This document shows positions 1 to 64,000 of a stretch of DNA of 64,000 nt, piece after piece. The notes beneath the pieces are model-generated. The model ran no database searches, was not told the DNA's origin, and saw nothing but the letters and a program-made list of their open reading frames with translations. The position numbers were made by a program, and so were the translations under genes. Numbering within the stretch: position 1 is the stretch's first letter; each line of letters begins with the position of its first letter. The stretch is from contig NZ_OEQB01000002.1 of NCBI RefSeq assembly GCF_900240295.1, forward strand, positions 186,001 through 250,000. Direction: 5' to 3'. The stretch comes from Megasphaera vaginalis (ex Bordigoni et al. 2020). Its GTDB lineage: Bacteria; Bacillota; Negativicutes; Veillonellales; Megasphaeraceae.

Positions 1-1
1 T

Positions 2-316
2 ATGAACCGGATAGGGCAAGTCGGCATGAAGGTGGAAGAAGATCGCATTCCCTTGCTGTATCAAGCGCAGTGCCTGAAGGATGATACGATGGCGGAAACC
101 TTGTCGGCGTACGGGACGGCCCATCCGCAAGCCATCATTTATCATCTTCAAGGCGCTTTTCACGGCGAAGAAGGACTGGGCGTCATCGAGAAGCTGCACC
201 AACTGCAGCCGGCCTGGCGTCTGACGGCGATCACGGCTGTTCGCAAGGGCGAAGGCGATAATGCAGACGTATTGCAGCGTTATCGTTCTTATGGAGACTA
301 TTTGTTTATCAATTGA
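2..316 (+). CDS. ChaN-family heme/iron-associated lipoprotein, C-terminal fragment
   Basis: Only the last 104 or so residues lie in the window; the 5' end is outside. The visible part has the conserved C-terminal features of ChaN (DUF399) proteins: a YQAQCLKDDTMAE stretch followed by a beta strand and HLQGAFHGEEGLGV. Known members are outer-membrane or periplasmic lipoproteins that bind heme and are iron-regulated. Its position upstream of an exporter, a PNPOx-like protein and TonB-dependent receptors fits a role in heme handling. The lipoprotein signal cannot be checked because the start is missing. Recognition is by motif only. Confidence 0.75.
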   Translation: MNRIGQVGMKVEEDRIPLLYQAQCLKDDTMAETLSAYGTAHPQAIIYHLQGAFHGEEGLGVIEKLHQLQPAWRLTAITAVRKGEGDNADVLQRYRSYGDYLFIN

Positions 317-374
317 CGGAGGGGCTGCAAAGCAGTGTTGCAGCCTTTCTGTACACAGGAGGCGGGCAGTTGGA

Positions 375-2099
375 ATGATTCACGCGTTAGTCGCCGGTTA
401 TGGACCGTATAAGAAAATTGTTTTTGCCGTTATGCTCGGTTCTGTTGTTACGGCGGCTCTGGAAGTTGTTTTTCCCATGCTCATCCGACAGCTTTTGCAA
501 GATGTGTTGCCCTTGCAGGACGGATACTTGCTGGCGGAACGGTCATTTCTTCTGTTTTCACTCTATCTGCTTTGCCTAGCCGTTACTTTCGGCGTTCACT
601 ATTACGGCCGAGCCATGGGCTGTGCCATTGAAAATGACTTGCGATGCAGGCTCTTTGCACATTTGGAGGGCATGCCGTTTTCTTTTTATGACAATATGAA
701 GGTAGGGCAGTTGCTGTCGCGTCTGATCAGCGATATTGCGGAGATCGGGGAGCTGGCCTTTCAGTTACCGAATCTGCTTGTGGTCTGTACGATTACCATG
801 CTTGGCGGCGCTGCCTGTCTCGTATATATTCATTGGCAGATGAGCCTCGTTGTCATGGTCCTGCTTTTGGTAAAAACGGCTGATACGATTATTCTCAACG
901 GTAAGATGAAGACCGCTTTCCACGCAGCGCGAAGAGAAGTGGGCAATTTAGGAGCTTTGGCGACGGAAAGTCTTGGCGCTGTTCGTCTGGTACAGGCTTT
1001 TGCCAATGAAGCGAGAGAACGGCGGCGTTTTGCATGTGCCAGTCGTCGCGTACAGGATGCGCAGACGAAAACGGTACGTTGTGAAGCGTATTTGCTCAGC
1101 AGCGTGACCTTTTTTTCTCATACCCTTCATCTGCTGATTATCGGCATCGGCGCCTGTCTGATCATGGGCGGATCGCTGACGTTCGCCGATCTGGTCGCGT
1201 ATTTGCTTTACCTGATGCTTTTTATTCGTCCGATCATGCAGCTTACGTTGCTGACAGAGCGTTATCAGCGCGGTTTGGCAGGCTTTCGTCGTTGTCAGGA
1301 ACTGTTGGCGGCACCGCCGTTGTGTTATGGCGATGAGAAGGCGATCAGTGCCGGACCGATCAAGGGTGATGTCGTTTTTCGGCATGTGAATTTTTCTTAT
1401 GACGGCGTGCGCCCCGTTCTTACGGATTTCAACCTGCACATTCGGCCCGGCGAGAAGGTTGCCGTTGTCGGCGCTACCGGAGCGGGTAAAAGCAGTATTG
1501 CCAACTTGCTGCTGCGCTTTTACGATTTCCAGTCGGGAGAGATTCTTTTGGACGGCGTTAATATCAGACAATATGAATTGTCCTTTTTGCGGCGGACAAT
1601 CGGCATTGTGCCGCAAGACGTTTTTCTGTTTTCCGATTCCATCGGCGATAATATTGCCTTTGGCAGAAGCGGCGCTTCCTTTGCTGAAATTCGAGAAGCG
1701 GCGGCTGCGGCTCACGCTGCCGATTTTATTGAGGCATTGCCGGACGGCTATGAAAGTTTTATCGGCGAACGGGGTGTCAAGTTATCGGGAGGGCAAAAGC
1801 AGCGGTTGGCTATTGCCCGGATTTTTTTAAAGAATCCGCCTGTGTTGATTTTGGATGAAGCCACGTCGGCTTTAGATAATGAGACGGAAAAACAAATCGT
1901 ACAATCGCTGAAAAAGGTTGCCGAGCAGCGTACGACCCTGGTCATTGCCCATCGTCTGGCAACGGTACAGGATGCCGACAGGATCCTCGTCCTGCAAAAC
2001 GGCGTTATTGCCGAGAGCGGCAGTCATCAGGAGCTGATGGCGCGGCGCGGTGTGTACTATGAGCTGGCGGCGGCGCAGATCGACGGCGGTAAACGTTGA
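375..2099 (+). CDS. ABC exporter half-transporter (fused membrane and ATPase domains)
   Basis: 574 residues. The N-terminal half (about 1-320) is a six-helix type IV exporter domain and the C-terminal half is the ATPase. Walker A GATGAGKSS lies near residue 365, the signature LSGGQKQR near 470 and Walker B VLILDEATSALD near 490. Proteins of this layout work as homo- or heterodimers and move lipids, drugs or peptides outward across the inner membrane. The open frame extends upstream to 261, but the ATG at 375 is preceded by AGGAGG at 357-362 and fits the usual N-terminus. It lies between the ChaN gene and the PNPOx gene on the same strand, so it may export a heme or porphyrin product. That substrate is inference only. 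Confidence 0.85.
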   Translation: MIHALVAGYGPYKKIVFAVMLGSVVTAALEVVFPMLIRQLLQDVLPLQDGYLLAERSFLLFSLYLLCLAVTFGVHYYGRAMGCAIENDLRCRLFAHLEGMPFSFYDNMKVGQLLSRLISDIAEIGELAFQLPNLLVVCTITMLGGAACLVYIHWQMSLVVMVLLLVKTADTIILNGKMKTAFHAARREVGNLGALATESLGAVRLVQAFANEARERRRFACASRRVQDAQTKTVRCEAYLLSSVTFFSHTLHLLIIGIGACLIMGGSLTFADLVAYLLYLMLFIRPIMQLTLLTERYQRGLAGFRRCQELLAAPPLCYGDEKAISAGPIKGDVVFRHVNFSYDGVRPVLTDFNLHIRPGEKVAVVGATGAGKSSIANLLLRFYDFQSGEILLDGVNIRQYELSFLRRTIGIVPQDVFLFSDSIGDNIAFGRSGASFAEIREAAAAAHAADFIEALPDGYESFIGERGVKLSGGQKQRLAIARIFLKNPPVLILDEATSALDNETEKQIVQSLKKVAEQRTTLVIAHRLATVQDADRILVLQNGVIAESGSHQELMARRGVYYELAAAQIDGGKR

Positions 2100-2155
2100 C
2101 TGTGTGAGCGTGATGGCGCCTGTCCGGTGTAGAGAATATAGAGGAGAGATGCATA

Positions 2156-2950
2156 ATGGGAAATACGTTATTTGTTTATGGAAAAAAAGAAGGAAGCCAG
2201 CGGCTGGCATATCGCGCAGCCTGCATTTTGGCTATGAGCCGTGTTGTTTCCGTCGCGGCTTTGCCGGAACTGACGCCGTACGGTCGGATCGTCGCCGTCG
2301 GTTTGAGTGCGGAAGAGTGCGGAATTTTGGCTGCGGCGGTGCCGGCAAAAAAAGGAAAATGGCTGGCATTGGTTGGAGCCGAGGGGGAGGAAAAAGACCT
2401 CGATTTATTTGATTTTTCCTGCGCCGTCGGCGACGGCGTTGATCTGGAAACGATACAGTCGGTTGTCGAAGCGTTGCAGGATGCCATGCCGCCGGCTGAT
2501 GTGTTGCCGCCGTCAATCATTTTGGCACGGATAGAAGACTTCTTGCGGCACCATAATACTTGTGCGCTGGCAACGTCGTATGGAGAAGATGTCAGAAATA
2601 CGACGATCGAATATGGTTACGACAACGGCATTGTATACCTGTTCAGTGAAGGGGGCAAAAAATTTGCCAATATCTTCCGCAATCCCCGGGTAAGTATAGC
2701 CGTATTTGATAACTATATCGATTTCAGTCACATTGGCGGGCTGCGACTGGATGGCATTGCCGCCGTTTATGAGATAGGGCATCCCTTGTACGAGAAAGGG
2801 GCGGCATTGCGGGGAATTTCTGTCGAACGCCTGGCCGGCATGGCGGTTCCTCTTCACTTGATCGCCGTGACATTGACGGCAGGAGATTTTCTCTGGCATG
2901 GATTTAAGAATGACGGTGGTTTTGCGCATCAACGGTATTACTGGCAATAA
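2156..2950 (+). CDS. Pyridoxamine-phosphate-oxidase-like split-barrel protein, possible heme-utilisation (HugZ/HutZ-like) protein
   Basis: 264 residues in two parts. Residues 1-110 form an unfamiliar alpha/beta domain that starts like a small nucleotide- or flavin-binding fold. From about 120 to the end is an FMN-binding split barrel of the PNPOx superfamily, with a typical core around LATSYGEDVRNTTIEYGY and FANIFRNPRVSIAVF. HugZ/HutZ heme-degrading proteins belong to this superfamily, and in Vibrio hutZ is linked to the radical SAM gene hutW. A hutW-like gene is present here at 16816. The domain order differs from canonical HugZ (barrel first, DUF2470 last), so the heme role is inferred from context. 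An RBS (GAGGAGAG) sits just before the ATG. Confidence 0.65.
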   Translation: MGNTLFVYGKKEGSQRLAYRAACILAMSRVVSVAALPELTPYGRIVAVGLSAEECGILAAAVPAKKGKWLALVGAEGEEKDLDLFDFSCAVGDGVDLETIQSVVEALQDAMPPADVLPPSIILARIEDFLRHHNTCALATSYGEDVRNTTIEYGYDNGIVYLFSEGGKKFANIFRNPRVSIAVFDNYIDFSHIGGLRLDGIAAVYEIGHPLYEKGAALRGISVERLAGMAVPLHLIAVTLTAGDFLWHGFKNDGGFAHQRYYWQ

Positions 2951-2971
2951 TCAGTAAAGAAAGGGGGAGAG

Positions 2972-3913
2972 ATGAAACACGTTGAGGAAATGAAAGGATT
3001 GCATGGCATTGGCCGTGATCATACGTTTACCATCCATGATGAAACCGGTACGGCGAAAATGCGATATTACGCTGTTCATCCCGGTATTTCTTTAATGTAT
3101 GCCGACGTGCACATGCCGGGTTTTTCGTGTGAAGGAAGGCCGATGGCAGATGTGTTCGCTATTAACCACTGTGAAGAAGGTCGGATCGAATGCAGCTTTC
3201 ATAACGGCGAATATCTGTACATGGGGCCGGGAGATATGTCTTTCGGCTGGCGGCGGAGAACGGCTTATTGCCATGAAGCCTTTTTTCCCGCTGCCCACTA
3301 TCATGGAGTATCGTTGTTGGTCTCCGTTTCGCAGGCGCAGCCTGTTTTGGATTCCCGCCTCGGCGAGGATTCGATTGATTTGCGCCTCTTTTGCTCCCGC
3401 TTTTGCGAGGAAGGGGCGGAATTTTCATTGATCATGCAGGAAAATGATGAAATTAAGCACCTTTTCTATGAATTGTATCATGTGCCGGAACGGATCAAGG
3501 CGCAGTATTATCGTTTAAAAGTATTTGAAATTTTGCTGTTTCTCAGCATTATTGATGAGCTTTCTGTAAAAAGAAATCCCGTATTTCCGAAGCAGCAGGT
3601 CGATATCGTGAAAGCCATTCAGCAGGAAATCACGCAGCATATGGCGCGGCATTTTACGGTAGAGCAACTGGCCAGAAAATATGGAATCGCCCCGTCGACA
3701 CTGAAAAAATGCTTTAAAGGCGTTTACGGATGTACGATTCCGCAATATATCAAGGAATACCGCATCGGCCAGGCGAAGAAGCAATTGATCCACACGCAAA
3801 ACAGCATTTTGGAAATTGCCAATAAGGTAGGCTACGAAAATGGCAGCAAATTTGCCGTTGCCTTCCAAAAAATAACGGGACGTCTGCCGGGAGAATTCAG
3901 ACGAAATTATTAA
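2972..3913 (+). CDS. AraC-family transcriptional regulator (PchR-like)
   Basis: 313 residues. The C-terminal 100 residues carry the paired helix-turn-helix of the AraC/XylS family: ARKYGIAPSTLKKCFKGVYG is the first recognition region, and the second ends in the family signature around VGYENGSKFAVAFQKITG. The N-terminal 200 residues would be the effector-sensing part. Iron and heme receptors are often controlled by AraC regulators of this type (PchR, AlcR), which sense the imported ligand and activate receptor genes. The gene lies directly upstream of two receptor genes. Three promoters in this locus carry the same direct repeat, which makes those boxes its likely targets. It follows the PNPOx gene by 21 bases with the RBS AAAGGGGGAG and ends in a strong terminator. 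Confidence 0.9.
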   Translation: MKHVEEMKGLHGIGRDHTFTIHDETGTAKMRYYAVHPGISLMYADVHMPGFSCEGRPMADVFAINHCEEGRIECSFHNGEYLYMGPGDMSFGWRRRTAYCHEAFFPAAHYHGVSLLVSVSQAQPVLDSRLGEDSIDLRLFCSRFCEEGAEFSLIMQENDEIKHLFYELYHVPERIKAQYYRLKVFEILLFLSIIDELSVKRNPVFPKQQVDIVKAIQQEITQHMARHFTVEQLARKYGIAPSTLKKCFKGVYGCTIPQYIKEYRIGQAKKQLIHTQNSILEIANKVGYENGSKFAVAFQKITGRLPGEFRRNY

Positions 3914-3948
3914 AAAAAGTCCTTCTCATCTTGAGAAGGACTTTTTTT
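3912..3948 (+). terminator. Rho-independent terminator after the araC-type gene
   Basis: A perfect 17-base-pair hairpin with a 3-base loop (arms 3912-3928 and 3932-3948) begins with an A-run and ends in seven Ts. It separates the AraC gene from the receptor 1 promoter and could work in both directions. Confidence 0.93.
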
Positions 3949-3960
3949 AATAATTTCGAT

Positions 3961-4021
3961 GTCCAAACGGAGCTTTTTTGAACTGAATGGAGTAGAAGGA
4001 AGCAGAACTATTTGATATAGT
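3961..4021 (+). promoter_or_regulatory. Conserved direct-repeat activator box and -10 of receptor gene 1
   Basis: The box reads CGGAGC, T-run, GAACTGAATGGAGT. Two GGAG half-sites lie about 20 bases apart in direct orientation (the second GGAG at 3989-3992). A -10 hexamer TATAGT lies at 4016-4021, exactly 27 bases after the second half-site. The same arrangement recurs at 9204 and 14248. Tandem direct repeats two helical turns apart, the nearer one overlapping the -35 position, are typical of AraC/XylS activators. Confidence 0.75.
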
Positions 4022-4024
4022 ACG

Positions 4025-4040
4025 GATAGTGAGAATCAAT
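4025..4040 (+). promoter_or_regulatory. Candidate Fur box upstream of receptor gene 1
   Basis: GATAGTGAGAATCAAT differs at three of 16 positions from the corresponding part of the Fur consensus (GATAATGATAATCATT). It lies just downstream of the proposed -10, where a repressor would block initiation. Iron repression would agree with the role of the locus. Match judged by eye only. Confidence 0.5.
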
Positions 4041-4130
4041 CTAAAGTATAGAAGCGACAGTTGAAGATCTCGGCTGTATTGCTGTAAGTACGACTGTACA
4101 AAAATGCTGGAACTGAGAAAGGATGAAGTT

Positions 4131-4790
4131 ATGAACGGGAAAACTGGTGAAAAGTCATTGCGGCAGGTGCTGCTGACAGCTGCCGTTGCAGCCTGGCTGG
4201 CGGTACCGGTCTATGCCGCCGATGTAACGACGCGAGATATACAGGTACAGGCCAACGCGGCGCAGGAAGCGGCGAAATGGGAATCACAACAGGTATCGGT
4301 GATTACGCACGAAGATATTGAGAAGAAACAGGCCAAATCCGTAGAGGATATCATTTTCGGTGAAACGGGAGTATCGCGCACTGTTGATGCCATGGGGCGA
4401 GTCGGGGTGTCAATCCGCGGCGCTGAACCGCGGCATACGTTGATCCTCGTTGACGGGCAGCCGGTTATGGGCGACTTGGCAAAATATTCGGGTGCTGCCG
4501 ATGAAGTCATGCGCCTCGGTACGGAAAATGTCGACCACATTGAGATCATTCAAGGGGCGGCCAGCGCAAAGTACGGATCTGACGCCATTGGCGGTGTAGT
4601 GAACATTGTGACGAAAAAGGCACGCGATACGGCGGGATTTCAAGTTAATGCCGAAGGATTGCGGCGTGCCGGCGATGGTGACATCACGCCGTTTCAAAAT
4701 ATTTTCTTACGGGCAGATACAGGGAAGATCGGTAATGTGCGCTTAGGTATTTTCGGAAATAAGCGGGCTATTGCCTGTTCTTGCCAGTAA
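4131..4790 (+). CDS. TonB-dependent receptor 1, N-terminal part (signal peptide and plug), ends at a frameshift
   Basis: 219 residues encoding the start of a receptor whose remainder continues in another frame from about 4771. A signal peptide (LLTAAVAAWLAVPVYA, cut before ADVTT) is followed by the plug domain, with IRGAEPRHTLILVDGQPVMG and IEIIQGAASAKYGSDAIGG as the classic plug motifs. The frame also runs back to 4104, but the ATG at 4131 has a GAAAGGATG ribosome site and starts the signal peptide. Compared with the intact paralogue at 9318, the reading frame is lost after ...FGNKR, near 4762-4771. Either the gene is broken in this strain or the sequence has an error. The downstream frame is still open for more than 1400 codons, so any lesion is recent. 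Confidence 0.85.
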   Translation: MNGKTGEKSLRQVLLTAAVAAWLAVPVYAADVTTRDIQVQANAAQEAAKWESQQVSVITHEDIEKKQAKSVEDIIFGETGVSRTVDAMGRVGVSIRGAEPRHTLILVDGQPVMGDLAKYSGAADEVMRLGTENVDHIEIIQGAASAKYGSDAIGGVVNIVTKKARDTAGFQVNAEGLRRAGDGDITPFQNIFLRADTGKIGNVRLGIFGNKRAIACSCQ

Positions 4791-7700
4791 CGGCCGCCGT
4801 AAATCCGGGCTGAGTTTTGACTACAAGGAGCGTAGTTTTGATCCGAATGTGTTGCGGTATTATGGGAATGCGTCCGATGTCGGGTTGACCGGCTCTTACG
4901 ATATTAATAAAAATAATTCTCTCGATTTTAAATTTGACAGATATACGGAAGATTTGGTTCGCGATGTCAAGCATTCCGATTCCGATTTGGAACCGCAGCA
5001 GCATTTTAAGAGAAATGCCGACAGAAATACGTTTAATTTGGCGTGGAAAGGCCGCCGCGGCAATACGGATTGGACCGTAGAAGGAAATTATACGCGAATG
5101 AAAGAAGACGATGTTGCCTTGATCAACTATTTTGGGCGGTCTGCGTATGAAGGGAAAAACGAACTTCGTTATGTCGATGACGTTGATCACCGGCAATATA
5201 ATTTACAGACGTCGTTCAATACGCAGATCAATGACAGGCATATGCTCAATTACGGCATCGGCTATTCTCATGAAGAAGGCGAAGGCAGCCGCCTGAAAAG
5301 CTCACCTCACACACGGACAAAGTACATCGATGCCTGGGACTATGATAAAAATCTGCTCGTCGATAAACTAGACCGTCTGGTTCGCAAAAAAGGCGATACG
5401 AGTACGCGGATTTATTCGCACATCCATGATTACAAATTTGACGGCAACGATGCATCGGGCATGCCGCAATGGGATATCAACTATGAATATTACGGCGAAG
5501 AAAAGGGAAATGCCAAAACGATTGCGCCGATTAAGTACGAAGACTATGAGAACTATAAATTAGGCGATAAAGGAATGAGGGAGGAGAAAACCGATTGGAG
5601 TACGGGCAAAACGAGCTGGGTAATAAAAACAGAATATGACGGTACCGTTCACATGCCGAACGGCGCTGTCGTAGCGGCTGATTCGGATATTGCCAAGCGA
5701 TATGAGGCGATGTACCATAAGTTGACGAAAGAGAACCCCGGTTATAAAGGAGGGAATATTGTCGGCGCGTATTTTGAATATGGCGAATCGTCAGATGCAA
5801 AAAAACGCGCCGAAGCACCGACATTAAACGGCAAAAAATTCCTTGAAGAATTTCGTAACCGTAATCAGCGGATTACGGTTGGCAGCGGCAAAATTACTAA
5901 GCATAACGTCTTCCTTTCCGATATGTGGCAAGTTAATCCGGATACGATCATCGTGCCGACACTTCGCTACGATCACAGCAATCTTTTCGGCAGCAATCTT
6001 TCCGGCAATTTGGGCTTGACCTATACTGTTGCCGGCAATGCACATCGACGGTTTAAAGCCAATATCGGAACTGGCTATACGGAACCGGGAATGGGCGAGC
6101 TTTGGTATAATTGGGAAATGTACGCCAGCAATCCCGTCGGAGTCGGTTATGCAAAATTAGGTTGGTATTGGGCCGGTAATCCGAACTTGAAGCCGGAAAA
6201 ATCACTGAATTTCGATATGAGTGTGGAAGGAGAAAATAAAAACACCTACGCTCGCCTAGGAATTTTCCATAACCGAATTAAAAACTATATGTCGGTGTAC
6301 TACACGGGAGCCTTGATGGACTTTGCACCGTATTTGCATGGTGATCGGAAGTATCAGCGCGCTCCCGACATGATTTACAGTTTTAAAAATATCGGCAGAG
6401 CCGAAATTACGGGGCTGGAAGCGGAAGTGCGGCAGAAATTGGGAAACCATTGGAGCGCAAAGCTCGGGTATACGTATCTGCACGCTATCAATAAGAGTGA
6501 TCCTCAAATGCCGCATCGCTTGCTGGATAAACCGATGCATAAAGTGGACATTGGCCTGACCTTTGACGATCCCGTCAGCGGCTGGGGAGCTTCAATATGG
6601 GGCGATTACTATATTCGGATGCTCGACAGCAATACGTTGGCGGACAGTGCGAATTATTGGCCCGATATTTTAGATGGTGAAGGCGCCGTCTACAATAAAC
6701 GCGTTTACCAGGAAAAGACTTTTGGGATTTGGAATCTCCTGTTCCAAAAGAAGTTTGATGAAGATTCCATCGCTTATTTCGGTGTCAATAATGTCTTCAA
6801 CCATCGCGACGACGATCGGGCGACCCAAGAACGAGTATATCGCTTCGGCGTTAACCTTAAATTGGGGTTCAGCCGGAAAGCAAAAGAAAGGGTCTTTGTA
6901 CCGAAAGATAAGGCCGGCAAGGCTAACGTGGCGCCGGTCTTGCTGCAAGGGTTCTTGGATCGTCCCTTTGATACGGAAAAAGAGCGCGGCGCGGAACTAA
7001 TGGGAGAGTATCGTGCCCGTTGGAAGGTTCATGACGGTACGAACCGGCCTCAATCGAGATACCGTGCCGATACCTACGTCGGTACGGCAGCGGCAAATAT
7101 GAAGGATCAAGGCGAACACGGTTTTGAACAGCGGGTTCGCCTTGGCGTTGACGCTCGTCTCAGTGAAAATACGAACCTTACCGTCGTCGGCAGTGCTTCC
7201 GGAGAAAGCGGTGTCGATACGTCTTACGAAACGGAAAGCGCTAAAGGCATTAAGCATCGCCGTCTCGATCGTGTTGATCTTACGCAGCGGGCGCATAAAT
7301 GGGACTTTTCCATAGGTCGCCTGACGGAACCGATGGGGGTAACGGGATATTGGTTCGGCAAGGAATTTGACGGTGCTCGGGCTGTCTGGACAGGCAAAGA
7401 GACACAGATCCGCCTTGGTTACGGTACGTTTACCCACAGTACCGGCATTCCTGATTCGGCGTATACGCACGCTGTCCATGCGACCTTCTTCCGACCTCCT
7501 ACTATTATGGAATTAGTTGGTATTGATAAAGATGAAATGCCATATGCCGTGCAAAAAGGTACGACGCTGGATAAAACCTATGAGACGGCATATAAGGGGA
7601 AAACGGATTCCCTGTTCTTCCTCCAGCAATTGCGGGATGTTTGCGAAGATCCCAAGGCTACGGAAGCGGATAAGTTGGCCGTACTTCAACGGATGCAACG

Positions 7701-9093
7701 TATTGTTAAACAAGCATATGGAGAAGACCTTTCTCAACAAAGCTTTGCGTTGCGGACTCCTGCATCTGGGTACGTGTTATATAAAATCAGAAATAAAAAG
7801 ACGCATGAAGAAAAGCTGCAAAAAGTAGACTTGTATTACAGCAATAGAATTGATGCTTGGGACAGTGATGAAATAAAGGCCTTGAAAAAAGAAGTCAACA
7901 AAGATGTCTCCATTACTTTAAGCAATGAAAATGCACTGCGCGGACGGAATTATATCGAGGCCAATAAAGATACGTTATTAGCGGCCTATTCAAAAATCGC
8001 AAAGGTTTATGCGACGTCCAATTGGAACGGTAAGACTGATGACGAGTTAGGTTCCTCGTACACGTATGTGAAATATAACGGTAGAGACAAGGCCGGTGTT
8101 TTATATCAAAGTGATGCAAGCAAACGTGAAGATTACGAGTTTGCCGGGGTAGATGCTATTGTCACCATTGACAGTTATCATTCCGTACCGGGATATGATT
8201 CCAGCAATGTCATTACGCCGATTGATCTTTTAGATGGGTTATATAAGGCCAATTACGTTGATACGAACAGCGATCCGCAATACGGTTGGGCAATGCCGCA
8301 CCTTATGTTCGAATTTTTCAATCGGATGGAAACGGTATTGGAAGCCACTGAAAGCGGAAATCGCTTACCCCGTGAATCCATTGGCAAGATTGTCGGCAAT
8401 CTGATTAAAACGGAAGGGACAATGCTGGAACGGGATCGGATTCCGGAGCTGGATAAGGCGATATTTGTACAGGCCAAGCATGAAATTACACCGCGGCTTG
8501 GCGTACAGGCCTGGTACTTGCGCTCAATAGGCGATGATATCCATACGTTCCTCAACGCGAACGGTAAAAATAATGAACGTCATCGTTTCGACTCGTTGGC
8601 AAATGTCATCGGTATCGGTGCAAAATACCAAATTGGTGCCAATACTTCGATTTCCTTTGACTATGGACAGAATAGAACTGATTTTGGCCGGTATATGAAT
8701 GGCCGGAGTATGTACAGGCATGAACGCGGCACGGCAGACTTTGATCTGTGCGGCCATGAAAATGGCGGTATTCCGCATTTTTGGACGGCGCGCCTCGACA
8801 TCGGCCAAACCGATACGAATGTCGCCGGCAGCTGGAATGCCTTCGTCGACTACAAGTACTTCCAACACGGCTCCTTCTTCGGAGGCAACGGAACCGAAGC
8901 CTTACCGGATCGGTACCTGGACGGCATCAGCAGCTTTACCTTCGGCGGTGGTTATGTTCCGGCAAAGAATTTCCTGCTGGAAGCGTTCTATACCTTTGAC
9001 GCTAAAGGCATTAACCGTCGTGACACGCTTTACGGTCCGGAAAATTTCCGACTCGGAAACTATACGCGGCTGCAAATGACTTATAAATTTTAA
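4771..9093 (+). CDS. TonB-dependent receptor 1, remainder: receptor barrel fused to a second porin-like barrel
   Basis: 1440 residues continuing receptor 1 after the frameshift; the TTG at 4771 is probably not a real start. Residues 1-700 match the 22-strand barrel of a TonB-dependent receptor, with the NPNLKPEKS motif and a final strand ending in ERVYRFGVNLKLGF, the usual C-terminal signature of such barrels. The protein does not stop there. After a short linker, about 720 more residues form what looks like another outer-membrane barrel: alternating-hydrophobic strands, GFEQRVRLGVDARL, GRLTEPMGVTGYWFG, and a terminal strand TRLQMTYKF ending in Phe. About 317 residues (908-1225) interrupt this second barrel. 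The paralogue at 9318 has the same plan. Total length about 1,660 residues against about 700 for an ordinary receptor. Confidence 0.85.
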   Translation: MPVLASNGRRKSGLSFDYKERSFDPNVLRYYGNASDVGLTGSYDINKNNSLDFKFDRYTEDLVRDVKHSDSDLEPQQHFKRNADRNTFNLAWKGRRGNTDWTVEGNYTRMKEDDVALINYFGRSAYEGKNELRYVDDVDHRQYNLQTSFNTQINDRHMLNYGIGYSHEEGEGSRLKSSPHTRTKYIDAWDYDKNLLVDKLDRLVRKKGDTSTRIYSHIHDYKFDGNDASGMPQWDINYEYYGEEKGNAKTIAPIKYEDYENYKLGDKGMREEKTDWSTGKTSWVIKTEYDGTVHMPNGAVVAADSDIAKRYEAMYHKLTKENPGYKGGNIVGAYFEYGESSDAKKRAEAPTLNGKKFLEEFRNRNQRITVGSGKITKHNVFLSDMWQVNPDTIIVPTLRYDHSNLFGSNLSGNLGLTYTVAGNAHRRFKANIGTGYTEPGMGELWYNWEMYASNPVGVGYAKLGWYWAGNPNLKPEKSLNFDMSVEGENKNTYARLGIFHNRIKNYMSVYYTGALMDFAPYLHGDRKYQRAPDMIYSFKNIGRAEITGLEAEVRQKLGNHWSAKLGYTYLHAINKSDPQMPHRLLDKPMHKVDIGLTFDDPVSGWGASIWGDYYIRMLDSNTLADSANYWPDILDGEGAVYNKRVYQEKTFGIWNLLFQKKFDEDSIAYFGVNNVFNHRDDDRATQERVYRFGVNLKLGFSRKAKERVFVPKDKAGKANVAPVLLQGFLDRPFDTEKERGAELMGEYRARWKVHDGTNRPQSRYRADTYVGTAAANMKDQGEHGFEQRVRLGVDARLSENTNLTVVGSASGESGVDTSYETESAKGIKHRRLDRVDLTQRAHKWDFSIGRLTEPMGVTGYWFGKEFDGARAVWTGKETQIRLGYGTFTHSTGIPDSAYTHAVHATFFRPPTIMELVGIDKDEMPYAVQKGTTLDKTYETAYKGKTDSLFFLQQLRDVCEDPKATEADKLAVLQRMQRIVKQAYGEDLSQQSFALRTPASGYVLYKIRNKKTHEEKLQKVDLYYSNRIDAWDSDEIKALKKEVNKDVSITLSNENALRGRNYIEANKDTLLAAYSKIAKVYATSNWNGKTDDELGSSYTYVKYNGRDKAGVLYQSDASKREDYEFAGVDAIVTIDSYHSVPGYDSSNVITPIDLLDGLYKANYVDTNSDPQYGWAMPHLMFEFFNRMETVLEATESGNRLPRESIGKIVGNLIKTEGTMLERDRIPELDKAIFVQAKHEITPRLGVQAWYLRSIGDDIHTFLNANGKNNERHRFDSLANVIGIGAKYQIGANTSISFDYGQNRTDFGRYMNGRSMYRHERGTADFDLCGHENGGIPHFWTARLDIGQTDTNVAGSWNAFVDYKYFQHGSFFGGNGTEALPDRYLDGISSFTFGGGYVPAKNFLLEAFYTFDAKGINRRDTLYGPENFRLGNYTRLQMTYKF

Positions 9094-9098
9094 TAATA

Positions 9099-9172
9099 AG
9101 TAGTTTCGTACAGGGGAAACTACTTGCTTACACTCCTTTGCTGCAAGGGTTTTGTTGCGGCAAAGGAGTGTT
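9099..9172 (+). terminator. Two hairpins after receptor gene 1, the second a terminator
   Basis: A 9-base-pair perfect hairpin (9099-9107 with 9116-9124) is followed by a longer one (about 9130-9146 with 9156-9172, ACACTCCTTTGC pairing with GCAAAGGAGTGT). A T-rich tract follows. Transcription of receptor 1 probably ends here, so receptor 2 relies on its own promoter. Confidence 0.75.
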
Positions 9173-9203
9173 TCTGTTTTTTTAGTAAAAAAGGCAAGTC
9201 GGT

Positions 9204-9264
9204 GTTCGAATGGAGCTTTTTAGAACTAAATGGAGTAGAAAAATAATTAGGAAAAATTTATAAT
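9204..9264 (+). promoter_or_regulatory. Conserved direct-repeat activator box and -10 of receptor gene 2
   Basis: Same box as at 3961: ATGGAGC, T-rich spacer, AGAACTAAATGGAGT, with the second GGAG at 9232-9235. A perfect -10 TATAAT lies at 9259-9264, again 27 bases after that half-site. No good -35 hexamer is present, as expected if an activator substitutes for it. Confidence 0.8.
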
Positions 9265-9275
9265 ACAATTATATT

Positions 9276-9295
9276 GATAAATGATAATAAAAATC
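9276..9295 (+). promoter_or_regulatory. Candidate Fur box upstream of receptor gene 2
   Basis: GATAAATGATAATAAAAATC resembles the Fur consensus with one extra base, in a very AT-rich stretch just after the -10. The composition makes chance matches easier, so this is weaker than the candidate at 4025. Confidence 0.4.
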
Positions 9296-9317
9296 AAAAG
9301 AATGAAAGGAGCAACAA

Positions 9318-12300
9318 ATGAGGAACCGATACGGCATAGCCCGGAAACAAACGGCGCTTTTCTGTGCCGTCTTACTGTGGATGTCGCTGCCTGTCTACGG
9401 GGCAGATGGGCCGACGGAGAGTGCCGGCGTTACGACGCGCGATATCCAGGTGCGGGCGGACGCGGCGAAGGAAGCGGCCAAGTACGAGTCGCAGAGCACG
9501 ACGATCATCACGAAGGAAGATATAGCAAAGAAGCAGGCGAAATCGGTAGAAGACATCATCTTCAATGAAACCGGAATGAATCGCGCTGTGGATGCCATGG
9601 GGCGCGTTACTGTTTCGATCCGCGGCGCCGAACCGCGGCACACGCTCATTCTCGTTGACGGGCAGCCCGTCATGGGCGACTTTGCCAAATACAGCGGCCA
9701 AGGCGATGAGCTGCAACGGCTGGGAACGGAAAATGTGGAACGCATCGAAATCATCCGCGGCGCCGCCTCGGCCAAGTACGGCGCCGACGCTATCGGCGGC
9801 GTCGTCAACGTTATTACGCGCAAACCGGCAAAATCGGCGGGAATGCAGGTCAATGTCGAAGGACGGCGTGTCCGCGGTGACGGCGATTTGTTGCCGTATC
9901 CGAGTTTTTTCCTTCGCGCCGATTCCGGCCAGATCGGTAAAATGCGTTTTACCGCTTATGGCGGCAAGCGAGACGTCATGCCTGTTTATAGTGCGGCTCT
10001 TTTTCACGGCGGCATGAATACAACAGAGCCGATTCGCAATTCGTTGCGATATTACGGCGCTATTAAAAATATCGGCGTACTGGCAACGTATGACATTGAT
10101 GCCAGAAACAAGATCGACGTCGGCATAGACCGGGCGAATGAAGAGATGGAACGATTTGTCAAGCATTCTGACGACAGCCCGGATCCCGTAGTCAACTATA
10201 GGCGAAAGGTAAACCGTAATACTTACCGTATCGGCTATGCAGGAAACGACGGCGGCAAGACGGATTGGCAGATCGATGCGGATTATGCCAAGATGAGAGA
10301 GCATGATATTACCTTGTCTTCCGTTGCGGCGTATTCCTCCTATGAAGGAAAGAATTCTTTGGAATATCTGGATAACATTATACATAAGCAATGGAATATA
10401 AAAGCAAGCGCAAATACGCAAATTAATGACGCGCATTTGCTGACCTATGGATTCGGGTACAGCAGGGAAAATGGCGAAGGCAGCCGATTGAAAAGTGCAA
10501 GGAATATCAAAACTCAACATATTGATCCTTGGGATTACGATAAAAATCTGCATAGTGATAAAGGTGTCGGCGCGCCGCAATCTCATGTTTACGATTATGC
10601 CATGTATCTGGATGAAAAAGGCATTCCCCAGTATGATCAAGCATATGAGTTGTATGGCTATAAAAATGAAGCCGGCAAGTCTGTGGTACCGGCCTATACT
10701 TATCAGGATTATGTCGATAATGTGGATGACGAAGAACGCATTGCCGCCTTTTCCCGTCAGCTGCGCGAAGAGAACCCGTCCTTGCAGGTGGAAGACGAAT
10801 GGGGAGAAATACCTGATGACGATATCGTCATGCGCAGGTATTATGATGCGAAAACGTTGAAGTGGCACGGCAAGACGTTTCAGGAAGAATCGGCCAATCG
10901 CTGTAACCGCCAAACGATTGGACAAGCGGAAATCAGCAAACAACATTTCTTCGTTCAAGATACGTGGCAAATCAATAAGGATACGTTGGTGACTCCTGTA
11001 TTACGATTGGATCACAGCAGTCTCTTCGGTTCGAATGTGAGTTTTAATGTGGGACTTACGCATGCTCTTGGCGGATCTTCCACACAACGGGTTAAGGCTA
11101 ATATCGGCACCGGGTATACGGAACCGGGAATGGGAGAATTATACTATAATTGGGAAATGTATGCCGGTATGCCTTATGACCTGGGAATAGGAAAGTTAGG
11201 ATATTACTGGTTTGGCAATCCGAACTTAAAACCGGAGAAGTCATTTAATTTCGACCTTGGCTTTGAAGCGGAAAAGGGTAAGACCGCAACGCGGGTAAAT
11301 GTGTTCCATAATCGTATTAAGGATTATATGACCACCTATTTTACAGGAAAACTTATGAATTTCTATCCCGATGCGGGTGTAAACACGTGGATCACACCGC
11401 CGGACATGATCTACAGCTTCAAAAATATAGGAAAAGCTGAAATTACGGGGCTGGAAGCGGAATTATCCCATCAATTCAATGATCATTGGTCCGGGAAATT
11501 GGGCTATACATATTTGCATGCCGTCAATAAAAGTGATCCGGATATGCCCGATCAATTGCTGAATAAACCGCAGCATAAGTTTGATATAGGTGTTACCTAT
11601 GATAATCGGAAAACCGGCTGGCGAGTTTCTTTGTGGGGTGATTATTACATTCATATGTTGGACAGCAACACGATTGCCAATAATGGGAATTATGTCCATA
11701 ATGACATCGGTGATGGGCAACCGGTGTATACATTTGCGGAAAAGGGGAAGCAAACCTACCAGAAAAAAACATTCGGCATATGGAATCTCCTGATTCAAAA
11801 GAGGTTTGATAAAGATGCGATTGCTTATGCGGGAATAGACAATCTCTTTAATCATCGTGATGATGATCAGGCAACGCAGGAACGGGTATATAAATTCGGT
11901 GTAAATATGAAATTCGGAGCTGCGGTGCAACCTGCCGAGAAAAAGGCTGCGGCCCCGAACGTTGCGAAGATATTCACACATAGCGAGCCGTGGTTTATTC
12001 ATGTGCCGTTTGACTTGCAGAAACCGAAAGGTGTCGCATTGATTGGTGACTATCGGTTGCGTTGGAATGCCTTTGGCGGTAAACAAAAGCCGGCAGACGC
12101 CCGGGTTACGGCTGTGTCCAGCGTCGGGTCGGCGTATAAGAATTATCTGGAAAAAGCTGGGCACGGCTTTGAACAGCGTTTTCGACTTGGGCTTGATGCC
12201 CGAATCGGCCGGTATACGAATATCACGCTGTTAGGCGGTGCTTCTGGCATAAGCGGCGTCGATACGGCGCAGGACATTGCCGGATCCAGAGGCTTGGGCC

Positions 12301-14066
12301 GGCAGCGCCTTGAAGCGGTTGACCTCATGCAACATGTGCGTAAATGGGATTTTTCTCTTGGCCGTTTAACGGAACCGATGGGTGTTACCGGCTATTGGTT
12401 CGGAAAGACATTTGACGGCGTCCGCGCTATATGGACGAGTGGAAAGAATCAGGTGCGTTTGGGCTATGGCGATTTTAGCGCTAGTACGGGGATCAACGAT
12501 TCGGCGTACACGCATGCTGTAACGAAGATTTTTATGCGTCCGCCGACTAAACATGAATGGTTGGGGCAGGACCAACCGGAAAATTATGCGCTTCACGGTG
12601 AATACAGCGACATGACGATACGGACACCGGGGTTTGAAAGCCTGTATCAGAAGTTGGTGAAAGCAGGCTCCTTGGAGGAAGAAAAGAAAATTATTGATAC
12701 CTACATGGCCGTTATCAAGAAAGATAAGCCCGGCTTGTATGAAAAACTGAGCAAGCGCAGCGGTCAGTATTATATGAATAGCTATATCTGGAGAAAGGTT
12801 ACGGTAAAAGACGCGGCCGGCAAGATTGTCAAAGAAGTTATTACTACGGATGTACCGGTCGTATATGTCAAAAATACAACTTTCGATAAAGCGAAGATTC
12901 AGCAAGACGGAGAAGAAACATGGCGGCGTCTGATGGCGATGACCGGTGAAAACGGAGAAGAGTGGGATGACTATATTCAAGATTCGTCTTTAGTACGCGA
13001 AGGCGCATATCATATAACTTCTGAATTTTACGGCTACGGCATATATACGGGCAAGGAAGTATTGGAAGACCTCGGTGCAGACCACAAAGGAAAACGATAC
13101 GCAGGGCTTCCTGTGAATAAGTTGAAAGCCGGAGATATTCAGCCGCTGACGCAGGCAGAAGCTAAAAACAGAGCGTCGTCTTCGTTGTGGAACAGAGATA
13201 CGGCGTGGATGACGGTGTATAAAAAATTGCCTAATGGTAATGGTATTCAAGGCTATAAGGCGGCTCCTATCTCCCCGATCGCTAAGCGCGTGCTTTTCTG
13301 GTTGGCAGGGGATATGTGGAAGCCGGAAGATGACAGTACGCTGCCGTTGCACTTATTAGAAAAAGAAGGGTATTTGATCGCGCAGATGGGAACCGTTCTG
13401 GTACAGGATCAGCTTCCGGCACTTGATCGGGCCTTCTTCGTCCAGGCCAAGCACGAAATTACGCCGAACTTCGGCGTAGCCGCCTGGTACCTGCGCTCCG
13501 TAGGGGACGATAAGCACACTTATGCGGCGGCTCACGGCGACGGCAACGACCTGGCATCTTTCGACACGTTGGCCAATGTCATCGGCATCGGCGCCAAGTA
13601 CCGCTTTGGGAAGCAGGCGTCCGTATCCTTCGATTACGGCCAGAACCGTACTGACTTCGGCCGGTACATGAACGGCCATACGGTGTACGTTCATCAGGCG
13701 GGAACGTCGGGCTTTACGATGGGCGGCAGAACGGGCGGCGGGACGCCGCACTTCTGGACGGTACGATTCGACATCGGCCGGGCCGACACGGACAAGCCGG
13801 GAAGCTGGAACGCCTTTGCCGACTACAAATACTTCCAGCACGGGTCTTTCTTCGGGGGGAACGGAACGGAAGGCGTACCGGACCGGTACCTGGACGGCAT
13901 GTGCAGTTTCACGCTCGGAGCGGGCTACGTACCGGCCAGGAATTTCCTGCTGGAAGCGTTTTATACCTTTGACGCCAAAGGCATCGGCAAGCGGGATACG
14001 CTCTACGGCAGTGAAAACTTCACGCTCGGCGATTACACGCGCATTCAGGCGACGTACAGATTCTGA
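9318..14066 (+). CDS. TonB-dependent receptor 2 fused to a second porin-like outer-membrane barrel
   Basis: 1582 residues, intact. Signal peptide (ALFCAVLLWMSLPVYGA), then the plug (about 60-190; IRGAEPRHTLILVDGQPVMG, IEIIRGAASAKYGADAIGG), then a receptor barrel ending near residue 866 with ERVYKFGVNMKFGA. From about 880 to 1582 there is a second domain with its own outer-membrane features: GFEQRFRLGLDARIG, FSLGRLTEPMGVTGYWFG, YGQNRTDFGRYMNG, FADYKYFQHGSFFGGNGTE, and a last strand TRIQATYRF ending in Phe. Residues 1072-1365 are an insert unlike the one in receptor 1. The receptor part should import a metal chelate or heme using TonB energy. The second barrel could be a porin or a docking and release partner (inference). 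The ATG has the RBS AAAGGAG. Its own activator box and -10 lie upstream. Confidence 0.9.
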   Translation: MRNRYGIARKQTALFCAVLLWMSLPVYGADGPTESAGVTTRDIQVRADAAKEAAKYESQSTTIITKEDIAKKQAKSVEDIIFNETGMNRAVDAMGRVTVSIRGAEPRHTLILVDGQPVMGDFAKYSGQGDELQRLGTENVERIEIIRGAASAKYGADAIGGVVNVITRKPAKSAGMQVNVEGRRVRGDGDLLPYPSFFLRADSGQIGKMRFTAYGGKRDVMPVYSAALFHGGMNTTEPIRNSLRYYGAIKNIGVLATYDIDARNKIDVGIDRANEEMERFVKHSDDSPDPVVNYRRKVNRNTYRIGYAGNDGGKTDWQIDADYAKMREHDITLSSVAAYSSYEGKNSLEYLDNIIHKQWNIKASANTQINDAHLLTYGFGYSRENGEGSRLKSARNIKTQHIDPWDYDKNLHSDKGVGAPQSHVYDYAMYLDEKGIPQYDQAYELYGYKNEAGKSVVPAYTYQDYVDNVDDEERIAAFSRQLREENPSLQVEDEWGEIPDDDIVMRRYYDAKTLKWHGKTFQEESANRCNRQTIGQAEISKQHFFVQDTWQINKDTLVTPVLRLDHSSLFGSNVSFNVGLTHALGGSSTQRVKANIGTGYTEPGMGELYYNWEMYAGMPYDLGIGKLGYYWFGNPNLKPEKSFNFDLGFEAEKGKTATRVNVFHNRIKDYMTTYFTGKLMNFYPDAGVNTWITPPDMIYSFKNIGKAEITGLEAELSHQFNDHWSGKLGYTYLHAVNKSDPDMPDQLLNKPQHKFDIGVTYDNRKTGWRVSLWGDYYIHMLDSNTIANNGNYVHNDIGDGQPVYTFAEKGKQTYQKKTFGIWNLLIQKRFDKDAIAYAGIDNLFNHRDDDQATQERVYKFGVNMKFGAAVQPAEKKAAAPNVAKIFTHSEPWFIHVPFDLQKPKGVALIGDYRLRWNAFGGKQKPADARVTAVSSVGSAYKNYLEKAGHGFEQRFRLGLDARIGRYTNITLLGGASGISGVDTAQDIAGSRGLGRQRLEAVDLMQHVRKWDFSLGRLTEPMGVTGYWFGKTFDGVRAIWTSGKNQVRLGYGDFSASTGINDSAYTHAVTKIFMRPPTKHEWLGQDQPENYALHGEYSDMTIRTPGFESLYQKLVKAGSLEEEKKIIDTYMAVIKKDKPGLYEKLSKRSGQYYMNSYIWRKVTVKDAAGKIVKEVITTDVPVVYVKNTTFDKAKIQQDGEETWRRLMAMTGENGEEWDDYIQDSSLVREGAYHITSEFYGYGIYTGKEVLEDLGADHKGKRYAGLPVNKLKAGDIQPLTQAEAKNRASSSLWNRDTAWMTVYKKLPNGNGIQGYKAAPISPIAKRVLFWLAGDMWKPEDDSTLPLHLLEKEGYLIAQMGTVLVQDQLPALDRAFFVQAKHEITPNFGVAAWYLRSVGDDKHTYAAAHGDGNDLASFDTLANVIGIGAKYRFGKQASVSFDYGQNRTDFGRYMNGHTVYVHQAGTSGFTMGGRTGGGTPHFWTVRFDIGRADTDKPGSWNAFADYKYFQHGSFFGGNGTEGVPDRYLDGMCSFTLGAGYVPARNFLLEAFYTFDAKGIGKRDTLYGSENFTLGDYTRIQATYRF

Positions 14067-14120
14067 CTGCAAGAATGCATTTTTATTCCGCTTTTGCAGT
14101 GCGCGGAATTTTTTCTGAAC

Positions 14121-14154
14121 GGCTCTGTTGCAAATTGCGGCAGAGCTGTTTTTC
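14121..14154 (+). terminator. Probable terminator after receptor gene 2
   Basis: A short hairpin (GGCTCTG at 14121-14127 with CAGAGCT at 14141-14147) is followed by GTTTTTC. It is weaker than other terminators here, with a brief T-run. Confidence 0.5.
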
Positions 14155-14247
14155 GTGTGGAATGGCTGCGTGGTATACTGTAAACGGAAGCGATTGAGAT
14201 AGCTTGCCGTATTTTGATCCTTTTATGGATATAATCATAAAGTCGGT

Positions 14248-14308
14248 GTCCAAATGGAGCTTTTTAGAACTGATTGGAGTAGACAGGATGGAAATACTTT
14301 GTTAATAT
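14248..14308 (+). promoter_or_regulatory. Conserved direct-repeat activator box and -10 of the exbB-exbD-tonB operon
   Basis: Third copy of the box: AATGGAGC, T-run, AGAACTGATTGGAGT, with the second GGAG at 14276-14279. The hexamer TAATAT at 14303-14308 lies at the same 27-base offset as in the two receptor promoters. A moderate Fur-like stretch (about 14316-14335) follows. The box links energy supply and receptors in one regulon. Confidence 0.75.
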
Positions 14309-14449
14309 TTGAATGTAATAATTACTCTCAATTAATGACTGAACAGAAGGAGGCGGGTTCGGCAAAATGTAACGGTACGCTGCAGGTGTGTGTCGTGTTT
14401 TATTGATGCGATCAGGTATATAGTTGAAGGATAATAGGAGAGTGTCGAC

Positions 14450-15079
14450 ATGGAAGGATTTTCGTATTGTATTCATTTGTTTCACAGCGGCGGTATCGTT
14501 ATGTATCCGCTCTTGCTCTTGTCCGTCATCACGGTGGCAATTGCAGTGGAACGGGGATTTTATTATCAGACGAACCGCAGCGGCTCGAAGAAGTTTTTTC
14601 ACGGCGTTTATCACGCTGCCAAAACCGATAATTGGTCGGCGGCGGAGCAGCTTTGCAAGGAGTTTCCGACGTCCATCAGCCGAATTATTGCGGCAGGTTT
14701 GGCAAATGATGCTTCGGAGATAGCGATGAAGGATGCGTTTGCCGAAACGATGGCGGCTGAAGCTGTCGGCTTCCGCCGTTATCTCGATTACCTCAGCGCT
14801 ATCGTTACCATTGCGCCGCTTCTGGGACTGCTCGGTACGGTAACAGGAATGATCAATACTTTCAGCGTGCTGGATAACGGCGCCGGCGCCATGGCCATGA
14901 CGGGCGGTGTCGGCGAAGCGCTGGTCGCTACGGCAACCGGGCTTTGTGTCGCGATCATCGCGTTTTGCGTGTATACCTATTTCAGTCATCAGCTGGACAC
15001 GATCATTAGCGATACGGAAAGTCTCTGCGTTTCCGTTTTGAACGGAAAAATGAAAAAGTGGGGGAAGGACAATGTTTAA
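14450..15079 (+). CDS. exbB: ExbB-type proton channel subunit of the TonB system
   Basis: 209 residues of the MotA/TolQ/ExbB family. A membrane helix near residues 15-35 is followed by a cytoplasmic stretch and then two more helices around AIVTIAPLLGLLGTVTGMI and ALVATATGLCVAIIAF, which hold the family's conserved channel motifs. With ExbD it forms the inner-membrane proton-driven motor that energises TonB. It is the first gene of an operon that overlaps exbD by 8 bases, has the RBS AGGAGAG, and is preceded by the same activator box as the receptor genes. Confidence 0.93.
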   Translation: MEGFSYCIHLFHSGGIVMYPLLLLSVITVAIAVERGFYYQTNRSGSKKFFHGVYHAAKTDNWSAAEQLCKEFPTSISRIIAAGLANDASEIAMKDAFAETMAAEAVGFRRYLDYLSAIVTIAPLLGLLGTVTGMINTFSVLDNGAGAMAMTGGVGEALVATATGLCVAIIAFCVYTYFSHQLDTIISDTESLCVSVLNGKMKKWGKDNV

Positions 15080-15476
15080 TCGCCATCGGATGAAGAGGAA
15101 GCCGCAATTTATGATCATTCCCATGATCGATATCATTTTCTTTCTTCTCGTCTTTTTTATGATGAACAGCTTGCAGACGGTGGCGCAGAAAGCCTTGTCC
15201 GTACAGCTGCCGCAGGCACAGAGCGCTTCGGCGCCGGCGCAGCTGCCGATTATTCTGACGTTGGATGCCGAAGGGCACATTACAGTTGATAATAAACCGG
15301 TCAGCTTGCATGAAGCGGATCAGATCATGAAGCAGCATATGTCGGAAAACAATCATGCTTCCGTTATTTTGCAGGCTGATAAGCGTACGGCGCACGGACA
15401 GGTCGTCGCCGTCATGGATATGTTGAAGGGAGCCGGGGTTAAGCGGCTGGCCATTGCTGCAGAGCAGAAAGGATAG
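15072..15476 (+). CDS. exbD: ExbD-type subunit of the TonB motor
   Basis: 134 residues. A short cytoplasmic start is followed by one membrane helix (MIPMIDIIFFLLVFFMM) containing the conserved aspartate in MIDIIFFLLVFF that carries protons in the ExbD/TolR family. A periplasmic domain follows, ending in QVVAVMDMLKGAGVKRLAIA. The start overlaps the end of exbB, which implies translational coupling. It ends 4 bases before tonB. Confidence 0.93.
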   Translation: MFNRHRMKRKPQFMIIPMIDIIFFLLVFFMMNSLQTVAQKALSVQLPQAQSASAPAQLPIILTLDAEGHITVDNKPVSLHEADQIMKQHMSENNHASVILQADKRTAHGQVVAVMDMLKGAGVKRLAIAAEQKG

Positions 15477-15480
15477 GAAT

Positions 15481-16242
15481 GTGAAGAATTTATCATGGAT
15501 GAAGGCCTATACTGCTTCCGTGATTCTTCATCTCCTGTTGATCGGCATCGGTGTTGTTGTTTTTTCCGGTACGGTGATGGAAAAGGAGCAGCTGTATGTC
15601 ATTGATTTGCAGACTGGCGAGGTAATCAGTCAGGGCAGCGGCCATGCCGGCGGCGGTGGCGGCAGCGCCGTCGATTTCCCGGAACCGCTGAAAGCGGAGG
15701 ATGTGGAAAAACGTTTGGCCGAAGTGGAAAAGACGCAGCCTGTTGCGCCGTCTCCGGCACCGCCGGCGGTGCCGGAGACGGCGACCGGTTCACAGCAAAC
15801 GCCGGCTGCCTCTGAAGCGCACGGAGAGGGTAGCGGCGCCGGCAGTGGAGAGGGCAGCGGCTTGGGTGCCGGTCAGGGCAACGGCAGTGGAGACGGCCAG
15901 GGGTACGGAGAAGGCAGCGGCAGCGGACAGGGGAGCGGTGACGGCAATGTTTCCGGAACCGGTACGCAACCTTTTGACGTGGAAGGATTCTGGGGCGCTG
16001 TTAACGGCAATAAGCAATATCCACCAATGGCTATCAAACGTCATTTGGAGGGAACCGTCATAATTATGACGACACTGGACGGCGGGGGGAACTGCCTCGG
16101 TGTTTCTGTCGCCGCGTCTTCGGGGCACGATATCCTCGATAATGCGGCTGTCAAGGCCGCATACGCGGCGTGCCCGTTTCCAAATGCGAGCGGCAGAACC
16201 GTTACAGTTCAGACGTCGGTTCATTTCGGACTTAATGAGTAA
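15481..16242 (+). CDS. tonB: TonB energy transducer with an unusual Gly/Ser-rich periplasmic linker
   Basis: 253 residues from a GTG at 15481 (RBS AAAGGATAGG). An N-terminal membrane anchor (VILHLLLIGIGVVVFSG) is followed by a short Pro-rich stretch (about 82-100) and then about 50 residues (112-162) almost wholly Gly, Ser and acidic/Gln, built from GSG[E/D/Q]G-like units. The C-terminal TonB domain follows, with YPPMAIKRHLEGTV as its signature and a final strand VQTSVHFGL. Classical TonB spans the periplasm with a rigid Pro-Lys/Glu linker, so a flexible Gly-rich one is notable. It should contact the two adjacent receptors. Confidence 0.9.
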   Translation: MKNLSWMKAYTASVILHLLLIGIGVVVFSGTVMEKEQLYVIDLQTGEVISQGSGHAGGGGGSAVDFPEPLKAEDVEKRLAEVEKTQPVAPSPAPPAVPETATGSQQTPAASEAHGEGSGAGSGEGSGLGAGQGNGSGDGQGYGEGSGSGQGSGDGNVSGTGTQPFDVEGFWGAVNGNKQYPPMAIKRHLEGTVIIMTTLDGGGNCLGVSVAASSGHDILDNAAVKAAYAACPFPNASGRTVTVQTSVHFGLNE

Positions 16243-16293
16243 GGTGTGAAATAAGGCAGTTATCATATTAACGGTATAAAGGAGAGGATATAT

Positions 16294-16815
16294 TTGAAAA
16301 CGGTTGTCTTGTACTCATCACGCACTGGGAATACGAAAAAGGTGGCTGAAGCGATCGCTTCCGTCTTGCCGGCGGGCACTCCCTGCTTGCCGGTCGGCGA
16401 AGCGCCGGCTGATCTGGAAGAATACGATTGCGTATTCCTCGGCTTCTGGGTAGATCGCGGTACTGTCAATGAGGAAGCGAAAAACGTTTTATCCGGGTTG
16501 CAGAATAAGCATGTTGCTGTTTTTGCGACACTCGGCGCACCGCCTGATTCGGTGCATGCCCTGACTGCATTGGACAATGCGGCGGCGTTGCTGCCGTCGG
16601 GAAAGGCGCCGGCCGGTCGGTTTATTTGCCAAGGAGCCGTTGATCCCAAGCTGATTGAAATGATGTATCAGAAGTTTCCTGCCGGTTCTCCCCATGGCAA
16701 GAGTCCCGAACGGGACGCCATGCATGCCGAGGCGGCAAAACATCCGAATGAAGAGGATTTTGCCAAGGCCAAAGCCTTTGCAGCAGAGGTGTTGAAAGGA
16801 GTGGCAGAGGCATAG
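16294..16815 (+). CDS. Flavodoxin-family protein, likely electron donor to the adjacent radical SAM enzyme
   Basis: 173 residues from a TTG at 16294 with a strong RBS (AAAGGAGAGG). It starts with the flavodoxin phosphate loop YSSRTGNTKKVAEAI and continues with the flavin-binding region around FLGFWVDRGTV and FATLGAPPDS. Flavodoxins supply the electron that ChuW/HutW-type radical SAM enzymes need. The stop codon is followed with no gap by the start of such an enzyme, which implies coupled translation. Use as its dedicated donor is inference from this arrangement. Confidence 0.85.
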   Translation: MKTVVLYSSRTGNTKKVAEAIASVLPAGTPCLPVGEAPADLEEYDCVFLGFWVDRGTVNEEAKNVLSGLQNKHVAVFATLGAPPDSVHALTALDNAAALLPSGKAPAGRFICQGAVDPKLIEMMYQKFPAGSPHGKSPERDAMHAEAAKHPNEEDFAKAKAFAAEVLKGVAEA

Positions 16816-18381
16816 ATGTTGTTACAGGAGTTATATGACAGGCAGTCGCCGGCAGAACGGGCGTTTCTGTTCGGCTGTGAAGGCGTTGATGCGTTGACGG
16901 CGGCCTTCCCGCACAAACGAGTCGTTCACGCCGGTTTGGAAGGAACTGTCGTGGCGCCTGCTGAGGCCCAGCAGATATGGAAAGGACTGTTGGCGCAGCC
17001 GCCGCAGTCGCAGCCTACGCAGTCCGCTTATATTCATATTCCTTTTTGCAAAACAAAGTGCCTGTATTGCGGTTTTTTTCAAAATGGCGAAAATCAGCAG
17101 GCTGAAAACCGATACATAGATTGCCTCTTGGAAGATATCAGAAGGGATGCGGCGCAACCCCGGTTGCGCGACAGTCTGATTCATTCCGTCTTTATCGGCG
17201 GCGGCACGCCGACGAGTTTATCCGTTCCTAACGTCAAACGTCTGCTGCAGGCAATTCGCGCGTATTTGCCGTTGGCTAATGATTATGAGCTGACCTTGGA
17301 GGGACGAATTCATGATCTGGTACCTGAAAAGATGGAAGTTTGGCTGGCAAACGGTGTAAACCGTATCTCTCTCGGCGTACAGTCTTTTCATACGGCAGTG
17401 CGTCGTAATGTCGGCCGTCTTGATGATACGGAAACGGTTTTGAAACGGCTGGCCGCCTTGAAAGCCTATAACCAATGCGTTGTCGTGATCGATCTGATCT
17501 ATGGGCTGCCGGGGCAGTCGATGGCGGTTTGGCAAGAGGATCTGCGCATTTTATCTGCCTATGATATTGACGGCGCCGATTTATATCAGCTCAATGTTTT
17601 TGAAGACAGCGATCTGCAAAGACGAATTGCCGACGGGACCTTGCCGCCGGCGGCGACGACGGCAGAGCAGGCCGAAATGTTTGCCTTTGCCAGGGATTAT
17701 TTGAAAAAACGCAATTACAGACGTGTCAATATTTGTCATTGGAGCAATACGAACCGCGAAAGAAGTCTCTATAACTCACTGACACGACAAGGCGTACCGA
17801 TGTTCCCGTTCGGCAGTGGCGCCGGCGGCAACCTTGACGGCTACAGTACGATGCTGCACCGGGCTTTGGAGCCGTACGAAATGGCGGTGGATCAGGGAGA
17901 AAAGCCGTTTATGGCGCTGCTGAAGCAATCGGCGCAACAGCCTTTGGTTAATGCGTTGCTGAAACAGTTGGAGCAGCGGTATATTGACCTCCGGCAGCTG
18001 GTTTCCTATCAGGAGCGGCTGAAGGAGTTGAAATGGCTCTTCGATTTGTGGCAGGAACGGGGCTTATTGCGCGATAACGGTGTTTGTTACGAACTGACCG
18101 AAGCCGGTGAATTCTGGCAGGTCAACATTGCCCAATCTACGTTAGAGTGTATGGAATATTTAGTAACGGGAAAGAAACAGCTCCAGATGCAAGGAGTGGC
18201 AGCGCAGGATACGGGAAAGCAAGGGCGTATTGACGCCAAGGCCGAGGCGATCGTAAAGGTCATGAAAGAAATGAAGGAAAATGGCGGCAGCCGTATGGCG
18301 GCTATGCAGGAGATGGCGGAAGCCATGCGGTCCATGACGGCAGAGGAAATGCAGGCTGTCATGAAGCGGATGCGGCCGTAA
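16816..18381 (+). CDS. ChuW/HutW-type radical SAM enzyme for anaerobic heme degradation
   Basis: 521 residues. The cluster motif is CKTKCLYC (Cys78, Cys82, Cys85), the CX3CX2C pattern of radical SAM enzymes, followed by FIGGGTPTSL and NRISLGVQSFHT as in the HemN-like group. The WLANGVNRISLGVQ and GRLDDTETVLKRL regions and the C-terminal layout match ChuW/HutW rather than HemN. Known ChuW opens the heme ring without oxygen, releasing iron and a methylated tetrapyrrole (anaerobilin). It is the last gene of the TonB/flavodoxin run and ends in a terminator. The last 60 residues form an extra Met- and charge-rich helical tail (AAMQEMAEAMRSMTAEEMQ) of unknown use. Confidence 0.87.
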   Translation: MLLQELYDRQSPAERAFLFGCEGVDALTAAFPHKRVVHAGLEGTVVAPAEAQQIWKGLLAQPPQSQPTQSAYIHIPFCKTKCLYCGFFQNGENQQAENRYIDCLLEDIRRDAAQPRLRDSLIHSVFIGGGTPTSLSVPNVKRLLQAIRAYLPLANDYELTLEGRIHDLVPEKMEVWLANGVNRISLGVQSFHTAVRRNVGRLDDTETVLKRLAALKAYNQCVVVIDLIYGLPGQSMAVWQEDLRILSAYDIDGADLYQLNVFEDSDLQRRIADGTLPPAATTAEQAEMFAFARDYLKKRNYRRVNICHWSNTNRERSLYNSLTRQGVPMFPFGSGAGGNLDGYSTMLHRALEPYEMAVDQGEKPFMALLKQSAQQPLVNALLKQLEQRYIDLRQLVSYQERLKELKWLFDLWQERGLLRDNGVCYELTEAGEFWQVNIAQSTLECMEYLVTGKKQLQMQGVAAQDTGKQGRIDAKAEAIVKVMKEMKENGGSRMAAMQEMAEAMRSMTAEEMQAVMKRMRP

Positions 18382-18392
18382 CTTGTTTTGGG

Positions 18393-18432
18393 AAAGGCAT
18401 GAAATGAGGGGAGAGTATCGTTTCATGCCTTT
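18393..18432 (+). terminator. Terminator ending the heme operon
   Basis: A 12-base-pair hairpin (AAAGGCATGAAA with TTTCATGCCTTT, 16-base loop) ends in TTTTG. It separates the ChuW-like gene from the methyltransferase pair. Confidence 0.7.
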
Positions 18433-18521
18433 TGTATGTAACGATACTAAAAAGGTGACAAAAACATAACTTGTATTAAAATGATAAAAAATATCAAAAT
18501 AAACAAAAAGGAGGCATGATG

Positions 18522-19334
18522 ATGGATATATCCTTGACAAATGTGGCGGAAACATTATTGATTCCCCTTTGGGCCAGAGCATATGAGACGATAAAATCGG
18601 GGGAACATTTGGTTGAAGATCCGAAAGCAGTGGCTTTGGTGCATTGTCTTCACTATGATTTTGATAAATTTGCGGCGGCGAAAAAATCACAGGTCGGTGT
18701 TGCCATACGCAGTGCTATTCTGGATCGCGAGGTGAAGGCCTTTGTCAAGGAACATGCCAACGCCGTCTGCATCAACTTGGCATGCGGCTTGGATACGCGT
18801 TTTTATCGTATCGACACGGGATTTCTCGATTGGTATAATCTTGATTTGCCTGAAGTGATGGAGCTGCGGCAGCAGTTGCTTCCCGATGATTCGTCACGTC
18901 TGCACAGTATCGGTAAGTCTCTCCTTGATCCGTCGTGGCCTGATGATGTCATTACGGAAGGCCGCCCTGTCCTTATCCTCATGGAAGGCGCTTCCATGTA
19001 CTTTTCGGAAGAGGAGATGAAGGTTTTTTTCGCTCTTCTTGCCAATCGATTTACTGGTGCGCATATGTTTCTTGAAGTTATGACAAAGACTTTAATCCGT
19101 TTGCAGCATCGGCATGATTCGGTCGATACGAAGAAAACTCCTTTCCGTTGGGGGATCAACGGAATCGACGAGCTGGAGACTTTAAACGGCGCAATTTGTG
19201 TCGAACGCCGTTGGACCTTGTATGAAGGATATCGCGATCGTTGTGGATGGATGGGGATCTTTTCCTGCATTCCGTGGTGGAACCATCATATGAATGATCA
19301 AATTATTCATCTTCGTTTGCGGGAGGAGCGGTAA
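18522..19334 (+). CDS. Class I SAM methyltransferase, leucine carboxyl methyltransferase (LCM/TcmP) family
   Basis: 270 residues. The family motifs are DPKAVALV near the start, an R-[AS]-x-x-DREV-type segment (IRSAILDREVKAFV), the SAM-binding NLACGLDTRFYRID, and LILMEGASMYFSEEEM. LCM/TcmP proteins methylate carboxyl or phenolic groups on varied substrates; the substrate here is unknown. Three ATGs occur in a row (18516, 18519, 18522); the last is 7 bases from AAGGAGG and is the best start. It is followed by a second methyltransferase one base after its stop. Confidence 0.8.
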   Translation: MDISLTNVAETLLIPLWARAYETIKSGEHLVEDPKAVALVHCLHYDFDKFAAAKKSQVGVAIRSAILDREVKAFVKEHANAVCINLACGLDTRFYRIDTGFLDWYNLDLPEVMELRQQLLPDDSSRLHSIGKSLLDPSWPDDVITEGRPVLILMEGASMYFSEEEMKVFFALLANRFTGAHMFLEVMTKTLIRLQHRHDSVDTKKTPFRWGINGIDELETLNGAICVERRWTLYEGYRDRCGWMGIFSCIPWWNHHMNDQIIHLRLREER

Positions 19335-19335
19335 G

Positions 19336-19947
19336 ATGAAAGGGTTCTTGAGTAATTTCCGTCATCCCCGGGGATTTTGGGGGCGGCTCCTTTTAAAAGG
19401 GATGAATAGCGGACATGCTGCCGTGACGGCGTGGGCATTGACCCATCTTGACGGTTTGTCTTATTCCCTGATTCTTGATATCGGTTGCGGTGGCGGGGCT
19501 GCCATGGTTCGGCTTCATGCGATGTATCCGGAAAGTAAGGTGTACGGCCTTGATATTTCGGAAGAGAGCATTGCCTTTGCCGCAAAGACGGTAGAGAAGG
19601 AGTTGGGGTCGGTATATACGCTTACCGTCGGGAGCGCAGAGTCACTGCCGTATGAAAATGATCTGTTTCAGCTTGTTACCGCTTTTGAAACGATTTATTT
19701 TTGGCCGGATATCGACGGCGCGTTTCGTGAAGTTCTGCGTGTGCTGCAACCTGGTGGGACCTTTCTGATCGCTTGCGAAGAAAGCAGGCCGGATCATACC
19801 TTCTGGTCTGATCGGATTGATGGGTTGGTAATCTACACGGGAGAGGAATTGACCCGGCACCTGCAGGCAGCCGGGTTTTCGACTGTTCACAGCGTGCGCG
19901 GCAGCGGCGGGCGCCTTTGTGTTGTTGCAGCAAAAGACGCCGAATAG
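19336..19947 (+). CDS. Class I SAM-dependent methyltransferase (UbiE-like)
   Basis: 203 residues with the SAM-binding glycine-rich motif ILDIGCGGGAAMVRL, the acidic VYGLDISEESI, and motif IV/VI features EVLRVLQPGGTFLIACE. It starts one base after the stop of the preceding methyltransferase, with its RBS (GGGAGGAG) inside that gene, so the two are co-translated. An in-frame extension to 19294 lacks an RBS. The substrate cannot be told from sequence. The pair follows the anaerobic heme operon but is separated from it by a terminator, so a tetrapyrrole link is speculative. Confidence 0.82.
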   Translation: MKGFLSNFRHPRGFWGRLLLKGMNSGHAAVTAWALTHLDGLSYSLILDIGCGGGAAMVRLHAMYPESKVYGLDISEESIAFAAKTVEKELGSVYTLTVGSAESLPYENDLFQLVTAFETIYFWPDIDGAFREVLRVLQPGGTFLIACEESRPDHTFWSDRIDGLVIYTGEELTRHLQAAGFSTVHSVRGSGGRLCVVAAKDAE

Positions 19948-20015
19948 AACCAGCAGAGGCAGTTTGCCAAGTACGTTTTTTCTCGCCGGCAGAAGCCGCC
20001 TCTTTGAATTATATG

Positions 20016-20045
20016 TGGTATACTATATCTCTTTTGGTATACCAA
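20016..20045. promoter_or_regulatory. Palindromic operator with a repeated GGTATAC core upstream of fbp
   Basis: A perfect 12-base palindrome TTGGTATACCAA (20034-20045) has a near copy, GTGGTATACTA, about 19 bases upstream. GGTATAC-type palindromes are typical of GntR-like repressors. It lies about 110 bases before the fbp start; an AT-rich -10-like TATAAAAT follows at about 20051. The regulator is not in this window. Confidence 0.55.
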
Positions 20046-20156
20046 TGTCGTATAAAATATAATCAACTAGCCATATATATGATTCTATTGTAAAATAAAA
20101 TAAAAGCCAGATGATTTTCAGTGTGTCTTATTTTAAGAAAAGAGAGCTGTTTTACT

Positions 20157-22061
20157 ATGGAATCATACGAATTGTATACCCCGGAATACGTGCGTTATTT
20201 GGAGCTTCTGGCAAAAGAGTATCCTACGCAGGAAGCAACGTTTACGGAAATTATCAATTTGCAGGCCATTGTCAATCTGCCTAAGGGAACGGAACATTTT
20301 ATGAGCGACCTGCACGGTGAGTTTGAGGCCTTCTATCACATCTTGAACAACTGTTCCGGCGTTATTCGCGAAAAGGTGGAGCTCCTTTTTTCGGAGTCCC
20401 TCAGCCGGCATGAACGGGACGAGTTGCTGACGCTGATTTATTATCCGAAAGAAAAACTGGATTTGTTGGAACGACAGCATAAGGTCAACGCCAAGTGGGC
20501 GCGGACGACGCTGCACCAGCTGTTGCTCGTCGCCAAGCTGCTTTCTTCCAAGTATACGCGCTCCAAGGTGCGTAAAGCGATGCCGAAGGAGTTTCGCTTC
20601 GTTATCGATGAGCTGCTTCACGCGCAGGCTGACGAAGATAAGAATCGCAGCGTATATCATTCCAAGATTATTGACTCCATTTTGGAAACGGTCAGTACGC
20701 GGCAGTTTATTTATGCTCTGGCCGATCTGATCAAGCGGCTTGCCGTAGATCATCTCCATATTATCGGTGATATGTATGACCGCGGGGCCCATGCCGACAA
20801 GATTATCGATAATCTTATGCAGCATCATTGTCTCGATCTGCAGTGGGGCAATCACGATGTTCTCTGGATGGGCGCGGCGGCAGGCAGCCTGGCGTGCATT
20901 GCCAATGTGCTGCGCAATAATATCCGCTATCATAATCTGGAAATACTGGAAAGCGGATACGGCATCAGCCTGCGCGAGTTCGCCTTGTTCTCCCTGCGCA
21001 CGTACACGGCGAGAGACGGCATTGAACCGATGGTCAAGGCGATTAATGTCATTCTTTCCAAGTTGGAAGGGCAGGTCATACGGCGTCACCCGGAATACGA
21101 TATGGCCAGTCGATTGCTGTTTCACAAAATCAATGCGGCGGCAGGGACGATCACGCTGGACGGTACGGTTTATGAATTGTTGACGACAGATTTTCCGACC
21201 GTTGATTGGAGCGATCCGTATACGCTGTCGCCGGAAGAGCAGCGGATCATGGCCGAGCTGCGGACGGAATTTTTGGAAAGCGAGCGGCTCCAGCGCCATA
21301 TGCGTTTCTTTTACAGCCACGGTTCCGTCTACCGCTGCTGCAATGGCAATCTGCTTTTCCACGGCGGACTGCCGGTCAATCAGGACGGTTCCTTTACGGA
21401 GATCGTCCTGGAAGGCAAGGCGTACAGCGGAAAGGCGTTCATGGATAAAACCGATCTTTTGGCGCGGCGCGCCTTTGAACGGCGCGATGAATACAGCCTG
21501 GATTATATGTGGTATCTCTGGTGCGGCATGAACTCGCCTATGTCGGGACGCGTCGTCAAAACCTTTGAACGCAGTTATATCCGAGACGAGTCGACATGGA
21601 AAGAGCCGCAAAATGCGTATTATCGGCTGAATCGGGATAAAGACTTCTGTGTCAAACTGCTGCATGAGTTCGGTATCGATTCGCCGCAAGGCCATATTAT
21701 CAACGGCCATACGCCGGTTAAGGTGAAAAAAGGCGATACGCCGGTGCGGGCTGAGGGCAAGGCGATCTGTATCGACGGCGGCTTCTGTAAAGCGTATCAG
21801 GGCTCGACGGGAATTGCCGGGTATACGTTGATCTTCAATTCCCACGGCATTCGCATCAAGGCGCATTATCCCTTTAAAGATGTACACGACGTGTTGGTCA
21901 ATAATACAGATATTGATTCCGAATCGATGCAGGTGGAACTGGAACCGAAACGGGTGATGATCGGCGATACGGATAACGGAAAGAAAATTTTGCAGATGAT
22001 CAGCGACTTGAAGGCGTTGCTGGAGGCCTTCCGCAACAATATCATCCTGGAACGGCGCTGA
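20157..22061 (+). CDS. fbp: Fructose-1,6-bisphosphatase, class III
   Basis: 634 residues, the usual size for the Firmicute class III enzyme, which differs from E. coli Fbp and has a metallophosphoesterase core. Visible metal-site motifs include FMSDLHGEFEAFYH, IIGDMYDRGAHADKII, LQWGNHDVLWMGAA and INGHTPVKVKKG. It removes the 1-phosphate of fructose 1,6-bisphosphate in gluconeogenesis. The ATG at 20157 is chosen over a GTG at 20121 because it matches the family start, although its RBS (AGAGAG) is weak. It is a single gene with a palindromic operator upstream and a terminator after it. Confidence 0.95.
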   Translation: MESYELYTPEYVRYLELLAKEYPTQEATFTEIINLQAIVNLPKGTEHFMSDLHGEFEAFYHILNNCSGVIREKVELLFSESLSRHERDELLTLIYYPKEKLDLLERQHKVNAKWARTTLHQLLLVAKLLSSKYTRSKVRKAMPKEFRFVIDELLHAQADEDKNRSVYHSKIIDSILETVSTRQFIYALADLIKRLAVDHLHIIGDMYDRGAHADKIIDNLMQHHCLDLQWGNHDVLWMGAAAGSLACIANVLRNNIRYHNLEILESGYGISLREFALFSLRTYTARDGIEPMVKAINVILSKLEGQVIRRHPEYDMASRLLFHKINAAAGTITLDGTVYELLTTDFPTVDWSDPYTLSPEEQRIMAELRTEFLESERLQRHMRFFYSHGSVYRCCNGNLLFHGGLPVNQDGSFTEIVLEGKAYSGKAFMDKTDLLARRAFERRDEYSLDYMWYLWCGMNSPMSGRVVKTFERSYIRDESTWKEPQNAYYRLNRDKDFCVKLLHEFGIDSPQGHIINGHTPVKVKKGDTPVRAEGKAICIDGGFCKAYQGSTGIAGYTLIFNSHGIRIKAHYPFKDVHDVLVNNTDIDSESMQVELEPKRVMIGDTDNGKKILQMISDLKALLEAFRNNIILERR

Positions 22062-22075
22062 TCGGGAAAGGCCGC

Positions 22076-22134
22076 AAAGGAACTGCACGGCATGAGTCCT
22101 GCCGACTCCGGCCGAAGCGGTTCCTTTTTTTGTT
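22076..22134 (+). terminator. Probable terminator after fbp
   Basis: AAAGGAAC near 22076 pairs with GTTCCTTT near 22121, with a partly self-pairing GC-rich loop, followed by seven Ts. The long interrupted stem makes it less certain than others here. Confidence 0.55.
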
Positions 22135-22266
22135 TTGTCCGGGCCGCTGCCCGGCAATTGCGGGCCAAGCGGCTTCGGCGTGCATGGCTGCGTCGCCGGC
22201 ATGATGAAAACCTGTTGCGGAAAGGTGTATAATGTTAAGACAGTATAGGATAAGGATGTGAGTCCG

Positions 22267-22902
22267 ATGGATGAAGAGAGGACTGTTTACGGCGCTTTCA
22301 AACCGGTGTTGCAGCAAGTGCTGGACGATTTGACGGCGGCGATTGAGACGTATAATGCGCAGGAAAAAGAAAAAAGCGGGGAAGCTGCTTATGAGCATCT
22401 GATTTACCGCATCAAAGGAGAGGCGAGCATGGCTGAAAAATGCCGGCGCAAAGGGCTGCCGCCGACGGCCGTGTCGGCGCTGCATGAGATCCGCGATGCC
22501 ATCGGCATCCGCATCGTCTGTCGCTTTATGGAAGATATTTACATGAATATCGGTTATCTGCGCGCTCTTGAAGGGTGTACGATTGTAGCGGAGAAAGATT
22601 ATATCAAGAACGTCAAGCCGAACGGCTACCGCAGTTATCATCTGATTTTGCAATTGGAGCGTCCCTATCCGGATGCGCTCGGCCGTAATCCGGGATTGTT
22701 CTATGCCGAAGTCCAGTTGCGTACGATCGCCATGGATTCTTGGGCCAGTCTGGAACACGAAATGAAGTATAAGCGAGAAATAAAAAACGCCGCTCTCATC
22801 TGCCGTGAACTGAAACGCTGCGCCGACGAATTGGCTGCCTGCGACGTGTCCATGCAAACGATCCGCAGATTGATTCGCGATGAAGGGAAGGCGGAAGGGT
22901 GA
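22267..22902 (+). CDS. Small alarmone synthetase, (p)ppGpp synthetase (YjbM/RelQ type)
   Basis: 211 residues consisting only of the RelA/SpoT synthetase domain. Motifs are IRDAIGIRIVCRF, KPNGYRSYHLIL, YAEVQLRTIAMDSWASLEHEMKYK. No hydrolase, TGS or ACT domain is present. Such proteins transfer pyrophosphate from ATP to GDP or GTP to make the alarmone. The ATG at 22267 sits 11 bases after AAGG; a GTG at 22258 is too close to that RBS. Its stop codon lies within the ribosome site and start region of the following response regulator gene. Confidence 0.92.
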   Translation: MDEERTVYGAFKPVLQQVLDDLTAAIETYNAQEKEKSGEAAYEHLIYRIKGEASMAEKCRRKGLPPTAVSALHEIRDAIGIRIVCRFMEDIYMNIGYLRALEGCTIVAEKDYIKNVKPNGYRSYHLILQLERPYPDALGRNPGLFYAEVQLRTIAMDSWASLEHEMKYKREIKNAALICRELKRCADELAACDVSMQTIRRLIRDEGKAEG

Positions 22903-22907
22903 TGACG

Positions 22908-23576
22908 ATGAAGATTTTGCTTGCTGAAGATGAAAGGGACATGGCGGCGGCTGTTGCCGCCGTGCTGACACATTCGGGATATGCCGTCGATACGGTTTAC
23001 GACGGAGCCGCAGCTGTCGCAAAGGCGGCGGAGAACGTGTACGATTGTCTGGTCTTCGATGTCATGATGCCCCATCTCGACGGTATCGGCGCTTTGCGTC
23101 AAATCCGCGGCAGCGGCAACGTGACGCCCGTTTTGTTGCTGACGGCGAAGGCTGAAGTCGGCGATCGTATTGACGGCCTTGATGCCGGCGCTGACGATTA
23201 CCTGACGAAGCCCTTTGCTATGGGAGAACTGCTGGCCCGGCTGCGTTCGCTGACACGGCGTTCCGGCTCCTTTACACCGCGGCTGCTGACCTTGGGCAAC
23301 GTTACACTGAATGTAGAAGAGCAGGAATTGCAGGGCGACAATTCCATCCGGCTGGCCAATAAAGAAACGAAGCTGATGCAGCTTCTGTTGTTGAATGGCG
23401 GCAAGGATTTTTCGACGGAACAGCTTTTTGCGCGGATTTGGGATGATGAAACGGACGTGACGGCAGATATCGTCTGGGTCTATATTTCCTATTTGCGGCA
23501 GAAATTGGAAGCCATTGCGGCGACGGTGGAAATCGTCGGGGAAAAGAACGGGTCCTTCGTCCTGCGTGAGATGTAG
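22908..23576 (+). CDS. OmpR-family response regulator
   Basis: 222 residues. A receiver domain (MKILLAEDERD start, phosphorylated Asp in LVFDVMMPHLDG near residue 51, Lys in DDYLTKPFAMGEL) is followed by a winged-helix DNA-binding domain (about 125-222). The best start is the ATG at 22908, 8 bases after GGAAGGG; an ATG at 22902 overlaps the upstream stop. The histidine kinase gene follows after 17 bases. The signal is unknown. Being coupled to an alarmone synthetase gene suggests a stress role (inference). Confidence 0.93.
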   Translation: MKILLAEDERDMAAAVAAVLTHSGYAVDTVYDGAAAVAKAAENVYDCLVFDVMMPHLDGIGALRQIRGSGNVTPVLLLTAKAEVGDRIDGLDAGADDYLTKPFAMGELLARLRSLTRRSGSFTPRLLTLGNVTLNVEEQELQGDNSIRLANKETKLMQLLLLNGGKDFSTEQLFARIWDDETDVTADIVWVYISYLRQKLEAIAATVEIVGEKNGSFVLREM

Positions 23577-23593
23577 GCGGAAAGGAGTGCCTC

Positions 23594-24850
23594 ATGAATG
23601 TCATTCAGCGTTTGCGCCGAAAGTTCATTTTTGTCGCGACCATCGCCGTTGTCATCATCATTTTCGTCGCTTTGGGACTGATTGATGCGGCCGTTTATTT
23701 GCAGGAAAAAGGACAAGTCGAGACGATTATGCAGCGTATCTCCGACAATGACGGCGTACTGCATCATGCGCCGGCGCCCGATGACAACGCCTGGTTTAAT
23801 CTGAACTGGTCCGACGATACGCCGGAATTTGCCTATCAAATCCGCTATTTCAGCATTCTCGCCGATAAAGACGGCATCGTCAAGCGGGTCAATGTCGATC
23901 ACATCGCATCATTTACGGAAGCGGAAGCGGTCCAGTATGCGCAGACGACACTGGATGCGGGACAGGAGAAGGGGTTTTTTAAAAAAAATTTGGCCACGTA
24001 CGCCTACTGGATTACGGTCCGGGCAAACGGCGATCACCTGATCGTGATTATGGACTGTACGCGAGATATGGCGGCTGTCGACACCTTCATCCGCTCGTCC
24101 GTGCTGTTGGGAATCATCTGCATTCTGCTTTACGTGCTGATCGTCGCCGCCATGTCGAAGGTAGCCGTTCGTCCGTTTGTGGAGAACATGGAAAAGCAGA
24201 AGCGCTTTATTACCAACGCCGGTCATGAACTGAAGACGCCGGTAGCCATTATTTCGGCCAACACGGAAACGATGGAACTTATTAACGGCAAAAGCGAGTG
24301 GACGACGAGTATCCTGAAACAGGTAAGACGTCTGTCCAATCTGATTAATGACCTGATTCTTCTGGCGAAGATGGATGAAGAGGCGCAGGCGGAGATCACC
24401 TTTGAAGCGGTCGATGTTACGGCTGCCGTGAACGCCGTCGCCGATTCGTTCCGGCAAGTTCTCGTTGACAGCGGCAAGAATCTGGTAACGACGGTGGAGG
24501 CAGATGTATCGATTCCGTCACAGGAAAAGTTTCTCTATGAAATGATCAACATTCTCGTTGATAACGCCGTAAAGTATTGTGATGACGGCGGTACGGTTGC
24601 CGTGACGCTGCGGCGTCGCAAAAAAGGGAAAGGCGCCGTTTTTGCTGTGGCCAATACGTATGTCGGCGGGGAAACGGCTGATTATACGCGCTTTTTTGAA
24701 CGGTTCTATCGCGGCGATACGTCGCATAACAGCAAGAAATCGGGGTACGGCATCGGCTTGTCCATGGCTGAGGAATTCGCCAAAATCCTGCGCGGCAAAC
24801 TGCAGGTGTCGTATCGTGACCGTATGATCACCTTTACCGTTACCTTCTGA
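23594..24850 (+). CDS. Sensor histidine kinase, partner of the upstream response regulator
   Basis: 418 residues. A first membrane helix (residues 12-34), an extracytoplasmic sensing region of about 140 residues and a second helix (about 172-195) precede the HisKA domain. The phosphorylated His is in FITNAGHELKTPVAI (about residue 210). The ATPase domain has the N box NILVDNAVKYCDDGG and G box YGIGLSMAEEFAK. No HAMP domain is evident. The sensor region matches no family I recognise. RBS AAAGGAG. Confidence 0.93.
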   Translation: MNVIQRLRRKFIFVATIAVVIIIFVALGLIDAAVYLQEKGQVETIMQRISDNDGVLHHAPAPDDNAWFNLNWSDDTPEFAYQIRYFSILADKDGIVKRVNVDHIASFTEAEAVQYAQTTLDAGQEKGFFKKNLATYAYWITVRANGDHLIVIMDCTRDMAAVDTFIRSSVLLGIICILLYVLIVAAMSKVAVRPFVENMEKQKRFITNAGHELKTPVAIISANTETMELINGKSEWTTSILKQVRRLSNLINDLILLAKMDEEAQAEITFEAVDVTAAVNAVADSFRQVLVDSGKNLVTTVEADVSIPSQEKFLYEMINILVDNAVKYCDDGGTVAVTLRRRKKGKGAVFAVANTYVGGETADYTRFFERFYRGDTSHNSKKSGYGIGLSMAEEFAKILRGKLQVSYRDRMITFTVTF

Positions 24851-24916
24851 GCGGCTCTTGCCAAAAAAAGATATATATGGTACTGTTTCCGTATAACTTA
24901 AGAAGGGGTGATAGAG

Positions 24917-25480
24917 ATGAACGTAATCTTATTGAACGGCAGCCGCCGTGAAAAGGGCTGTACGTACACGGCGCTGCAAGAAGTTGCCGCTCCGTTGACG
25001 GAGCAGGGGATCGTCACGGAGATTATTCATGCCGTGCCTACGGACGCCATTGTCCGGGAGACGGCGGAAAAACTGCAGGCAGCCGACGGGCTGGTCATCG
25101 GCTCTCCTGTTTACTGGGCGTCACCGTCCGGAGAAATCGTTACCTTTATGGATAAGCTGGCCGCTGTCGGGGGCAAGTATATGGCCCATAAGCCGGCGGC
25201 TGCCGTTGCTTCGGCGCGACGCGCCGGCACGACGGCGACGCTCGATGTGTTGTATAAGTACCTGGCTTACCATGAAACGCTGATCGTTTCGTCGAACTAC
25301 TGGAATATGGTACACGGCAATACGCCGGAAGAAGTAAAGCAAGACGTCGAAGGGCTGCAGATCATGCGTATTTTGGGACGGAATATGGCTTGGGTTCTGC
25401 AATGCCTGGACGCCGGCAGGAGAGCGGGCGTTGCAATTCCGACCGCCGAAGCCAAGTTGTACACTAATTTTATTCGCTAA
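24917..25480 (+). CDS. NADPH-dependent FMN reductase / flavodoxin-fold oxidoreductase
   Basis: 187 residues. The FMN phosphate loop is LLNGSRREKGCTYTAL, and IGSPVYWASPSGEIVTFMDK is the typical second flavin-contact segment. Proteins of this type reduce flavins, quinones or azo/nitro compounds. It has the RBS AAGGGGTG and is followed by a terminator, so it is a single-gene unit or the last gene after the two-component pair (66-base gap). Confidence 0.85.
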   Translation: MNVILLNGSRREKGCTYTALQEVAAPLTEQGIVTEIIHAVPTDAIVRETAEKLQAADGLVIGSPVYWASPSGEIVTFMDKLAAVGGKYMAHKPAAAVASARRAGTTATLDVLYKYLAYHETLIVSSNYWNMVHGNTPEEVKQDVEGLQIMRILGRNMAWVLQCLDAGRRAGVAIPTAEAKLYTNFIR

Positions 25481-25530
25481 AGACCGGTGACGTGACCGAC
25501 GGCGAACCTTTTCGTTTGGTTACTGCAGGC

Positions 25531-25566
25531 AAAAACGCTTCCTCCGTAGGGGGAAGCGTTTTTTTG
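25531..25566 (+). terminator. Rho-independent terminator after the FMN reductase gene
   Basis: Hairpin AAAAACGCTTCC with GGAAGCGTTTTT and a 9-base loop, ending in a T-run. Confidence 0.9.
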
Positions 25567-25792
25567 TGAACAGTGACGCAATCGGTACTGCGGGAAAGGC
25601 GTTTCGAGAGTTAAATAATTTTTAAATAAAGAGATCGGCTGAAGGTGTTTTAGTTGCGGAACCATCATCCGGTCAGTATAATTCAATTATGAGGCTGTCA
25701 TGACGTTGTTGTTTTATGCCGGCCCGGGTAAATTGTTACACATGAAGCGAGTCGTTGATCGTCAGTTTATGCGAGGGGCGCAATAAGAGAAG

Positions 25793-26116
25793 ATGAACAT
25801 GAGGAATTTGGGGAAATACAAGTACGTGGCGATCGTTGCCATCGTGTTTTTAGGCATCGCCGGCATACGCAGCTACGGGCAGCCTGCGGCGAAGGTGCAG
25901 GGGAATAAGGCAGTGGCCGTGTCCGTGCAAAAGGCGGCGGAAAAGATGGTGCCGCTGACGCTGGATGCAGTCGGCACGGCGCAGCCGGTCAATTCGGTAA
26001 CCGTTATTCCGCAAGTTACGGGGCGGATTACGGCAGATACTATGAGCCGGGGCAGGAGGTGGAGGCCGGGCAGGTGTTGGCGCAAATCGATCCGGCTCCT
26101 TTTCAGCAACAACTGA
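25793..26116 (+). CDS. RND efflux periplasmic adaptor (MFP), N-terminal part before a frameshift
   Basis: The first 107 codons encode a membrane anchor/signal (YVAIVAIVFLGIAGI) and the start of a membrane-fusion protein (VPLTLDAVGTAQPVNSVTVIPQVTGRITA), as in AcrA/MexE adaptors. After residue 82 the frame turns into unlikely sequence (SRGRRWRPGRCWRK), while the expected continuation YEPGQEVEAGQVLAQIDPAPF appears in another frame from 26041. The two pieces together give a normal-size adaptor of about 382 residues. One base seems missing at 26036-26041. Either the adaptor is inactivated or the sequence has an error. Confidence 0.8.
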   Translation: MNMRNLGKYKYVAIVAIVFLGIAGIRSYGQPAAKVQGNKAVAVSVQKAAEKMVPLTLDAVGTAQPVNSVTVIPQVTGRITADTMSRGRRWRPGRCWRKSIRLLFSNN

Positions 26117-26943
26117 ATCAGGCCGAAGCCCAATTGGAGGCGGCACGGCGCAATGATACGTACAACACGGATACGGCTGCAAGGTACGGCGAGCTGTATC
26201 AGCAGGGAACCGTTTCCCGACAGGAATATGAGCAACAGTCCAGCACCGCCGGAGTTCAGGATGCAACGGTCCGGCAATTGGAAGCGGCTGTGGAGAATGC
26301 CAGAATCAGTTTGAATCATGCGCAGATAACGGCGCCGGTTTCCGGTCGCACAGGGGCGATCGGAGCGAATGTGGGAGCTATGGTTACGGCCAATCAGACG
26401 CAGATCGTCGTAATCAATCAAATGAATCCGATCTATGTGCAGTTCACGATTCCCGAGGCCAGTCTGCCGCAGGTCAGCGCCGCTCAGGCGGCGCAGCCGA
26501 TTCAAGCGACGGTCAGAGAAGCGGAGAAGGGAAATGTCCTGGCAGTCGGCAAGGTGACCTTTATCGATAATACGATTGATCGGACATCCGGAACGATCGG
26601 GTTGAAAGCGGAGTTTTCGAATGACGGGCTGAAATTGTGGCCAGGTCAGTTTTTGCAGGTGCTGCTGCAACTTGGTGAGCCGAAAAAGCGCCTTGTCATT
26701 CCCGCTGCCGCCGTCATGGACGGACAGAAGGGGAAATATGTATTTATCGTTCAAGATGATCATACCGTCGCGATACGGCCCGTTGAGGTTTCCGGCGTGT
26801 CGGGCGATCTGGCAGTGATCAGTAAAGGCGTATCCATAGGAGATACGGTTGTTACAGACGGGCAATTGAACCTGAAGGACGGCAGCGCCGTATCTGTAAA
26901 ACCTGCCGTTTCGGCAAGCCCGTCAGAGGGGGATGGAGCATGA
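26041..26943 (+). CDS. RND efflux periplasmic adaptor (MFP), remainder after the frameshift
   Basis: Continuation of the adaptor. It opens with the lipoyl half-motif EPGQEVEAGQVLAQIDPAPF, then a coiled-coil hairpin (LNQAEAQLEAARRND to VENARISLNHAQ), the second lipoyl half ITAPVSGRTGAIGANVGAM, and the beta-barrel and membrane-proximal domains. Adaptors join the RND pump to an outer-membrane channel; none is encoded nearby. The GTG at 26059 could allow a truncated product, but it would lack the anchor. Its stop overlaps the pump start (ATGA), so the two were translationally coupled. Confidence 0.8.
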   Translation, partial: YEPGQEVEAGQVLAQIDPAPFQQQLNQAEAQLEAARRNDTYNTDTAARYGELYQQGTVSRQEYEQQSSTAGVQDATVRQLEAAVENARISLNHAQITAPVSGRTGAIGANVGAMVTANQTQIVVINQMNPIYVQFTIPEASLPQVSAAQAAQPIQATVREAEKGNVLAVGKVTFIDNTIDRTSGTIGLKAEFSNDGLKLWPGQFLQVLLQLGEPKKRLVIPAAAVMDGQKGKYVFIVQDDHTVAIRPVEVSGVSGDLAVISKGVSIGDTVVTDGQLNLKDGSAVSVKPAVSASPSEGDGA

Positions 26944-29900
26944 ATTTATCGGCATTATGGATCAGACGTCCGGTCATGACGATCTTGGTGATGATCACGA
27001 TCTTCTTTTTCGGGCTGGTCAGCTATCAGCAGTTGCCGGTCAATGATCTGCCGAACGTCGATTATCCGGGGATTCAGATTTCGGCGTCCTTATCGGGAGC
27101 CAGTCCGGAAACGATGGCGTCTGCCGTGGCGCAGCCGCTGGAAAAACAACTGTCGACGATAGCCGGTGTGGAATCCATGTCTTCTGTCAGCTACACGGGG
27201 AAGACGACGATCAATATGACTTTTTCGCTGGATCGGGATATTGACGGTGCGGCAAATGATGTCAGCGCGGCGATTTCGGCGGCGAGCAAAAAACTTCCGG
27301 CCAATATGTCTTCGCCGCCGACATTTTCGAAGGTCAATCCGGCCGACCAGCCGATCATGCGGTACGTTATTTCTTCGAAGACCATGAAACCTGCAGATAT
27401 AGAGAATTATGTGCAGGAGCGGCTCATCCCCGCCCTTTCCGGGATTAACGGCGTCGCGCAGGTACAGGTACTGGGTTCCGCGCAGTATGCCGTCCGGGTG
27501 CGCATCAATCCGGATAAACTGGCGTCGCTGGGGATCGGTATCAACGAAATCAGCAGCGCCATCAGTCAGGCCAACGTCAATATGCCGGGCGGTACGATTG
27601 CCAACGGATCTACCAGCTATAACATCAATTCGTCCGGGCAGCTGTTCAAGGCGGCAGAATATAATGACCTGATTATCGCTTATAAAGATAATAATCCCGT
27701 ACGCATTCGAGATATAGGACAGGCCGTAGACAGTAATGACAATGAAAAAAGCTTACGGACTTTTATCACGCCGGATGATACGGCGCAAGGCGTGTTCATT
27801 TCCGTTTATAAACAACCGGGGTCCAATGCGGTAGAAGTAGCTCAACTGGTAGCGGATAAAATGAAAGATGTCGGCGATTCGCTGCCTCAAAGTCTGACCG
27901 TCTCCGAATTGTATAACAAGACCAATTATATTAAGGATTCTGTGCGGGATGTGCAATGGACGCTGGCATTGACGATTCTGCTGGTCATCGGTGTCGTTTT
28001 CTTTTTCCTCGGCAACTGGAAGAGCACGATCATTCCCGGTATTACGGTCCCGTTAGCGCTTATCGGCAGTTTTATGGTCATGAAGCTGTGCGGGTTTTCT
28101 TTAAATAATATTTCGTTGATGGCCCTGTCTCTGGCCGTCGGCTTTGTCGTAGACGACGCCGTCGTCGTTATGGAAAATATTGTGCGGCGCGTGGAAGCAG
28201 GGGAAGATCCCAAGTCCGCGGCGTTTACGGGTTCCAAAGAAATCGGCTTTACCGTGTTGTCCATGACGCTTTCGCTGGTAGCCGTCTTTATTCCCATCCT
28301 CTTTATGAACGGCATTGTCGGCCGCCTTTTTCGGGAATTTGCCGTCAGTATCGGCGTCGCCATTTTATTCTCCGGGTTTGTTTCCCTGACGCTGACCCCG
28401 TTGATGTGCTATCATCTGGTCAGCCGGCAGCGGGATGGCGATAAAAAAGGGTATCTTCGTTTGTTTAATATCGGTTTCGACCGGCTGAAAGGAACATACG
28501 CCAAGACTTTAGCCGCAGCGCTGAATCATCCTGTGAAAGTCTTCGCTGCGACGGGCATGATTTTTGTTTTGGCCGCTTTTTTATATACGCAGATCGATAA
28601 GGGGTTCATTCCCAGTCAGGATATGAACAATTTCAATATAAAAGTGCAGGGAGCTGACGCGGCGTCGTTTGACTATATGGTCGATCACGAGGCGCAAGTC
28701 GACAAAATCGTGCAACAGATTCCGGGATTGCGGGGAGCGCTGACGAATGTGGGATCGCCTACATCCAACGCCGCGTCCATCAATGTCAGTCTGGTAGATA
28801 AGGGCAGCCGACAGGAATCGGTCAGCCAGATTATCAGTGAGCTGCGCCCCAAACTGGCGGCGATTCCAGGCATAAAAGTGTCGATGTCCAATCCGCCTGC
28901 CATTAATATAGGCAGCAAGCAGAGTTCCGGAACAGGGCAGTATACGCTGACGAGTTCCGATCCGGACTTGTTATACAAGGCTGCCGCGGATATGGAAGAA
29001 AAACTTGCCGCGCTGCCCGGTATTCTTGATGTCAATTCATCCATGCAGATCAGCGTGCCTACGCTGTATTTTGAAATTGACCGCGACAAAGCCGCTATGC
29101 TGGGCATCTCGGCGAATCAGATTCAGGATGCGTTGTATTCGTCCTTTGCCGACAGGCAGGTCAGTACGATTTCTACGGCCAGCAATACGTATAATGTCTG
29201 GTTGGATCTGGGGAAACAATACCAGTCCGATCCATCTATGCTTCAACGGTTGTACATCAAACCGGGAACCGCCTCCAATTCCTCAAGCGGTAAAAGCAGT
29301 GCCGGTAAATCGACCAATACGGCTTCCGGTACGATTTCAACCACGACTTCGGCGTCTTCAGGAGATACGAGTCTCAGCGCCAATTTGGGTAATACGGCAA
29401 GCAGCGGTTTGGTGCCGCTGTCTTCGTTAGGCCATTTTACGGAGAAAACCAGCTCTCTATCGGTCAGCCATAGCGGCCAGATGCCGGCAGTAACCTTGCA
29501 GTTCAATCTTCAGCCGGGATATTCCATCGGCAGCGCCGCTGCCGATATTCAGAAAATCGCCGCCACGGCTTTGCCGGCAGGGGTAACCGGCTACTTTGAA
29601 GGCAGCGCTTCTGCCTACGCGGCTTCCTTTGCCAATATGGGATTTCTGTTGCTGGTGACGATCTTCATCATTTATGTCGTCTTGGGGATCCTTTATGAAA
29701 GCTTCATCCATCCGATTACCATCCTGTCGGCGTTGCCGTTGGCAGGGGCGGGCGCGTTGATCTTCCTGATTCTCTTTCATATGGAATTGGATATCTACTC
29801 GTATGTCGGTATTATCATGCTCGTCGGCCTGGTCAAAAAGAACGGCATCATGATGATTGATTTCGCCTTGTCGGCGCAAAAGCGGGAGCACTTATCGGCG

Positions 29901-30152
29901 CGGGAGGCGATTTGCGAAGCCTGTCAAACGCGGTTCAGGCCGATTATGATGACTACGTCGGCGGCGATTCTCGGAGCTTTGCCCATCGCCTTGGGTCTGG
30001 GAACCGGAGGGGAAGCCCGGCAGCCGATGGGCGTCGCCGTCGTTGGCGGCCTGCTGGTGTCACAGCTGCTTACCCTTTATGTGACGCCGGTCTTCTATGT
30101 GTGGCTTCATGGCTTGCAGGAACGATTTACAAAACGAGCCTCGTCACGGTAA
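26940..30152 (+). CDS. RND multidrug efflux pump, inner-membrane subunit (HAE1/AcrB type)
   Basis: 1070 residues, about 12 membrane segments with two large periplasmic loops. Family motifs include the N-terminal IRRPVMTILVMITIFFFGLVSYQQLPVNDLP, read in part as PVNDLPNVDYPGIQISASLSG, the proton-relay aspartates in AVGFVVDDAVVVMENI, and GIIMLVGLVKKNGIMMIDFA near the C-terminus. It pumps drugs or lipophilic compounds out using protons. A run of about 48 Ser/Thr-rich residues (about 774-822) is inserted in the second periplasmic loop just before VPLSSLGHF, where relatives have a short loop. The adaptor gene upstream is frameshifted. Confidence 0.92.
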   Translation: MNLSALWIRRPVMTILVMITIFFFGLVSYQQLPVNDLPNVDYPGIQISASLSGASPETMASAVAQPLEKQLSTIAGVESMSSVSYTGKTTINMTFSLDRDIDGAANDVSAAISAASKKLPANMSSPPTFSKVNPADQPIMRYVISSKTMKPADIENYVQERLIPALSGINGVAQVQVLGSAQYAVRVRINPDKLASLGIGINEISSAISQANVNMPGGTIANGSTSYNINSSGQLFKAAEYNDLIIAYKDNNPVRIRDIGQAVDSNDNEKSLRTFITPDDTAQGVFISVYKQPGSNAVEVAQLVADKMKDVGDSLPQSLTVSELYNKTNYIKDSVRDVQWTLALTILLVIGVVFFFLGNWKSTIIPGITVPLALIGSFMVMKLCGFSLNNISLMALSLAVGFVVDDAVVVMENIVRRVEAGEDPKSAAFTGSKEIGFTVLSMTLSLVAVFIPILFMNGIVGRLFREFAVSIGVAILFSGFVSLTLTPLMCYHLVSRQRDGDKKGYLRLFNIGFDRLKGTYAKTLAAALNHPVKVFAATGMIFVLAAFLYTQIDKGFIPSQDMNNFNIKVQGADAASFDYMVDHEAQVDKIVQQIPGLRGALTNVGSPTSNAASINVSLVDKGSRQESVSQIISELRPKLAAIPGIKVSMSNPPAINIGSKQSSGTGQYTLTSSDPDLLYKAAADMEEKLAALPGILDVNSSMQISVPTLYFEIDRDKAAMLGISANQIQDALYSSFADRQVSTISTASNTYNVWLDLGKQYQSDPSMLQRLYIKPGTASNSSSGKSSAGKSTNTASGTISTTTSASSGDTSLSANLGNTASSGLVPLSSLGHFTEKTSSLSVSHSGQMPAVTLQFNLQPGYSIGSAAADIQKIAATALPAGVTGYFEGSASAYAASFANMGFLLLVTIFIIYVVLGILYESFIHPITILSALPLAGAGALIFLILFHMELDIYSYVGIIMLVGLVKKNGIMMIDFALSAQKREHLSAREAICEACQTRFRPIMMTTSAAILGALPIALGLGTGGEARQPMGVAVVGGLLVSQLLTLYVTPVFYVWLHGLQERFTKRASSR

Positions 30153-30372
30153 GGAAAAAGCAAGAGGTGAAGAAAATCCGCCTTCGCCCGTGCAGGGAAT
30201 TGAGGTTTGCCTTTTCTTGCAGACTGCATTGTCCGGGAGGGCAGCCGGGAAAAGAACGGCTGCTGTCCGCGTTGGCAATGGCGTTGAAGGGCGGGCTGTA
30301 TAAGGTTTTTTTTAGCTTTCGGACGGAACGGAAGACGGCCGTACATGCCGAAGAAAAAGGTTGTCCTGTTTA
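30153..30372. other. Gene-free stretch between the RND pump and the MFS gene
   Basis: About 220 bases after the pump stop contain no reading frame with a ribosome site or recognisable product. Short open frames here are composition artefacts. A terminator and then the MFS promoter follow. Confidence 0.6.
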
Positions 30373-30416
30373 CCAACCAAAAGGACCGCTTCTCAGGGAG
30401 CGGTCCTTTTGGTTGG
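30373..30416 (+). terminator. Strong hairpin terminator upstream of the MFS gene
   Basis: Perfect 18-base-pair stem (CCAACCAAAAGGACCGCT with AGCGGTCCTTTTGGTTGG, 8-base loop). T-runs inside the right arm suit termination of the pump transcript. Confidence 0.8.
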
Positions 30417-30495
30417 GCGTGGCGGCGATAAGCGGAAGCGGCGGGCGTACTCGCTGTATTCCCCTTATTGTTCTTTATTCACGGATAAAAGGGCG

Positions 30496-30517
30496 TATAA
30501 TAATAGTCATCATTATG
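30496..30517 (+). promoter_or_regulatory. -10 with overlapping Fur-like box before the MFS gene
   Basis: TATAAT at 30496-30501 overlaps AATAATAGTCATCATTATG (30499-30517), which matches the 19-base Fur consensus at about 14 positions. This would place an iron-responsive repressor on the promoter. Judged by eye. Confidence 0.5.
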
Positions 30518-30582
30518 TGCAGGAAAACGAGTTGCGGCAGTGGCTCAGGAAACGACACGAGGAAGATGGATAGGTCATAGAT

Positions 30583-31770
30583 ATGGAAAAATGGAAACAA
30601 AATTTATGGATTTGCTGCGGTGCAGGTTTTATCGTTTCTATCGGGATGAGTCAATTGGCGCCGATGTTGCCGCTTTATATTTCAACGATGGGGGTGACGG
30701 CGACAGACGATATTGAACGTTGGTCCGGTATTATTTATGGTTGTAATTTTATTAGTTTAGCCGTTTTTTCGCCGATTTGGGGGCGTTTATCAGATCGATA
30801 TGGCCGTAAACCGATGGTTATGCGCGCCAGCTTATGGCTTTCCTTCATCATGGCGGGAATGGGATTGGCGCAATCGGTATACCAGTTGGCGGCGCTGCGG
30901 TTGGCACAAGGCGCGATGAGCGGGTTTCAAGCCGCCGTGATTCCGCTTATTGCGCAGGAATCTCCGAAAGAGCATTCCGGCTGGGCTCTGGGGATGTTTT
31001 TTACCTGTCAAGTCAGCGGCAATCTTTTGGGACCCTTGTTGGGCGGGTGGCTTTCGGAAATTATCGGGATTCGCCATACGTTTTTCTTCATTGGATTTTT
31101 TTGCTTTCTCGGTTTCTTAGCGCTCTTTCGGATTCATGAAACGGTGCGGCCGCAAGTTGCGGAAAAGGCACGGACATTACGGGAAACATTTCGTCAGTTA
31201 CCACAGCTGCAACTTATTATCGGTCTGTTTGTTACAACGTTGGTGATGCAATTCGCAACGATGTCGATTCAACCGATTATTACGGTGTATATCCATCAAC
31301 TGATTGGGGATACGGATCATTTGGCGCTGATTGCCGGCGCCGTTTTCTCGGCGGCGGGCTTTGCCAGTATGCTTACGGCTTCTCATATTGGCGGTATAGC
31401 TGATCGCGCAGGCTCTCAGAAGGTTCTCCTGTTTTCCCTGTTTTTGGCGGGACTGTCTTTCATTTTGCAAGGAGTCGCCGAAAATCCTTTAGAACTTGGC
31501 ATTTTACGCTTCCTGTTGGGAATCGCCCTGGCCGGCATGCTGCCTTCGGTGAATAATTTAATTCGCCAATATACGCCGGCACTTTGTTTGGGGCGAATTT
31601 ACGGATTTAACCAATCAGCCCAGTTCTTAGGTATGTTCGCCGGCGCCGTTTGTGGCGGTCAATTGGCAGCGCTTATCGGAATTCGGCATCTTTTCTTCGT
31701 AACGGCAGGACTGCTCCTGCTCAATGCGTTTTGGTGCTGGCGCATGGTTTACCGATCCGTTTATGATTAA
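30583..31770 (+). CDS. MFS exporter (drug:H+ antiporter family, MdtG-like)
   Basis: 395 residues, 12 predicted membrane helices. The MFS loop motif is GRLSDRYGRKPMVMRAS between helices 2 and 3; the antiporter-type motif lies around LGPLLGGWLSEIIG in helix 5. Members export drugs, and some export siderophores or metal chelates. The Fur-like box on the promoter favours an iron-related cargo, but the sequence alone does not tell. It is a single gene with terminators on both sides. Confidence 0.87.
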   Translation: MEKWKQNLWICCGAGFIVSIGMSQLAPMLPLYISTMGVTATDDIERWSGIIYGCNFISLAVFSPIWGRLSDRYGRKPMVMRASLWLSFIMAGMGLAQSVYQLAALRLAQGAMSGFQAAVIPLIAQESPKEHSGWALGMFFTCQVSGNLLGPLLGGWLSEIIGIRHTFFFIGFFCFLGFLALFRIHETVRPQVAEKARTLRETFRQLPQLQLIIGLFVTTLVMQFATMSIQPIITVYIHQLIGDTDHLALIAGAVFSAAGFASMLTASHIGGIADRAGSQKVLLFSLFLAGLSFILQGVAENPLELGILRFLLGIALAGMLPSVNNLIRQYTPALCLGRIYGFNQSAQFLGMFAGAVCGGQLAALIGIRHLFFVTAGLLLLNAFWCWRMVYRSVYD

Positions 31771-31923
31771 AGGGCGCGCAGGTTTTGTGCGGAATAGCCA
31801 GTAAAACACTAACCATACCGAATGAGGCGTTTTGCTGTCACTTCTTTTGCACAGCGGAAAAAAACGGCAGATCCTGTTGGAATGACGGGTTTCATCAACA
31901 GATGGACAAAAATGCCTTATAAG

Positions 31924-31952
31924 AAAAAAGCACAGGTTGCCGGTGCTTTTTT
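31924..31952. terminator. Terminator downstream of the MFS gene
   Basis: Stem AAAAAAGCAC (31924-31933) with GTGCTTTTTT (31943-31952) and a 9-base loop; symmetrical enough to act from either side. Confidence 0.8.
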
Positions 31953-32025
31953 ACGTGCATATTGCGAAAGGCGGAAAGTATGGGGATACAAAGAGTAAAA
32001 AACAGACGGGCTATGAAAATTTCAT

Positions 32026-32072
32026 AAAAAGGAAAGAAGATCTTCCCGTTTTACGAGAAGACCTTCTTTCCT
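32026..32072 (-). terminator. Terminator of the tRNA-Ala gene
   Basis: On the minus strand GGAAAGAAGGTCTTC pairs with GAAGATCTTCTTTCC (one mismatch) and is followed by TTTTT. It starts 4 bases after the tRNA 3' end. Confidence 0.85.
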
Positions 32073-32075
32073 TAA

Positions 32076-32151
<76 letters not shown>

Positions 32152-32179
32152 ATGTATCATGCATAACGCCGATAAATAT

Positions 32180-32208
32180 ATAATAGCATGAAACGGAGAA
32201 CTTTGCAA
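32180..32208 (-). promoter_or_regulatory. Promoter of the tRNA-Ala gene
   Basis: On the minus strand, -35 TTGCAA (32203-32208), a 17-base spacer and -10 TATTAT (32180-32185), about 28 bases before the mature tRNA 5' end. Confidence 0.75.
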
Positions 32209-32264
32209 GAAGTTTTTTGCCATCTGTCGGGATGGAGTATCCTTTATTTCACAGAAAGGGCATA

Positions 32265-34169
32265 TTACTGTTTATCACATAGGGCTTCCCATTTTTCATA
32301 GGCTGCTTCCAATTCGTCCTGGACCTTCATGTATTCATTATTGATAGCGGTCAACTCGTTCGGATTTAGTTGCATTTCCGGCTGGTTCATCTGGAATTCG
32401 TACATTTTCAACGTTGCTTCCCATTCGGCGATTTTCATTTCCAGTTTGTCAATTTGTTGTGCCGTGCCGTATGATGGCGTTTTCGCCGCTGCGTTTCGAG
32501 GGGCCGCCATGGCGGGCGGTGAGATCTTTTTGGCTTCTTTCGCCGGTTCTTCTGTCCGCTTTTTTTCAGACAGTTCAACCGCTTCCTGCTCTTTTTCCCG
32601 GTAATACGTGTAATTGCCGAGATAGTCTTTCAGCTTTTTATCTTCAAGTACCAAGGTGCGTGTCGTTATTTTATCGAGAAAATAGCGATCATGGGAAATA
32701 ATCAAGTACGTGCCGCCGAATTCGAGGAGAGCTTGTTCCAGTATTTCCCGTGTCGGGATGTCGAGATGATTTGTCGGTTCATCGAGAATGAGAAAATTCG
32801 GTCCTTGCAGGAACAGTTTCAAGAGAGCCAGGCGGGCCTGCTCGCCGCCGCTGAGACTGTCGACGGTTTTAAAGACGTCGTCGCCGCGGAAGAGAAATCT
32901 GCCCAACAGGGAACGAGCTTCCTCTTCACCGTAACTGAAGGACTGCATGAGTTCTTCCAAGACGGACCAAGGACCGTGAAGATCCGTATGCTCTTGTGCG
33001 AAATAGCCGATATGCACGCGGCTGCCTAATGTAATGTGTCCTTGTGTTGCCGTTTTTTCACCTAAAATCATCCTGACCAGCGTCGTCTTGCCTGCACCGT
33101 TAGGGCCGATCAGGGCGGCGGCTTCACCACGGCGCAGAAGCAGCGACAGATGGCTGAAGAGTTCATTTTCGCCGTAGCCGCCGCAGATGTTGTCGAGGAC
33201 GAGTACCTTTTGGCCGCATTCTTCAACGGGAGCGAAGGAAAACTGGAGAGTGGTCGTTGCAGCGGTCAGTTCGATCCGCTCCAGCCGCTCTAGCTGGGAT
33301 TGTCTGCCGCGGGCTTGTTTCGCCTTGATGCCGGCTTTGTACTTGCGGATATATTCTTCCGTCTCCTTGATGTGTTCCTGTTGTTTTTTATAGGCGCTTT
33401 CCAATGTTTTGCGCCGTTCCTGCCGTTGCGAAACGTAACGCGAGTAATTGCCTTTATATTTGGTAACCGTCCCCTGATCCAGTTCCAATATGCCTGTCGT
33501 GACTTTGTCGAGGAAATAGCGGTCGTGCGAGACGATCAGAATCCCGCCGCCGTAGGACAGGAGATAAGATTCCAACCATTCGAGCATAGCCATGTCAAGA
33601 TGATTCGTCGGCTCATCGAGAAACAGGTAGTCCGGTCGGCGAACAAGGGCTTTGGCGAGATTGATTCGTGTCTTTTGCCCGCCTGAAAAGCCTTGTACCG
33701 GTCTGGTCATGTCTTGTTCCGTAAAGCCGAGTCCGTAGATGATTTTTCGCGTCATGGCTTCGTAAGCGAAGCCGCCGAGCCATTCGAATCGATCCTGAAG
33801 GCGGGCATAGCGATTGATGAGCTCCGTGTTGTCCGGCATTTTCTGCATCGCCTGTTCCGTCCGTTTTAACTGTTCTTCAAGATGATGAACGTCCTTCCAC
33901 GCGGCGTCGACAATCTGCTGCAACGTTACGGACTCGTGGAAAGAAATATCTTGTTGCAAGTAACCGATACTCTCGCCGTCGGAAGTAATCAAAGCGCCGC
34001 CGTCATAGTCTTCTTCTCCGATGAGACATTTTAAAAGCGTCGACTTCCCGGCGCCGTTGGCGCCGATCAAGCCGAGACGTTCACCGCGCCGGAGTTCAAA
34101 AGAGACGTCGGAAAAAATCGTATGCACGCCGAAGGCCTTGGCGAGTTTCTGTACTTTTATGCTGCCCAT
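32265..34169 (-). CDS. ABC-F family ATPase (ribosome-associated, YdiF/Uup-like)
   Basis: 634 residues with two ATPase domains and no membrane segments. Each has a Walker A (GANGAGKST and GPNGAGKTT), a signature (FSGGQKTR and LSGGEQAR) and a Walker B ending in FLDEPTNHLD or ILDEPTNHLD. The linker between them is rich in charged residues (about 240-310), and the C-terminus (about 570-634) is a coiled coil. ABC-F proteins bind the ribosomal E site and relieve stalling or protect against antibiotics. The type here is most like the housekeeping YdiF/Uup group; an antibiotic-resistance role is not indicated. Confidence 0.92.
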   Translation of the reverse strand: MGSIKVQKLAKAFGVHTIFSDVSFELRRGERLGLIGANGAGKSTLLKCLIGEEDYDGGALITSDGESIGYLQQDISFHESVTLQQIVDAAWKDVHHLEEQLKRTEQAMQKMPDNTELINRYARLQDRFEWLGGFAYEAMTRKIIYGLGFTEQDMTRPVQGFSGGQKTRINLAKALVRRPDYLFLDEPTNHLDMAMLEWLESYLLSYGGGILIVSHDRYFLDKVTTGILELDQGTVTKYKGNYSRYVSQRQERRKTLESAYKKQQEHIKETEEYIRKYKAGIKAKQARGRQSQLERLERIELTAATTTLQFSFAPVEECGQKVLVLDNICGGYGENELFSHLSLLLRRGEAAALIGPNGAGKTTLVRMILGEKTATQGHITLGSRVHIGYFAQEHTDLHGPWSVLEELMQSFSYGEEEARSLLGRFLFRGDDVFKTVDSLSGGEQARLALLKLFLQGPNFLILDEPTNHLDIPTREILEQALLEFGGTYLIISHDRYFLDKITTRTLVLEDKKLKDYLGNYTYYREKEQEAVELSEKKRTEEPAKEAKKISPPAMAAPRNAAAKTPSYGTAQQIDKLEMKIAEWEATLKMYEFQMNQPEMQLNPNELTAINNEYMKVQDELEAAYEKWEALCDKQ

Positions 34170-34259
34170 TGTTGTTCCTTTCTTGTTTTTCTGTCAATAA
34201 CTTTTATTATACCATATTTGATTAGGCAAGGAAGGCCTCCGAAAAATTTCAAAAGAAGC

Positions 34260-34288
34260 TTGACAAGACGACTAATATATTTTATTAT
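34260..34288 (+). promoter_or_regulatory. Promoter of the ArsR-CoA-disulfide reductase operon
   Basis: TTGACA (34260-34265), a spacer of exactly 17 bases, and TATTAT (34283-34288). The -10 lies inside the left arm of the large palindrome described next. Confidence 0.85.
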
Positions 34289-34320
34289 TTGAATATAAGG
34301 ATATTCAAATAATAAAATAT
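34277..34320. promoter_or_regulatory. Operator: 20-4-20 perfect inverted repeat overlapping the -10
   Basis: Arms of 20 bases (34277-34296 and 34301-34320) flank AAGG. The core ATTTGAATAT/ATATTCAAAT resembles operators of sulfide/persulfide-sensing ArsR proteins (BigR, YgaV, SqrR). An extra half-site ATATTCAAAT continues at 34317-34326. Repressor binding here would cover the -10 and start site. Confidence 0.85.
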
Positions 34321-34351
34321 TCAAATAAAGTGATAAGTAAGAGGAGAAATT

Positions 34352-34663
34352 ATGATGGAAATGAAAAACCAGGCCATGGTTAAAGAGACGGCGGAATTGT
34401 TGAAGGTTATTGCACATCCTGTGCGGCTTTGCATTGTGCATGGTCTGTGGCGCAACGGGCGCTGCAACGTATCGCATATGCAGTCCTGTTTGCAGGAGCC
34501 GCAGTCAACGATTTCACAACATCTGCAGAAGTTGCGTTTGGCCGGGATTGTAACGGCAGAGCGGCACGGCGTGGAAATTACGTACGCCCTGGCCGATCCG
34601 GTGATCAAGCAGGTATTGTCTATTCTATTTCAAGGAGAAGCGCAAAAAAAAGGAGATGACTGA
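34352..34663 (+). CDS. ArsR-family repressor, likely persulfide- or metal-responsive
   Basis: 103 residues of the winged-helix ArsR/SmtB type (LKVIAHPVRLCIVHGL, then the recognition region QSTISQHLQKLRLAGIVTAERHG). Cysteines lie at positions 27, 38 and 46. The persulfide sensors of this family use a cysteine pair, while metal sensors use ELCVC-like motifs, which are absent. With the adjacent CoA-disulfide reductase/rhodanese and DsrE genes, a reactive-sulfur sensor is the best guess. A second ATG at 34355 is 8 bases from AGGAG and may be the true start. The stop lies 2 bases before the next start. Confidence 0.88.
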   Translation: MMEMKNQAMVKETAELLKVIAHPVRLCIVHGLWRNGRCNVSHMQSCLQEPQSTISQHLQKLRLAGIVTAERHGVEITYALADPVIKQVLSILFQGEAQKKGDD

Positions 34664-34665
34664 AT

Positions 34666-36603
34666 ATGAAACGGTATATTATTGTCGGCGGTGTGGCCGG
34701 AGGTGCGTCGGCAGCGGCGAGACTGCGCCGATTGGATGAAGACGCGCAGATCATTTTGGTGGAACGGGGCCCCTATATTTCGTTCGCCAATTGCGGGTTG
34801 CCTTATTATGCAGGCGACGTCATCAAGGACCGTTCCCGTCTGCTGGTCCAGACCGTTGCGTCCGTACATGGTCGTTTTAACATCGACGTGCGGACGGAAA
34901 GCACTGTCGTCGCCGTTCATACGGCGAAGCGGACTGTGTCGATTTCGCACAACGGCACTGTCTATGAAGAACCGTATGACGGGCTGATCCTGTCTCCGGG
35001 CGCAGTGCCGTTGAAACCGCCGATTCCCGGTATTGACAGCGAAAAGATTCTTATGGTACGTACGATTCCCGACATCGATAAGGTACGCGCGATGGCTGAC
35101 CGTTTTGCCGGAACGGGCAGCGCAGCCATTATCGGCGGCGGTTTTATCGGCATAGAAATGGCGGAGAACTTGAGGCGGCGCGGTATGGAAACGACGGTGA
35201 TTGAAGCGGCTCCGCATATTTTGGCGCCGTTTGATACCGATATGGTTTTGCGGGCTGAACGGGAATTAAATGAGCATGGCGTCGGTTTGCTTTTGCAGGA
35301 TGGCGTGCAGTCCTTTGCCGAAGACGGCGGTAAAGTGGTTATTACGACGCAGAGCGGGCGGCGCCTGTCCGTCGATTTTGTCGTCGCGTCTATCGGTATT
35401 CGTCCAGATACGGCGTTTCTCCGCGACAGCGGTATCGCCTTGAATGAGCGGGGATATATTATTGTTGATGAGACGATGGCAACGAATACTGCTGACGTTT
35501 ACGCCGTCGGTGACGCCGTTCAGGTGCGCCGCCTTCATTCCGAAATGCCGTTGACGGTGGCGTTAGCGGGGCCGGCTAATCACCAGGGGCGTATTGCCGC
35601 CAATAACCTTGCCGGCCATGCCGAACGTTATCAGGGAGCGCAGGGAACGTCGATCGTTAACGTCTTTGACCTGGCTTTTGCCGCTACCGGTGAAAATGAA
35701 CGGGCTCTGCAGGCGCGAGGACAGGCGTACCGTTCCGTGCGGGTTTACGCTGATAATCATGCCGGCTATTATCCCGGCTCCGTTAAGATCGCCATCAAGT
35801 TACTGTTTGCGCCGGATACGGGCGTCGTCTTGGGGGCGCAGATCTATGGCGCTGACGGTGTCGATAAGCGCATTGACGTTTTGGCTACGTTGCTGCGTCA
35901 AGGCGGTACCGTACGTGATCTGGCCGAATTGGAACTGGCCTATGCACCGCCTTTCGGCTCCGCCAAAGATGCCGTCAATATGGCCGGCTTCGCGGCGGAA
36001 AACGTGTTGGACCGATTGACGCAGACCGTTACGTACCAGGAAATGCAGGCTGCCGTCGCCAATGGGGCCGTTCTCCTCGATGTTCGTCCTGATGAAGGCT
36101 ATGTACCCGCTCCGATCGGGCAGCCGCTGCATATACCGCTGGCGCAGCTGCGGGAACGGCTGGCCGAACTGGATCGGCGTAAGGAATATATCACGACTTG
36201 TAAAGTCGGACAGAATGCGTATTACGGCGAACGACTTTTGCGTCAGCACGGTTTCCGCGTGAAAAGCCTGCAAGGCGGCCTGATGAATATTATGGACCAG
36301 CGTTTTACCGCCAGTCCCTCCGCCGCGCCGGCCGGGCAGGAGCGCTGTGCAGTCGTTGCAACTGATGGCGCCGTTCCCTTCGACCGGGACTTTGACGTGA
36401 CGGGAATCTCCTGCCCGGGACCGATGCTGAAGCTCAAAGAGGCCATGGATATGTTGCCTGATGGCGAAGTCGGTCGATTTACCGCTTCTGATCCGGGGTT
36501 CTGGCAAGACAGCGAGGCTTGGTGCCGGTCAACGGGAAATACGGTAGTCCACAGGGAAAAGAGCAACGGCCAGGTCAAGGTCTGGGTGCGCAAGGGGGAG
36601 TAA
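34666..36603 (+). CDS. CoA-disulfide/persulfide reductase fused to rhodanese and TusA-like domains
   Basis: 645 residues in three modules. Residues 1-450 are a pyridine-nucleotide disulfide oxidoreductase with the FAD motif IVGGVAGGASAAARLRR and the single active Cys in FANCGLPYYAG of CoA-disulfide reductases. Residues 460-545 are a rhodanese with YITTCKVGQNAY around its catalytic Cys. Residues 565-645 are a TusA-like domain (VTGISCPGPMLKLKEAM) with the CPxP cysteine. Such fusions reduce persulfides and pass sulfur on. Co-transcribed with an ArsR repressor and a DsrE protein. Confidence 0.92.
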   Translation: MKRYIIVGGVAGGASAAARLRRLDEDAQIILVERGPYISFANCGLPYYAGDVIKDRSRLLVQTVASVHGRFNIDVRTESTVVAVHTAKRTVSISHNGTVYEEPYDGLILSPGAVPLKPPIPGIDSEKILMVRTIPDIDKVRAMADRFAGTGSAAIIGGGFIGIEMAENLRRRGMETTVIEAAPHILAPFDTDMVLRAERELNEHGVGLLLQDGVQSFAEDGGKVVITTQSGRRLSVDFVVASIGIRPDTAFLRDSGIALNERGYIIVDETMATNTADVYAVGDAVQVRRLHSEMPLTVALAGPANHQGRIAANNLAGHAERYQGAQGTSIVNVFDLAFAATGENERALQARGQAYRSVRVYADNHAGYYPGSVKIAIKLLFAPDTGVVLGAQIYGADGVDKRIDVLATLLRQGGTVRDLAELELAYAPPFGSAKDAVNMAGFAAENVLDRLTQTVTYQEMQAAVANGAVLLDVRPDEGYVPAPIGQPLHIPLAQLRERLAELDRRKEYITTCKVGQNAYYGERLLRQHGFRVKSLQGGLMNIMDQRFTASPSAAPAGQERCAVVATDGAVPFDRDFDVTGISCPGPMLKLKEAMDMLPDGEVGRFTASDPGFWQDSEAWCRSTGNTVVHREKSNGQVKVWVRKGE

Positions 36604-36629
36604 GAGAGGCAGTGCAGGACGTGAGCCCG

Positions 36630-37127
36630 ATGACGGCTGCTGCACTGCCCGGAGTGAAAGACGATAAGACGATTATCGTTTTCAGCGGTGATTTCGACAA
36701 GGTGATGGCCGCTTTCGTCATTGCCAACGGAGCGTTGGCGATGGGCAAAAAGGTAACCATGTTCTTTACCTTTTGGGGGCTTAATGCGATCCGCAAGCCT
36801 CAACGGACGGGAATCAGAAAAAAATTGCTGGAAACGATGTTTGAATGGATGATGCCGCGCGGCAGTCGCAACCTGAAACTGTCGAACATGAATATGTTGG
36901 GAATCGGCACCAAACTGATGCGCAAGATCATGGCCGATAAAAACATTTCGTCATTGGAAGAGCTCATTGCCGGTGCGCAGGCACAGGGGGTCCGTATTCT
37001 GGCTTGTCAGATGTCGATGGACGCGATGGGACTGCGGCGGGAAGAACTGCTCGACGGGGTGGAAACGGTCGGCGTCGGGACCTTCTTGGGCGCCTCGGAA
37101 GAGGGGAACATGACGTTGTTTATTTAA
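36630..37127 (+). CDS. DsrE/DsrF-like sulfur-relay protein
   Basis: 165 residues of the DsrE/F/H-like family found next to CoA-disulfide reductases: KTIIVFSGDFDKVMAAFVIA, MFFTFWGLNAIRK, and a late conserved Cys in ILACQMSMDAMGL. Members carry sulfane sulfur on a cysteine between partners, here probably the TusA domain encoded 27 bases upstream. The start is uncertain: GTG codons at 36612 and 36621 are also in frame, and the ATG at 36630 best fits family length. Confidence 0.82.
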   Translation: MTAAALPGVKDDKTIIVFSGDFDKVMAAFVIANGALAMGKKVTMFFTFWGLNAIRKPQRTGIRKKLLETMFEWMMPRGSRNLKLSNMNMLGIGTKLMRKIMADKNISSLEELIAGAQAQGVRILACQMSMDAMGLRREELLDGVETVGVGTFLGASEEGNMTLFI

Positions 37128-37228
37128 ATGTCTCCGATTGCGTCGGCGTGCCTGAGGGCTCGCACAGACTGTCGGGAAATAGAGATAACGGCTTTTCGCC
37201 GCCTCGGCGGATAGGGTCTGAAAGATAT

Positions 37229-37259
37229 AAAAAGGACTGTCATTGACAGTCCTTTTTTT
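37229..37259. terminator. Bidirectional terminator between the sulfur operon and ychF
   Basis: AAAAAGGACTGTCA pairs with TGACAGTCCTTTTT around a 1-2 base loop, and works for the convergent dsrE and ychF genes. Confidence 0.9.
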
Positions 37260-37261
37260 GA

Positions 37262-38368
37262 TCAGACGTTGAAACGGAAATACGTGACATCGCCATCTTG
37301 CATGACGTAGTCCTTTCCTTCGAGACGGATAAGGCCTTTCTCTTTGGCGGCCTGTTCGCTGCCGCAGGCAATGAGATCTTCGTAGGAGACGATTTCGGCG
37401 CGGATAAACCCGCGTTCAATATCAGTGTGAATCTTGCCTGCCGCTTTCTGCGCTTTCGTACCGTCGGTGATGGTCCAGGCGCGGACTTCATCGGCGCCGG
37501 CGGTAAAGAAATTGATCAGCCCGAGGAGCGCGTAGGCTGCTTTGATCAATTTGTCCAGTCCCGCTTCGGGCAGCCCCAGTTCTTCCAAGAACATGGCCGC
37601 TTCGTCGGCAGGCAGTTCGGCAATTTCCGATTCGATTTTAGCGGAAACAGCAACGACTTGGGCTCCTTCCGCTTTGGCGAAGGCGACTACCTTTTGGACA
37701 AACGGATTTTCAGCGGCCGTTGCCACTTCCTCTTCGGCGACATTGGCGATGTAGAGGACCGGCTTTAATGTCAGCAGATTGAGTTCCTTGATCAACGGCA
37801 GTTCGTCTTTGGTCAAGGCCGCTTTGCGGGCAGATTCTCCGTTTTCCAGTGCCGTCAGGACTTTCTGCACGACGGCCAGCTCCGCTTTGGCGTTCTTATC
37901 GCCGCATTGGGCGATCTTGGTGATCCTGTCGGCCCGTTTTTGCGTAGTTTCCAGGTCGGCGAGACAGAGCTCCGTATTGATTGTTTCTATATCGCGGAGC
38001 GGATCGATGGAGCCGTCCACATGGGTAATATTGGAATCTTCAAAGCAGCGGACGACTTCGGCAATGGCGTCGGTTTCACGGATATGGCTCAAAAATTTAT
38101 TGCCCAGGCCTTCTCCTTTTGACGCGCCGGCGACGAGCCCGGCAATGTCGACAAAACGCATGACGGCGGGAATCGTTTTTTTCGGCACATACATGTCGGT
38201 CAGAATCTGAATCCGTTTATCCGGAACTTCTACGACGCCGACATTCGGTTCAATTGTGCAGAACGGATAATTGGCCGCTTCTGCTCCGGCCTTGGTGATG
38301 GCATTGAAAAGGGTACTCTTGCCGACATTCGGCAAGCCGACAATGCCTACTTCAAGATTGGTGCTCAC
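37262..38368 (-). CDS. ychF: Obg-like GTPase/ATPase YchF
   Basis: 368 residues, the normal size. The P-loop is GLPNVGKSTLFNAI, switch II DIAGLVAGASKGEGLGN, and the altered specificity motif that makes YchF prefer ATP lies around LYIANVAEEE. The C-terminal TGS domain ends in DYVMQDGDVTYFRFNV. It associates with ribosomes and is implicated in stress responses. It follows dapL by 13 bases on the same strand, which suggests an operon. Confidence 0.96.
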   Translation of the reverse strand: MSTNLEVGIVGLPNVGKSTLFNAITKAGAEAANYPFCTIEPNVGVVEVPDKRIQILTDMYVPKKTIPAVMRFVDIAGLVAGASKGEGLGNKFLSHIRETDAIAEVVRCFEDSNITHVDGSIDPLRDIETINTELCLADLETTQKRADRITKIAQCGDKNAKAELAVVQKVLTALENGESARKAALTKDELPLIKELNLLTLKPVLYIANVAEEEVATAAENPFVQKVVAFAKAEGAQVVAVSAKIESEIAELPADEAAMFLEELGLPEAGLDKLIKAAYALLGLINFFTAGADEVRAWTITDGTKAQKAAGKIHTDIERGFIRAEIVSYEDLIACGSEQAAKEKGLIRLEGKDYVMQDGDVTYFRFNV

Positions 38369-38381
38369 TGTTCAACCACCT

Positions 38382-39623
38382 TTATGCTAATAAATGCAAT
38401 GCTGCAATGCGGCGTATCGCTTCTTCCGTATTTTCTTTCGTGCCGAAAGCCGTCAGGCGGAGATACCCTTCGCCATGGGGGCCGAATCCGGATCCCGGCG
38501 TTGTGACGACATGCGCTTTTTCGAGCAGCAAATCAAAGAAATCCCAGCTCTTCATGCCGTTTGGGGTCTGAACCCAGGCGTAAGGCGAATTCGTGGCGCC
38601 ATAGACGGTATAGCCGGCAGCCTGTAAGCCGTCACGGATAATGTGCGCGTTGTTCATGTAATAGTCGACATCGGCGAGGCATTGCCGTTGGCCGGCTTCG
38701 GAATAATAAGCTTCCGCGGCGCGTTGGATGATGTACGGCGTGCCGTTGAAAAAGGTGCATTGACGGCGGTTCCACATGGGGTTCAGTTCGACAGGCGTAC
38801 CGTCTGTCCGATAAGCCATGCAGGCTTTCGGAACGACGACATAGGAACAGCGCGTGCCCGTAAAACCGGCACACTTGGAATAGGAGCGGAGTTCGATGGC
38901 GACTTCTTTCGCGCCGGCCACTTCATAAATGCTGTGGGGCACATCCTTTTCCGTTATATAGGTTTCGTAAGCGGAATCGTAAATCAGAACGACTTTATTT
39001 TCTTTGGCATAGGCAATCCAGGTTTCCAGTTCTTTTCTCGACATTGCCGTTCCCGTCGGATTGCTGGGATTGCAGAGATAAATGATATCGACTTTTTCGG
39101 CAGGCGGCTGGGCTTTAAAGCCGTTTTCCGGCGTGCAGGGCAAATAGACGACGCCGCTGTAAATGCCTTTGTCGGCGTCAAAAGCGCCCGTGTGGCCGAG
39201 CATGACATTGGAATCGAGATAAACGGGATAGACGGGGTCCGCTACGGCGAACCGCATATCATTGCCGAAAATTTCCTGAATACAGGCAACGTCCGTTTTG
39301 GCGCCGTCGCCGACAAACACTTCATCGGGATCGAGCGTAACGCCGCGTTTTTCGTAATCTCCCTTGATGATGGCCTGACGGAGAAAATCGTAACCCTGCT
39401 CGGGACCATAACCGCGGAACGTTTCCGCTTGGCCCATTTCGTCGACAGCTTTATGCATCGCTTCAATGATTGCCGGCGCCAGAGGGCGCGTGACATCGCC
39501 GATACCGAGGCGAATGATGGAAGCGTCGGGATGTGCCTTGGAAAAGGCGTCCACTTTTTTGGCAATTGTAGCAAAGAGATAATTGCCGGGGAGTTTTAGA
39601 TAATGTTCATTTACATGAGCCAT
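38382..39623 (-). CDS. dapL: LL-diaminopimelate aminotransferase
   Basis: 413 residues, a fold-type I PLP enzyme of the DapL group: VNEHYLKLPGNYLFATIAKKV at the start, IRLGIGDVTRPLAPAI, and the PLP-lysine region ELRSYSKCAGFTGTRCSY. It makes LL-diaminopimelate directly from tetrahydrodipicolinate for lysine and peptidoglycan, bypassing the succinylase or acetylase routes. This route occurs in many anaerobes of the Firmicutes. A matching minus-strand promoter is visible upstream. Confidence 0.96.
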   Translation of the reverse strand: MAHVNEHYLKLPGNYLFATIAKKVDAFSKAHPDASIIRLGIGDVTRPLAPAIIEAMHKAVDEMGQAETFRGYGPEQGYDFLRQAIIKGDYEKRGVTLDPDEVFVGDGAKTDVACIQEIFGNDMRFAVADPVYPVYLDSNVMLGHTGAFDADKGIYSGVVYLPCTPENGFKAQPPAEKVDIIYLCNPSNPTGTAMSRKELETWIAYAKENKVVLIYDSAYETYITEKDVPHSIYEVAGAKEVAIELRSYSKCAGFTGTRCSYVVVPKACMAYRTDGTPVELNPMWNRRQCTFFNGTPYIIQRAAEAYYSEAGQRQCLADVDYYMNNAHIIRDGLQAAGYTVYGATNSPYAWVQTPNGMKSWDFFDLLLEKAHVVTTPGSGFGPHGEGYLRLTAFGTKENTEEAIRRIAALHLLA

Positions 39624-39673
39624 GCAATGCCCTCCTTAAATTCACATACCGTTTTGTGTAAGTAACAACTTTT

Positions 39674-39701
39674 ATTGTACTACAAGGGGACCGTATTGCA
39701 A
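39674..39701 (-). promoter_or_regulatory. Promoter of dapL-ychF
   Basis: On the minus strand, TTGCAA (39696-39701), a 16-base spacer and TACAAT (39674-39679), about 50 bases before the dapL ATG. Confidence 0.7.
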
Positions 39702-39733
39702 AGTTTTCCCTTTCGTCCCTGGTTATGATAAAA

Positions 39734-39752
39734 TAAAATAATAATCATTCGA
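39734..39752 (+). promoter_or_regulatory. Possible Fur box before the flavodoxin-type gene
   Basis: An AT-rich stretch ending in ATAATCATTCG matches the 19-base Fur consensus at about 13 positions. Flavodoxins are often induced when iron is short, so the site is plausible, but base composition weakens it. Confidence 0.35.
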
Positions 39753-39780
39753 AAAGCTATTTATAGAGGAGGACGCGCAG

Positions 39781-40368
39781 ATGAAAGCAGCAATTTTCAT
39801 GGGGAGCCCGCGGAAAAAGGGGAATACGGCACAATGTCTTACGCCTTTTTGTGAAGAATTGTCTCGCAGCGGCGCCGCATATACGGTGACCTGGCTTTAC
39901 GATAAAACTATTTCTCCTTGTATCGCCTGTCGCGGCTGTCAAAAGGACTGGTCCGGGTTTAACTGCGTGATTGCCGACGATATGCAGGATATTGCCGTCC
40001 AGGTTATGGACAGCGACCTGATCGTCTTGGCGACACCGATTTACTCATGGTACTGTACGGCGCCGATGAAGGCAATGCTTGACCGTTTGGTCTATGGACT
40101 GAACAAGTATTATGGCGAGGAAGTGGGGCCGTCGCTGTGGGCCGGAAAACGTCTGGCCGTTTTTACGACGTGCGGGTATAAGCCGGAACATGGAGCCGAC
40201 CTGTTCGTTGCAGGGATGCGCCGTTACTGCAAACATTCCAAGCTCACCTATGTCGGCTTGTTTGCAGAGCGCCATTTAGGCTACAACACGGTGTTTATGG
40301 ATGAAAAAAAAGCGGACCACGCGCGGCAATTTGCGCGGGACATGGTGCAAGCCTGTTCACTTGGCTGA
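39781..40368 (+). CDS. Flavodoxin-fold NAD(P)H-dependent FMN reductase family protein (iron-sulfur flavoprotein-like)
   Basis: 195 residues. The flavin phosphate loop is FMGSPRKKGNTAQCL, then CIACRGCQKDWSGFNC, a cysteine-rich segment like that of iron-sulfur flavoproteins, then LATPIYSWYCTAPMKAMLDR at the flavin ring. Function could be quinone or flavin reduction. RBS GAGGAGG. A second flavodoxin gene follows after 67 bases on the same strand. Confidence 0.85.
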   Translation: MKAAIFMGSPRKKGNTAQCLTPFCEELSRSGAAYTVTWLYDKTISPCIACRGCQKDWSGFNCVIADDMQDIAVQVMDSDLIVLATPIYSWYCTAPMKAMLDRLVYGLNKYYGEEVGPSLWAGKRLAVFTTCGYKPEHGADLFVAGMRRYCKHSKLTYVGLFAERHLGYNTVFMDEKKADHARQFARDMVQACSLG

Positions 40369-40435
40369 GGTAATCGTCCGGCGTCTTTTGGATGCCAAGG
40401 ATCACACGAATTATCATTGCAGAAAGGTAGATATT

Positions 40436-40963
40436 ATGAACGAATATACGGCGAAAAAATGTCTGGTTGCCTATTTCTCTCATCGGGGCATGAATTATAT
40501 GAGCGGTAAGATTGTCGATCTGCAGCGCGGTAATACGGAACGGGCTGCGGAAATCATTGTACAGTTGACCGGCGGTACGGCATTTCGCATCGAAACGGAA
40601 GCGGAATATCCCTATGAGTACAGGGAAACGGTAGCGGCGGCCAAAGAGGAGAAAAAGACGCAGGCCCGTCCGGCGCTGCGCCATAACGACCTTGATGTGG
40701 CGGATTACGATCTTCTCTTTCTCGGGTATCCCAATTGGTGCGGCACGATTCCGATGGCTGTCGCCGCCTTTTTGGAAAGTCATGATTTCTCCGGCATGAC
40801 GATCAAACCGTTTTGCACGCATGAAGGCAGCGGCTTCGGTACGAGCCTTCAAGACATCTTGGCCCTTTGCCCGTCGTGCCGACTGGAAGAGGGGCTGGCT
40901 CTTTTCGGTACGACTGTCGGTGACGCCGAGAGTGATATCCGGCACTGGCTGTACCGGGAATAA
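40436..40963 (+). CDS. Flavodoxin (long, Flavodoxin_4 type)
   Basis: 175 residues. It begins with CLVAYFSHRGMNYMSG in place of the classic T-x-T-G-N-T phosphate loop and has the second flavin segment FLGYPNWCGTIPMAVAAFLE and PFCTHEGSGFGTSLQDI, both characteristic of the Flavodoxin_4 group. It is probably an electron carrier or quinone-reductase-like protein. The upstream frame extends to 40301, but the ATG at 40436 has the RBS AGAAAGG. Followed by a strong terminator. Confidence 0.85.
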   Translation: MNEYTAKKCLVAYFSHRGMNYMSGKIVDLQRGNTERAAEIIVQLTGGTAFRIETEAEYPYEYRETVAAAKEEKKTQARPALRHNDLDVADYDLLFLGYPNWCGTIPMAVAAFLESHDFSGMTIKPFCTHEGSGFGTSLQDILALCPSCRLEEGLALFGTTVGDAESDIRHWLYRE

Positions 40964-40966
40964 ATG

Positions 40967-41025
40967 AAAAAAACGTTCTTTCCGATCCCCCTTTTTCGGG
41001 AGTGTTGGAAAGAACGTTTTTTTTT
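40967..41025. terminator. Bidirectional terminator between the flavodoxin and the ABC permease
   Basis: AAAAAACGTTCTTTCC pairs with GGAAAGAACGTTTTTT; a small inner hairpin occupies the loop. It serves the convergent genes on both sides. Confidence 0.9.
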
Positions 41026-41035
41026 ATTTCCGTTG

Positions 41036-42253
41036 TTATTCGTAGCGGAGCGCTTCGATCGGATCGAGCCGGGCTGCTTTCCGGGCGGGGTAAATGCCGA
41101 AGAAGAGGCCGATACCGACGGAAAAACAGAAGGAGACGATGATCGGAGCGGCTGTGACGACGGGCGTAAATTTGCCGCTCATGCGGATCGCTTCGGCGAG
41201 ACCGACGCCCATGGCGACGCCGAGCAGACCGCCGATGACGCCGATGACGACGGATTCGATCAGAAATTGCAGCATGATCGTGCGGAAGGTGGCGCCCAGC
41301 GCTTTGCGGATACCGATTTCACGAGTTCGTTCCGTAACGGAAACCATCATGATATTCATAATGCCGATGCCGCCGACGAGCAGCGATATGGCGGCAATGC
41401 TGCCTAAGAAGAGCGTCAGCATCGTCGTCGTGCTGGTCATGGTCTCCATGAGGCTCGTCAGGTTGCGAACGGTGAAATCGTCTTCCTTGGTGCCGATAAT
41501 GTGGTGACGCTGACGCAGCAACGTTTCGATCTGGCTCTGGACACTTTCGATTTTATCGGCGCTGGAAACCTGCACATTAATGGTCTTAACGTAGGTAATA
41601 CCGAGCAGTCGTTCTTGCGCCGTCGTCAAGGGAACGATGACGACGTCGTCCTGATCCTGTCCCATTGACGACTGGCCTTTCGATTCCAGGACGCCGATAA
41701 CGCGGTACGGTTGATTGTTGATGCGGATCGAACGGCCGACGGGATTGACGCTGTCGAAAAGATTGCCGGCGACGGTCGGGCCGATGACGGCGACGCGGTT
41801 GCGCGAATCCAGGTCGGCTTGACTGACGAAGGAACCGGAGGTGACGGAAAGCGAACGAATATTGAGGTATTCCGGCGTGACGCCGTAGACCGTCGTATTC
41901 CAGTTTTCATTGCCGTAGACGATTTGGTAGGATTTATTGACTGTCGGAGAGACGTAGTCGATGTCCTTGATTTTTTTCTTAATGGCATCGGCGTCATCCA
42001 GTTTGAGTTTTTCACCGGACCCGGCGGCTGTGCGGACGCCGCCGGAATTTGTGGCGCCGGGGATGATGATCAGCATATTGCTGCCTAAGCTGGCAATGGA
42101 GTTGGTTACATTCTGCTTGACGCCCATGCCGATGGAAATCATGACGATAACGGCGCCGACGCCGATAATGATACCCAACATGGTGAGAATGGAGCGAAGT
42201 TTGTTCGAGAGCAGGGCGGAAATGGCAATGCGTATGCTTTCACTAAACAACAT
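41036..42253 (-). CDS. MacB-type ABC exporter permease
   Basis: 405 residues. The N-terminal helix ([21 protein letters not shown]) is followed by a periplasmic MacB_PCD domain of about 220 residues and three C-terminal helices in the FtsX domain, with [22 protein letters not shown] as the family signature. The ATPase is a separate protein (42243-42950), unlike E. coli MacB. The ATG at 42253 overlaps the end of the ATPase gene by 11 bases; an upstream extension to 42277 has no support. The set likely exports a peptide, antibiotic or lipid. Confidence 0.92.
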
Positions 42254-42950
42254 CCATGACCACCCCTTTTCCGGCATCTTTCGTGATCAGACCGTCGGCA
42301 AGCAACAGCTGACGGCTGGCGCAAGCTGCGATTTCCGGTTCGTGCGTAACCAGGATGACCGTCTTTTTATCTTTGTGGAGCTCTTCGAAAAGGCTCATAA
42401 TATCCCGTGTCGATTTGGTGTCGAGATTACCCGTCGGTTCGTCGGCCATGATAATATGCGGGTTGTTGACCAGCGCTCTGGCAATGGCGACGCGCTGCCG
42501 CTGTCCGCCGGATAATTCATTCGGCTTGTGATCGGCCCAAGTACCGAGACCGACGGCTTCCAGCTTGGCTTTGGCCCGCTGCGTTCGTTCTTTATGACCG
42601 ACACCGGCATACACCAGGGGAAGCGCAACATTTTCAAGGGCAGATATGCGGCCTAAGAGGTTAAAATTTTGAAAAACGAAGCCGATTCGTTTGTTTCTTG
42701 TTTCGGCCAATTCATCATCAGTCAGATGAGCGACTTCCTGACCGCCCAGTACATACGAACCTTCCGTCGGTCTGTCGAGACAGCCGAGGATGTTCATCAA
42801 TGTCGACTTGCCGGAGCCGGACGGTCCCATCAGCGCGGCGAATTCGCCTTCTTTGATTTCCAACGAAATGCCGGCCAACGCGGCAAAGTCTTCGCTGCCG
42901 ATGTGATATATTTTCCGTATATTTGTAAGCTTTATCATTGCTTGATCCAT
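42243..42950 (-). CDS. MacB/LolD-type ABC transporter ATPase
   Basis: 235 residues: Walker [10 protein letters not shown], signature LSGGQRQR, Walker [13 protein letters not shown], and the Q loop in VFQNFNLL. The FNLL and DEPTGNLD patterns place it in the MacB/LolD/FtsE group of mechanotransmission exporters. It lies between the adaptor and permease genes in one operon (adaptor first). Confidence 0.93.
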
Positions 42951-42967
42951 ATAAGTCCGCTCCTTAC

Positions 42968-44107
42968 CTACATTGGCGGAGGCCCTTGCCTGCTGCTCTT
43001 TGATGAAGACGAAGAAGATGATGATGATTTGGAAGCCGTGTACGAAATGGAAACCTTATCGCCATCTTCCAAACCGCTGGTAATTTCGACGTATTCATCA
43101 CTGTATATGCCCGTCTTGACGGGGACTTGCTCTGTTTGTCCGGCAGCATTGACGCGCAATACGTAGGAACCGTCATTGTTGGTTTTTAAGGCGGCAATGG
43201 GGATGGCCAGCGCATTTTCTTTTTCTGACGTGTTGATGTCGACACGGGCCGTCATGCCGAGCCGCAATTCATCGTTCGGGTCGTCGACGTCCAGCGTGAC
43301 ATAATAGTAGATGACGCTGGCCGTTGAAGAGGATGAAGAGGACGAAGAGGAACTGGATGTCGTATCCCAGGTGTTGCTCGTGTCCGTCTTCGATATTTTT
43401 GAAACGCGGGCCGTGAAGGTGCGGCCTGTATACGTATCAACCGTAAAGGTTGCCGTCTGGCCGACTTTGATATTGCCGATATCGGTTTCATCTATTTTCG
43501 CGAGGATCTGTTTTTGCGAAGTATCGGCAATACGCATGATGACTGTCGGGCTGCTGTTGCCCTGGACGGCCATCGTGCCTGCCGATTTCGGTTCGCCGAC
43601 GACAACGCCGTCCATGGGCGCCGTAATGACCGTTTCGGCGACATCCGATTCAGCGGCCGTTAAACTGCTGACAGCCGTATCGTAGTCATAAGCAGCGTTA
43701 TCCAGATCCTGCTTGGCGCCGGCGCCGGCTTCGTAAAGGGATTTGGCCCGTTCATATGCTAATTGCGTGTTAGTTACCTTATACTGCGCCTGGTCGCGTT
43801 TTGCTTCATAATCCTTGCCGTCCAAAGTGGCGACCGTTTCGCCTTTGGTTACGGTATCGTTTTCTTTAACCAGAACGGAACTGATGCGAGCCGTGATTTT
43901 CGGGGATACTTCGACGGAATTTACGGGGCTGATCGTACCGGTGGCGGAAACGGTGGATTTCAAATTCATGCGGGATACCTCGGCCGTCTCCACTGCCGAA
44001 GCCTGGCTTGCCGCTTCTTTTGCCTGGTAGTATTCATAAGCGCCGAAGGCGCACGCCGCGATGATAATGGCGGCAATCGCCATTTTCACTTTACTGTTTA
44101 CTGTCAT
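42968..44107 (-). CDS. MacA-type periplasmic adaptor of the ABC exporter
   Basis: 379 residues. A membrane anchor ([18 protein letters not shown]), then a lipoyl half-motif ([20 protein letters not shown]), a short coiled hairpin, the second lipoyl half ([20 protein letters not shown]), and a beta-barrel domain. It has an unusual run of eleven Ser (about residues 250-262) in the barrel domain and a Ser-rich tail ending RQGPPPM. The ATG at 44107 follows AGGTGATG and starts the anchor; a longer frame to 44257 is unlikely. First gene of the three-gene exporter operon. Confidence 0.9.
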
Positions 44108-44257
44108 GTCATCACCTGATCGTTTTATGTTGTAATTGAGTATGGATATAACGCGAATCTTAAAGAATTCGCAGTTGCAACTCAGTATACCATGAATCGG
44201 GCAGGCGTGAAAGATTCGACAGGCGTCGGAGCGGATATTTACAACAAACTGTAACAA

Positions 44258-44538
44258 AATGACGGGAAACAGATGCGATGCCGAAGGATAAGATTGAAAC
44301 CATCGTTAATCATGAAAAAGAGGTATGATGAAAACGTCGCCATCGTGCTGCTCGTGGTGTTGCCATGCGCGGGGAATACGGCTGCCGCAGCGGCGTTTTT
44401 TGCCTGACGTAACAGGACCTGTACCTGTAAATAATATGAAAATATACTATCCCGCTTATCTCGTTGTGTGCACAAAATGAGAAGTGATACTTAGGGATAA
44501 AGTATATTGTATATATCCATAACCGCATAAACTATCAA
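44258..44538. other. Gene-free stretch between two divergent operons
   Basis: About 280 bases contain no credible gene on either strand. It should hold the minus-strand promoter of the MacAB-like operon. A GC-rich piece (about 44335-44405) ends in GCGGCGTTTTTT and could form a weak hairpin, but no known riboswitch core is visible. From about 44440 the sequence becomes AT-rich. Confidence 0.5.
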
Positions 44539-44577
44539 GATATCCATGAATACCTGAGAAATGTATTCATGGATATC
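44539..44577. promoter_or_regulatory. Perfect inverted repeat 1 upstream of the acyl-CoA operon (15-9-15)
   Basis: GATATCCATGAATAC (44539-44553) and its exact reverse complement (44563-44577) flank 9 bases. It lies six bases before a second, different palindrome. The absence of a T-run argues against a terminator, and an operator is more likely. Confidence 0.7.
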
Positions 44578-44582
44578 CCCGT

Positions 44583-44627
44583 AGTAATACTGACATATTT
44601 ATAATTTATAAATATGTCAGTATTACT
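44583..44627. promoter_or_regulatory. Perfect inverted repeat 2 upstream of the acyl-CoA operon (22-1-22)
   Basis: Arms of 22 bases (44583-44604 and 44606-44627) around a single T form a 45-base perfect palindrome with the core TGACATATTTATAA. Length and symmetry resemble TetR- or MerR-type operators, or two overlapping dimer sites. It lies about 205 bases before the acyl-CoA dehydrogenase start. An AT-rich promoter region follows. Confidence 0.75.
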
Positions 44628-44832
44628 TTATAAAGGTATGGGCCTGATTATAAAAATATGGAAAGAAAAAACATAGACAAATAATAGACAAAAGAAACTG
44701 CAAAATGGAAAAAATATCATAAATTTTCGGTTAAAAAGTCTAGGAAATGTGCATATTATTCCATGTAAATTTTGCGTAATATGGACATATGGACAAAACA
44801 TATGTACCTGTGAGAAGGAGTTGAACTTGATT

Positions 44833-45966
44833 ATGGTATTAAATGACGATCAGAAAATGATTCAAAAAATGACAAAAGAAATTGCACAGAAAGTTATTGC
44901 CCCCCAAGCGGCTTATTACGATCGGACGGAAGAATTCCCTTGGGAAAATGTCAAGAAACTGAGTGAGATGGGGTTCATGGGCATGGCTGTTCCCGAAATT
45001 TATGATGGCGCTGAAATGGATATGGTTTCCAGTGTTGCAGCATTGGAAGAAATATCAAAGGCATGTGCATCAACAGGAACTATTATGGCTGTTCATAATT
45101 CGGCAGGGATTTTACCGGTTTTAAATTTTGGTTCTGAAGAACAAAAAAAGGAGTATTTACCTAGACTGGCGACGGGGGATGCTGTTGGTGCATTTGCTTT
45201 GACGGAACCGGGAGCAGGGTCCGATGCGGCGAAGGTGATGACAACGGCTGTTGAGGATAAGGAATGTTATGTATTAAACGGGAGTAAGTGTTTTATTAGT
45301 AACGGAGGAGCGGCGGAAATATTTATTGTATTCGCATCAAAAGACAAAACAAAAGGGGTAAAAGGATTATCTGCCTTTATCGTTGAAAAAGGTGCTCCCG
45401 GTTTTTCTATTGGAAAACATGAAGAAAAAATGGGGATTAGAGCATCTTCCACCGTAGAATTGATTTTCGATAATTGCAGGATCCCTAAAAAAAATCAATT
45501 AGGCAAAGATGGGGAAGGTTTTAAAATTGCAATGGTAACTCTCGATACAGCTCGAATCGGAATTGCTGCGCAGGCTGTAGGTATTGCTGAAGGCGCATAT
45601 CAGGAAGCAGTGGCATATGCAAAAGTAAGAGAACAATTCGGTAAACCGATTTGTTATAACCAAGCCATTGGATTTATGTTAGCGAATATGGCGATTAGCA
45701 TTGAGGCGGCAAGGCAGCTTACTTATCATGCAGCTCAATTGAAAGATAATCGGCAAGCTTTTGGGAAAGAAGCGGCTATGGCTAAAACCTTTGCATCGGA
45801 TGTTGCTGTTCAAGTAGCGTTAGATGCGATTCAGATTATGGGGGGATACGGTTATTCCCGTGAATATCCTGTAGAAAGAATGCTTCGAGATGCAAAAATC
45901 ACACAAATATATGAAGGTACAAACCAGATTCAACGAGTTGTAATTAGTCGTTCGATCTTACAATAG
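44833..45966 (+). CDS. Acyl-CoA dehydrogenase (CaiA/butyryl-CoA dehydrogenase type)
   Basis: 377 residues, normal length. Motifs are AFALTEPGAGSDAAKV and CYVLNGSKCFISNGG for FAD and substrate contact, the catalytic glutamate region QIMGGYGYSREYPVERMLRDAKI, and the C-terminal IYEGTNQIQRVVI. The enzyme oxidises or reduces the alpha-beta bond of a short acyl-CoA. It heads an operon with a CaiB/BaiF CoA-transferase, a crotonase and a permease. The start is the ATG at 44833 after AGAAGGAG; the longer frame (44749) adds non-family sequence. Base composition is clearly more AT-rich than genes before 44200. Confidence 0.93.
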   Translation: MVLNDDQKMIQKMTKEIAQKVIAPQAAYYDRTEEFPWENVKKLSEMGFMGMAVPEIYDGAEMDMVSSVAALEEISKACASTGTIMAVHNSAGILPVLNFGSEEQKKEYLPRLATGDAVGAFALTEPGAGSDAAKVMTTAVEDKECYVLNGSKCFISNGGAAEIFIVFASKDKTKGVKGLSAFIVEKGAPGFSIGKHEEKMGIRASSTVELIFDNCRIPKKNQLGKDGEGFKIAMVTLDTARIGIAAQAVGIAEGAYQEAVAYAKVREQFGKPICYNQAIGFMLANMAISIEAARQLTYHAAQLKDNRQAFGKEAAMAKTFASDVAVQVALDAIQIMGGYGYSREYPVERMLRDAKITQIYEGTNQIQRVVISRSILQ

Positions 45967-45978
45967 GGAGGAGATAGT

Positions 45979-47217
45979 ATGCTGCAACCTTTAAAAGGCG
46001 TTACAGTTATTGATTTAACGTATTTTGTCGCAGGTCCTGGAGCTGCGAAAATTTTAGCGGACTGGGGGGCCGATGTTATTAAAGTGGAACCTCCGTTTGG
46101 CGACCCGATTAGAACTTCAGGAACATCGCTTCAAGCGCCGATTGAAGAAGACTGCAACCCCTTATATGCCGCTTTTAACTCAAACAAGAGAGGCTTGGCT
46201 CTTGATTTGAAAAATGAAGCAGGTAAGGCGGTCCTCAATAAATTGCTTACAACTGCCGATGTTTTTTTATCCAGCTATCGGACGGGAGCCTTAAAAAGAT
46301 TGGGGCTGGACTATGAAACACTTCATGAAAAGTATCCTCATCTTATTTGGGCTCAATTAAACGGATATGGTGACTTTGGGCCGGTGAAAGATAATCCGGG
46401 GTTTGATGTTGTGGCTTTTTGGGCGAGGAGTGGAGCGATGATTGACTTTCCTGAAAAGGAGACATCGCCTATTAACGCTCCATACGGGTTTGGTGATGCA
46501 ACAACTGCATGTTCTTTGGCGGGGGGGATTGCAGGCGCACTGTATCAGAAGGAAAAAACCGGTAAAGGGTGTAAGGTTATGACCTCTCTTTACGGTCAAG
46601 CGATTTGGAACAATGCCGCCTTGGTTATGGCTACACAATATGGTGATGAATATCCTAAAACGAGGAAAAATCCAATGTCGCCGGTGATGGATAGCTTCCA
46701 ATGTTCTGATGGAAAATGGATTTATATGAGCATTTTACAACATGACCGCTATTATAACACTTTGATGAAAGATGTTATTGACCGCCCGGATTTAGTCGAT
46801 GATCCTCGTTTTGCCAAAGCTGTTGACGGGAAAAAGAATGCTGTCGAGTTAGTGGAAATTATTAGCCAAGGATTTGCTAAATATACACAAGCAGAAATGG
46901 CTAAAAGGCTACATGATGCCGATATTGCATATGATTGCATTCAGCATGTCAAAGATACATTAAATGATCCACAAGCGTTAGAGAACCAGTATATTGTGCC
47001 AATAAAAAACTTTGATGGCAGTGAAACGAAACAAGCGATGACACCTGTGAGATTTTGTGATATTGAACCAACAACTCCAGTTGATATTGCACCGACAGTA
47101 GAACTTTTAGCACCCAAAATTGGCCAAGATTCCGTAGCAATTTTGAAGGAATATGGGTATGCTGATGAGGACATTGATGAACTGGTTCAAATTGGCGCTG
47201 TATTTACAGCTAAATAA
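45979..47217 (+). CDS. CaiB/BaiF-family (class III) CoA-transferase
   Basis: 412 residues. Family features are GVTVIDLTYFVAGPGAAKILADWGADVIKVEPP at the start, read in part as ADWGADVIKVEPPFGDPIR with the catalytic-site aspartate expected after NPGFDVVAFWARSG, and the conserved FNSNKRGLALDLK. Class III enzymes move CoA between carboxylic acids, as CaiB does for carnitine/crotonobetaine. Here it should activate the acid brought in by the permease at 48088. Starts 12 bases after the dehydrogenase stop, RBS GGGAGGAG. Confidence 0.93.
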   Translation: MLQPLKGVTVIDLTYFVAGPGAAKILADWGADVIKVEPPFGDPIRTSGTSLQAPIEEDCNPLYAAFNSNKRGLALDLKNEAGKAVLNKLLTTADVFLSSYRTGALKRLGLDYETLHEKYPHLIWAQLNGYGDFGPVKDNPGFDVVAFWARSGAMIDFPEKETSPINAPYGFGDATTACSLAGGIAGALYQKEKTGKGCKVMTSLYGQAIWNNAALVMATQYGDEYPKTRKNPMSPVMDSFQCSDGKWIYMSILQHDRYYNTLMKDVIDRPDLVDDPRFAKAVDGKKNAVELVEIISQGFAKYTQAEMAKRLHDADIAYDCIQHVKDTLNDPQALENQYIVPIKNFDGSETKQAMTPVRFCDIEPTTPVDIAPTVELLAPKIGQDSVAILKEYGYADEDIDELVQIGAVFTAK

Positions 47218-47232
47218 AGGAGAGAAGATAAA

Positions 47233-48024
47233 ATGGAACTGTCTCAGTTGAATAATATACTTTTTGAAGTAGAGGAAGACATTGCCACAATCACAATTAA
47301 TCGACCGAAGGCTTTAGATGCGTTAAATCCCGAAACGGTGATGGAATTAGGAGCCTGTATTGATGTTTTAGAGAAGGATAAGTCCGTTAAAGTCGTCGTT
47401 ATTACAGGTGGGGGCAATAAATCTTTTGTTGCGGGAGCGGATATAGTCGCTATGTCGACGATGAATTCCATTGAAGGTCGAGATTTTGGTAAACTGGCTC
47501 AAGATACTTTTACGCGGATTGAAAATTTGCCGCAACCGGTTATTGCAGCTGTGAATGGATATGCATTAGGTGGCGGCTGTGAATTGGCGTGTGCTTGTGA
47601 TTTTCGCTATGCATCGGAAAATGCGAAGTTTGGGCAACCTGAGGTTGGTCTTGGTGTTACGCCTGGATTTGGAGGAACACAACGATTACCAAGAGTTGTC
47701 GGTAGAGGATACGGCAAAGAATTAATTTATACCGCCAAATTGATTAATGCTGAAGAAGCCTATCGCATTGGATTAGTTAATTTAGTGGTTCCGCAAGAAA
47801 ATTTAATGAAGGAAGTAATAAAAACGGCAAAACTAATTGCTTCAAAAGGCAAAATTGCTGTGCAATTATCAAAAGCTGCTATCAACAGAGGCATTAATTG
47901 TGATGTTATTACAGGTATCGCTTACGAAGATGAAGTTTTTGCTATCTGTTTTGCTACGGCAGACCAAAAAGAGGGCATGGGAGCTTTTGTGCAAAAAAGA
48001 GAGCCGCACTTCATTGGAAAATAA
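47233..48024 (+). CDS. Enoyl-CoA hydratase/crotonase-family protein
   Basis: 263 residues. The oxyanion-hole segments are KSFVAGADIVAMSTM and NGYALGGGCELACACDFRYA, and GQPEVGLGVTPGFGGTQRLPRVVG contains the catalytic-glutamate region of crotonases. It would add or remove water at the double bond of an enoyl-CoA, pairing with the dehydrogenase upstream. RBS AAAGGAGAG, 15-base gap to the CoA-transferase. Confidence 0.93.
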   Translation: MELSQLNNILFEVEEDIATITINRPKALDALNPETVMELGACIDVLEKDKSVKVVVITGGGNKSFVAGADIVAMSTMNSIEGRDFGKLAQDTFTRIENLPQPVIAAVNGYALGGGCELACACDFRYASENAKFGQPEVGLGVTPGFGGTQRLPRVVGRGYGKELIYTAKLINAEEAYRIGLVNLVVPQENLMKEVIKTAKLIASKGKIAVQLSKAAINRGINCDVITGIAYEDEVFAICFATADQKEGMGAFVQKREPHFIGK

Positions 48025-48025
48025 C

Positions 48026-48065
48026 TATATGTATAGGAGAGTGCATGCCCTCTCCTATACATATA
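48026..48065 (+). other. Perfect intergenic hairpin between the crotonase and permease genes
   Basis: Arms of 16 bases (48026-48041 and 48050-48065) with the loop TGCATGCC. Sequence after it is AAAAACTAAAGG, not a T-run, so it is not a standard terminator. The right arm ends about 7 bases before the permease RBS (AAAGGTGGTG). It may stabilise the upstream mRNA or lower permease translation. Confidence 0.8.
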
Positions 48066-48087
48066 AAAACTAAAGGTGGTGTAATCA

Positions 48088-49485
48088 ATGGAAGTTTTAA
48101 TGATTATTATCAGCTTGGCCTTATTAGTAACAATTGCATATCGTGGCTTTTCCGTTATTCTATTTGCCCCTGTTTGCGCATTGGTGGCGGCTAGTATGGC
48201 CAATTATCATTTATTGCCTGGATATACAGAATTGTTTATGGGTAAAGCGGTTGTATTTGTTAAATCCTTCTTTCCTGTTTTTTTACTAGGTGCAGTTTTT
48301 GGTAAGATAATGGAAGAGACAGGGATGGCACGGAGCATTGCTGGGATCGTTATTAAAAAACTGGGTAAGGATAAAGCTATCTTATCAGTTTTGGCAGTAT
48401 GTGTTATTTTAGCGTATGGAGGCGTTAGTGTTTACGTAGCCGTTTTTGCAATTTATCCTTTTGCCGCAGCTGTGTTTAAAGAGGCGAATATACCTAAGAA
48501 GTTAATTCCGGCAGTACTGGTAGCGGGCCTTCTGACGATGGTTATGGATTCAGCGCCAGGGACACCTCAGTTGCAAAATATTATTCCTACCGTTTACTTG
48601 GGAACGACTATTTATGCCGCTCCTATTTTAGGCACGATTTGCGGTACAGCGACTTTGGTCCTTTGTTATTTATATTTGAATTGGAGACGTAAAGTGGCTG
48701 AGAAAACAGGGGAAGGATATGGGAACCATACGTTAAATGAAACCATCGTAGATCCCGATCAACCTACTCCTCCATGGTATTTATCCGTTTTGCCTTTAAT
48801 TACGGTGTTAGGAGTTAGTTTCTATTTATCATTTGTTTTTACTTGGGATACAACATTAGTTGAACCATTCCAAAAAATGGGACTTCCTTTGACTGCTAAA
48901 AGTGTAAAAAATGTTGTATCTATTTGGTCGCTCATTATAGGTCTTTTAGTGGCTATTATCTTGGCATGCGTGTTAGGTAGAAAGTTTATGTCAAAGAGTG
49001 TAAGCATGAAAGCGGCCTTAAATGCAGGAGCGATTGGGTCTCTATTGGCGATTATGAATACGGCATCTGAAGTCGGGTATGGTAGCGTGATATCATCATT
49101 GCCGGGGTTTACCGAAATTGCCAATTCGTTGTATGGCATTGGGGCCGGTATGCCGTTGGTAAATGTTGCCATTATGGTAAATGTGTTAGCTGCAATTACC
49201 GGATCGGCAACCGGCGGACTTGGTATAGCTTTAGAAATATTCAGTCAGCACTGGCTGGAAACAACTGCTGCGGCAGGTATACCGGCAGAGGTTGTTCATC
49301 GCATTGCTTCTATGGCTGCCGGAGGGATGGATACATTACCTCATAATGGCGCCATTATCACGACGTTAGCGATTTGTGGGTTAACTCATAAAGAATCATA
49401 CAAGGACATTTTCGGAGTAACCTTATTGAAGTTTGCTATGGCGTTTGTAGCAGTGTTTTTATATATGTTAACGGGAATTGTTTAG
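48088..49485 (+). CDS. GntP-family permease (H+:carboxylate/hydroxyacid symporter)
   Basis: 465 residues with about 12-14 membrane helices. Features of the GntP/ArsB-like ion transporter family include FFPVFLLGAVFGKIMEETGMA, ILAYGGVSVYVAVFAIYPF and the late AAGGMDTLPHNGAIITTLAI. GntP members carry gluconate, idonate or 3-hydroxybutyrate with protons. It is the transport partner of the acyl-CoA genes upstream, in place of the betaine-type carrier of true cai operons, so the substrate is probably an uncharged-head hydroxy or unsaturated acid (inference). Confidence 0.9.
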   Translation: MEVLMIIISLALLVTIAYRGFSVILFAPVCALVAASMANYHLLPGYTELFMGKAVVFVKSFFPVFLLGAVFGKIMEETGMARSIAGIVIKKLGKDKAILSVLAVCVILAYGGVSVYVAVFAIYPFAAAVFKEANIPKKLIPAVLVAGLLTMVMDSAPGTPQLQNIIPTVYLGTTIYAAPILGTICGTATLVLCYLYLNWRRKVAEKTGEGYGNHTLNETIVDPDQPTPPWYLSVLPLITVLGVSFYLSFVFTWDTTLVEPFQKMGLPLTAKSVKNVVSIWSLIIGLLVAIILACVLGRKFMSKSVSMKAALNAGAIGSLLAIMNTASEVGYGSVISSLPGFTEIANSLYGIGAGMPLVNVAIMVNVLAAITGSATGGLGIALEIFSQHWLETTAAAGIPAEVVHRIASMAAGGMDTLPHNGAIITTLAICGLTHKESYKDIFGVTLLKFAMAFVAVFLYMLTGIV

Positions 49486-49497
49486 AAAAAATCAAAT

Positions 49498-49543
49498 AAA
49501 AGGCGCTGCTTTTATAAAATTTAAATAAAAGTAGTGCCTTTTG
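49498..49543 (+). terminator. Terminator after the GntP permease
   Basis: AAAAGGCGCTGCTTTTAT pairs with ATAAAAGTAGTGCCTTTT (two wobble pairs), followed by GTTG. It ends the acyl-CoA operon. Confidence 0.75.
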
Positions 49544-49545
49544 TT

Positions 49546-49964
49546 GTACATGAAACCCATTCGGGAAGAAAAACTGCGCCGTCTACAGGGCAATACGGGA
49601 GCGTGCAGAGGGTATGATACGATGCATTATGCATTTTTTATATATAGAATATAGCAGGGAAAGTTAACGGTGTTTATCCGTTTACAATATGGAGGCGGAT
49701 GGCTTGTATATATACTGAAAGAGAGGGATAACTTAAGGGGCGATATATTGAATTGGCCGCGAAAATAATATTATGCCAAAAGTTAAAAATATGCGGCGTT
49801 GTTTTATATAATTCCTCCTTGTTTTATAGAATAATAAAATCTATGGATCGGATTAATCTTTCAAATATCGATATGAAAGGTGGGAGGACTGTCTGTTTAA
49901 GTTGTTGACCAGAATTTAATATATTGTGTTCATATGATAAACTATAAAGGAGAGGAGGGGTAAA
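49546..49964. other. Gene-free AT-rich stretch before the 492-residue regulator
   Basis: About 420 bases hold no credible gene. Possible promoter elements for the next gene occur near its end: TTGACC at about 49904 and AT-rich hexamers around 49925-49938. The strong RBS AAAGGAGAGGAGGGG lies just before the start. No repeat or riboswitch core recognised. Confidence 0.5.
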
Positions 49965-51443
49965 GTGAATGATTATGCAGAAGGGTTAAAGGAGTTATTA
50001 GAATTCGTTAATATAAGGTATAGTGTATTATCAAAAGAGATCGGTTATGATTTATCGTATGTCAGCAAATGGGTAACAGGAGCCAGATTACCTGCTGCTA
50101 AAAATGTCGATTTAATCAATCAAAAAATAGCTAATGCAGTTACGTTGGTTACGATAAAATTGAAATTAAGTGAAGAACTTAAAAAACGGTTTTTAGATTC
50201 TAAGCATATTTCCGATCAGGATTTAGAATTTGAGATATATCAATATTTGAGTAATCGATATAGACGGTCTATTGGAACCAAAAAAAACAAGCAGGCGATA
50301 GAAACTGAGCATACAAATAAATCGGCTATTGGTGTTACTGATTGTCAGGTATTAATTTCTAATGTCATTGATACCTGTCTAGGTAATGAAGCTGCCGAAA
50401 TAGATATATTGATTACCGGTGATTTTATTAGTTTGATGCAAAATAAATTTTGGAGTACTTTTTATCGGGAATCATTAAAAAAGTGTTTTTGTAAGATAGA
50501 TTTATTGATCAATTTTGAACGTTTAAAGGATGATCCGGTTTCTCATATGGGAGATTTGTTCCAGTGCCTTAATGACTTTTTGGACTTTGATTTTACGATT
50601 CATGAAAAAATATCGGATCAATATAGCAATATTATCGTAATAAAAAATAAAGCGGTAATTTATTATTACTTAAATGTAGAAGGATATATTGATTTGTGTT
50701 CGGTGATTACCGATTCGGAACAAGTGGCTGTGATTTTTGAAAAATGCAGATCATTTATGGCGACATTGCCGGTAGTATTGAAGCCTAAGAAAACGTTGGG
50801 CATGGAACGTTTTGGATATAGGGATACATTCTATACATCAGATGAATTTTTCTTTTTTTGTGTAAACGGATTTGAGTTTTTATTGCCTGATAAGGTGTTT
50901 GATTCGATGTTATTAAAAGCTAAAATGGGAGATTTGGATCCGGCTACTGAAGAATGGGTCGAACGTGTTAGGGCTATTTGGGAAAATTTGATGGTAAGAG
51001 TATCATTGCGATTTATGTTGCCGACAAATTCCATTATCCGATTTTTAGAGACGGGGGATATTCAGCTTACTGATTTTTCCTACCAATTAACACCGGAAGA
51101 AAGGCGAGATCATGTTAAAAATATTTTAGAGGTTATGAAATTGAACCCTAATATTACGTTCGGTGTGTTATTACCGACAACAGAAAAATACAGCGGAACT
51201 AATTTTACGAATCTTTCATTTAATACGAATTATTCCACTGGATTTTTGAAGAAAAATTTGCACTATATACATCGCAGCACAAATCCTATCTATTTTATTA
51301 ATAATCCCTTACTACTACAATATTTTCAGCAGTTTTTTGAACATCAGAGAAAAAGCAGACATTATAAAGAATATACTGTTGATCAATTAGCTAAATTGTA
51401 TGATCAATATAAATTTTTAATGGATTTTCTTTTTGAAAAATGA
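49965..51443 (+). CDS. Large protein with N-terminal XRE-like helix-turn-helix; function unknown
   Basis: 492 residues from a GTG. The first 60 residues resemble a Cro/C1-type helix-turn-helix (SVLSKEIGYDLSYVSKWVTGARLP). The remaining 430 residues fit no family I know. They look like a soluble alpha/beta protein with no membrane helices or enzyme motif. Codon use is AT-rich like the four genes before it. As the only DNA-binding candidate in the AT-rich island, it may regulate the acyl-CoA operon by sensing its substrate in the large C-terminal part. That is inference; it could equally be an orphan regulator. Confidence 0.8.
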   Translation: MNDYAEGLKELLEFVNIRYSVLSKEIGYDLSYVSKWVTGARLPAAKNVDLINQKIANAVTLVTIKLKLSEELKKRFLDSKHISDQDLEFEIYQYLSNRYRRSIGTKKNKQAIETEHTNKSAIGVTDCQVLISNVIDTCLGNEAAEIDILITGDFISLMQNKFWSTFYRESLKKCFCKIDLLINFERLKDDPVSHMGDLFQCLNDFLDFDFTIHEKISDQYSNIIVIKNKAVIYYYLNVEGYIDLCSVITDSEQVAVIFEKCRSFMATLPVVLKPKKTLGMERFGYRDTFYTSDEFFFFCVNGFEFLLPDKVFDSMLLKAKMGDLDPATEEWVERVRAIWENLMVRVSLRFMLPTNSIIRFLETGDIQLTDFSYQLTPEERRDHVKNILEVMKLNPNITFGVLLPTTEKYSGTNFTNLSFNTNYSTGFLKKNLHYIHRSTNPIYFINNPLLLQYFQQFFEHQRKSRHYKEYTVDQLAKLYDQYKFLMDFLFEK

Positions 51444-51452
51444 GCAGCCTAT

Positions 51453-51481
51453 TTGACAATGAATATCAGTCGGTTTATACT
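51453..51481 (+). promoter_or_regulatory. Promoter of the TPP riboswitch-cytX unit
   Basis: TTGACA (51453-51458), a spacer of exactly 17 bases, TATACT (51476-51481). It starts 10 bases after the upstream stop codon. Confidence 0.85.
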
Positions 51482-51485
51482 GTGA

Positions 51486-51580
51486 GTGACGATTAAGGGG
51501 AGCGCGATCACTGCTGAGAGGAAGACGAACTTCGACCCTAGAACCTGATGCGGATAATGCCGCCGTAGGAACAGTAAGTA
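51486..51580 (+). ncRNA. TPP (THI-box) riboswitch
   Basis: It contains the diagnostic blocks in order: AAGGGGAGC, CTGCTGAGAGG, GACCCTAGAACCTGATGCGG and ATAATGCCGCCGTAGGAAC. The RNA binds thiamine pyrophosphate. A terminator hairpin follows directly, so when TPP is plentiful transcription should stop before cytX. Boundaries are approximate. Confidence 0.95.
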
Positions 51581-51590
51581 TACTTAGTGA

Positions 51591-51618
51591 GAGCATCTCT
51601 GTGATGCTCTTTTTTTTG
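51591..51618 (+). terminator. Expression-platform terminator of the TPP riboswitch
   Basis: GAGCATC (51591-51597) pairs with GATGCTC (51603-51609), followed by eight Ts, between the aptamer and the cytX RBS. Confidence 0.92.
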
Positions 51619-51636
51619 TGAAGGAGAACATGTGTC

Positions 51637-52794
51637 ATGGAAACAGAAAAGACTTCAGTTTGGAATAATGGGCTCTTATGGTTCGGCGCCGGTATTTCCA
51701 TTGCCGAAATATTAACGGGAATGCTGTTGGCTCCTTTAGGGTTTGCTGAAGGGAGCGCGGCAATTTTGATCGGCCATGTTATCGGCGGCGCCGTTATGTA
51801 TTATGCCGGACTTATCGGTGCACGTACCGGCAAAAGTGCGATGGAAACGGTGCAAATTTCCTTCGGGCAAAAGGGGGCGCTTCTTTTTGCCGGACTCAAT
51901 GTCATTCAGCTTGTCGGCTGGACTGCCGTCATGGTGGCCAGTGCCGCCGTTGCCGCGAATACAATCGCCGGCACGGGAACTTCGTTTTGGAGTGTGATCA
52001 TCGGCGCGTTCATCGCTTTGTGGATTCTTTTGGGTTTGAAGAACCTGGGAAAACTCAACGGGGTGGTCATGGCCGCTTTATTGTTGCTCACGATCGTTTT
52101 GAGTGGTGTCGTTTTTCATGGCGATGTGTCGCCGTCTGCAGGTGATATGACGTTTGGAGGCGCCGTCGAGCTGGCTGTTGCCATGCCGCTTTCATGGCTG
52201 CCGGTCATTTCCGATTATACGCGGACGGCAAAACGGCCGCAGCTAGCTACGGCGGCAAGCTGCGGCGCATATTTTGTTGCCAGTTGCTGGATGTTTCTGA
52301 TCGGTATGGGTGCGGCTTTATACACCGGACAGGAGGATATTGCCGCAGTTATGGTTGAAGCCGGATTAGGTGCGGCGGGGATTTTGATCGTTTTGCTGTC
52401 GACGGTTACGACGACTTTTCTGGATGCCTTTTCCGCCGGTGTCAGCGGTCGGCGATTGCTGCCGCAGTTTTCGGAAAAGGGGTTGGCCTTGATCGCTTGT
52501 GTTGCCGGCGTGGTCTTGGCCATTTTGGCTGATGCAGAACGGTTTCAGGATTTTCTTTACCTCATCGGATCGGTCTTTGCTCCGATGACGGCCATATTGC
52601 TGACCGATTATTTTCTTCTCAAAGAAGATCACGGGGCTTCGGCTGTGAATTGGCTGAATCTCGTTCTCTGGGCAGGCGGATTCTTTCTTTACCGTTTTTT
52701 CCTTGACGTGGAAACGCCGTTGGGCATAACATTTCCTGTCGTCATCATCATTATGGTTATCAGCGCAGCATGCCACAAGGCGCTGCGGCGATAA
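51637..52794 (+). CDS. cytX: Hydroxymethylpyrimidine (thiamine precursor) permease CytX
   Basis: 385 residues, about 12 membrane helices of the NCS1 cytosine/purine permease family. The start (LLWFGAGISIAEILTGMLLAPLG) is characteristic of the CytX branch, which is found behind thiamine riboswitches and takes up hydroxymethylpyrimidine for thiamine salvage. The TPP riboswitch here supports that assignment. The ATG at 51637 is 9 bases from AAGGAGA. Its stop is only 2 bases from the end of the convergent pyruvate kinase gene. Confidence 0.92.
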   Translation: METEKTSVWNNGLLWFGAGISIAEILTGMLLAPLGFAEGSAAILIGHVIGGAVMYYAGLIGARTGKSAMETVQISFGQKGALLFAGLNVIQLVGWTAVMVASAAVAANTIAGTGTSFWSVIIGAFIALWILLGLKNLGKLNGVVMAALLLLTIVLSGVVFHGDVSPSAGDMTFGGAVELAVAMPLSWLPVISDYTRTAKRPQLATAASCGAYFVASCWMFLIGMGAALYTGQEDIAAVMVEAGLGAAGILIVLLSTVTTTFLDAFSAGVSGRRLLPQFSEKGLALIACVAGVVLAILADAERFQDFLYLIGSVFAPMTAILLTDYFLLKEDHGASAVNWLNLVLWAGGFFLYRFFLDVETPLGITFPVVIIIMVISAACHKALRR

Positions 52795-52796
52795 AA

Positions 52797-54332
52797 TTAT
52801 TTTTTAAAGCTTCTCGAAGAAAGCGCATTCATTGCAATGTGAAGGGCTTTCAGGCGAGGAGCTTTTTTATACATATGCGACTCCATACGGCGCAGGATGT
52901 CTCCCAGGGAGGTGACGGCTTCCACGATGTAGGGCCCTTTATTGAGCATGACGCATTCCGCCCGTTCACCCATGGCCGCGTCGGTGATTTCCGCCCGTGA
53001 CGGCAAACCGGTCTTGACCATGTTTTCCAATACTTGCGTGGCCCAAATAACGGGGACGTGGGCGGCTTCGCAGATCCAGAGAATCTCTTCCTGCAATTCC
53101 GAAAGGCGGTGGTAGCCGACTTCCACCGCCAGATCGCCGCGGGCGATCATAACGCCGAACGGATGGCTTGAAGCTGCCTGCACGATAATCTCAGGCAAGT
53201 GCTGGACCGACTCTTTTGTTTCCACTTTGGCAATGATTCCGATCTTGCGCGCGTCGTCGCCGCGGCGTTTTTGCAGTTCCTGTTGGAGGAGACGGACATC
53301 GGCGGCCGATTTTACGAAGGAATAGCCGACAAGGTTGGCGTGGGCGGCGATGAAATCCAGGTCGTCCAGATCTTTTTCCGTCAACGGAGAAATCGGCAGC
53401 GGCGTTTCCGGGAAATTCAGACTCTTTTGATTTTTCAGTTTACTTCCCGTCGGCCTGGCATAGGTCAGGCGTATGTATGCCCCCTGCGGCGTAATTTCAC
53501 TGATGCGGCCTTGTACTTTTCCTTCATCAATTAAGACGGGATCGCCGATCTTCAAGGTTTTAAAGATTTCGGGAATTTTGCAGGTAATGACGATGTCGCC
53601 TGCATAGTCAGCAGGATAGCTGTCAATGGAATGGGCGGCGAGAAATACTGTATCGCCAATAAACAGTTTGGTGTCCAACCCTTTGACGAGAATTTCGTCA
53701 ATACGTATTTTCGGCCCCGACAGATCCATGTAAATCTTGCAGGGGCGCCGGTTTTCCGCGGCGGCGCGGCGGACGTTGTCGATCATGCGCTGCCAGATTT
53801 CCTTGTCATCATGAGCGCAGTTGATACGGGCCGTGTTCATGCCCGAGCGGATGAGGTCGTCAATCAGCGTATAGTCGTCGGCGGCTTCTGTCGGCAGTGT
53901 TACCATGATATGTGTATACGGTTCGCCTTGGCTGCCGCCGAAAAGGGCGGAGGTATTATGGCGCAGCAGTTTTTCACCGTGAAAAAACATTTTTTGCGGC
54001 GGATAGTCGATTAACTCCTGATCGCTTTTGCCGCAGATACGCCCTAAAGAGGCCATGACGGCGTCGAGATTGACGATCGTTCTGGCTTCACTTCTGCCGA
54101 GTGAGGAGAGGCCAAGGGAAAGGAGATTACTTTGCAGATCTTGCAGATCACGGCTGCGTAAAGCCAAATAAAAGGCCAAATTTAAAGCACTGTAGAGAAA
54201 TGTTTTTCTGTAAATATACGGTCGCCATGTTTTGAACAGGTCCAGACCGTCGCTGAGCACATCGTGACGCAGCGCATATAAACGATCATATAAGTGGTTT
54301 AAATAGTATTGCCGTCCATTGTCTTCTGTCAT
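52797..54332 (-). CDS. Atypical pyruvate kinase (N-terminal extension, no C-terminal regulatory domain)
   Basis: 511 residues. About 130 N-terminal residues are helical and outside the usual fold. The barrel domain follows with recognisable motifs: MNTARINCAHD (usually NFSHG), MDLSGPKIR (usually DTKGPKIR), GIIAKVETKESV with the catalytic Lys, MIARGDLAVEVG, and WATQVLENMVKTGLPSRAEITDAA. The chain ends about 40 residues after that, so the C-terminal domain that binds allosteric effectors is absent. Phosphoryl transfer between PEP and ADP is likely, but the changes in the substrate motifs mean another PEP-linked role is possible. PEP synthase and its regulators lie 4-8 kb downstream. Confidence 0.8.
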   Translation of the reverse strand: MTEDNGRQYYLNHLYDRLYALRHDVLSDGLDLFKTWRPYIYRKTFLYSALNLAFYLALRSRDLQDLQSNLLSLGLSSLGRSEARTIVNLDAVMASLGRICGKSDQELIDYPPQKMFFHGEKLLRHNTSALFGGSQGEPYTHIMVTLPTEAADDYTLIDDLIRSGMNTARINCAHDDKEIWQRMIDNVRRAAAENRRPCKIYMDLSGPKIRIDEILVKGLDTKLFIGDTVFLAAHSIDSYPADYAGDIVITCKIPEIFKTLKIGDPVLIDEGKVQGRISEITPQGAYIRLTYARPTGSKLKNQKSLNFPETPLPISPLTEKDLDDLDFIAAHANLVGYSFVKSAADVRLLQQELQKRRGDDARKIGIIAKVETKESVQHLPEIIVQAASSHPFGVMIARGDLAVEVGYHRLSELQEEILWICEAAHVPVIWATQVLENMVKTGLPSRAEITDAAMGERAECVMLNKGPYIVEAVTSLGDILRRMESHMYKKAPRLKALHIAMNALSSRSFKK

Positions 54333-54504
54333 GTTCTTTCCTCCTTGCCGCCGATCTGAAATACATGGTTTATCTAACTATTTTAGCAAATTTTACCGTC
54401 TTATAGAGAGTGTTTTTATCGAATAATGTAAAAAATAGGAAAAATATGTACGTCCCGACAGCCGTTCTGCTGACAACTGCATAAGAGATGAGACGGATTT
54501 GGCA

Positions 54505-55602
54505 TCAATCTTTCTGCGCCTTTATCGTTATACAGAGGATTTCCGCTCTTGTTCCGAGGCGGAACGGCATGCCCCAGAAGCCGCAGCCGCAGGAAACGAC
54601 GGCCGTCATGGGGCCGAATGTTCTACAGCCGTAGTTCAATGTATATAATCGGTTTGTTACACAGGTGGCCGGGAAAAATTGGCCGCCGTGAGTGTGGCCG
54701 GCCAAATACAGATCGTATCCTCGGCGATATGCTTCTTCGATACGCAGCGGTTCATGATCAATAAGGATATTCAGCGGCGTTTTTGCGGCAGCCATGACGG
54801 CCTTGTCGCGGCTGTGCAGATAGTCATCCATGCCGGTCAGCGAAATATCTTCCCTGACGGAAAGTTGTTCGTTTCGAAGGAAACGAATCGGGAAAAAAGC
54901 GTCGGCTTCTTCCTGTATATCACTGAAGAAATAATCGTGGTTGCCATAGACGGCGTATATTCCGAGAGGCGCTTCCAGGCGTCGAAAGGCGGCATAACTT
55001 TTATCACGTAAAACAAAATCGAGATTTCCGTCGATCATGTCGCCGCCGAAAATGATGATGTCACCATGCAGGCTGTTCAATTGCTGTACGAGGCGGCGGC
55101 TGTATTTTTTGCTGAGAAGCGGACCGAGATGAATGTCCGTCGCGAAGATAAGCTTTATGTCCGCTGTAATAACGGCAGAGGGGATGATGACGTTTTTTAT
55201 TTTGATCTGCAGCGCCAGATACGTGCCGTAGAGAAACAGGCACACGATGGCCGTAAGGCCGCAGATGCCGAAAGAAGGAAGCCATTCCCGCCATTGCGGA
55301 AGCATGCCTGACAGGAAGGAAAGGAGAAAGGAAACGGTGAACAGGAGAAAAAGGAGAAACGAATAGAGACTGAAAATCAACCAGTAGCCGCCGATCCAAG
55401 CGAGAATTTTTATTGGCAGCACGGGCAGGTTGTCCATCGCGTTGTGAGAGACGGCAAAAGCTGCGGATAAAGCCAGAAACAGCCATAAGAACAGAACGGA
55501 GGATACGCCGGGAAATGCGGTGCCGTACATCAGCCAGGCGGCAGCGGAACCGATTGCCGTTAAGACGGCGATATTACGAAAGAAGAGTCTGCGATTATGC
55601 AT
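54505..55602 (-). CDS. Membrane-anchored metallophosphoesterase (YkuE-like)
   Basis: 365 residues. Four to five N-terminal membrane helices (to about residue 145) precede a calcineurin-type phosphoesterase domain with the metal motifs FATDIHLG, GGDMIDGN, YGNHDYF and LAGHTHGGQFFP, the complete set. Substrates of such proteins include UDP-linked lipids, cyclic nucleotides and phospholipids; which applies here is unknown. The ATG at 55602 follows AAAGGAGG; the frame runs to 55662 without an RBS. Confidence 0.88.
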   Translation of the reverse strand: MHNRRLFFRNIAVLTAIGSAAAWLMYGTAFPGVSSVLFLWLFLALSAAFAVSHNAMDNLPVLPIKILAWIGGYWLIFSLYSFLLFLLFTVSFLLSFLSGMLPQWREWLPSFGICGLTAIVCLFLYGTYLALQIKIKNVIIPSAVITADIKLIFATDIHLGPLLSKKYSRRLVQQLNSLHGDIIIFGGDMIDGNLDFVLRDKSYAAFRRLEAPLGIYAVYGNHDYFFSDIQEEADAFFPIRFLRNEQLSVREDISLTGMDDYLHSRDKAVMAAAKTPLNILIDHEPLRIEEAYRRGYDLYLAGHTHGGQFFPATCVTNRLYTLNYGCRTFGPMTAVVSCGCGFWGMPFRLGTRAEILCITIKAQKD

Positions 55603-55634
55603 GGTAATACGGCCTCCTTTACAGCTTACGATAT

Positions 55635-55667
55635 AAAAAATGCAGCGGTACAGACGCTGCATTTTTT
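55635..55667. terminator. Terminator downstream of the PBP1A gene
   Basis: AAAAAATGCAGCG (55635-55647) pairs with CGCTGCATTTTTT (55655-55667), loop of 7. It sits between two genes that both run on the minus strand and ends the PBP transcript. Confidence 0.9.
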
Positions 55668-55676
55668 AGTAGGTTA

Positions 55677-57752
55677 TTATTCTCGTTTATTGTTTCGAGA
55701 CGGCGATTCTTTCGATTGGTCCGATTCGTCGTCCGTATTACGTGTGCGGTCTTTGGTCGTGTCGCTTTGTTCGCTGTCGGTTTTTCCTTTATCCGTTTTT
55801 ACGTTTTTCTTGTCGGCTTTCTTATCGGTTTTGCTCTTTTCTGTCGCAGTGTTGTCTTCTTCCGGTTCTTCCCGGATAGGCGCCATGCCGGCAGGCACGT
55901 CGAAGTCTTTCACCGATTCGTCGGCGACAGCGGCAGACATATAGTCATGCCAGATTTGAGCCGGTATTGTGCCGCCGTACACTTCACCCAGCGTTTCCGA
56001 GCCGGTATCATCGCCGATCCAGACTGCCGTAACGATATTCGGCGTATATCCGACGAACCAGGCGTCTTTATTGTCGTCCGTCGTACCGGTCTTGCCGGCG
56101 GCAGGTCTGCCGATGGCGGCTGTTGTGCCCGTGCCGGAGGTCATGACGTCAGAAAGCATATCAGTCATCATATAGGCTTCTTTTTCCGTAAGGACTTGTG
56201 TTTTTGTCCGTTCGCTTTCGAGGGAATTATCTTCAATAACATTACCGTTGCGGTCGAGGATTTTGACGATTCCCGTCGGCTTTATGAATACGCCTTTGTT
56301 GGCAAAGGTGCCGTAAGCGCCGGCTATTTCGAGCGGCGTTACGCCGTGCGTCAGGCCGCCGAGGGCCATGGCCAGGTTGGAGTCGCCGTTTTCCAGCGTG
56401 GTAATGCCCATCTTGCGGGCGTTGGAGATAATATTATCCGTGCCGACTTTATCGGCAACTTGAACGGCAACGGTATTAATCGAAAGCGTTAATGCCGTAC
56501 GCAAGGAAACGGAACCGCGATATTGCCTGTCGGCGTTTTGCGGATGCCAATTGCCGTATGATATTTCTTCATCATTTATGTGTGTAGAGGGACTCATGTC
56601 ATGTTGCAGCGCCGTAGCGTAAACAAAAGGCTTGAAGGCGGAACCGGGTTGGCGAACGGCCATCGTGGCGCGGTTGAAGCTGTCCTGGTTGCGGCCGCCG
56701 ACCATGGCGAGAATATAGCCGGTATGAGGGTCTAGAGATACAATCGCGCACTGCGGTTGCGTCAAGCCGTTGGCATCTTCGTAATTATCGGGAAGGTCTG
56801 CCAAGGCTTTTACGGCGGCGTGCTGTTTTTTCGTGTCCAAAGTCGTGTAAATTTTCAACCCTTCTTTATACAAAGCGTCGTCGCCGTATTTCTTCGCAAT
56901 TTCCTGGGATACGTAATCAATGAAAGCAGCAGTCTCGTTGTTGGCAACTGTTGATTTTTTCTTAACCAGTTCCAGATCGGCGTCTTTTGCTTTCGTTGCT
57001 TCGCTTTCGCTGATGTAGCCGTATTTTACCATCTGGCTGAGAACGACATTCCTTCTGGCGATCCCTTCATTCAGATTTGTCAGCGGCGAATAATAATTCG
57101 GGCTTTTCGGCAGACCTGCAAGCATAGCGCATTGCGTCAAATTCAATTCCGTTACATCTTTGCCGAAATACGTCTGTGCCGCCGTTTGGATACCGTAAGC
57201 ACCTTGCCCGAAGTAAATCTGATTCATATACATTTCGAGGATTTCTTTTTTGCTGTATTTCCGTTCGATTTCCAACGCGAGCATGGCTTCCTGTATTTTT
57301 CTCTTCAACGTTTGCTCCTGCGACAGGAAAGCGTTTTTTGCCAGCTGCTGCGTTATCGTGCTGCCGCCCTGGGCGATGCCTCTGTTGGTCACATTGGTAA
57401 TGACTGCACGAACGATGCCGATGGGGTCAATACCGATATGGTCATAAAAGCGGTTATCTTCAGCGGCAATAAAGGCATTCTGCAAATTCTGAGGAACTTT
57501 GTTGATATCAATAGGCAAGCGGTTCTGATCGGAGTGCAGCGTAGTGATCAGGCGTCCTTTGTTGTCGAATACTTGTGACGAAACGGCAGGTCTCATATTA
57601 TTTCCGACAGCCGGAAGACTTTGATAGGCTGCGAAAATATAACCGAAGCCGATACCGGCAGCAATGACGATACATAGCGCTACGAGGACGCGTAAGAAAT
57701 GGGTTGAACTGCGTTTCTTCACGTGTTTTGCCCGGCGTCTTGGTGTATACAT
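55677..57752 (-). CDS. Class A penicillin-binding protein (PBP1A family)
   Basis: 691 residues. One membrane helix (about 21-43), a glycosyltransferase domain with EDNRFYDHIGIDPIGI and GGSTITQQLAKNAFLSQ, then a transpeptidase domain with the serine motif GSAFKPF, SIN in the second motif and KTGTTDDNKDAWFVG as the third. It polymerises and cross-links peptidoglycan in the periplasm. The last 60 residues are a low-complexity Lys/Asp/Glu/Ser/Thr tail. RBS AGGAGG directly before the ATG. Confidence 0.95.
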   Translation of the reverse strand: MYTPRRRAKHVKKRSSTHFLRVLVALCIVIAAGIGFGYIFAAYQSLPAVGNNMRPAVSSQVFDNKGRLITTLHSDQNRLPIDINKVPQNLQNAFIAAEDNRFYDHIGIDPIGIVRAVITNVTNRGIAQGGSTITQQLAKNAFLSQEQTLKRKIQEAMLALEIERKYSKKEILEMYMNQIYFGQGAYGIQTAAQTYFGKDVTELNLTQCAMLAGLPKSPNYYSPLTNLNEGIARRNVVLSQMVKYGYISESEATKAKDADLELVKKKSTVANNETAAFIDYVSQEIAKKYGDDALYKEGLKIYTTLDTKKQHAAVKALADLPDNYEDANGLTQPQCAIVSLDPHTGYILAMVGGRNQDSFNRATMAVRQPGSAFKPFVYATALQHDMSPSTHINDEEISYGNWHPQNADRQYRGSVSLRTALTLSINTVAVQVADKVGTDNIISNARKMGITTLENGDSNLAMALGGLTHGVTPLEIAGAYGTFANKGVFIKPTGIVKILDRNGNVIEDNSLESERTKTQVLTEKEAYMMTDMLSDVMTSGTGTTAAIGRPAAGKTGTTDDNKDAWFVGYTPNIVTAVWIGDDTGSETLGEVYGGTIPAQIWHDYMSAAVADESVKDFDVPAGMAPIREEPEEDNTATEKSKTDKKADKKNVKTDKGKTDSEQSDTTKDRTRNTDDESDQSKESPSRNNKRE

Positions 57753-58060
57753 AAATCCTCCTGTGTGGGGCTGCGTTGGTGCCTCTCCGTTAGTTGTTTA
57801 TACCTTTTGCGGTATCATGAATTATAATTACTATTGTTTATTATATCACAATTAAATGCATCGTCACATATAAAAAGTCATAAAATTATGAGAGGAAAAT
57901 GAGTGCCTGCCGGGCAGGTCATACTCATAAAAAACGAAGGAAGAGCAAGTCCGTACGAGAGGAAAACAGCGGGCATTGCTTGCAGCGGGATTTGTTCAAT
58001 AGTGTATGTTATATGTAAAATAAATATCACAATATGACCGAGACAAGTCGGGATATTTTG
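57753..58060. other. Gene-free region between divergent PBP and PEP-synthase genes
   Basis: About 300 bases with no credible gene, AT-rich near 57820-57890. It must contain the minus-strand PBP promoter and the upstream control region of ppsA. Confidence 0.5.
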
Positions 58061-58092
58061 TTGACAACTTAGAATTAATGATGTACTATAAT
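58061..58092 (+). promoter_or_regulatory. Promoter of the PEP synthase gene
   Basis: TTGACA (58061-58066), 17 bases, then TACTAT (58084-58089); an overlapping TATAAT at 58087-58092 is a better -10 but has a 20-base spacer. Confidence 0.65.
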
Positions 58093-58143
58093 GGCAAATA
58101 TATTTAATTTAGTATATGCAGTTTATCATCAGGAGGTATGAGG

Positions 58144-60531
58144 ATGGATAGAAATACGGCTTTTGTACTGTGGTTTGATGAATTACGGCGTTCAGATGTT
58201 GATCTGGTAGGAGGAAAGTCGTCCTCGTTAGGCGAATTGACATCGCAAACGAAGGTTCCCGTTCCGTACGGTTATGCCACGACGGCTGCCGGCTACAGGC
58301 ATTTTATGGAAGCCACAGGCCTTAACGGCAAGATCAAAGAACTCCTGACAGGCCTTACGGATGTGGAAGATCCGGTACAGCTCCGCGATGTTACGGCAGC
58401 TATCCGGAAAGCCGTCTGTGATGCGGATATGCCGCGTGATTTGGCCGATTCGATTCGCCAGAGCTATATTGAATTGGGAGAAAAGGTTGGGCAGGCGGAC
58501 CCGTATGTTGCCGTTCGTTCCAGTGCGACGGCGGAAGATTTGCCGGATGCCAGTTTTGCCGGTCAGCAAGATACGTATCTGAATGTTAAAGGCGCCGACA
58601 TGGTCATTCAAAAAGTAAAAGAATGCTATGCTTCCACTTTTACCGATCGCGCGACGTATTACCGGACGAAGAAGGGGTTTGACCACCTGGAAGTTGCCCT
58701 CAGCGCGGCCGTACAGATGATGGTGTTCTCTAAAGCCGCCGGCGTTATGTTTACTGTCGATTTGGTTACGGGCGATGATTCGACGATCACTATTGAAGGA
58801 GCCTGGGGCCTTGGTGAATATGTCGTACAGGGCACGGTTACGCCGGATAATTTTAAAGTGAAGAAAGATGATTTGACCATTTTATCAAAAATGGTCAATA
58901 CGAAGCCGGTTATGCTGGTTCGTAAAGAAGGCGGCGATTGCGAAGAAGTGGTCGTGCCGAGGGAACAGCAGAAAGAACAGGTCATTACGGAAGAACAGAT
59001 TAAGGAACTGGCATCGTACGCAAAAGCGATTGAAGCCCATTACGGCTGCTATATGGATATGGAATGGGGCGTCGATGAACGGGACGGCAAGGTATGGTTG
59101 CTTCAGGCACGGCCGGAAACGGTCTGGTCGAAAAAGAACAGTGAAAAGAAGGGCGCATCGGATGCTTCCGCCGTAACGTCGAATCGTGTCGTCATTGTGA
59201 AGGGACTCCCCGCCAGCCCCGGCAACGCAGCCGGCAAGGCGCATGTCATTTTGGATCCGGCACAGATCGGCGAATTTAAAGACGGAGAAATCCTTGTTAC
59301 GACCATGACGGCGCCGGATTGGGTTCCGGCCATGAAAAAAGCAAAAGCCATCGTTACCGATGCCGGCGGGATGACCTGCCATGCTTCCATTGTCAGCCGT
59401 GAATTGGGGATTCCGTGTATTGTCGGAACGAAGAGCCGCAGTGTAGAAGCGACGACGACGATTGCTGACGGCATGGATATTACGGTAGATGCTACGAACG
59501 GCATCGTCTATGAAGGGATCGTGGCGGATATCGTCAAACTGGTCGCTGCGAGCGGCGCTGCGGCAACTGTCGTCGCAGCCGAACCGGTGCCCGTTACGGG
59601 AACGAAAATATATATGAATCTGGGCAATCCGGATCTGGCTGAAAAACACGGGAAGCTGCCGTGTGACGGTATCGGCTTGATGCGTGAAGAGTTTATCTGG
59701 ACGACATTCATTCATGAACATCCGTTGTATTTGATTGAAATCGGCCATCCCGAACGCGTTGTCGATCAGCTGGCCGATGGTATGCGCAAGGTATGCCAGG
59801 CGCTGGCTCCGCGCCCCGTAACGCTTCGCTTCAGTGATTTTAAATCGAGCGAATATCGTAATCTTAAGGGCGGGGATAAGTATGAGCCGCAGGAAAGCAG
59901 CGCGCTTTTGGGCTGGCGCGGCGCTTCCCGCTACTACGACCCGAAATATACGGAAGCTTTCAAATTGGAACTGAAAGCCGTTAAAAAAGTTCGTGAAGAA
60001 TATGGCTTCAAAAATCTCAATGTCATGATTCCTTTCTGCCGCCGCGTCGATGAAATGGAAAAAATCGTCGCGCTCATGGCAGCAGAAGGATTGCATCGCG
60101 GGCCGGATTTTAAAGTATGGCTCATGGCTGAAATTCCCTCCAATATCATCTTGGCAGATCAGTTTAACCGGTTCGTTGACGGCTATTCCATCGGCTCCAA
60201 TGATTTGACGATGCTGATCATGGGCTGCGACCGCGATAATGATACGGTGGCTCCTCTCTTCGACGAACGAAATCTCGCTGTGAAGCGTGCCATCAGACAT
60301 TTGATTTCCGTCGCTCATAAAGACGGCAAGACTGTCTCCATCTGCGGGCAGGCTCCCAGCGTATATCCTGATTTTACGGAATTTCTGGTCAAGAGCGGCA
60401 TCGATTCGGTTTCGGTCAATCCCGATGCCGTCATCTCTACGCGCAAGAGCGTCGCGCAGATTGAACAGCGGATTTTGATGGATTCCTTAACCGGAAGGGG
60501 TCGCGTCGATACAGAAGATTATACGTGGTAA
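58144..60531 (+). CDS. ppsA: Phosphoenolpyruvate synthase (pyruvate, water dikinase)
   Basis: 795 residues, the usual size. The N-terminal ATP-binding domain begins WFDELRRSDVDLVGGKSSSLGEL. The phosphorylated histidine lies in GGMTCHASIVSRELG (about residue 420), and the C-terminal PEP-binding barrel ends with SVSICGQAPS and a regulatory threonine-type region typical of the family. It converts pyruvate, ATP and water to PEP, AMP and phosphate for gluconeogenesis. An ATG at 58138 is too close to AGGAGG (58131-58136), so the ATG at 58144 is preferred. Two regulators of this step follow. Confidence 0.95.
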   Translation: MDRNTAFVLWFDELRRSDVDLVGGKSSSLGELTSQTKVPVPYGYATTAAGYRHFMEATGLNGKIKELLTGLTDVEDPVQLRDVTAAIRKAVCDADMPRDLADSIRQSYIELGEKVGQADPYVAVRSSATAEDLPDASFAGQQDTYLNVKGADMVIQKVKECYASTFTDRATYYRTKKGFDHLEVALSAAVQMMVFSKAAGVMFTVDLVTGDDSTITIEGAWGLGEYVVQGTVTPDNFKVKKDDLTILSKMVNTKPVMLVRKEGGDCEEVVVPREQQKEQVITEEQIKELASYAKAIEAHYGCYMDMEWGVDERDGKVWLLQARPETVWSKKNSEKKGASDASAVTSNRVVIVKGLPASPGNAAGKAHVILDPAQIGEFKDGEILVTTMTAPDWVPAMKKAKAIVTDAGGMTCHASIVSRELGIPCIVGTKSRSVEATTTIADGMDITVDATNGIVYEGIVADIVKLVAASGAAATVVAAEPVPVTGTKIYMNLGNPDLAEKHGKLPCDGIGLMREEFIWTTFIHEHPLYLIEIGHPERVVDQLADGMRKVCQALAPRPVTLRFSDFKSSEYRNLKGGDKYEPQESSALLGWRGASRYYDPKYTEAFKLELKAVKKVREEYGFKNLNVMIPFCRRVDEMEKIVALMAAEGLHRGPDFKVWLMAEIPSNIILADQFNRFVDGYSIGSNDLTMLIMGCDRDNDTVAPLFDERNLAVKRAIRHLISVAHKDGKTVSICGQAPSVYPDFTEFLVKSGIDSVSVNPDAVISTRKSVAQIEQRILMDSLTGRGRVDTEDYTW

Positions 60532-60542
60532 TCTGTTGCGGA

Positions 60543-60588
60543 AAAAAGGCGATGCCGAAAGGGATTTCCCTTTTCGGTTCGCCTTTTT
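60543..60588 (+). terminator. Terminator after ppsA
   Basis: AAAAAGGCGATGCCGAAAGGG pairs, with two mismatches, with CCCTTTTCGGTTCGCCTTTTT; T-run at the end. Confidence 0.85.
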
Positions 60589-60671
60589 CCTGTATATTGT
60601 GTATACTGTTTATAATAGTATAAAATATGTTTGGTGGAAATCTGCGAAAAACAGGAGGTGACAAGGAAATA

Positions 60672-61313
60672 ATGTTATCGGAACGTCAAGAGACGATATT
60701 GCAGATCGTCAGAGAAAACAGCCCGATTACGGGACAGCATATTGCCGACAGGCTCCACGTGACCAGGGCGGCGCTGCGTTCGGATCTGGCAATATTGACG
60801 ATGCTGGGGCTGATTGATGCCAGACCTAAATTGGGGTATTTTTTTACGGGAAATAAAGAAAAAGATCTGCTCTCTCGTGTTATCACGGACATTCGCGTCA
60901 GTACCTGTTTGTCACAGCCCGTTATCGTCGGCGAGCATACAAGTGCTTATGATGCTATTATCGCCATGTTTACGGAGGATGTGGGCACTGTTTTTGTCGG
61001 CAATGAGAACATGTTGCTCGGCGTCGTATCCCGTAAGGATCTGTTGAAAACGGCAATGGGAAATAACGATCTGCAATCTTTGCCTGTGCGCATGGTCATG
61101 ACGCCTGTAAGCAAATTAATTTATGTCGAAGGCGATGACAAGGCGCTCTTTGCGGCGCAACGCATGATCGAATATGAAATTGATTGTCTGCCTGTCGTGC
61201 GGGTGCTGCCCAGTACCGAAGGAAAGAAAAAAGATCTGCAGATCATCGGGCGGATTTCCAAAACGAACATTACCCGTCTGTTTGTGGACTGCGGTATGGG
61301 AAGGAGAGCTTAA
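60672..61313 (+). CDS. ccpN: CcpN-like transcriptional repressor (HTH plus paired CBS domains)
   Basis: 213 residues. An N-terminal winged helix (LSERQETILQIVRENSPITG, then VTRAALRSDLAILTML) is followed by two CBS domains (about 80-205) that bind adenine nucleotides. CcpN represses gluconeogenic genes when glucose is present. In Bacillus ccpN is paired with the PEP-synthase/PPDK regulatory protein gene, and the same pair occurs here one base apart. Its position just after ppsA makes that gene a probable target. Start ATG at 60672. Confidence 0.9.
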   Translation: MLSERQETILQIVRENSPITGQHIADRLHVTRAALRSDLAILTMLGLIDARPKLGYFFTGNKEKDLLSRVITDIRVSTCLSQPVIVGEHTSAYDAIIAMFTEDVGTVFVGNENMLLGVVSRKDLLKTAMGNNDLQSLPVRMVMTPVSKLIYVEGDDKALFAAQRMIEYEIDCLPVVRVLPSTEGKKKDLQIIGRISKTNITRLFVDCGMGRRA

Positions 61314-61314
61314 A

Positions 61315-62139
61315 TTGCCATTACCGATTATTTACGCCTGCTCCGATTCGCTCGGCGATACGGCCGAACGTGTTGCCAGAGCGGCGGCCAGTCAATATGA
61401 CCAGGAGAAATTCAATATCATACGAGTTCCTTATATCCGGTCGGAACAGCAAATCGAAGAACTGGTCAAAAAGGCTGCGACAGCGCATGCCATGATTTGT
61501 TATACCGTTATTTCCCCGACATTGCGTCGCAAGTTGCAGGATATGACGGCCAATTTGGATATTCCCGTTATTGATATCATCGGGCCGATGTTAGCCGGTG
61601 TCGGCAGTATTGCCGGAACGGAACCGACGTTGCGTGCCGGGATGATTCACCAACTCGATAAAGAATATTTTCGTCGCGTCGATGCCATTGAATTTGCCGT
61701 TAAATTCGACGACGGTAAGAATCCCCTCGGATTTTTGAAGGCCGACGTCGTTATCATTGGCGTGTCGCGTACGTCAAAAACGCCGCTTTCCATGTATTTG
61801 GCGCATAAACGGATCAAAGCCGCCAACTTGCCGTTGGTCCCGGAAGTAGCCTTGCCGCAGGAATTGTTTGAAATCCCGGCCCGGAAAATCGTCGGCCTCG
61901 TTATTGATCCTTTCAAGCTGAATTTTATTCGCTCCGAACGGCTGCGGGCCATGGGATTGGAGCCGAACGCCAGCTATGCCAATGTCGAACGTATCAATGA
62001 GGAACTGGAGTATGCGCGAGGCGTTATGCGCAGGTTACATTGTCCGGTTATCGATGTCTCTTCAAAGGCCATTGAGGAAACGGCGAATCTGATAATGGAT
62101 ATAGTCAAACGCAATGCCGATCTGTATGAAGATGAATAA
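61315..62139 (+). CDS. PEP synthase regulatory protein (kinase/pyrophosphorylase, DUF299)
   Basis: 274 residues from a TTG with AAGGAGAG 6 bases upstream. It begins IIYACSDSLGDTAERVARAA as in this family, and its P-loop-like motif is GVSRTSKTPLSMYLA. Members use ADP to phosphorylate a threonine of PEP synthase (or PPDK) and so switch it off, and reverse this with phosphate. The target, ppsA, lies 800 bases upstream, and the gene is coupled to ccpN. Confidence 0.94.
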   Translation: MPLPIIYACSDSLGDTAERVARAAASQYDQEKFNIIRVPYIRSEQQIEELVKKAATAHAMICYTVISPTLRRKLQDMTANLDIPVIDIIGPMLAGVGSIAGTEPTLRAGMIHQLDKEYFRRVDAIEFAVKFDDGKNPLGFLKADVVIIGVSRTSKTPLSMYLAHKRIKAANLPLVPEVALPQELFEIPARKIVGLVIDPFKLNFIRSERLRAMGLEPNASYANVERINEELEYARGVMRRLHCPVIDVSSKAIEETANLIMDIVKRNADLYEDE

Positions 62140-62142
62140 TAT

Positions 62143-62173
62143 AAAAAGGACCGATCAGTTGATCGGTCCTTTT
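62143..62173 (+). terminator. Terminator after the ccpN-PSRP pair
   Basis: AAAAAGGACCGATCA pairs with TGATCGGTCCTTTT; tiny loop, T-run at the end. Confidence 0.9.
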
Positions 62174-62204
62174 GGTTGTCATAGAAAGGACGGGTATAAA
62201 CCAT

Positions 62205-62238
62205 AAAAAGAGATGACTCATGAGAATCATCTCTTTTT
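62205..62238 (-). terminator. Terminator of rpmB
   Basis: AAAAAGAGATGA pairs with TCATCTCTTTTT around a 10-base loop, 9 bases after the rpmB stop on the minus strand. Confidence 0.85.
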
Positions 62239-62246
62239 ATGGGGGA

Positions 62247-62438
62247 TTAAACATCACGCTGTACTTTGCCGGAACGAAGGCAACGAGTGCAAACGTTGAT
62301 GCGTTTCACTTCGCCGTCTACAACTGCACGTACTCTTTGGATATTCGGCTTCCAGGTTCTTTTCGTTTTCAAATGGGAATGGCTGACATTCATGCCGGTA
62401 ACTGTACCTTTGCCGCACACTTCACAATAATTTGCCAT
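62247..62438 (-). CDS. rpmB: 50S ribosomal protein L28
   Basis: 63 residues, the normal size. It starts MANYCEVCGKGTVTGMNVSH and ends in CTRCLRSGKV, giving the two CxxC pairs of the zinc-binding (C+) form. The ATG at 62438 follows AAGGAGGTG on the minus strand. Single gene with its own terminator. Confidence 0.97.
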   Translation of the reverse strand: MANYCEVCGKGTVTGMNVSHSHLKTKRTWKPNIQRVRAVVDGEVKRINVCTRCLRSGKVQRDV

Positions 62439-62489
62439 GACATACACCTCCTTGCATACTGCCACAGTACAACATAAAAATAATAGCAC

Positions 62490-62820
62490 AAAAAAAGCGG
62501 TAAAGCAAGGTTTATTTCGGGAATCCTTTTCTGCTCGTACAAGCAGACTTTGCCATAGAACCGGATTTTCGGGAGATGCCCGCGCTGTTCATGACTGTCA
62601 GGGTTTTCGAGAAAAGGATGCGCAGGGCGCTCTACTGAAAAACTCATTTCCTTTTTCCGAATGAGACACTGGTGAACGGATTCGGCAGGTGAATGGTTAT
62701 CGAATGCCTGGCCGAGGGACCATGAATCGGTGTGCCGGGCCTTGGACCTCAGGCTTTGCATGTGTGTGTCAGCTTTTTAGCGGCGGAAAACGAGTATGGT
62801 ATAATAAAAAAAAAAGAGAT
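62490..62820. other. Gene-free region between divergent rpmB and recG
   Basis: About 330 bases without a credible gene. A -10 TATAAT at 62800-62805 is placed to serve recG. Confidence 0.5.
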
Positions 62821-62841
62821 ACAGCAACAAGGAGCATGAGC

Positions 62842-64000
62842 ATGAGCCAGTCCATTCGACAACTAAAGGGAATCGGGTCCAGAAAGGAAATCCTTTTCAA
62901 CCGGCTGAACATCTATACTATAGGCGACTTACTGCAATTTTTTCCGCGTTTTTACGAAGATCGCAGTACGATTGTCCCGATCGGACAGACCGATACGGCG
63001 AAGGAAGATTCGGTACTGGTGTCCGGTTCGGTGTTGTCCGTTCAAGAGATCAGGCCACGTCGCGGGATGACGATCCTGAAAGTCGTTCTGACCGACGGCA
63101 GCGGCGCCGTGGAACTGGTTTGGTTCAATCAACCGTTCAAAAGAAAGCAGTTTAAAAAAGATATGACCGTGACGGCGTTCGGCAAAATGGAGTGGGCTTA
63201 CGGCCACAGGCAAATGAATAACCCGGAAACGGAGGCCGGCCACGTTGAAGCCGACGGATTCGTACCGGTCTATGCCCTTACGGACGGACTTTATCAGACT
63301 GATGTGCGTCATGCCGTCTGTCAGGCTCTTGCTGCAGCCGGAGCGGAGCGGTCTTTGCTGCCTGTCGCATTATCGCCGCAGTTGGCGGCTGCGGATTCCA
63401 CACGATTACTATCTGTATATAAGGCGATGCACTTTCCCGATAATCTGGCACTGCAGCAGGAGGCGAGAACACTTCTTGCTTTTGACGAGCTTTTTGCCAT
63501 GCAACTGGGGTTGCTTTTGCGGCGCCAGTATGTCAAGCGGGCGCAAGGCATTAAATGCAGCCCCAATGGCAGGTTGCTGAAACGGTTTATCGAACGATTG
63601 CCCTTTGCGTTAACGAAAGGGCAGATCCGGGCTTTTTTGGACATCGCCGGCGATTTGGAAGGAGAGACGCCGATGCAACGCCTGATTCAAGGCGACGTCG
63701 GTTCCGGTAAAACTGTCGTTGCAGCAATGGCTCTGGCGAAAATCGTCGAGAACGGATATCAGGGGGCTTTGATGGTGCCTACGGGAATTTTGGCGGCACA
63801 ACATGCGGAGGCGTTTCGTGCCTTTTTTGACGGATTGCCTGTTCGTATCGCCTTGTTGACGGGCCGGACAGGCGTGAAAGAACGGCGGGCCATACTGGAA
63901 GACCTGGCCGACGGTTCCATTGATATCCTGATTGGGACGCACGCCTTGATTCAGCGCGATGTCGTCTTCCGTTCCCTGGCGTTGGTCGTGACTGACGAGC
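62842..64000 (+). CDS. recG: ATP-dependent DNA helicase RecG, N-terminal part (runs off the window)
   Basis: 386 codons are visible. The N-terminal wedge domain (LKGIGSRKEILFNRLNIYTIGDLLQFFPRFYEDR, read in part as IGDLLQFFPRFYEDR) is followed by the OB fold and then helicase motif I GDVGSGKTVVAAMAL and motif Ia TGILAAQHAEAF; the visible end has IGTHALIQ. RecG remodels stalled replication forks and branched DNA. The ATG at 62842 is 7 bases from AAGGAG; the ATG at 62836 is too close. Confidence 0.95.
   Translation, partial: MSQSIRQLKGIGSRKEILFNRLNIYTIGDLLQFFPRFYEDRSTIVPIGQTDTAKEDSVLVSGSVLSVQEIRPRRGMTILKVVLTDGSGAVELVWFNQPFKRKQFKKDMTVTAFGKMEWAYGHRQMNNPETEAGHVEADGFVPVYALTDGLYQTDVRHAVCQALAAAGAERSLLPVALSPQLAAADSTRLLSVYKAMHFPDNLALQQEARTLLAFDELFAMQLGLLLRRQYVKRAQGIKCSPNGRLLKRFIERLPFALTKGQIRAFLDIAGDLEGETPMQRLIQGDVGSGKTVVAAMALAKIVENGYQGALMVPTGILAAQHAEAFRAFFDGLPVRIALLTGRTGVKERRAILEDLADGSIDILIGTHALIQRDVVFRSLALVVTDE

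Follow-up and report, generated by a model that had tools for sequence, protein, structure and literature searches.

Importers of the outer membrane may be assisted at the cell surface by a separate protein; HpuA and TbpB, for instance, are surface lipoproteins serving their receptors. To our knowledge, no natural protein has been described in which two complete outer-membrane barrels are joined in one chain, and a full-text search of the literature, partial in its coverage, recovered no two-barrel outer-membrane protein. In Veillonella parvula, OmpM1 is a proven diffusion porin, the 16-stranded barrels of which form trimers and have loops on the extracellular and turns on the periplasmic side (PMC10628300). 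The hmu/hut heme operons of Fusobacterium and Veillonella, which include an anaerobilin synthase, share with the locus described here HutW/HmuW, a flavodoxin, ExbB-ExbD-TonB and a TonB-dependent receptor; the accessible parts of that account give the receptor as an ordinary HmuR and mention no second barrel (PMC10404700), whereas the receptor encoded at this locus carries one.

The locus lies in the window, i.e. the whole stretch of 64,000 nucleotides of Megasphaera vaginalis DNA that we analysed, and codes, in order, for an AraC-family regulator, two fusion proteins, ExbB, ExbD, TonB, a BilS-like flavodoxin and HutW (Table 1). Veillonella, V. parvula SKV38 among them, has retained this order, with one or more fusion genes between AraC and ExbB-ExbD-TonB-BilS-HutW. 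Just upstream are genes for an ABC importer (periplasmic binding protein, FecCD permease and ATPase), an ordinary 728-residue TonB receptor and the ChaN heme-binding protein (L108, 7403-8314); ChaN and the adjoining ordinary receptor, which lie at the beginning of the window or shortly before it, suggest a wider heme island. Judging by its gene content, the region 2972-18381 is an apparent heme-uptake locus, and the substrate here, as far as the locus indicates, is probably heme or a hemoprotein. That the fusion is accompanied by a TonB motor and an enzyme that opens heme, as a preceding reading of the sequence alone had pointed out, is borne out by the ExbB-ExbD-TonB and HutW genes. A PNPOx-fold protein (2156-2950), which may be a HugZ/HutZ-like heme protein, adjoins the fusion genes and is also their neighbor at two other loci (L054 and L074). 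The fusions of Selenomonas and Centipeda occur in other settings, e.g. beside an ECF-transporter operon, and the family as a whole is thus not tied to heme.

Table 1. Coordinates, in the window, of the fusion genes, their domains and the neighboring genes and sites
Feature	Position	Strand	Basis or remark
AraC-family regulator	2972..3913	+	
44-bp operator-like element, copy 1, before the paralogue	3953..3996	+	
Paralogue fragment 1: signal, plug, barrel start	4104..4790	+	ORF list, Pfam
Paralogue fragment 2, other frame: rest of receptor barrel, linker, second barrel	4771..9093	+	Porin_5 28.1 bits, over cut-off
44-bp operator-like element, copy 2, before the double-barrel gene	9196..9239	+	
Fur-box-like site, 2 mismatches to TGATAATNATTATCA	9282..9296	+	
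Double-barrel outer-membrane protein, 1582 aa, single open frame	9318..14066	+	ORF list
TonB plug, residues 58-162	9489..9803	+	Pfam PF07715, 81.2 bits (cut-off 23.9)
Receptor barrel, approx. residues 172-866, final strand ..VYKFGVNMKF	9831..11915	+	PF00593, TIGR01786, CirA/FepA profile match
Linker, residues 867-890 (~24 residues)	11916..11987	+	length and sequence variable across the family
Second barrel, strands 1-7, residues 905-1052	12030..12473	+	AlphaFold2; hhalign to OmpM E 7.7e-15
Alpha/beta domain inserted in predicted extracellular loop 4, residues 1078-1352 (~275), hypervariable	12549..13373	+	AlphaFold2, alignment
Second barrel, strands 8-16, residues 1368-1582, C-terminal F	13419..14063	+	AlphaFold2; hhalign to OmpM E 2.1e-25
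44-bp operator-like element, copy 3, before exbB	14240..14283	+	
ExbB/TolQ-type motor protein	14450..15079	+	
ExbD/TolR-type motor protein	15072..15476	+	
TonB, C-terminal domain over cut-off	15454..16242	+	
BilS-like flavodoxin	16294..16815	+	
HutW/ChuW anaerobic heme-opening radical SAM methyltransferase	16816..18381	+	485.8 bits, cut-off 400

The product of the gene at 9318-14066 contains two complete outer-membrane domains, namely a TonB-dependent receptor and, after a linker, a second domain at approximately residues 891-1582. The sequence-only reading had proposed just this fusion of a receptor to a second porin-like barrel, and the Pfam and TIGR profiles, an AlphaFold2 model and a match to the OmpM profile all agree with it; as far as profiles and models can tell, there is strong support for a real, conserved double-barrel protein. 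In the receptor part, PF00593 scores over its cut-off (128.3 bits) with an alignment that runs to the end of the profile, and the alignment with TIGR01786 extends as far as the final column of that model (719/719), at residue 866. By these alignments the receptor is complete before the chain continues into the second domain, and the end of the receptor barrel had been correctly placed at about residue 866 beforehand. A profile built from 34 related receptor halves matched the PDB structures of CirA and FepA, and the strand number of barrel 1, going by its family, would be 22. A TTRDIQVRA-type motif near the N-terminus, seen by eye across the family, is a candidate TonB box. The plug, the barrel and an own TonB motor are common to the fusion and to CirA, FepA and the TIGR01786 hemoglobin/transferrin receptors, and so perhaps is a TonB box, whereas the chain of the fusion runs past the last receptor strand into a second barrel. 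The fusion further differs from the TIGR01786 family in scoring below the curated cut-offs of the heme-receptor subfamilies (121.9 versus 316.85 bits for TIGR01785; 148.5 versus 323.75 bits for TIGR01786). The family alignment of the receptor domain has no conserved histidine between the FRAP (YTEP here) and NPNL motifs, and M605, Y610 and M614 are invariant in the region where heme receptors have their conserved histidine.

Modeling of residues 879-1582 with AlphaFold2, using 57 aligned sequences, gave a mean pLDDT of 89.7 and a pTM of 0.79, and a Foldseek search of the PDB with this model recovered the V. parvula OmpM1 barrel entries as best matches (8byt: E 1.2e-13). The TM-score was 0.74 on the target and 0.34 on the query, an insert being part of the latter. 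Likewise, an hhalign comparison of the second-domain family with the OmpM family gave E 3.8e-30, and homology to OmpM was found separately on either side of the insert (E-values in Table 1). A PDB sequence search with the second domain returned only chance matches, so the homology rests on the structure and profile comparisons. Pfam Porin_5 (PF16930; cut-off 22) scores 14.1-21.2 bits with the 9318-14066 product, passes its cut-off with the paralogue and matches 54 of the 57 family members at E<=0.01. From the secondary structure, the TM-score and the alignment, barrel 2 is predicted to be a closed barrel of 16 strands. With V. parvula OmpM1 (PDB 8bym/8bys/8byt; PMC10628300) it would have in common this fold, along with a loop-3 motif, a C-terminal aromatic residue (F1582 here) and homology flanking the insert. 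It differs from OmpM in being devoid of the SLH domain and stalk, in being situated behind a TonB receptor and in having the added loop-4 insert; since profile searches found no SLH domain in the fusion, the second domain is a relative of the OmpM barrel and not an OmpM. Stand-alone relatives, among them an OmpM with an SLH domain, are encoded on contig C3 of the same genome.

The sequence-only reading had attributed barrel features and a terminal aromatic residue of its own to the second part, and the OmpM1-like model, together with the porin-profile match, fits this. A globular tail or extra strands of the first barrel, the two outcomes that would have spoken against that reading, were considered for the C-terminal part. 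We rejected the latter, for this part models alone as an independent OmpM-type barrel; a globular or surface tail was rejected on the same ground, although a globular domain is inserted within it.

Within the first seven strands of barrel 2 lies a conserved, OmpM-like loop-3 motif, GRLTEPMGVTGYWFGKxxDG. The strong conservation of this constriction motif in the fusions, and the homology to a proven diffusion porin (PMC10628300), would be expected if barrel 2 were a working diffusion pore for a small co-substrate or product, such that a single chain would couple passive to active transport. The motif likewise counts against a pure scaffold, given that its conservation could mean that the pore is used; yet it could equally be structural, and the part of the domain that varies and is exchanged the most, the surface insert, would be superfluous in a general pore. 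On balance we regard a working pore as unlikely. The trimeric state of the homologous OmpM1 barrels (PMC10628300) raises the further alternative that barrel 2 is an oligomerization module, which would trimerize in the manner of OmpM and thereby cluster three TonB receptors; this would leave the exchangeable insert unexplained and seems to us quite unlikely.

The insert itself, when modeled alone by AlphaFold2 (pLDDT 87.0, pTM 0.83), is predicted to fold on its own. A fold search of the PDB with this model gave nothing at E<=0.001, and searches of Pfam and PHROGs gave nothing convincing. In the model of the second domain, seven strands before the insert and nine after it match the OmpM strands in order; this position between barrel strands 7 and 8, combined with the topology of OmpM1, corresponds to extracellular loop 4, and the alignment thus points to a location on the cell surface. 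Following the OmpM topology, two short strands flanking the insert (187-196 and 476-485 in second-domain numbering) were counted as part of it. Across the family the mean pairwise identity is 0.215 in the insert, as against 0.52 and 0.60 in the flanking barrel parts, and near-identical barrels (88-97%) have inserts of 22-32% identity. For instance, a Centipeda and a Selenomonas protein (L046 and L071) are 88/94% identical in their barrel parts and 28% in the insert, and two copies from Megasphaera cerevisiae (L064 and L070) are 91/97% and 32% identical, respectively. The 9318-14066 product compares with an Anaeroglobus protein (L051) at 70/64% in the barrel parts and 29% in the insert, and with a Veillonella protein (L044) at 42/52% and 53%. 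The divergence of the insert has sharp edges in sliding-window identity, and pairwise alignments made separately, globally and with BLASTP, ruled out misalignment as the source of the low values. The pattern indicates module exchange or extreme local divergence, of which recombination is the simpler reading. Exchange of an outward-facing module is the pattern that a substrate-binding domain would show.

The same mosaic, being so sharp, along with the many broken copies of the gene in some genomes, could alternatively mark the insert as mainly a variable surface antigen or a face for evading phages or bacteriocins, with swaps driven by immune or phage pressure and not by the choice of substrate. 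This would explain neither the retention of an entire second barrel nor the tight linkage to a TonB system and a heme enzyme, and we consider it very unlikely.

We instead propose, as the best supported of these readings and with evenly balanced confidence, a two-barrel importer in which barrel 2 serves mainly to hold the variable surface domain next to the receptor as a co-receptor. Barrel 1 would import the substrate, powered by the adjoining ExbB-ExbD-TonB, and barrel 2, an OmpM-type barrel without the SLH anchor, would be joined to it by a periplasmic linker. The loop-4 domain, held by barrel 2 at the mouth of the receptor, would capture or strip the substrate (probably heme or a hemoprotein) and pass it to barrel 1; heme iron would then be freed inside the cell by HutW. 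The co-receptor role of barrel 2 and its insert is suggested by analogy: the proposed logic of an energized barrel plus a surface capture domain would be like that of HpuB-HpuA, TbpA-TbpB and SusC-SusD, but in place of the lipid by which lipoproteins of the HpuA/TbpB type are anchored, the capture domain would here be anchored by a second barrel of the same chain. Counted against the co-receptor reading are the missed heme-receptor cut-offs, the lack of a conserved histidine and the occurrence of the family beyond heme-related settings. Tentatively, and with somewhat less than even confidence, the fusions might represent a new class of importers, in which a former porin barrel anchors an exchangeable capture domain in lieu of a lipid-anchored co-receptor. 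The sequence-only reading had suggested coupled uptake and diffusion, hand-over of cargo or dimer-like pores as possible functions. The architecture also raises the questions of how BAM inserts two barrels from one chain, whether there is coupling between active and passive transport, and in what way the swapping of a module shapes the evolution of receptor specificity.

To determine how widespread the fusion is, we searched 380 Negativicutes genomes, of which 97 gave a match of any strength and 42 a strong one (E below 1e-40). The latter belong to seven genera of five families, and 39 of them contain an uninterrupted frame of 1500 aa or more, which rules out a chance read-through or an assembly fusion. 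A scan of named genomes, with two short peptide patterns as query, yielded 61 fusion loci, all from Negativicutes (Veillonella, Megasphaera, Anaeroglobus, Colibacter, Selenomonas, Centipeda, one Sporomusaceae genome and one further Negativicutes genome). Among 398 genomes drawn evenly from across the phylum, three matched strongly, again all Negativicutes, with no fusion outside this class in that sample. One of the strains that carry the fusion, V. parvula SKV38, is tractable. In their accessible parts, the papers on the outer membrane and heme operons of V. parvula treat the fusion genes as ordinary TonB receptors or leave them unmentioned. The fusion barrels appear to have been overlooked in the structural study of V. 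parvula OmpM, given that the accessible parts of it name the OmpM paralogues as the sole general porins and discuss only two other putative porins (PMC10628300).

The second fusion gene of the locus had been described beforehand as a paralogue of the same plan at 4131-9093. The plan holds, whereas a single frame does not: in this assembly the gene is frameshifted into two ORFs (Table 1), which overlap at 4771-4790, after the plug. A programmed frameshift was considered and rejected, as there is no homopolymer at this junction, and the frame change could be either true decay or an error of sequencing or assembly. The view that the plan is no accident of one gene is upheld by dozens of intact fusions in other genomes. 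Broken copies, arising through frame changes and in-frame stops, are common in some relatives, and possibly constitute a silent pool for the exchange of inserts. Single in-frame stops interrupt the copies at L042, L048, L052 and L069, with four TAG and two TAA among the six stops examined, and M. cerevisiae has many copies, most of them broken or at contig ends.

Finally, the intergenic regions of the locus contain three copies of a 44-bp element made up of two GGAG half-sites 20 bp apart, which are the only ones found in the whole 2.2-Mb genome in a search at three mismatches. Half-sites with this spacing are of the kind bound by AraC-type regulators, and the element is likely to be the operator of the adjacent AraC regulator. 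A relaxed version of the pattern also matches inside a gene at L081, probably by chance, and occurs upstream of fusion genes at eight other loci (L054, L079, L083, L090-L093 and L098), which belong to other Megasphaera-group and Veillonella genomes.

What the first reader, a model, noticed from the sequence alone, without database searches (positions are those of the whole stretch)
14450..18381. Complete anaerobic heme import-and-cleavage module in one run
ExbB-ExbD-TonB, a flavodoxin and a ChuW/HutW-like radical SAM gene follow two receptors, an AraC regulator, a PNPOx-like gene and a ChaN gene. The flavodoxin stop directly abuts the radical SAM start, which suggests a matched electron donor/enzyme pair. 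No heme ABC importer is visible, so the inner-membrane step is missing from the window.
Basis: partly seen in the sequence, partly recalled or inferred. Interest (0 to 1): 0.65.

Follow-up and report, generated by a model that had tools for sequence, protein, structure and literature searches.

The report
Two-barrel receptors in anaerobic heme locus
This stretch carries a complete oxygen-free heme-iron scavenging system of a known type, but its two outer-membrane receptors are unusual giants in which a TonB-driven transporter is fused to a second, porin-like barrel that is predicted to hold up a folded surface domain, and a shared DNA switch appears to tie the receptors to the heme-cutting genes.

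Summary
ExbB-ExbD-TonB-flavodoxin-HutW lie at 14450-18381, and the radical SAM protein is a true ChuW/HutW (485.8 bits, cut-off 400; 17-row HutW clade supported 100/99, apart from HemN, HemW and HemZ). The "missing" importer (binding protein, permease, ATPase, a 728-aa receptor, full ChaN) lies just upstream of the window. The flavodoxin is better read as HmuF/FldH (heme carrier and anaerobilin reductase) than as an electron donor: its only PDB sequence match is heme-bound FldH and the heme-ligand His is conserved. So the pathway is a known kind (hmuTRUVWF).

What is new lies in the "two receptors" (4104-14066): TonB-dependent receptors fused to an OmpM-type porin barrel (AlphaFold pLDDT 84.7; OmpM1 Z 27.5). 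Its predicted extracellular loop carries a confidently modelled 315-aa domain (pLDDT 92.6) without a convincing PDB match. Giants occur in 42 of 380 class genomes; 41 of these have HutW. A 36-bp AraC-type direct-repeat operator occurs three times in the genome: before giant 1, giant 2 and exbB, each with a -10-like hexamer at identical spacing. Variants mark the same genes across the genus and in Veillonella. Ligand and regulation are inferred, not shown.

The parts
2..316 (+). 3' part of ChaN-like heme-binding protein (whole gene in L005 15402-16316)
   Evidence: Pfam Cofac_haem_bdg 1.9e-50 on the whole gene
261..2099 (+). MsbA-like ABC half-exporter; found between ChaN and the later hmu genes in several relatives; role unknown
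   Evidence: ABC_membrane 6.5e-40, ABC_tran 8e-32; below every NCBIfam cut-off shown; conserved place
2156..2950 (+). PNPOx-like split-barrel protein with extra N-terminal about 120 aa
   Evidence: PNPOx_N 6.2e-8; weak flavodoxin resemblance of the N-part (probability 25.5)
2972..3913 (+). AraC-family regulator, candidate activator of the three operators
   Evidence: HTH_18 3.2e-22; present in 10 of 10 HutW-positive and 0 of 7 HutW-negative genomes of the family
3961..3996 (+). operator 1 (direct repeat), -10-like TATAGT at 4016-4021
4104..9093 (+). giant receptor 1, interrupted: frames 4104-4790 and 4771-9093; TonB-dependent receptor plus OmpM-type barrel
   Evidence: uninterrupted relative in L042
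9204..9239 (+). operator 2, -10-like TATAAT at 9259-9264
9318..11918 (+). giant receptor 2 (1582 aa), N-terminal TonB-dependent receptor part: plug and barrel
   Evidence: Plug 9.5e-23, TonB_dep_Rec_b-barrel 9.6e-37; best heme-family model TIGR01786 148.5 bits, below its cut-off 323.75
11919..14066 (+). giant receptor 2, C-terminal OmpM-type porin barrel
   Evidence: AlphaFold2 pLDDT 84.7, pTM 0.73; OmpM1 8bym Z 27.5, rmsd 2.8, 284 aligned; 34 of 36 relatives match Porin_5
12489..13433 (+). folded domain in predicted extracellular loop 4 of that barrel (315 aa)
   Evidence: pLDDT 92.6, pTM 0.87; no PDB match at E <= 0.001, best VIA Z 3.1
14248..14283 (+). operator 3, -10-like TAATAT at 14303-14308
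14450..15079 (+). ExbB
15072..15476 (+). ExbD
15481..16242 (+). TonB (GTG start assumed)
   Evidence: TonB_C 1.8e-12
16294..16815 (+). HmuF/FldH-type heme-binding flavodoxin
   Evidence: only PDB match 8g64 E 1.5e-21; axial-His column conserved in 13 of 13 HmuF-type rows
16816..18381 (+). HutW/ChuW/HmuW radical SAM heme-opening methyltransferase with Met-rich C-terminal tail
   Evidence: TIGR04107 485.8 bits, cut-off 400; tree

Best explanation
This is an HmuF-HmuW anaerobic heme-iron system of a diderm Firmicute of the Megasphaera group. Inferred route: heme or hemoprotein is met at the surface by the 728-aa receptor and by the two giant receptors. In the giants, the loop-4 domain standing on an OmpM-type porin barrel would catch the ligand next to the TonB-driven transporter of the same chain, a one-chain counterpart of capture lipoprotein plus transporter pairs. 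ExbB-ExbD-TonB powers uptake; the upstream binding protein, permease and ATPase carry heme inward; the HmuF-type flavodoxin binds heme and passes it to HutW, which opens the ring and frees iron; HmuF then reduces the product. The AraC-type protein is proposed to switch on giant 1, giant 2 and exbB-exbD-tonB-hmuF-hutW through a shared 36-bp direct-repeat operator. Shown here: gene identities, domain fusion, predicted folds, operator distribution and co-occurrence. Inferred: ligand, capture role, regulator-operator pairing, direction of regulation, catalysis.
For: HutW over its equivalog cut-off and in the HutW clade. HmuF: sole PDB hit is FldH, ligand His conserved, characterised system in PMC10404700. 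Importer upstream. Giants: Pfam, model and OmpM1 match, Porin_5 in 34 of 36, sequence match to an SLH-bearing OmpM-like protein. Association: 41 of 42 giant-bearing genomes have HutW, against 109 of 380 overall; in 17 of the 42 a giant lies within 20 kb of HutW, in four families. In the V. parvula record (L099) the order is AraC-giant-giant-ExbB-ExbD-TonB-flavodoxin-HutW, as in the window. Operator: 3 sites in 2.2 Mb, reversed control 0; genus-wide 48 sites in 9 of 61 order genomes, all 9 with HutW and AraC, control 0; 27 of the 30 sites examined (of 48) precede giant, exbB, hmuT, hmuF-hutW or another receptor gene; a Veillonella form has 14 sites in 10 of 61, control 0.
Against: No heme-receptor model passes its cut-off on the giants, and between the stretches GYTEP and NPNLKPE they lack the His that the 728-aa receptor has there (the motif rule is recalled), so their ligand may not be heme. 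In 25 of 42 genomes no giant was found within 20 kb of HutW (some contigs are short). 68 of 109 HutW genomes lack giants, so giants are optional. FldH Lys92 is not conserved in the flavodoxin. Giant 1 is interrupted here. Statistics on co-occurrence ignore phylogeny. The two barrels were not folded together (length limit), and the loop-4 topology is read from DSSP plus sequence. Genome G014 has HutW and the AraC protein but no operator match within three mismatches.
Confidence: 0.7

Rival explanations
1. The giants transport something other than heme (for example another metal chelate or cobalamin) and lie in the heme locus only as part of a general iron-starvation regulon.
For: They pass no heme-receptor cut-off, lack the His found in the 728-aa receptor, and 25 of 42 giant-bearing genomes have no giant found within 20 kb of HutW. 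M. cerevisiae records hold many copies without hmu genes nearby.
Against: 41 of 42 giant genomes have HutW; the order with HmuF-HutW is kept between the window and Veillonella records; the operator is shared with hmuT, exbB and hmuF-hutW.
Confidence: 0.3
2. The C-terminal barrel is a working pore, not a stand for a capture domain: it lets small molecules (or cleaved tetrapyrrole) cross beside the transporter.
For: The fold is that of OmpM, which the OmpM paper calls a nutrient uptake channel (PMC10628300, title and passages).
Against: Loop 4 is a confidently predicted 315-aa domain, far longer than the corresponding stretch of the OmpM-size relatives printed; whether the lumen is open was not tested.
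Confidence: 0.2
3. The flavodoxin is the reductase that feeds electrons to the HutW iron-sulfur cluster.
For: Gene abutment and flavodoxin fold.
Against: Its closest solved relative is FldH, which does not stabilise a semiquinone and acts in heme trafficking and anaerobilin reduction; the published assays added a separate flavodoxin, FnFld (PMC10404700, abstract and passages). The heme-ligand His is conserved.
Confidence: 0.12

Closest known systems
hmuTRUVWF of Fusobacterium nucleatum (HmuW, HmuF, FldH)
   Same: Binding protein, receptor, permease, ATPase, radical SAM methyltransferase and heme-binding flavodoxin with conserved ligand His; Veillonella already named as carrier of similar operons (PMC10404700 section 4).
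   Different: Here ExbB-ExbD-TonB, two giant fused receptors, AraC, PNPOx-like protein, MsbA-like exporter and a shared operator are added; flavodoxin precedes HutW; HutW has a Met-rich tail; FldH Lys92 not conserved.
hutWXZ / chu systems of Vibrio, Rahnella, Cereibacter and relatives
   Same: Orthologous HutW; TonB-ExbB-ExbD and binding protein beside it in Vibrio sp. HDW18.
   Different: Vibrio and Cereibacter records have HutX, Vibrio also HutZ; here an HmuF-type flavodoxin and a long PNPOx-like protein with only 25% identity to HutZ over 100 aa.
OmpM of Veillonella parvula
   Same: C-terminal barrel: Z 27.5, rmsd 2.8 over 284 residues.
   Different: No SLH domain found in giant 2; fused behind a TonB-dependent receptor; large loop-4 domain.
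Multibarrel outer-membrane proteins (Solan et al. 2021; GfcD)
   Same: Two barrels in one chain.
   Different: Solan et al. is not held and is known here only as a cited reference plus recall; whether it lists this combination is unknown. GfcD joins a 12- and a 13-stranded barrel (PMC11494523 passage), not a TonB-dependent receptor and an OmpM barrel.
TbpA/TbpB or HpuA/HpuB-type transporter plus surface capture protein (recalled)
   Same: Proposed working principle: surface capture next to a TonB-dependent transporter.
   Different: Here both parts would be one chain and the capture part stands on a barrel; ligand untested.

Membership tests
ChuW/HutW (TIGR04107) | score over the equivalog cut-off | tested here: met
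   485.8 bits, cut-off 400
ChuW/HutW (TIGR04107) | CX3CX2C radical SAM motif | tested here: met
   CKTKCLYC in the printed sequence
ChuW/HutW (TIGR04107) | groups with named HutW, not HemN/HemW | tested here: met
   17-row HutW clade 100/99; E. coli HemN is a very long branch
ChuW/HutW (TIGR04107) | opens heme without oxygen | not testable with these tools
   needs enzyme assay
HmuF/FldH | closest solved relative is FldH | tested here: met
   8g64 E 1.5e-21, sole hit at E <= 0.001
HmuF/FldH | axial heme ligand His (FldH His134) | tested here: met
   aligned in the window protein and in 13 of 13 HmuF-type rows
HmuF/FldH | Lys92 ion pair to heme propionate | tested here: not met
   other residues in that column; residue role from PMC10404700. 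Not shown to be a defining feature of HmuF itself; I call the protein HmuF-like
BilS flavodoxin (NF045594) | score over the cut-off | tested here: not met
   111.2 bits, cut-off 155
TonB-dependent receptor | plug and beta-barrel domains | tested here: met
   Pfam Plug and barrel models over cut-off on giant 2; strand number not tested
Heme/hemoglobin receptor (TIGR01785/TIGR01786) | score over the cut-off | tested here: not met
   giant 2: 121.9 (cut-off 316.85) and 148.5 (cut-off 323.75); the 728-aa receptor also below (188 and 167.4)
OmpM | 16-strand porin barrel | tested here: met
   Z 27.5 to OmpM1; strand number read from DSSP and sequence
OmpM | SLH peptidoglycan-binding domain | tested here: not met
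   no SLH hit in giant 2, SLH found in OmpM-size relatives
AraC-type activator with direct-repeat site | AraC HTH domain | tested here: met
   HTH_18 3.2e-22
AraC-type activator with direct-repeat site | binds the operator | not testable with these tools
   only co-occurrence tested
HutZ/HugZ heme-binding split barrel | clear homology to HutZ over the whole protein | tested here: inconclusive
   25% over 100 aa, E 6e-5 in a pairwise test

The most novel reading that the evidence does not exclude
A family of one-chain, two-barrel TonB-dependent receptors of diderm Firmicutes, in which an OmpM-derived porin barrel presents a surface capture domain of unseen fold beside the transporter, used for heme or hemoprotein piracy and switched with the anaerobic heme-cutting enzyme by a dedicated AraC regulator and operator.
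Probability: 0.45. Interest if true: 0.78.

Novelty: new variant of a known kind. Interest (0 to 1): 0.6.

Why it matters
The enzyme pathway is known, but the receptors would add a form of outer-membrane uptake in which capture and transport stand on two barrels of one chain. That raises direct questions: how the assembly machinery folds two barrels with an inner and an end signal, whether the OmpM part trimerises, and what the loop-4 domain binds. The operator gives a ready list of genes to test in Veillonella parvula, a common human commensal with laboratory strains, and would let the heme regulon of these bacteria be mapped.

Tried and rejected
Rejected: HemN/HemW reading of the radical SAM gene. 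'Importer absent'. Chance for the operator: 0 of 100 shuffles reached 3 matches and reversed controls were 0.

Led nowhere or weak: the PNPOx N-terminal part as a degenerate flavodoxin (hhalign probability 25.5, E 7.5e-4); PDB sequence search with the C-terminal barrel profile (one hit at E 0.79, taken as chance); fold search with the loop-4 model (no match at E <= 0.001; best Z 3.1 among 996 chains), which does not prove a new fold because only Foldseek's candidates were aligned. Rfam found only a tRNA and a TPP riboswitch in the window, away from the module. Paper searches for a fused TonB-dependent receptor and porin or for these systems listed no paper whose title or abstract start describes these giants; the library lacks most subscription journals and Solan et al. 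is not held. My first HutW tree was wrong because rows on minus strands were read on the wrong strand; it was replaced and is not used.

Counts: 55 of 380 genomes matched at E <= 1e-6; I count 42 with best E <= 1e-50 as giants and set aside 13 weak ones. One of the 42 (G359) has only a short piece. Of three weakly matching places that I read further (G002, G007, G350), all hold OmpM-size proteins; for two of them, G350 and G007, an SLH domain was found by Pfam. HutW counts use E <= 1e-100 (109 of 380; 106 over the cut-off). Of 48 operator sites 30 were examined; 3 of the 30 were unresolved: one at a contig end, one with only a weak distant match, one with none. One of the 27 counted (L139) has hmuT only 954 bases downstream. 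The lists for one search were copied by hand from the outputs.
Full report
Observation. ExbB (14450-15079), ExbD (15072-15476), TonB (about 15481-16242), a flavodoxin (16294-16815) and a radical SAM protein (16816-18381) follow each other on the plus strand; the flavodoxin stop codon is directly followed by the ATG of the next gene. AraC, PNPOx-like and receptor genes lie upstream, and the end of a ChaN gene starts the window.

The missing importer. The window is bases 186001-250000 of contig 2 of a 2.2 Mb genome. Just upstream, in L005, lie two binding-protein genes (one short), a FecCD permease, an ABC ATPase, a 728-aa TonB-dependent receptor and the whole ChaN gene. The arrangement recurs in relatives: binding protein, permease, ATPase and 728-aa-type receptor lie in one stretch with HutW in L036, L040, L042, L043 and L044, 5 of the 9 stretches taken; L037 has only the binding protein and a 35% receptor near HutW, and L038, L039 and L041 show none of the permease or ATPase genes in the stretch taken.

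The enzyme. The protein scores 485.8 bits with TIGR04107 (cut-off 400), far above HemW (160.6, cut-off 205.4) or HemN (137, cut-off 324.95). In a tree of 35 rows, 17 HutW rows, three of them annotated as HutW in their records (Vibrio, Rahnella, Cereibacter), form one group (100/99); HemW and HemZ form others. E. coli HemN is a very long branch whose place is unsure. HutW over the cut-off is in 10 of 17 genomes of the family and 106 of 380 of the class. HutW of Megasphaera-group and Veillonella genomes carries a Met-rich C-terminal tail that the three proteobacterial rows lack.

The flavodoxin. Its only PDB sequence match at E <= 0.001 is 8g64, FldH of Fusobacterium nucleatum (the entry is listed only as 'Flavodoxin', the link to FldH rests on its sequence numbering and the paper). 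FldH binds heme through His134, and HmuF and FldH carry heme to HmuW and reduce anaerobilin by hydride transfer without a stable semiquinone (PMC10404700; abstract, section 4 and passages read). The ligand His column is kept in 13 of 13 HmuF-type rows, while a shorter upstream paralogue lacks this cap; Lys92 of FldH is not kept. The pair is therefore better read as heme carrier and reductase plus ring-opening enzyme. The same paper reports similar operons in Veillonella, so the pathway as such is not new.

The receptors. Giant 2 (9318-14066) is one open frame of 1582 aa: plug and TonB-dependent barrel, then a further 700 aa. Giant 1 has the same make-up but is interrupted near 4771-4790; a relative in L042 is uninterrupted. 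A model of the last 715 aa, built with 36 sequences, has pLDDT 84.7 and pTM 0.73. Its best structural matches are the three entries of OmpM1 of Veillonella parvula (Z 27.3-27.5, rmsd 2.8-2.9, 284-286 aligned), the next being classical porins at Z 21.4 (Foldseek agrees). 34 of 36 members match Pfam Porin_5, and the sequence matches an SLH-bearing OmpM-size protein. Giant 2 itself has no SLH hit. Reading DSSP with the sequence gives 16 strands and places residues 187-501 of the domain in extracellular loop 4; this topology is inferred. The loop domain alone is predicted at pLDDT 92.6 and pTM 0.87, varies strongly between relatives, and has no PDB match at E <= 0.001 or above Z 3.1.

Spread and association. 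The C-terminal domain is strong (E <= 1e-50) in 42 of 380 class genomes; the 39 loci of the named collection are all from Negativicutes by their titles. 41 of the 42 have HutW, against 109 of 380 overall (Fisher p 3e-24, phylogeny ignored). Within the genus 7 of 10 HutW genomes and 0 of 5 others have giants (p 0.026). In 17 of 42 a giant lies within 20 kb of HutW, in four families. In the V. parvula SKV38 record the order AraC-giant-giant-ExbB-ExbD-TonB-flavodoxin-HutW equals that of the window. The V. parvula outer-membrane proteome lists several 'TonB family' proteins in outer-membrane and surface fractions (PMC5491611, passages); I could not map them to the giants.

The operator. A 36-bp element is found three times in the genome, before giant 1 (3961), giant 2 (9204) and exbB (14248); reversed control 0. 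In each case a -10-like hexamer starts at the 20th base after the element: TATAGT, TATAAT, TAATAT. A genus pattern with up to three mismatches gives 48 sites in 9 of 61 order genomes, control 0. Of the 30 sites looked at, 15 precede giants or giant-like receptors, 6 exbB, 3 hmuT (one at 954 bases), 2 another receptor, 1 hmuF-hutW, 3 unresolved. The AraC homologue is present in exactly the 10 HutW genomes of the 17-genome family, and in the order 35 of 36 AraC genomes have HutW while 5 HutW genomes lack it. Veillonella has a related element, 14 sites in 10 of 61 genomes, control 0; by coordinates each lies before a giant. The two half-sites about 20-21 bases apart, the near one ending just upstream of the -10, fit an AraC-type activator site; that is inference.

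Mechanism and limits. The likely route is given under Best explanation. Against a heme ligand for the giants stand the missed heme-receptor cut-offs and the lack of the His seen in the 728-aa receptor between the corresponding stretches (rule recalled).

Verdict. The finding as stated is correct and mostly ordinary: a new member of a known pathway. The fused receptors, their unplaced surface domain and the shared operator make it a new variant worth a test.

Noticed in passing
window 4771-4790: Giant receptor 1 is interrupted by a frame change; broken giant copies are also frequent in Megasphaera cerevisiae, Colibacter massiliensis and Selenomonas sp. F0473 records, so decay or on/off variation is possible.
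   Followed up: partly
window 18180-18378: Met-rich C-terminal tail of HutW, shared by Megasphaera-group and Veillonella HutW and absent from the Vibrio, Rahnella and Cereibacter rows.
   Followed up: partly
window 261-2099: MsbA-like ABC half-exporter kept near ChaN, AraC and HutW in several relatives; could export heme or cleaved tetrapyrrole.
   Followed up: no
window 2156-2950: PNPOx-like protein with an N-terminal part that weakly resembles a flavodoxin; homologues stand between TonB and giants in L083, L097 and L106.
   Followed up: partly
L005 8448-8900: Second, shorter flavodoxin of the same family without the heme-binding cap.
   Followed up: partly
L005 9031-9900: Extra binding-protein gene that ends early compared with its neighbour.
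   Followed up: no
L188 680-3920: Tandem OmpM-size proteins of another family with short inserts at a place like loop 4, a possible forerunner of the giant loop domain.
   Followed up: no
window 51486-51588: TPP riboswitch (Rfam RF00059, 57.3 bits).
   Followed up: no

Follow-up and report, generated by a model that had tools for sequence, protein, structure and literature searches.

Among bacterial hairpin terminators is a tandem class known as U-shaped. According to two surveys, inverted repeats of bacteria are strongly enriched 3' of genes and stem-loops are rare in divergent gaps (PMC13155455, PMC1590033); one of them, covering 40 genomes, places only about 10% of stem-loops in such gaps, against a 25-35% share of these gaps in intergenic space (PMC1590033). 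The two palindromes described here, designated A and B, are found in a gap between divergent genes of Megasphaera vaginalis, in a stretch of 64,000 nucleotides that was analysed as a whole and is hereafter called the window (contig NZ_OEQB01000002.1). They resemble the terminator-like stem-loops of low-GC firmicutes, which are described as stable, AT-rich, intergenic, 30-50 nt long and not explained by large repeat families (PMC1590033). They differ from them in two respects, since the firmicute stem-loops mostly occur near the stop codon of an upstream gene and, when directly 3' of genes, carry a 3' T-run in 65-75% of cases, whereas A and B sit in a divergent gap and have none.

Strong hairpins devoid of a U-trail, as A and B are, have been described as I-shaped (U-tract-less) terminators, an example being TtsaD, although the functional evidence is presented as contradictory in that paper (PMC5335608). 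As described there, these belong to GC-rich mycobacteria and are located behind a gene, in contrast to A and B, which are AT-rich and do not follow a gene.

Structure and placement of palindromes A and B

Both palindromes precede an operon that starts with an acyl-CoA dehydrogenase gene (ACD). The features of the region, in the coordinates of the window, are as follows.

42968..44107, minus strand: macA-like periplasmic adaptor that flanks the block on the left (start codon set by eye)
44312..44407, plus strand: 31-residue ORF that reads as a bare signal peptide (by eye)
44539..44577, no strand: palindrome A, perfect, 15-9-15, hairpin of -19.4 kcal/mol as RNA
44583..44627, no strand: palindrome B, perfect, 22-1-22, hairpin of -24.6 kcal/mol as RNA
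44738..44763, plus strand: conserved box GTC-N7-TGTG-N2-TAT-N3-TC-N-A, candidate REG site
44777..44782, plus strand: apparent -10 hexamer TAATAT, at 13 nt from the box (set by eye on comparing seven loci)
44833..45966, plus strand: ACD (best NCBIfam model acryloyl-CoA reductase, below cut-off)
45979..47217, plus strand: class III CoA-transferase (CaiB type)
47233..48024, plus strand: enoyl-CoA hydratase
48026..48065, no strand: intercistronic palindrome 16-8-16
48088..49485, plus strand: GntP-like permease
49965..51443, plus strand: 492-residue protein, presumed regulator (REG), with a weak N-terminal HTH_3 match
51486..51588, plus strand: TPP riboswitch, right flank
51637..52794, plus strand: cytX, right flank

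The first-pass annotation had reported two perfect palindromes that share no sequence and are not followed by a T-run. Its coordinates are exact, the arms of A (44539-44553 and 44563-44577, 15 nt, spacing of 9 nt) and of B (44583-44604 and 44606-44627, 22 nt, spacing of 1 nt) match at 100%, and no sequence common to A and B was found; the six bases it gave as the distance between them are in fact 5 (44578-44582). In 300 sequences drawn from a Markov-1 model built on 44401-44850 and searched with loops of up to 20, the longest perfect arm was 12, seen once, and arms of 15 and 22 were never reached. The RNA fold of 44480-44720 has an energy of -61.3 kcal/mol (z -7.75), a value equalled by none of 200 shuffles, and folding predicts for each palindrome the stable stem-loop of a canonical intrinsic terminator. 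The T-run, in the strict sense of one directly 3' of the stem, is absent for A and B on both strands, with tails that read CCCGTAGTAA and TTATAAAGGT on the plus strand and TTGATAGTTT and ACGGGGATAT on the minus strand, and a scan for terminator-like hairpins named neither. Neither is placed as a canonical intrinsic terminator would be, 3' of a gene transcribed from the same strand: the gap is divergent and contains no intact plus-strand gene upstream of the palindromes, just the 31-residue ORF at 44312, perhaps what remains of a lost gene for a secreted protein. The end of B lies 205 nt before the ACD start codon, which was picked by homology to G015 (a relative, see below) and L079 (a stretch of the same genome), and the apparent -10 follows the pair at a distance of about 150-240 nt.

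A GC-rich stem with a T-run is found at 44300-44410, inside the signal-peptide-like ORF, and may belong to a remnant gene or to a leader. A leader-peptide attenuator was considered at this place because of Cys codons and of the stem with its T-run; it may exist, but the fold does not exceed that of shuffles (z -0.84, 39 of 200 being as good) and the alternative frame looks like a signal peptide.

The view that long perfect symmetry is uncommon does not hold locally, as 22 perfect inverted repeats (arms of at least 14, loops of up to 30) were counted in 128,004 bases of this genome, a non-random sample made of the window and of four stretches taken for other reasons. A crude ORF-based sorting assigned 7 of them to convergent gaps, 9 to same-strand gaps, 3 to the inside of ORFs and 3 to divergent gaps. 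By hand, the repeat at L079 8857-8900 was found not to be divergent, since it follows a plus-strand ORF of 152 residues that the sorter had dropped, and the one at 34277-34320 was moved to a divergent gap, the ORF containing it being taken as spurious. The divergent-gap palindromes are A, B and the latter, which precedes an ArsR-type gene. Long symmetry is common in this genome and what stands out is the placement of A and B.

The palindrome at 34277-34320 is AT-rich (20-4-20), lies immediately before a gene that we take to be of ArsR type from a reading of its protein, and is possibly the operator of that gene. It is comparable to A and B in its long perfect symmetry and divergent intergenic placement, but is found directly before the gene of a likely regulator, which A and B are not. 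A second tandem pair of the same genome (L079 4629-4708, 13-9-13 and 19-4-19) adjoins the end of a gene reading as a sigma-54-type regulator, and the more downstream member of the pair, as read on that strand, runs into a T-run (by eye). Perfect AT-rich palindromes of 23-3-23 and 17-1-17 also occur in G015, 3' of an enoyl-CoA hydratase-like gene (L224 6624-6762).

A dispersed repeat family, which the first-pass annotation had regarded as incompatible with its proposal, was not found, each palindrome being single copy. When up to 3 mismatches were allowed, the 22-mer arm of B occurred in its own genome at its two places alone; with up to 2 mismatches, the 15-mer arm of A gave its two places and 15 others, one with a single mismatch and 14 with two, none of them paired with a neighbouring match. 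The many genomic copies typical of REP-like dispersed palindromic repeats are thus lacking for A and B. No exact match to the inner 29 bases of B or to the arms of A was found in IMG/VR, nor any match to 44500-44660 in plasmid and phage sets, and a comparison of 44260-44900 with 60 genomes of the order (own included) gave, apart from the own genome, just three short matching stretches, all outside the palindromes. Neither A nor B is present before the paralogous operon of the same genome or before the operon in relatives. At gathering score, Rfam detected just a tRNA and the TPP riboswitch in the whole window, with nothing at A or B, and the titles and abstract openings searched in the open-access literature include none describing these palindromes.

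Hairpins and a shared box before related operons

Orthologous operons were compared in three relatives, G015, G016 and G005, whose ACD is 77%, 76% and 70% identical to that of the window. The more distant operons, of which 11 of 80 loci were looked at and which mostly have different gene orders, were excluded from the comparison. Each of the three has a hairpin upstream of ACD, at 196 nt from its start in G015 and G016 and at 217 nt in G005, compared to 205 nt for B. These hairpins share with A and B this distance and a long perfect or near-perfect stem, and that of G016 is as stable as B (-23.8 versus -24.6 kcal/mol). Unlike A and B they enter T-runs, those of G015 and G016 come after an esterase-like gene or what is left of it, and their sequences are unrelated to A and B, only the G015 and G016 hairpins being related to each other. 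In G005, two successive hairpins occur between the upstream gene and ACD.

In G015, the hairpin is located 3' of the esterase-like gene (335 residues, 1.0 kb). The G016 hairpin and ACD leader are 94% identical to those of G015, yet only 73 nt separate two well-matched parts that are 730 nt apart in G015, so that, in net terms, some 0.65 kb of the esterase-like gene is missing. Partial loss of this gene with a kept hairpin provides direct evidence that a gene before the operon can be largely lost while its predicted terminator hairpin persists.

Two further observations concern these operons. The gap between the hydratase and permease genes contains a hairpin that is kept in position in three operon copies despite differing sequence (window 48026-48065; L076 8794-8838; L078 about 6945-6987, the third imperfect and defined by eye); in G015 the hairpin at the place of 48026-48065 is 14-17-14 and of other sequence. 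In G005, the permease gene is split by about 12 kb (L077 7369 to L078 6477) with matches to a relaxase, RepA_N and a large serine recombinase, together with an EF-G-like GTPase which resembles ribosomal-protection tetracycline resistance proteins.

A different element is common to the leaders. The pattern of the box at 44738-44763 emerged when three ACD leaders were aligned with that of the paralogous operon. A search of the family (17 genomes) gave 8 exact matches, four of which defined it (window, own paralogue on contig C4, G015 and G005), for a chance expectation of about 0.8 (31/40, from a reversed control). With one mismatch allowed, 33 matches were obtained versus 31 for the reversed control, which corresponds to no enrichment. 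In seven of the eight exact matches the box lies at the operon, at its paralogue or at CoA genes beside REG homologues: the match on contig C3 of G016 belongs to the ACD orthologue, and those in G006 and G002 precede a gene reading as a CoA-transferase that is divergent from a REG homologue. Around the remaining one (G016, contig C18), none of the five block proteins was found within the 13 kb read. All seven related loci (window 44738-44763, L079 8922, L076 12162, L222 2983, L078 10300, L084 8500 and L085 9236) have, by eye, a -10-like hexamer 12 or 13 nt past the box. No good -35 was seen for the ACD promoter. For REG, whose family has no Pfam match above cut-off and whose HTH_3 match is under the gathering score (E 0.0014 for the first 70 residues), this box makes a better candidate site than A or B.

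The block between macA and cytX

Matches to macA exist in 17 genomes; G016 (best 31%) and weaker second matches were left out, and the region upstream of macA was read over up to 1.5 kb in 15 relatives with 54-79% identity. The divergent neighbour of macA is cytX in 8 of these 15, with 67-75% identity to cytX of the window, and in 3 others a gene that reads, by eye, as a secreted hydrolase. The order differs in the window, where cytX and its TPP riboswitch come after REG, the promoter of cytX (TTGACA-17-TATACT, by eye) starting ten bases past the REG stop codon. The genes in between have a GC content of 31.6-42.3%, versus 51.6-55.2% for macB, macA, cytX and the pyruvate kinase-like gene. Given the macA-cytX neighbourhood of relatives and this GC contrast, the block (ACD, CoA-transferase, enoyl-CoA hydratase, permease and REG), which was probably acquired horizontally, has most likely been inserted between macA and cytX. 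Of 61 genomes of the order, the own one counted, 12 carry a REG homologue, all within two genera of a single family, and 14 have a relative of the permease, which in one case is a fragment at a contig end.

A and B are found at the left edge of this low-GC block, where the DNA upstream of macA changes, around the ORF at 44312, into the AT-rich stretch that bears them. No counterpart of A or B was found at the right edge, and comparison of both edges gave no notable repeat, the best direct match extending over 16 columns and including a single mismatch and a single gap. A role in the control of macA is disfavoured: among the 15 regions (1.5 kb, arms of at least 11), only that of L227 has perfect repeats, two in number and unrelated to A and B.

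Origin and possible role of A and B

We consider that A and B are terminator-type hairpins located at the edge of the acquired block, where they serve as a boundary or persist as a relic that retains some effect, a reading to which we give a probability of about 0.5. In this scenario B, and A before it, would descend from or replace the terminator of a lost upstream gene, and their present role, if any, would be to stop or slow stray plus-strand transcription before the ACD promoter, while the operon itself may be controlled through the box upstream of the -10, bound by REG, perhaps an activator since no good -35 was seen. Several observations go against a terminator: the missing T-run, the absence of an intact plus-strand gene upstream, the divergent gap, a setting in which the survey of 40 genomes found few stem-loops, and the fact that the other divergent-gap palindrome of the window, at 34277-34320, looks like an ArsR-type operator. 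As A and B are unrelated in sequence to the hairpins of relatives, descent cannot be shown, and the argument from position is weakened if the latter, as may be the case, are simply terminators of whichever gene lies upstream.

Because of the missing T-run and the divergent setting, part of the probability goes to two other readings. That each palindrome is the operator of its own regulator, as the first-pass annotation proposed, be it a regulator of the ACD operon, of macAB or of another gene, is unlikely, since both are missing upstream of the paralogous operon, of the operon in relatives and of their macA, and it is the box next to the -10, not A or B, that is common to operons with REG homologues. 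Their distance from the -10 also speaks against operators, as does perfect symmetry over 39 and 45 bp, which exceeds the usual needs of protein contacts. In its favour, A and B have no T-run and, unlike most of the long palindromes counted in this genome, sit between divergent genes, a place where a terminator would not act on any gene now present; the palindrome before the ArsR-type gene is also a hint that this genome may use long perfect operators. What stands from that annotation is that the repeats are real, distinct and not dispersed; neither their uncommonness, as far as this genome goes, nor the operator role was borne out. Equally doubtful is the idea that A and B are relics devoid of function, be they terminators or quasi-palindromes, which stayed at the junction once the upstream gene was lost. 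The placement at the block edge, the ORF at 44312, possibly a truncated signal peptide, and the G016 gene with its partial deletion would fit, but not one of the 37 paired positions is mismatched. Drift would be expected to disrupt a few of them, except if the change were recent or if correction, perhaps by template switching, were frequent.

The hairpins may alternatively form an insulator, conserved in structure and place with a sequence that turns over fast, which would keep read-through away from an activator-dependent promoter at any site the block enters; all four block copies seen do have a long hairpin some 200 nt before the first gene, and we regard such an insulator as improbable. 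A transcribed structure, either a small RNA or a long 5' leader whose hairpins stabilise or regulate the mRNA, is very improbable: the RNA fold is far above shuffles, as it would be for any perfect palindrome, but the apparent promoter shared by seven loci lies downstream of the hairpins, which disfavours a leader role, and no Rfam match occurs there. An origin from a dispersed repeat family or as mobile-element ends is hardly credible, as A and B, although at the edge of an inserted block, are single copy, without viral, plasmid or phage matches and without a right-edge counterpart.

Overall, A and B are most likely leftover transcription-stop hairpins rather than switches of the operon, a fairly ordinary find. 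If this is right, a supposedly unusual pair of operators would be removed and attention would shift to the conserved box beside the promoter; the locus would also provide a small example of terminator hairpins that outlast the gene they served at the edge of an acquired block.
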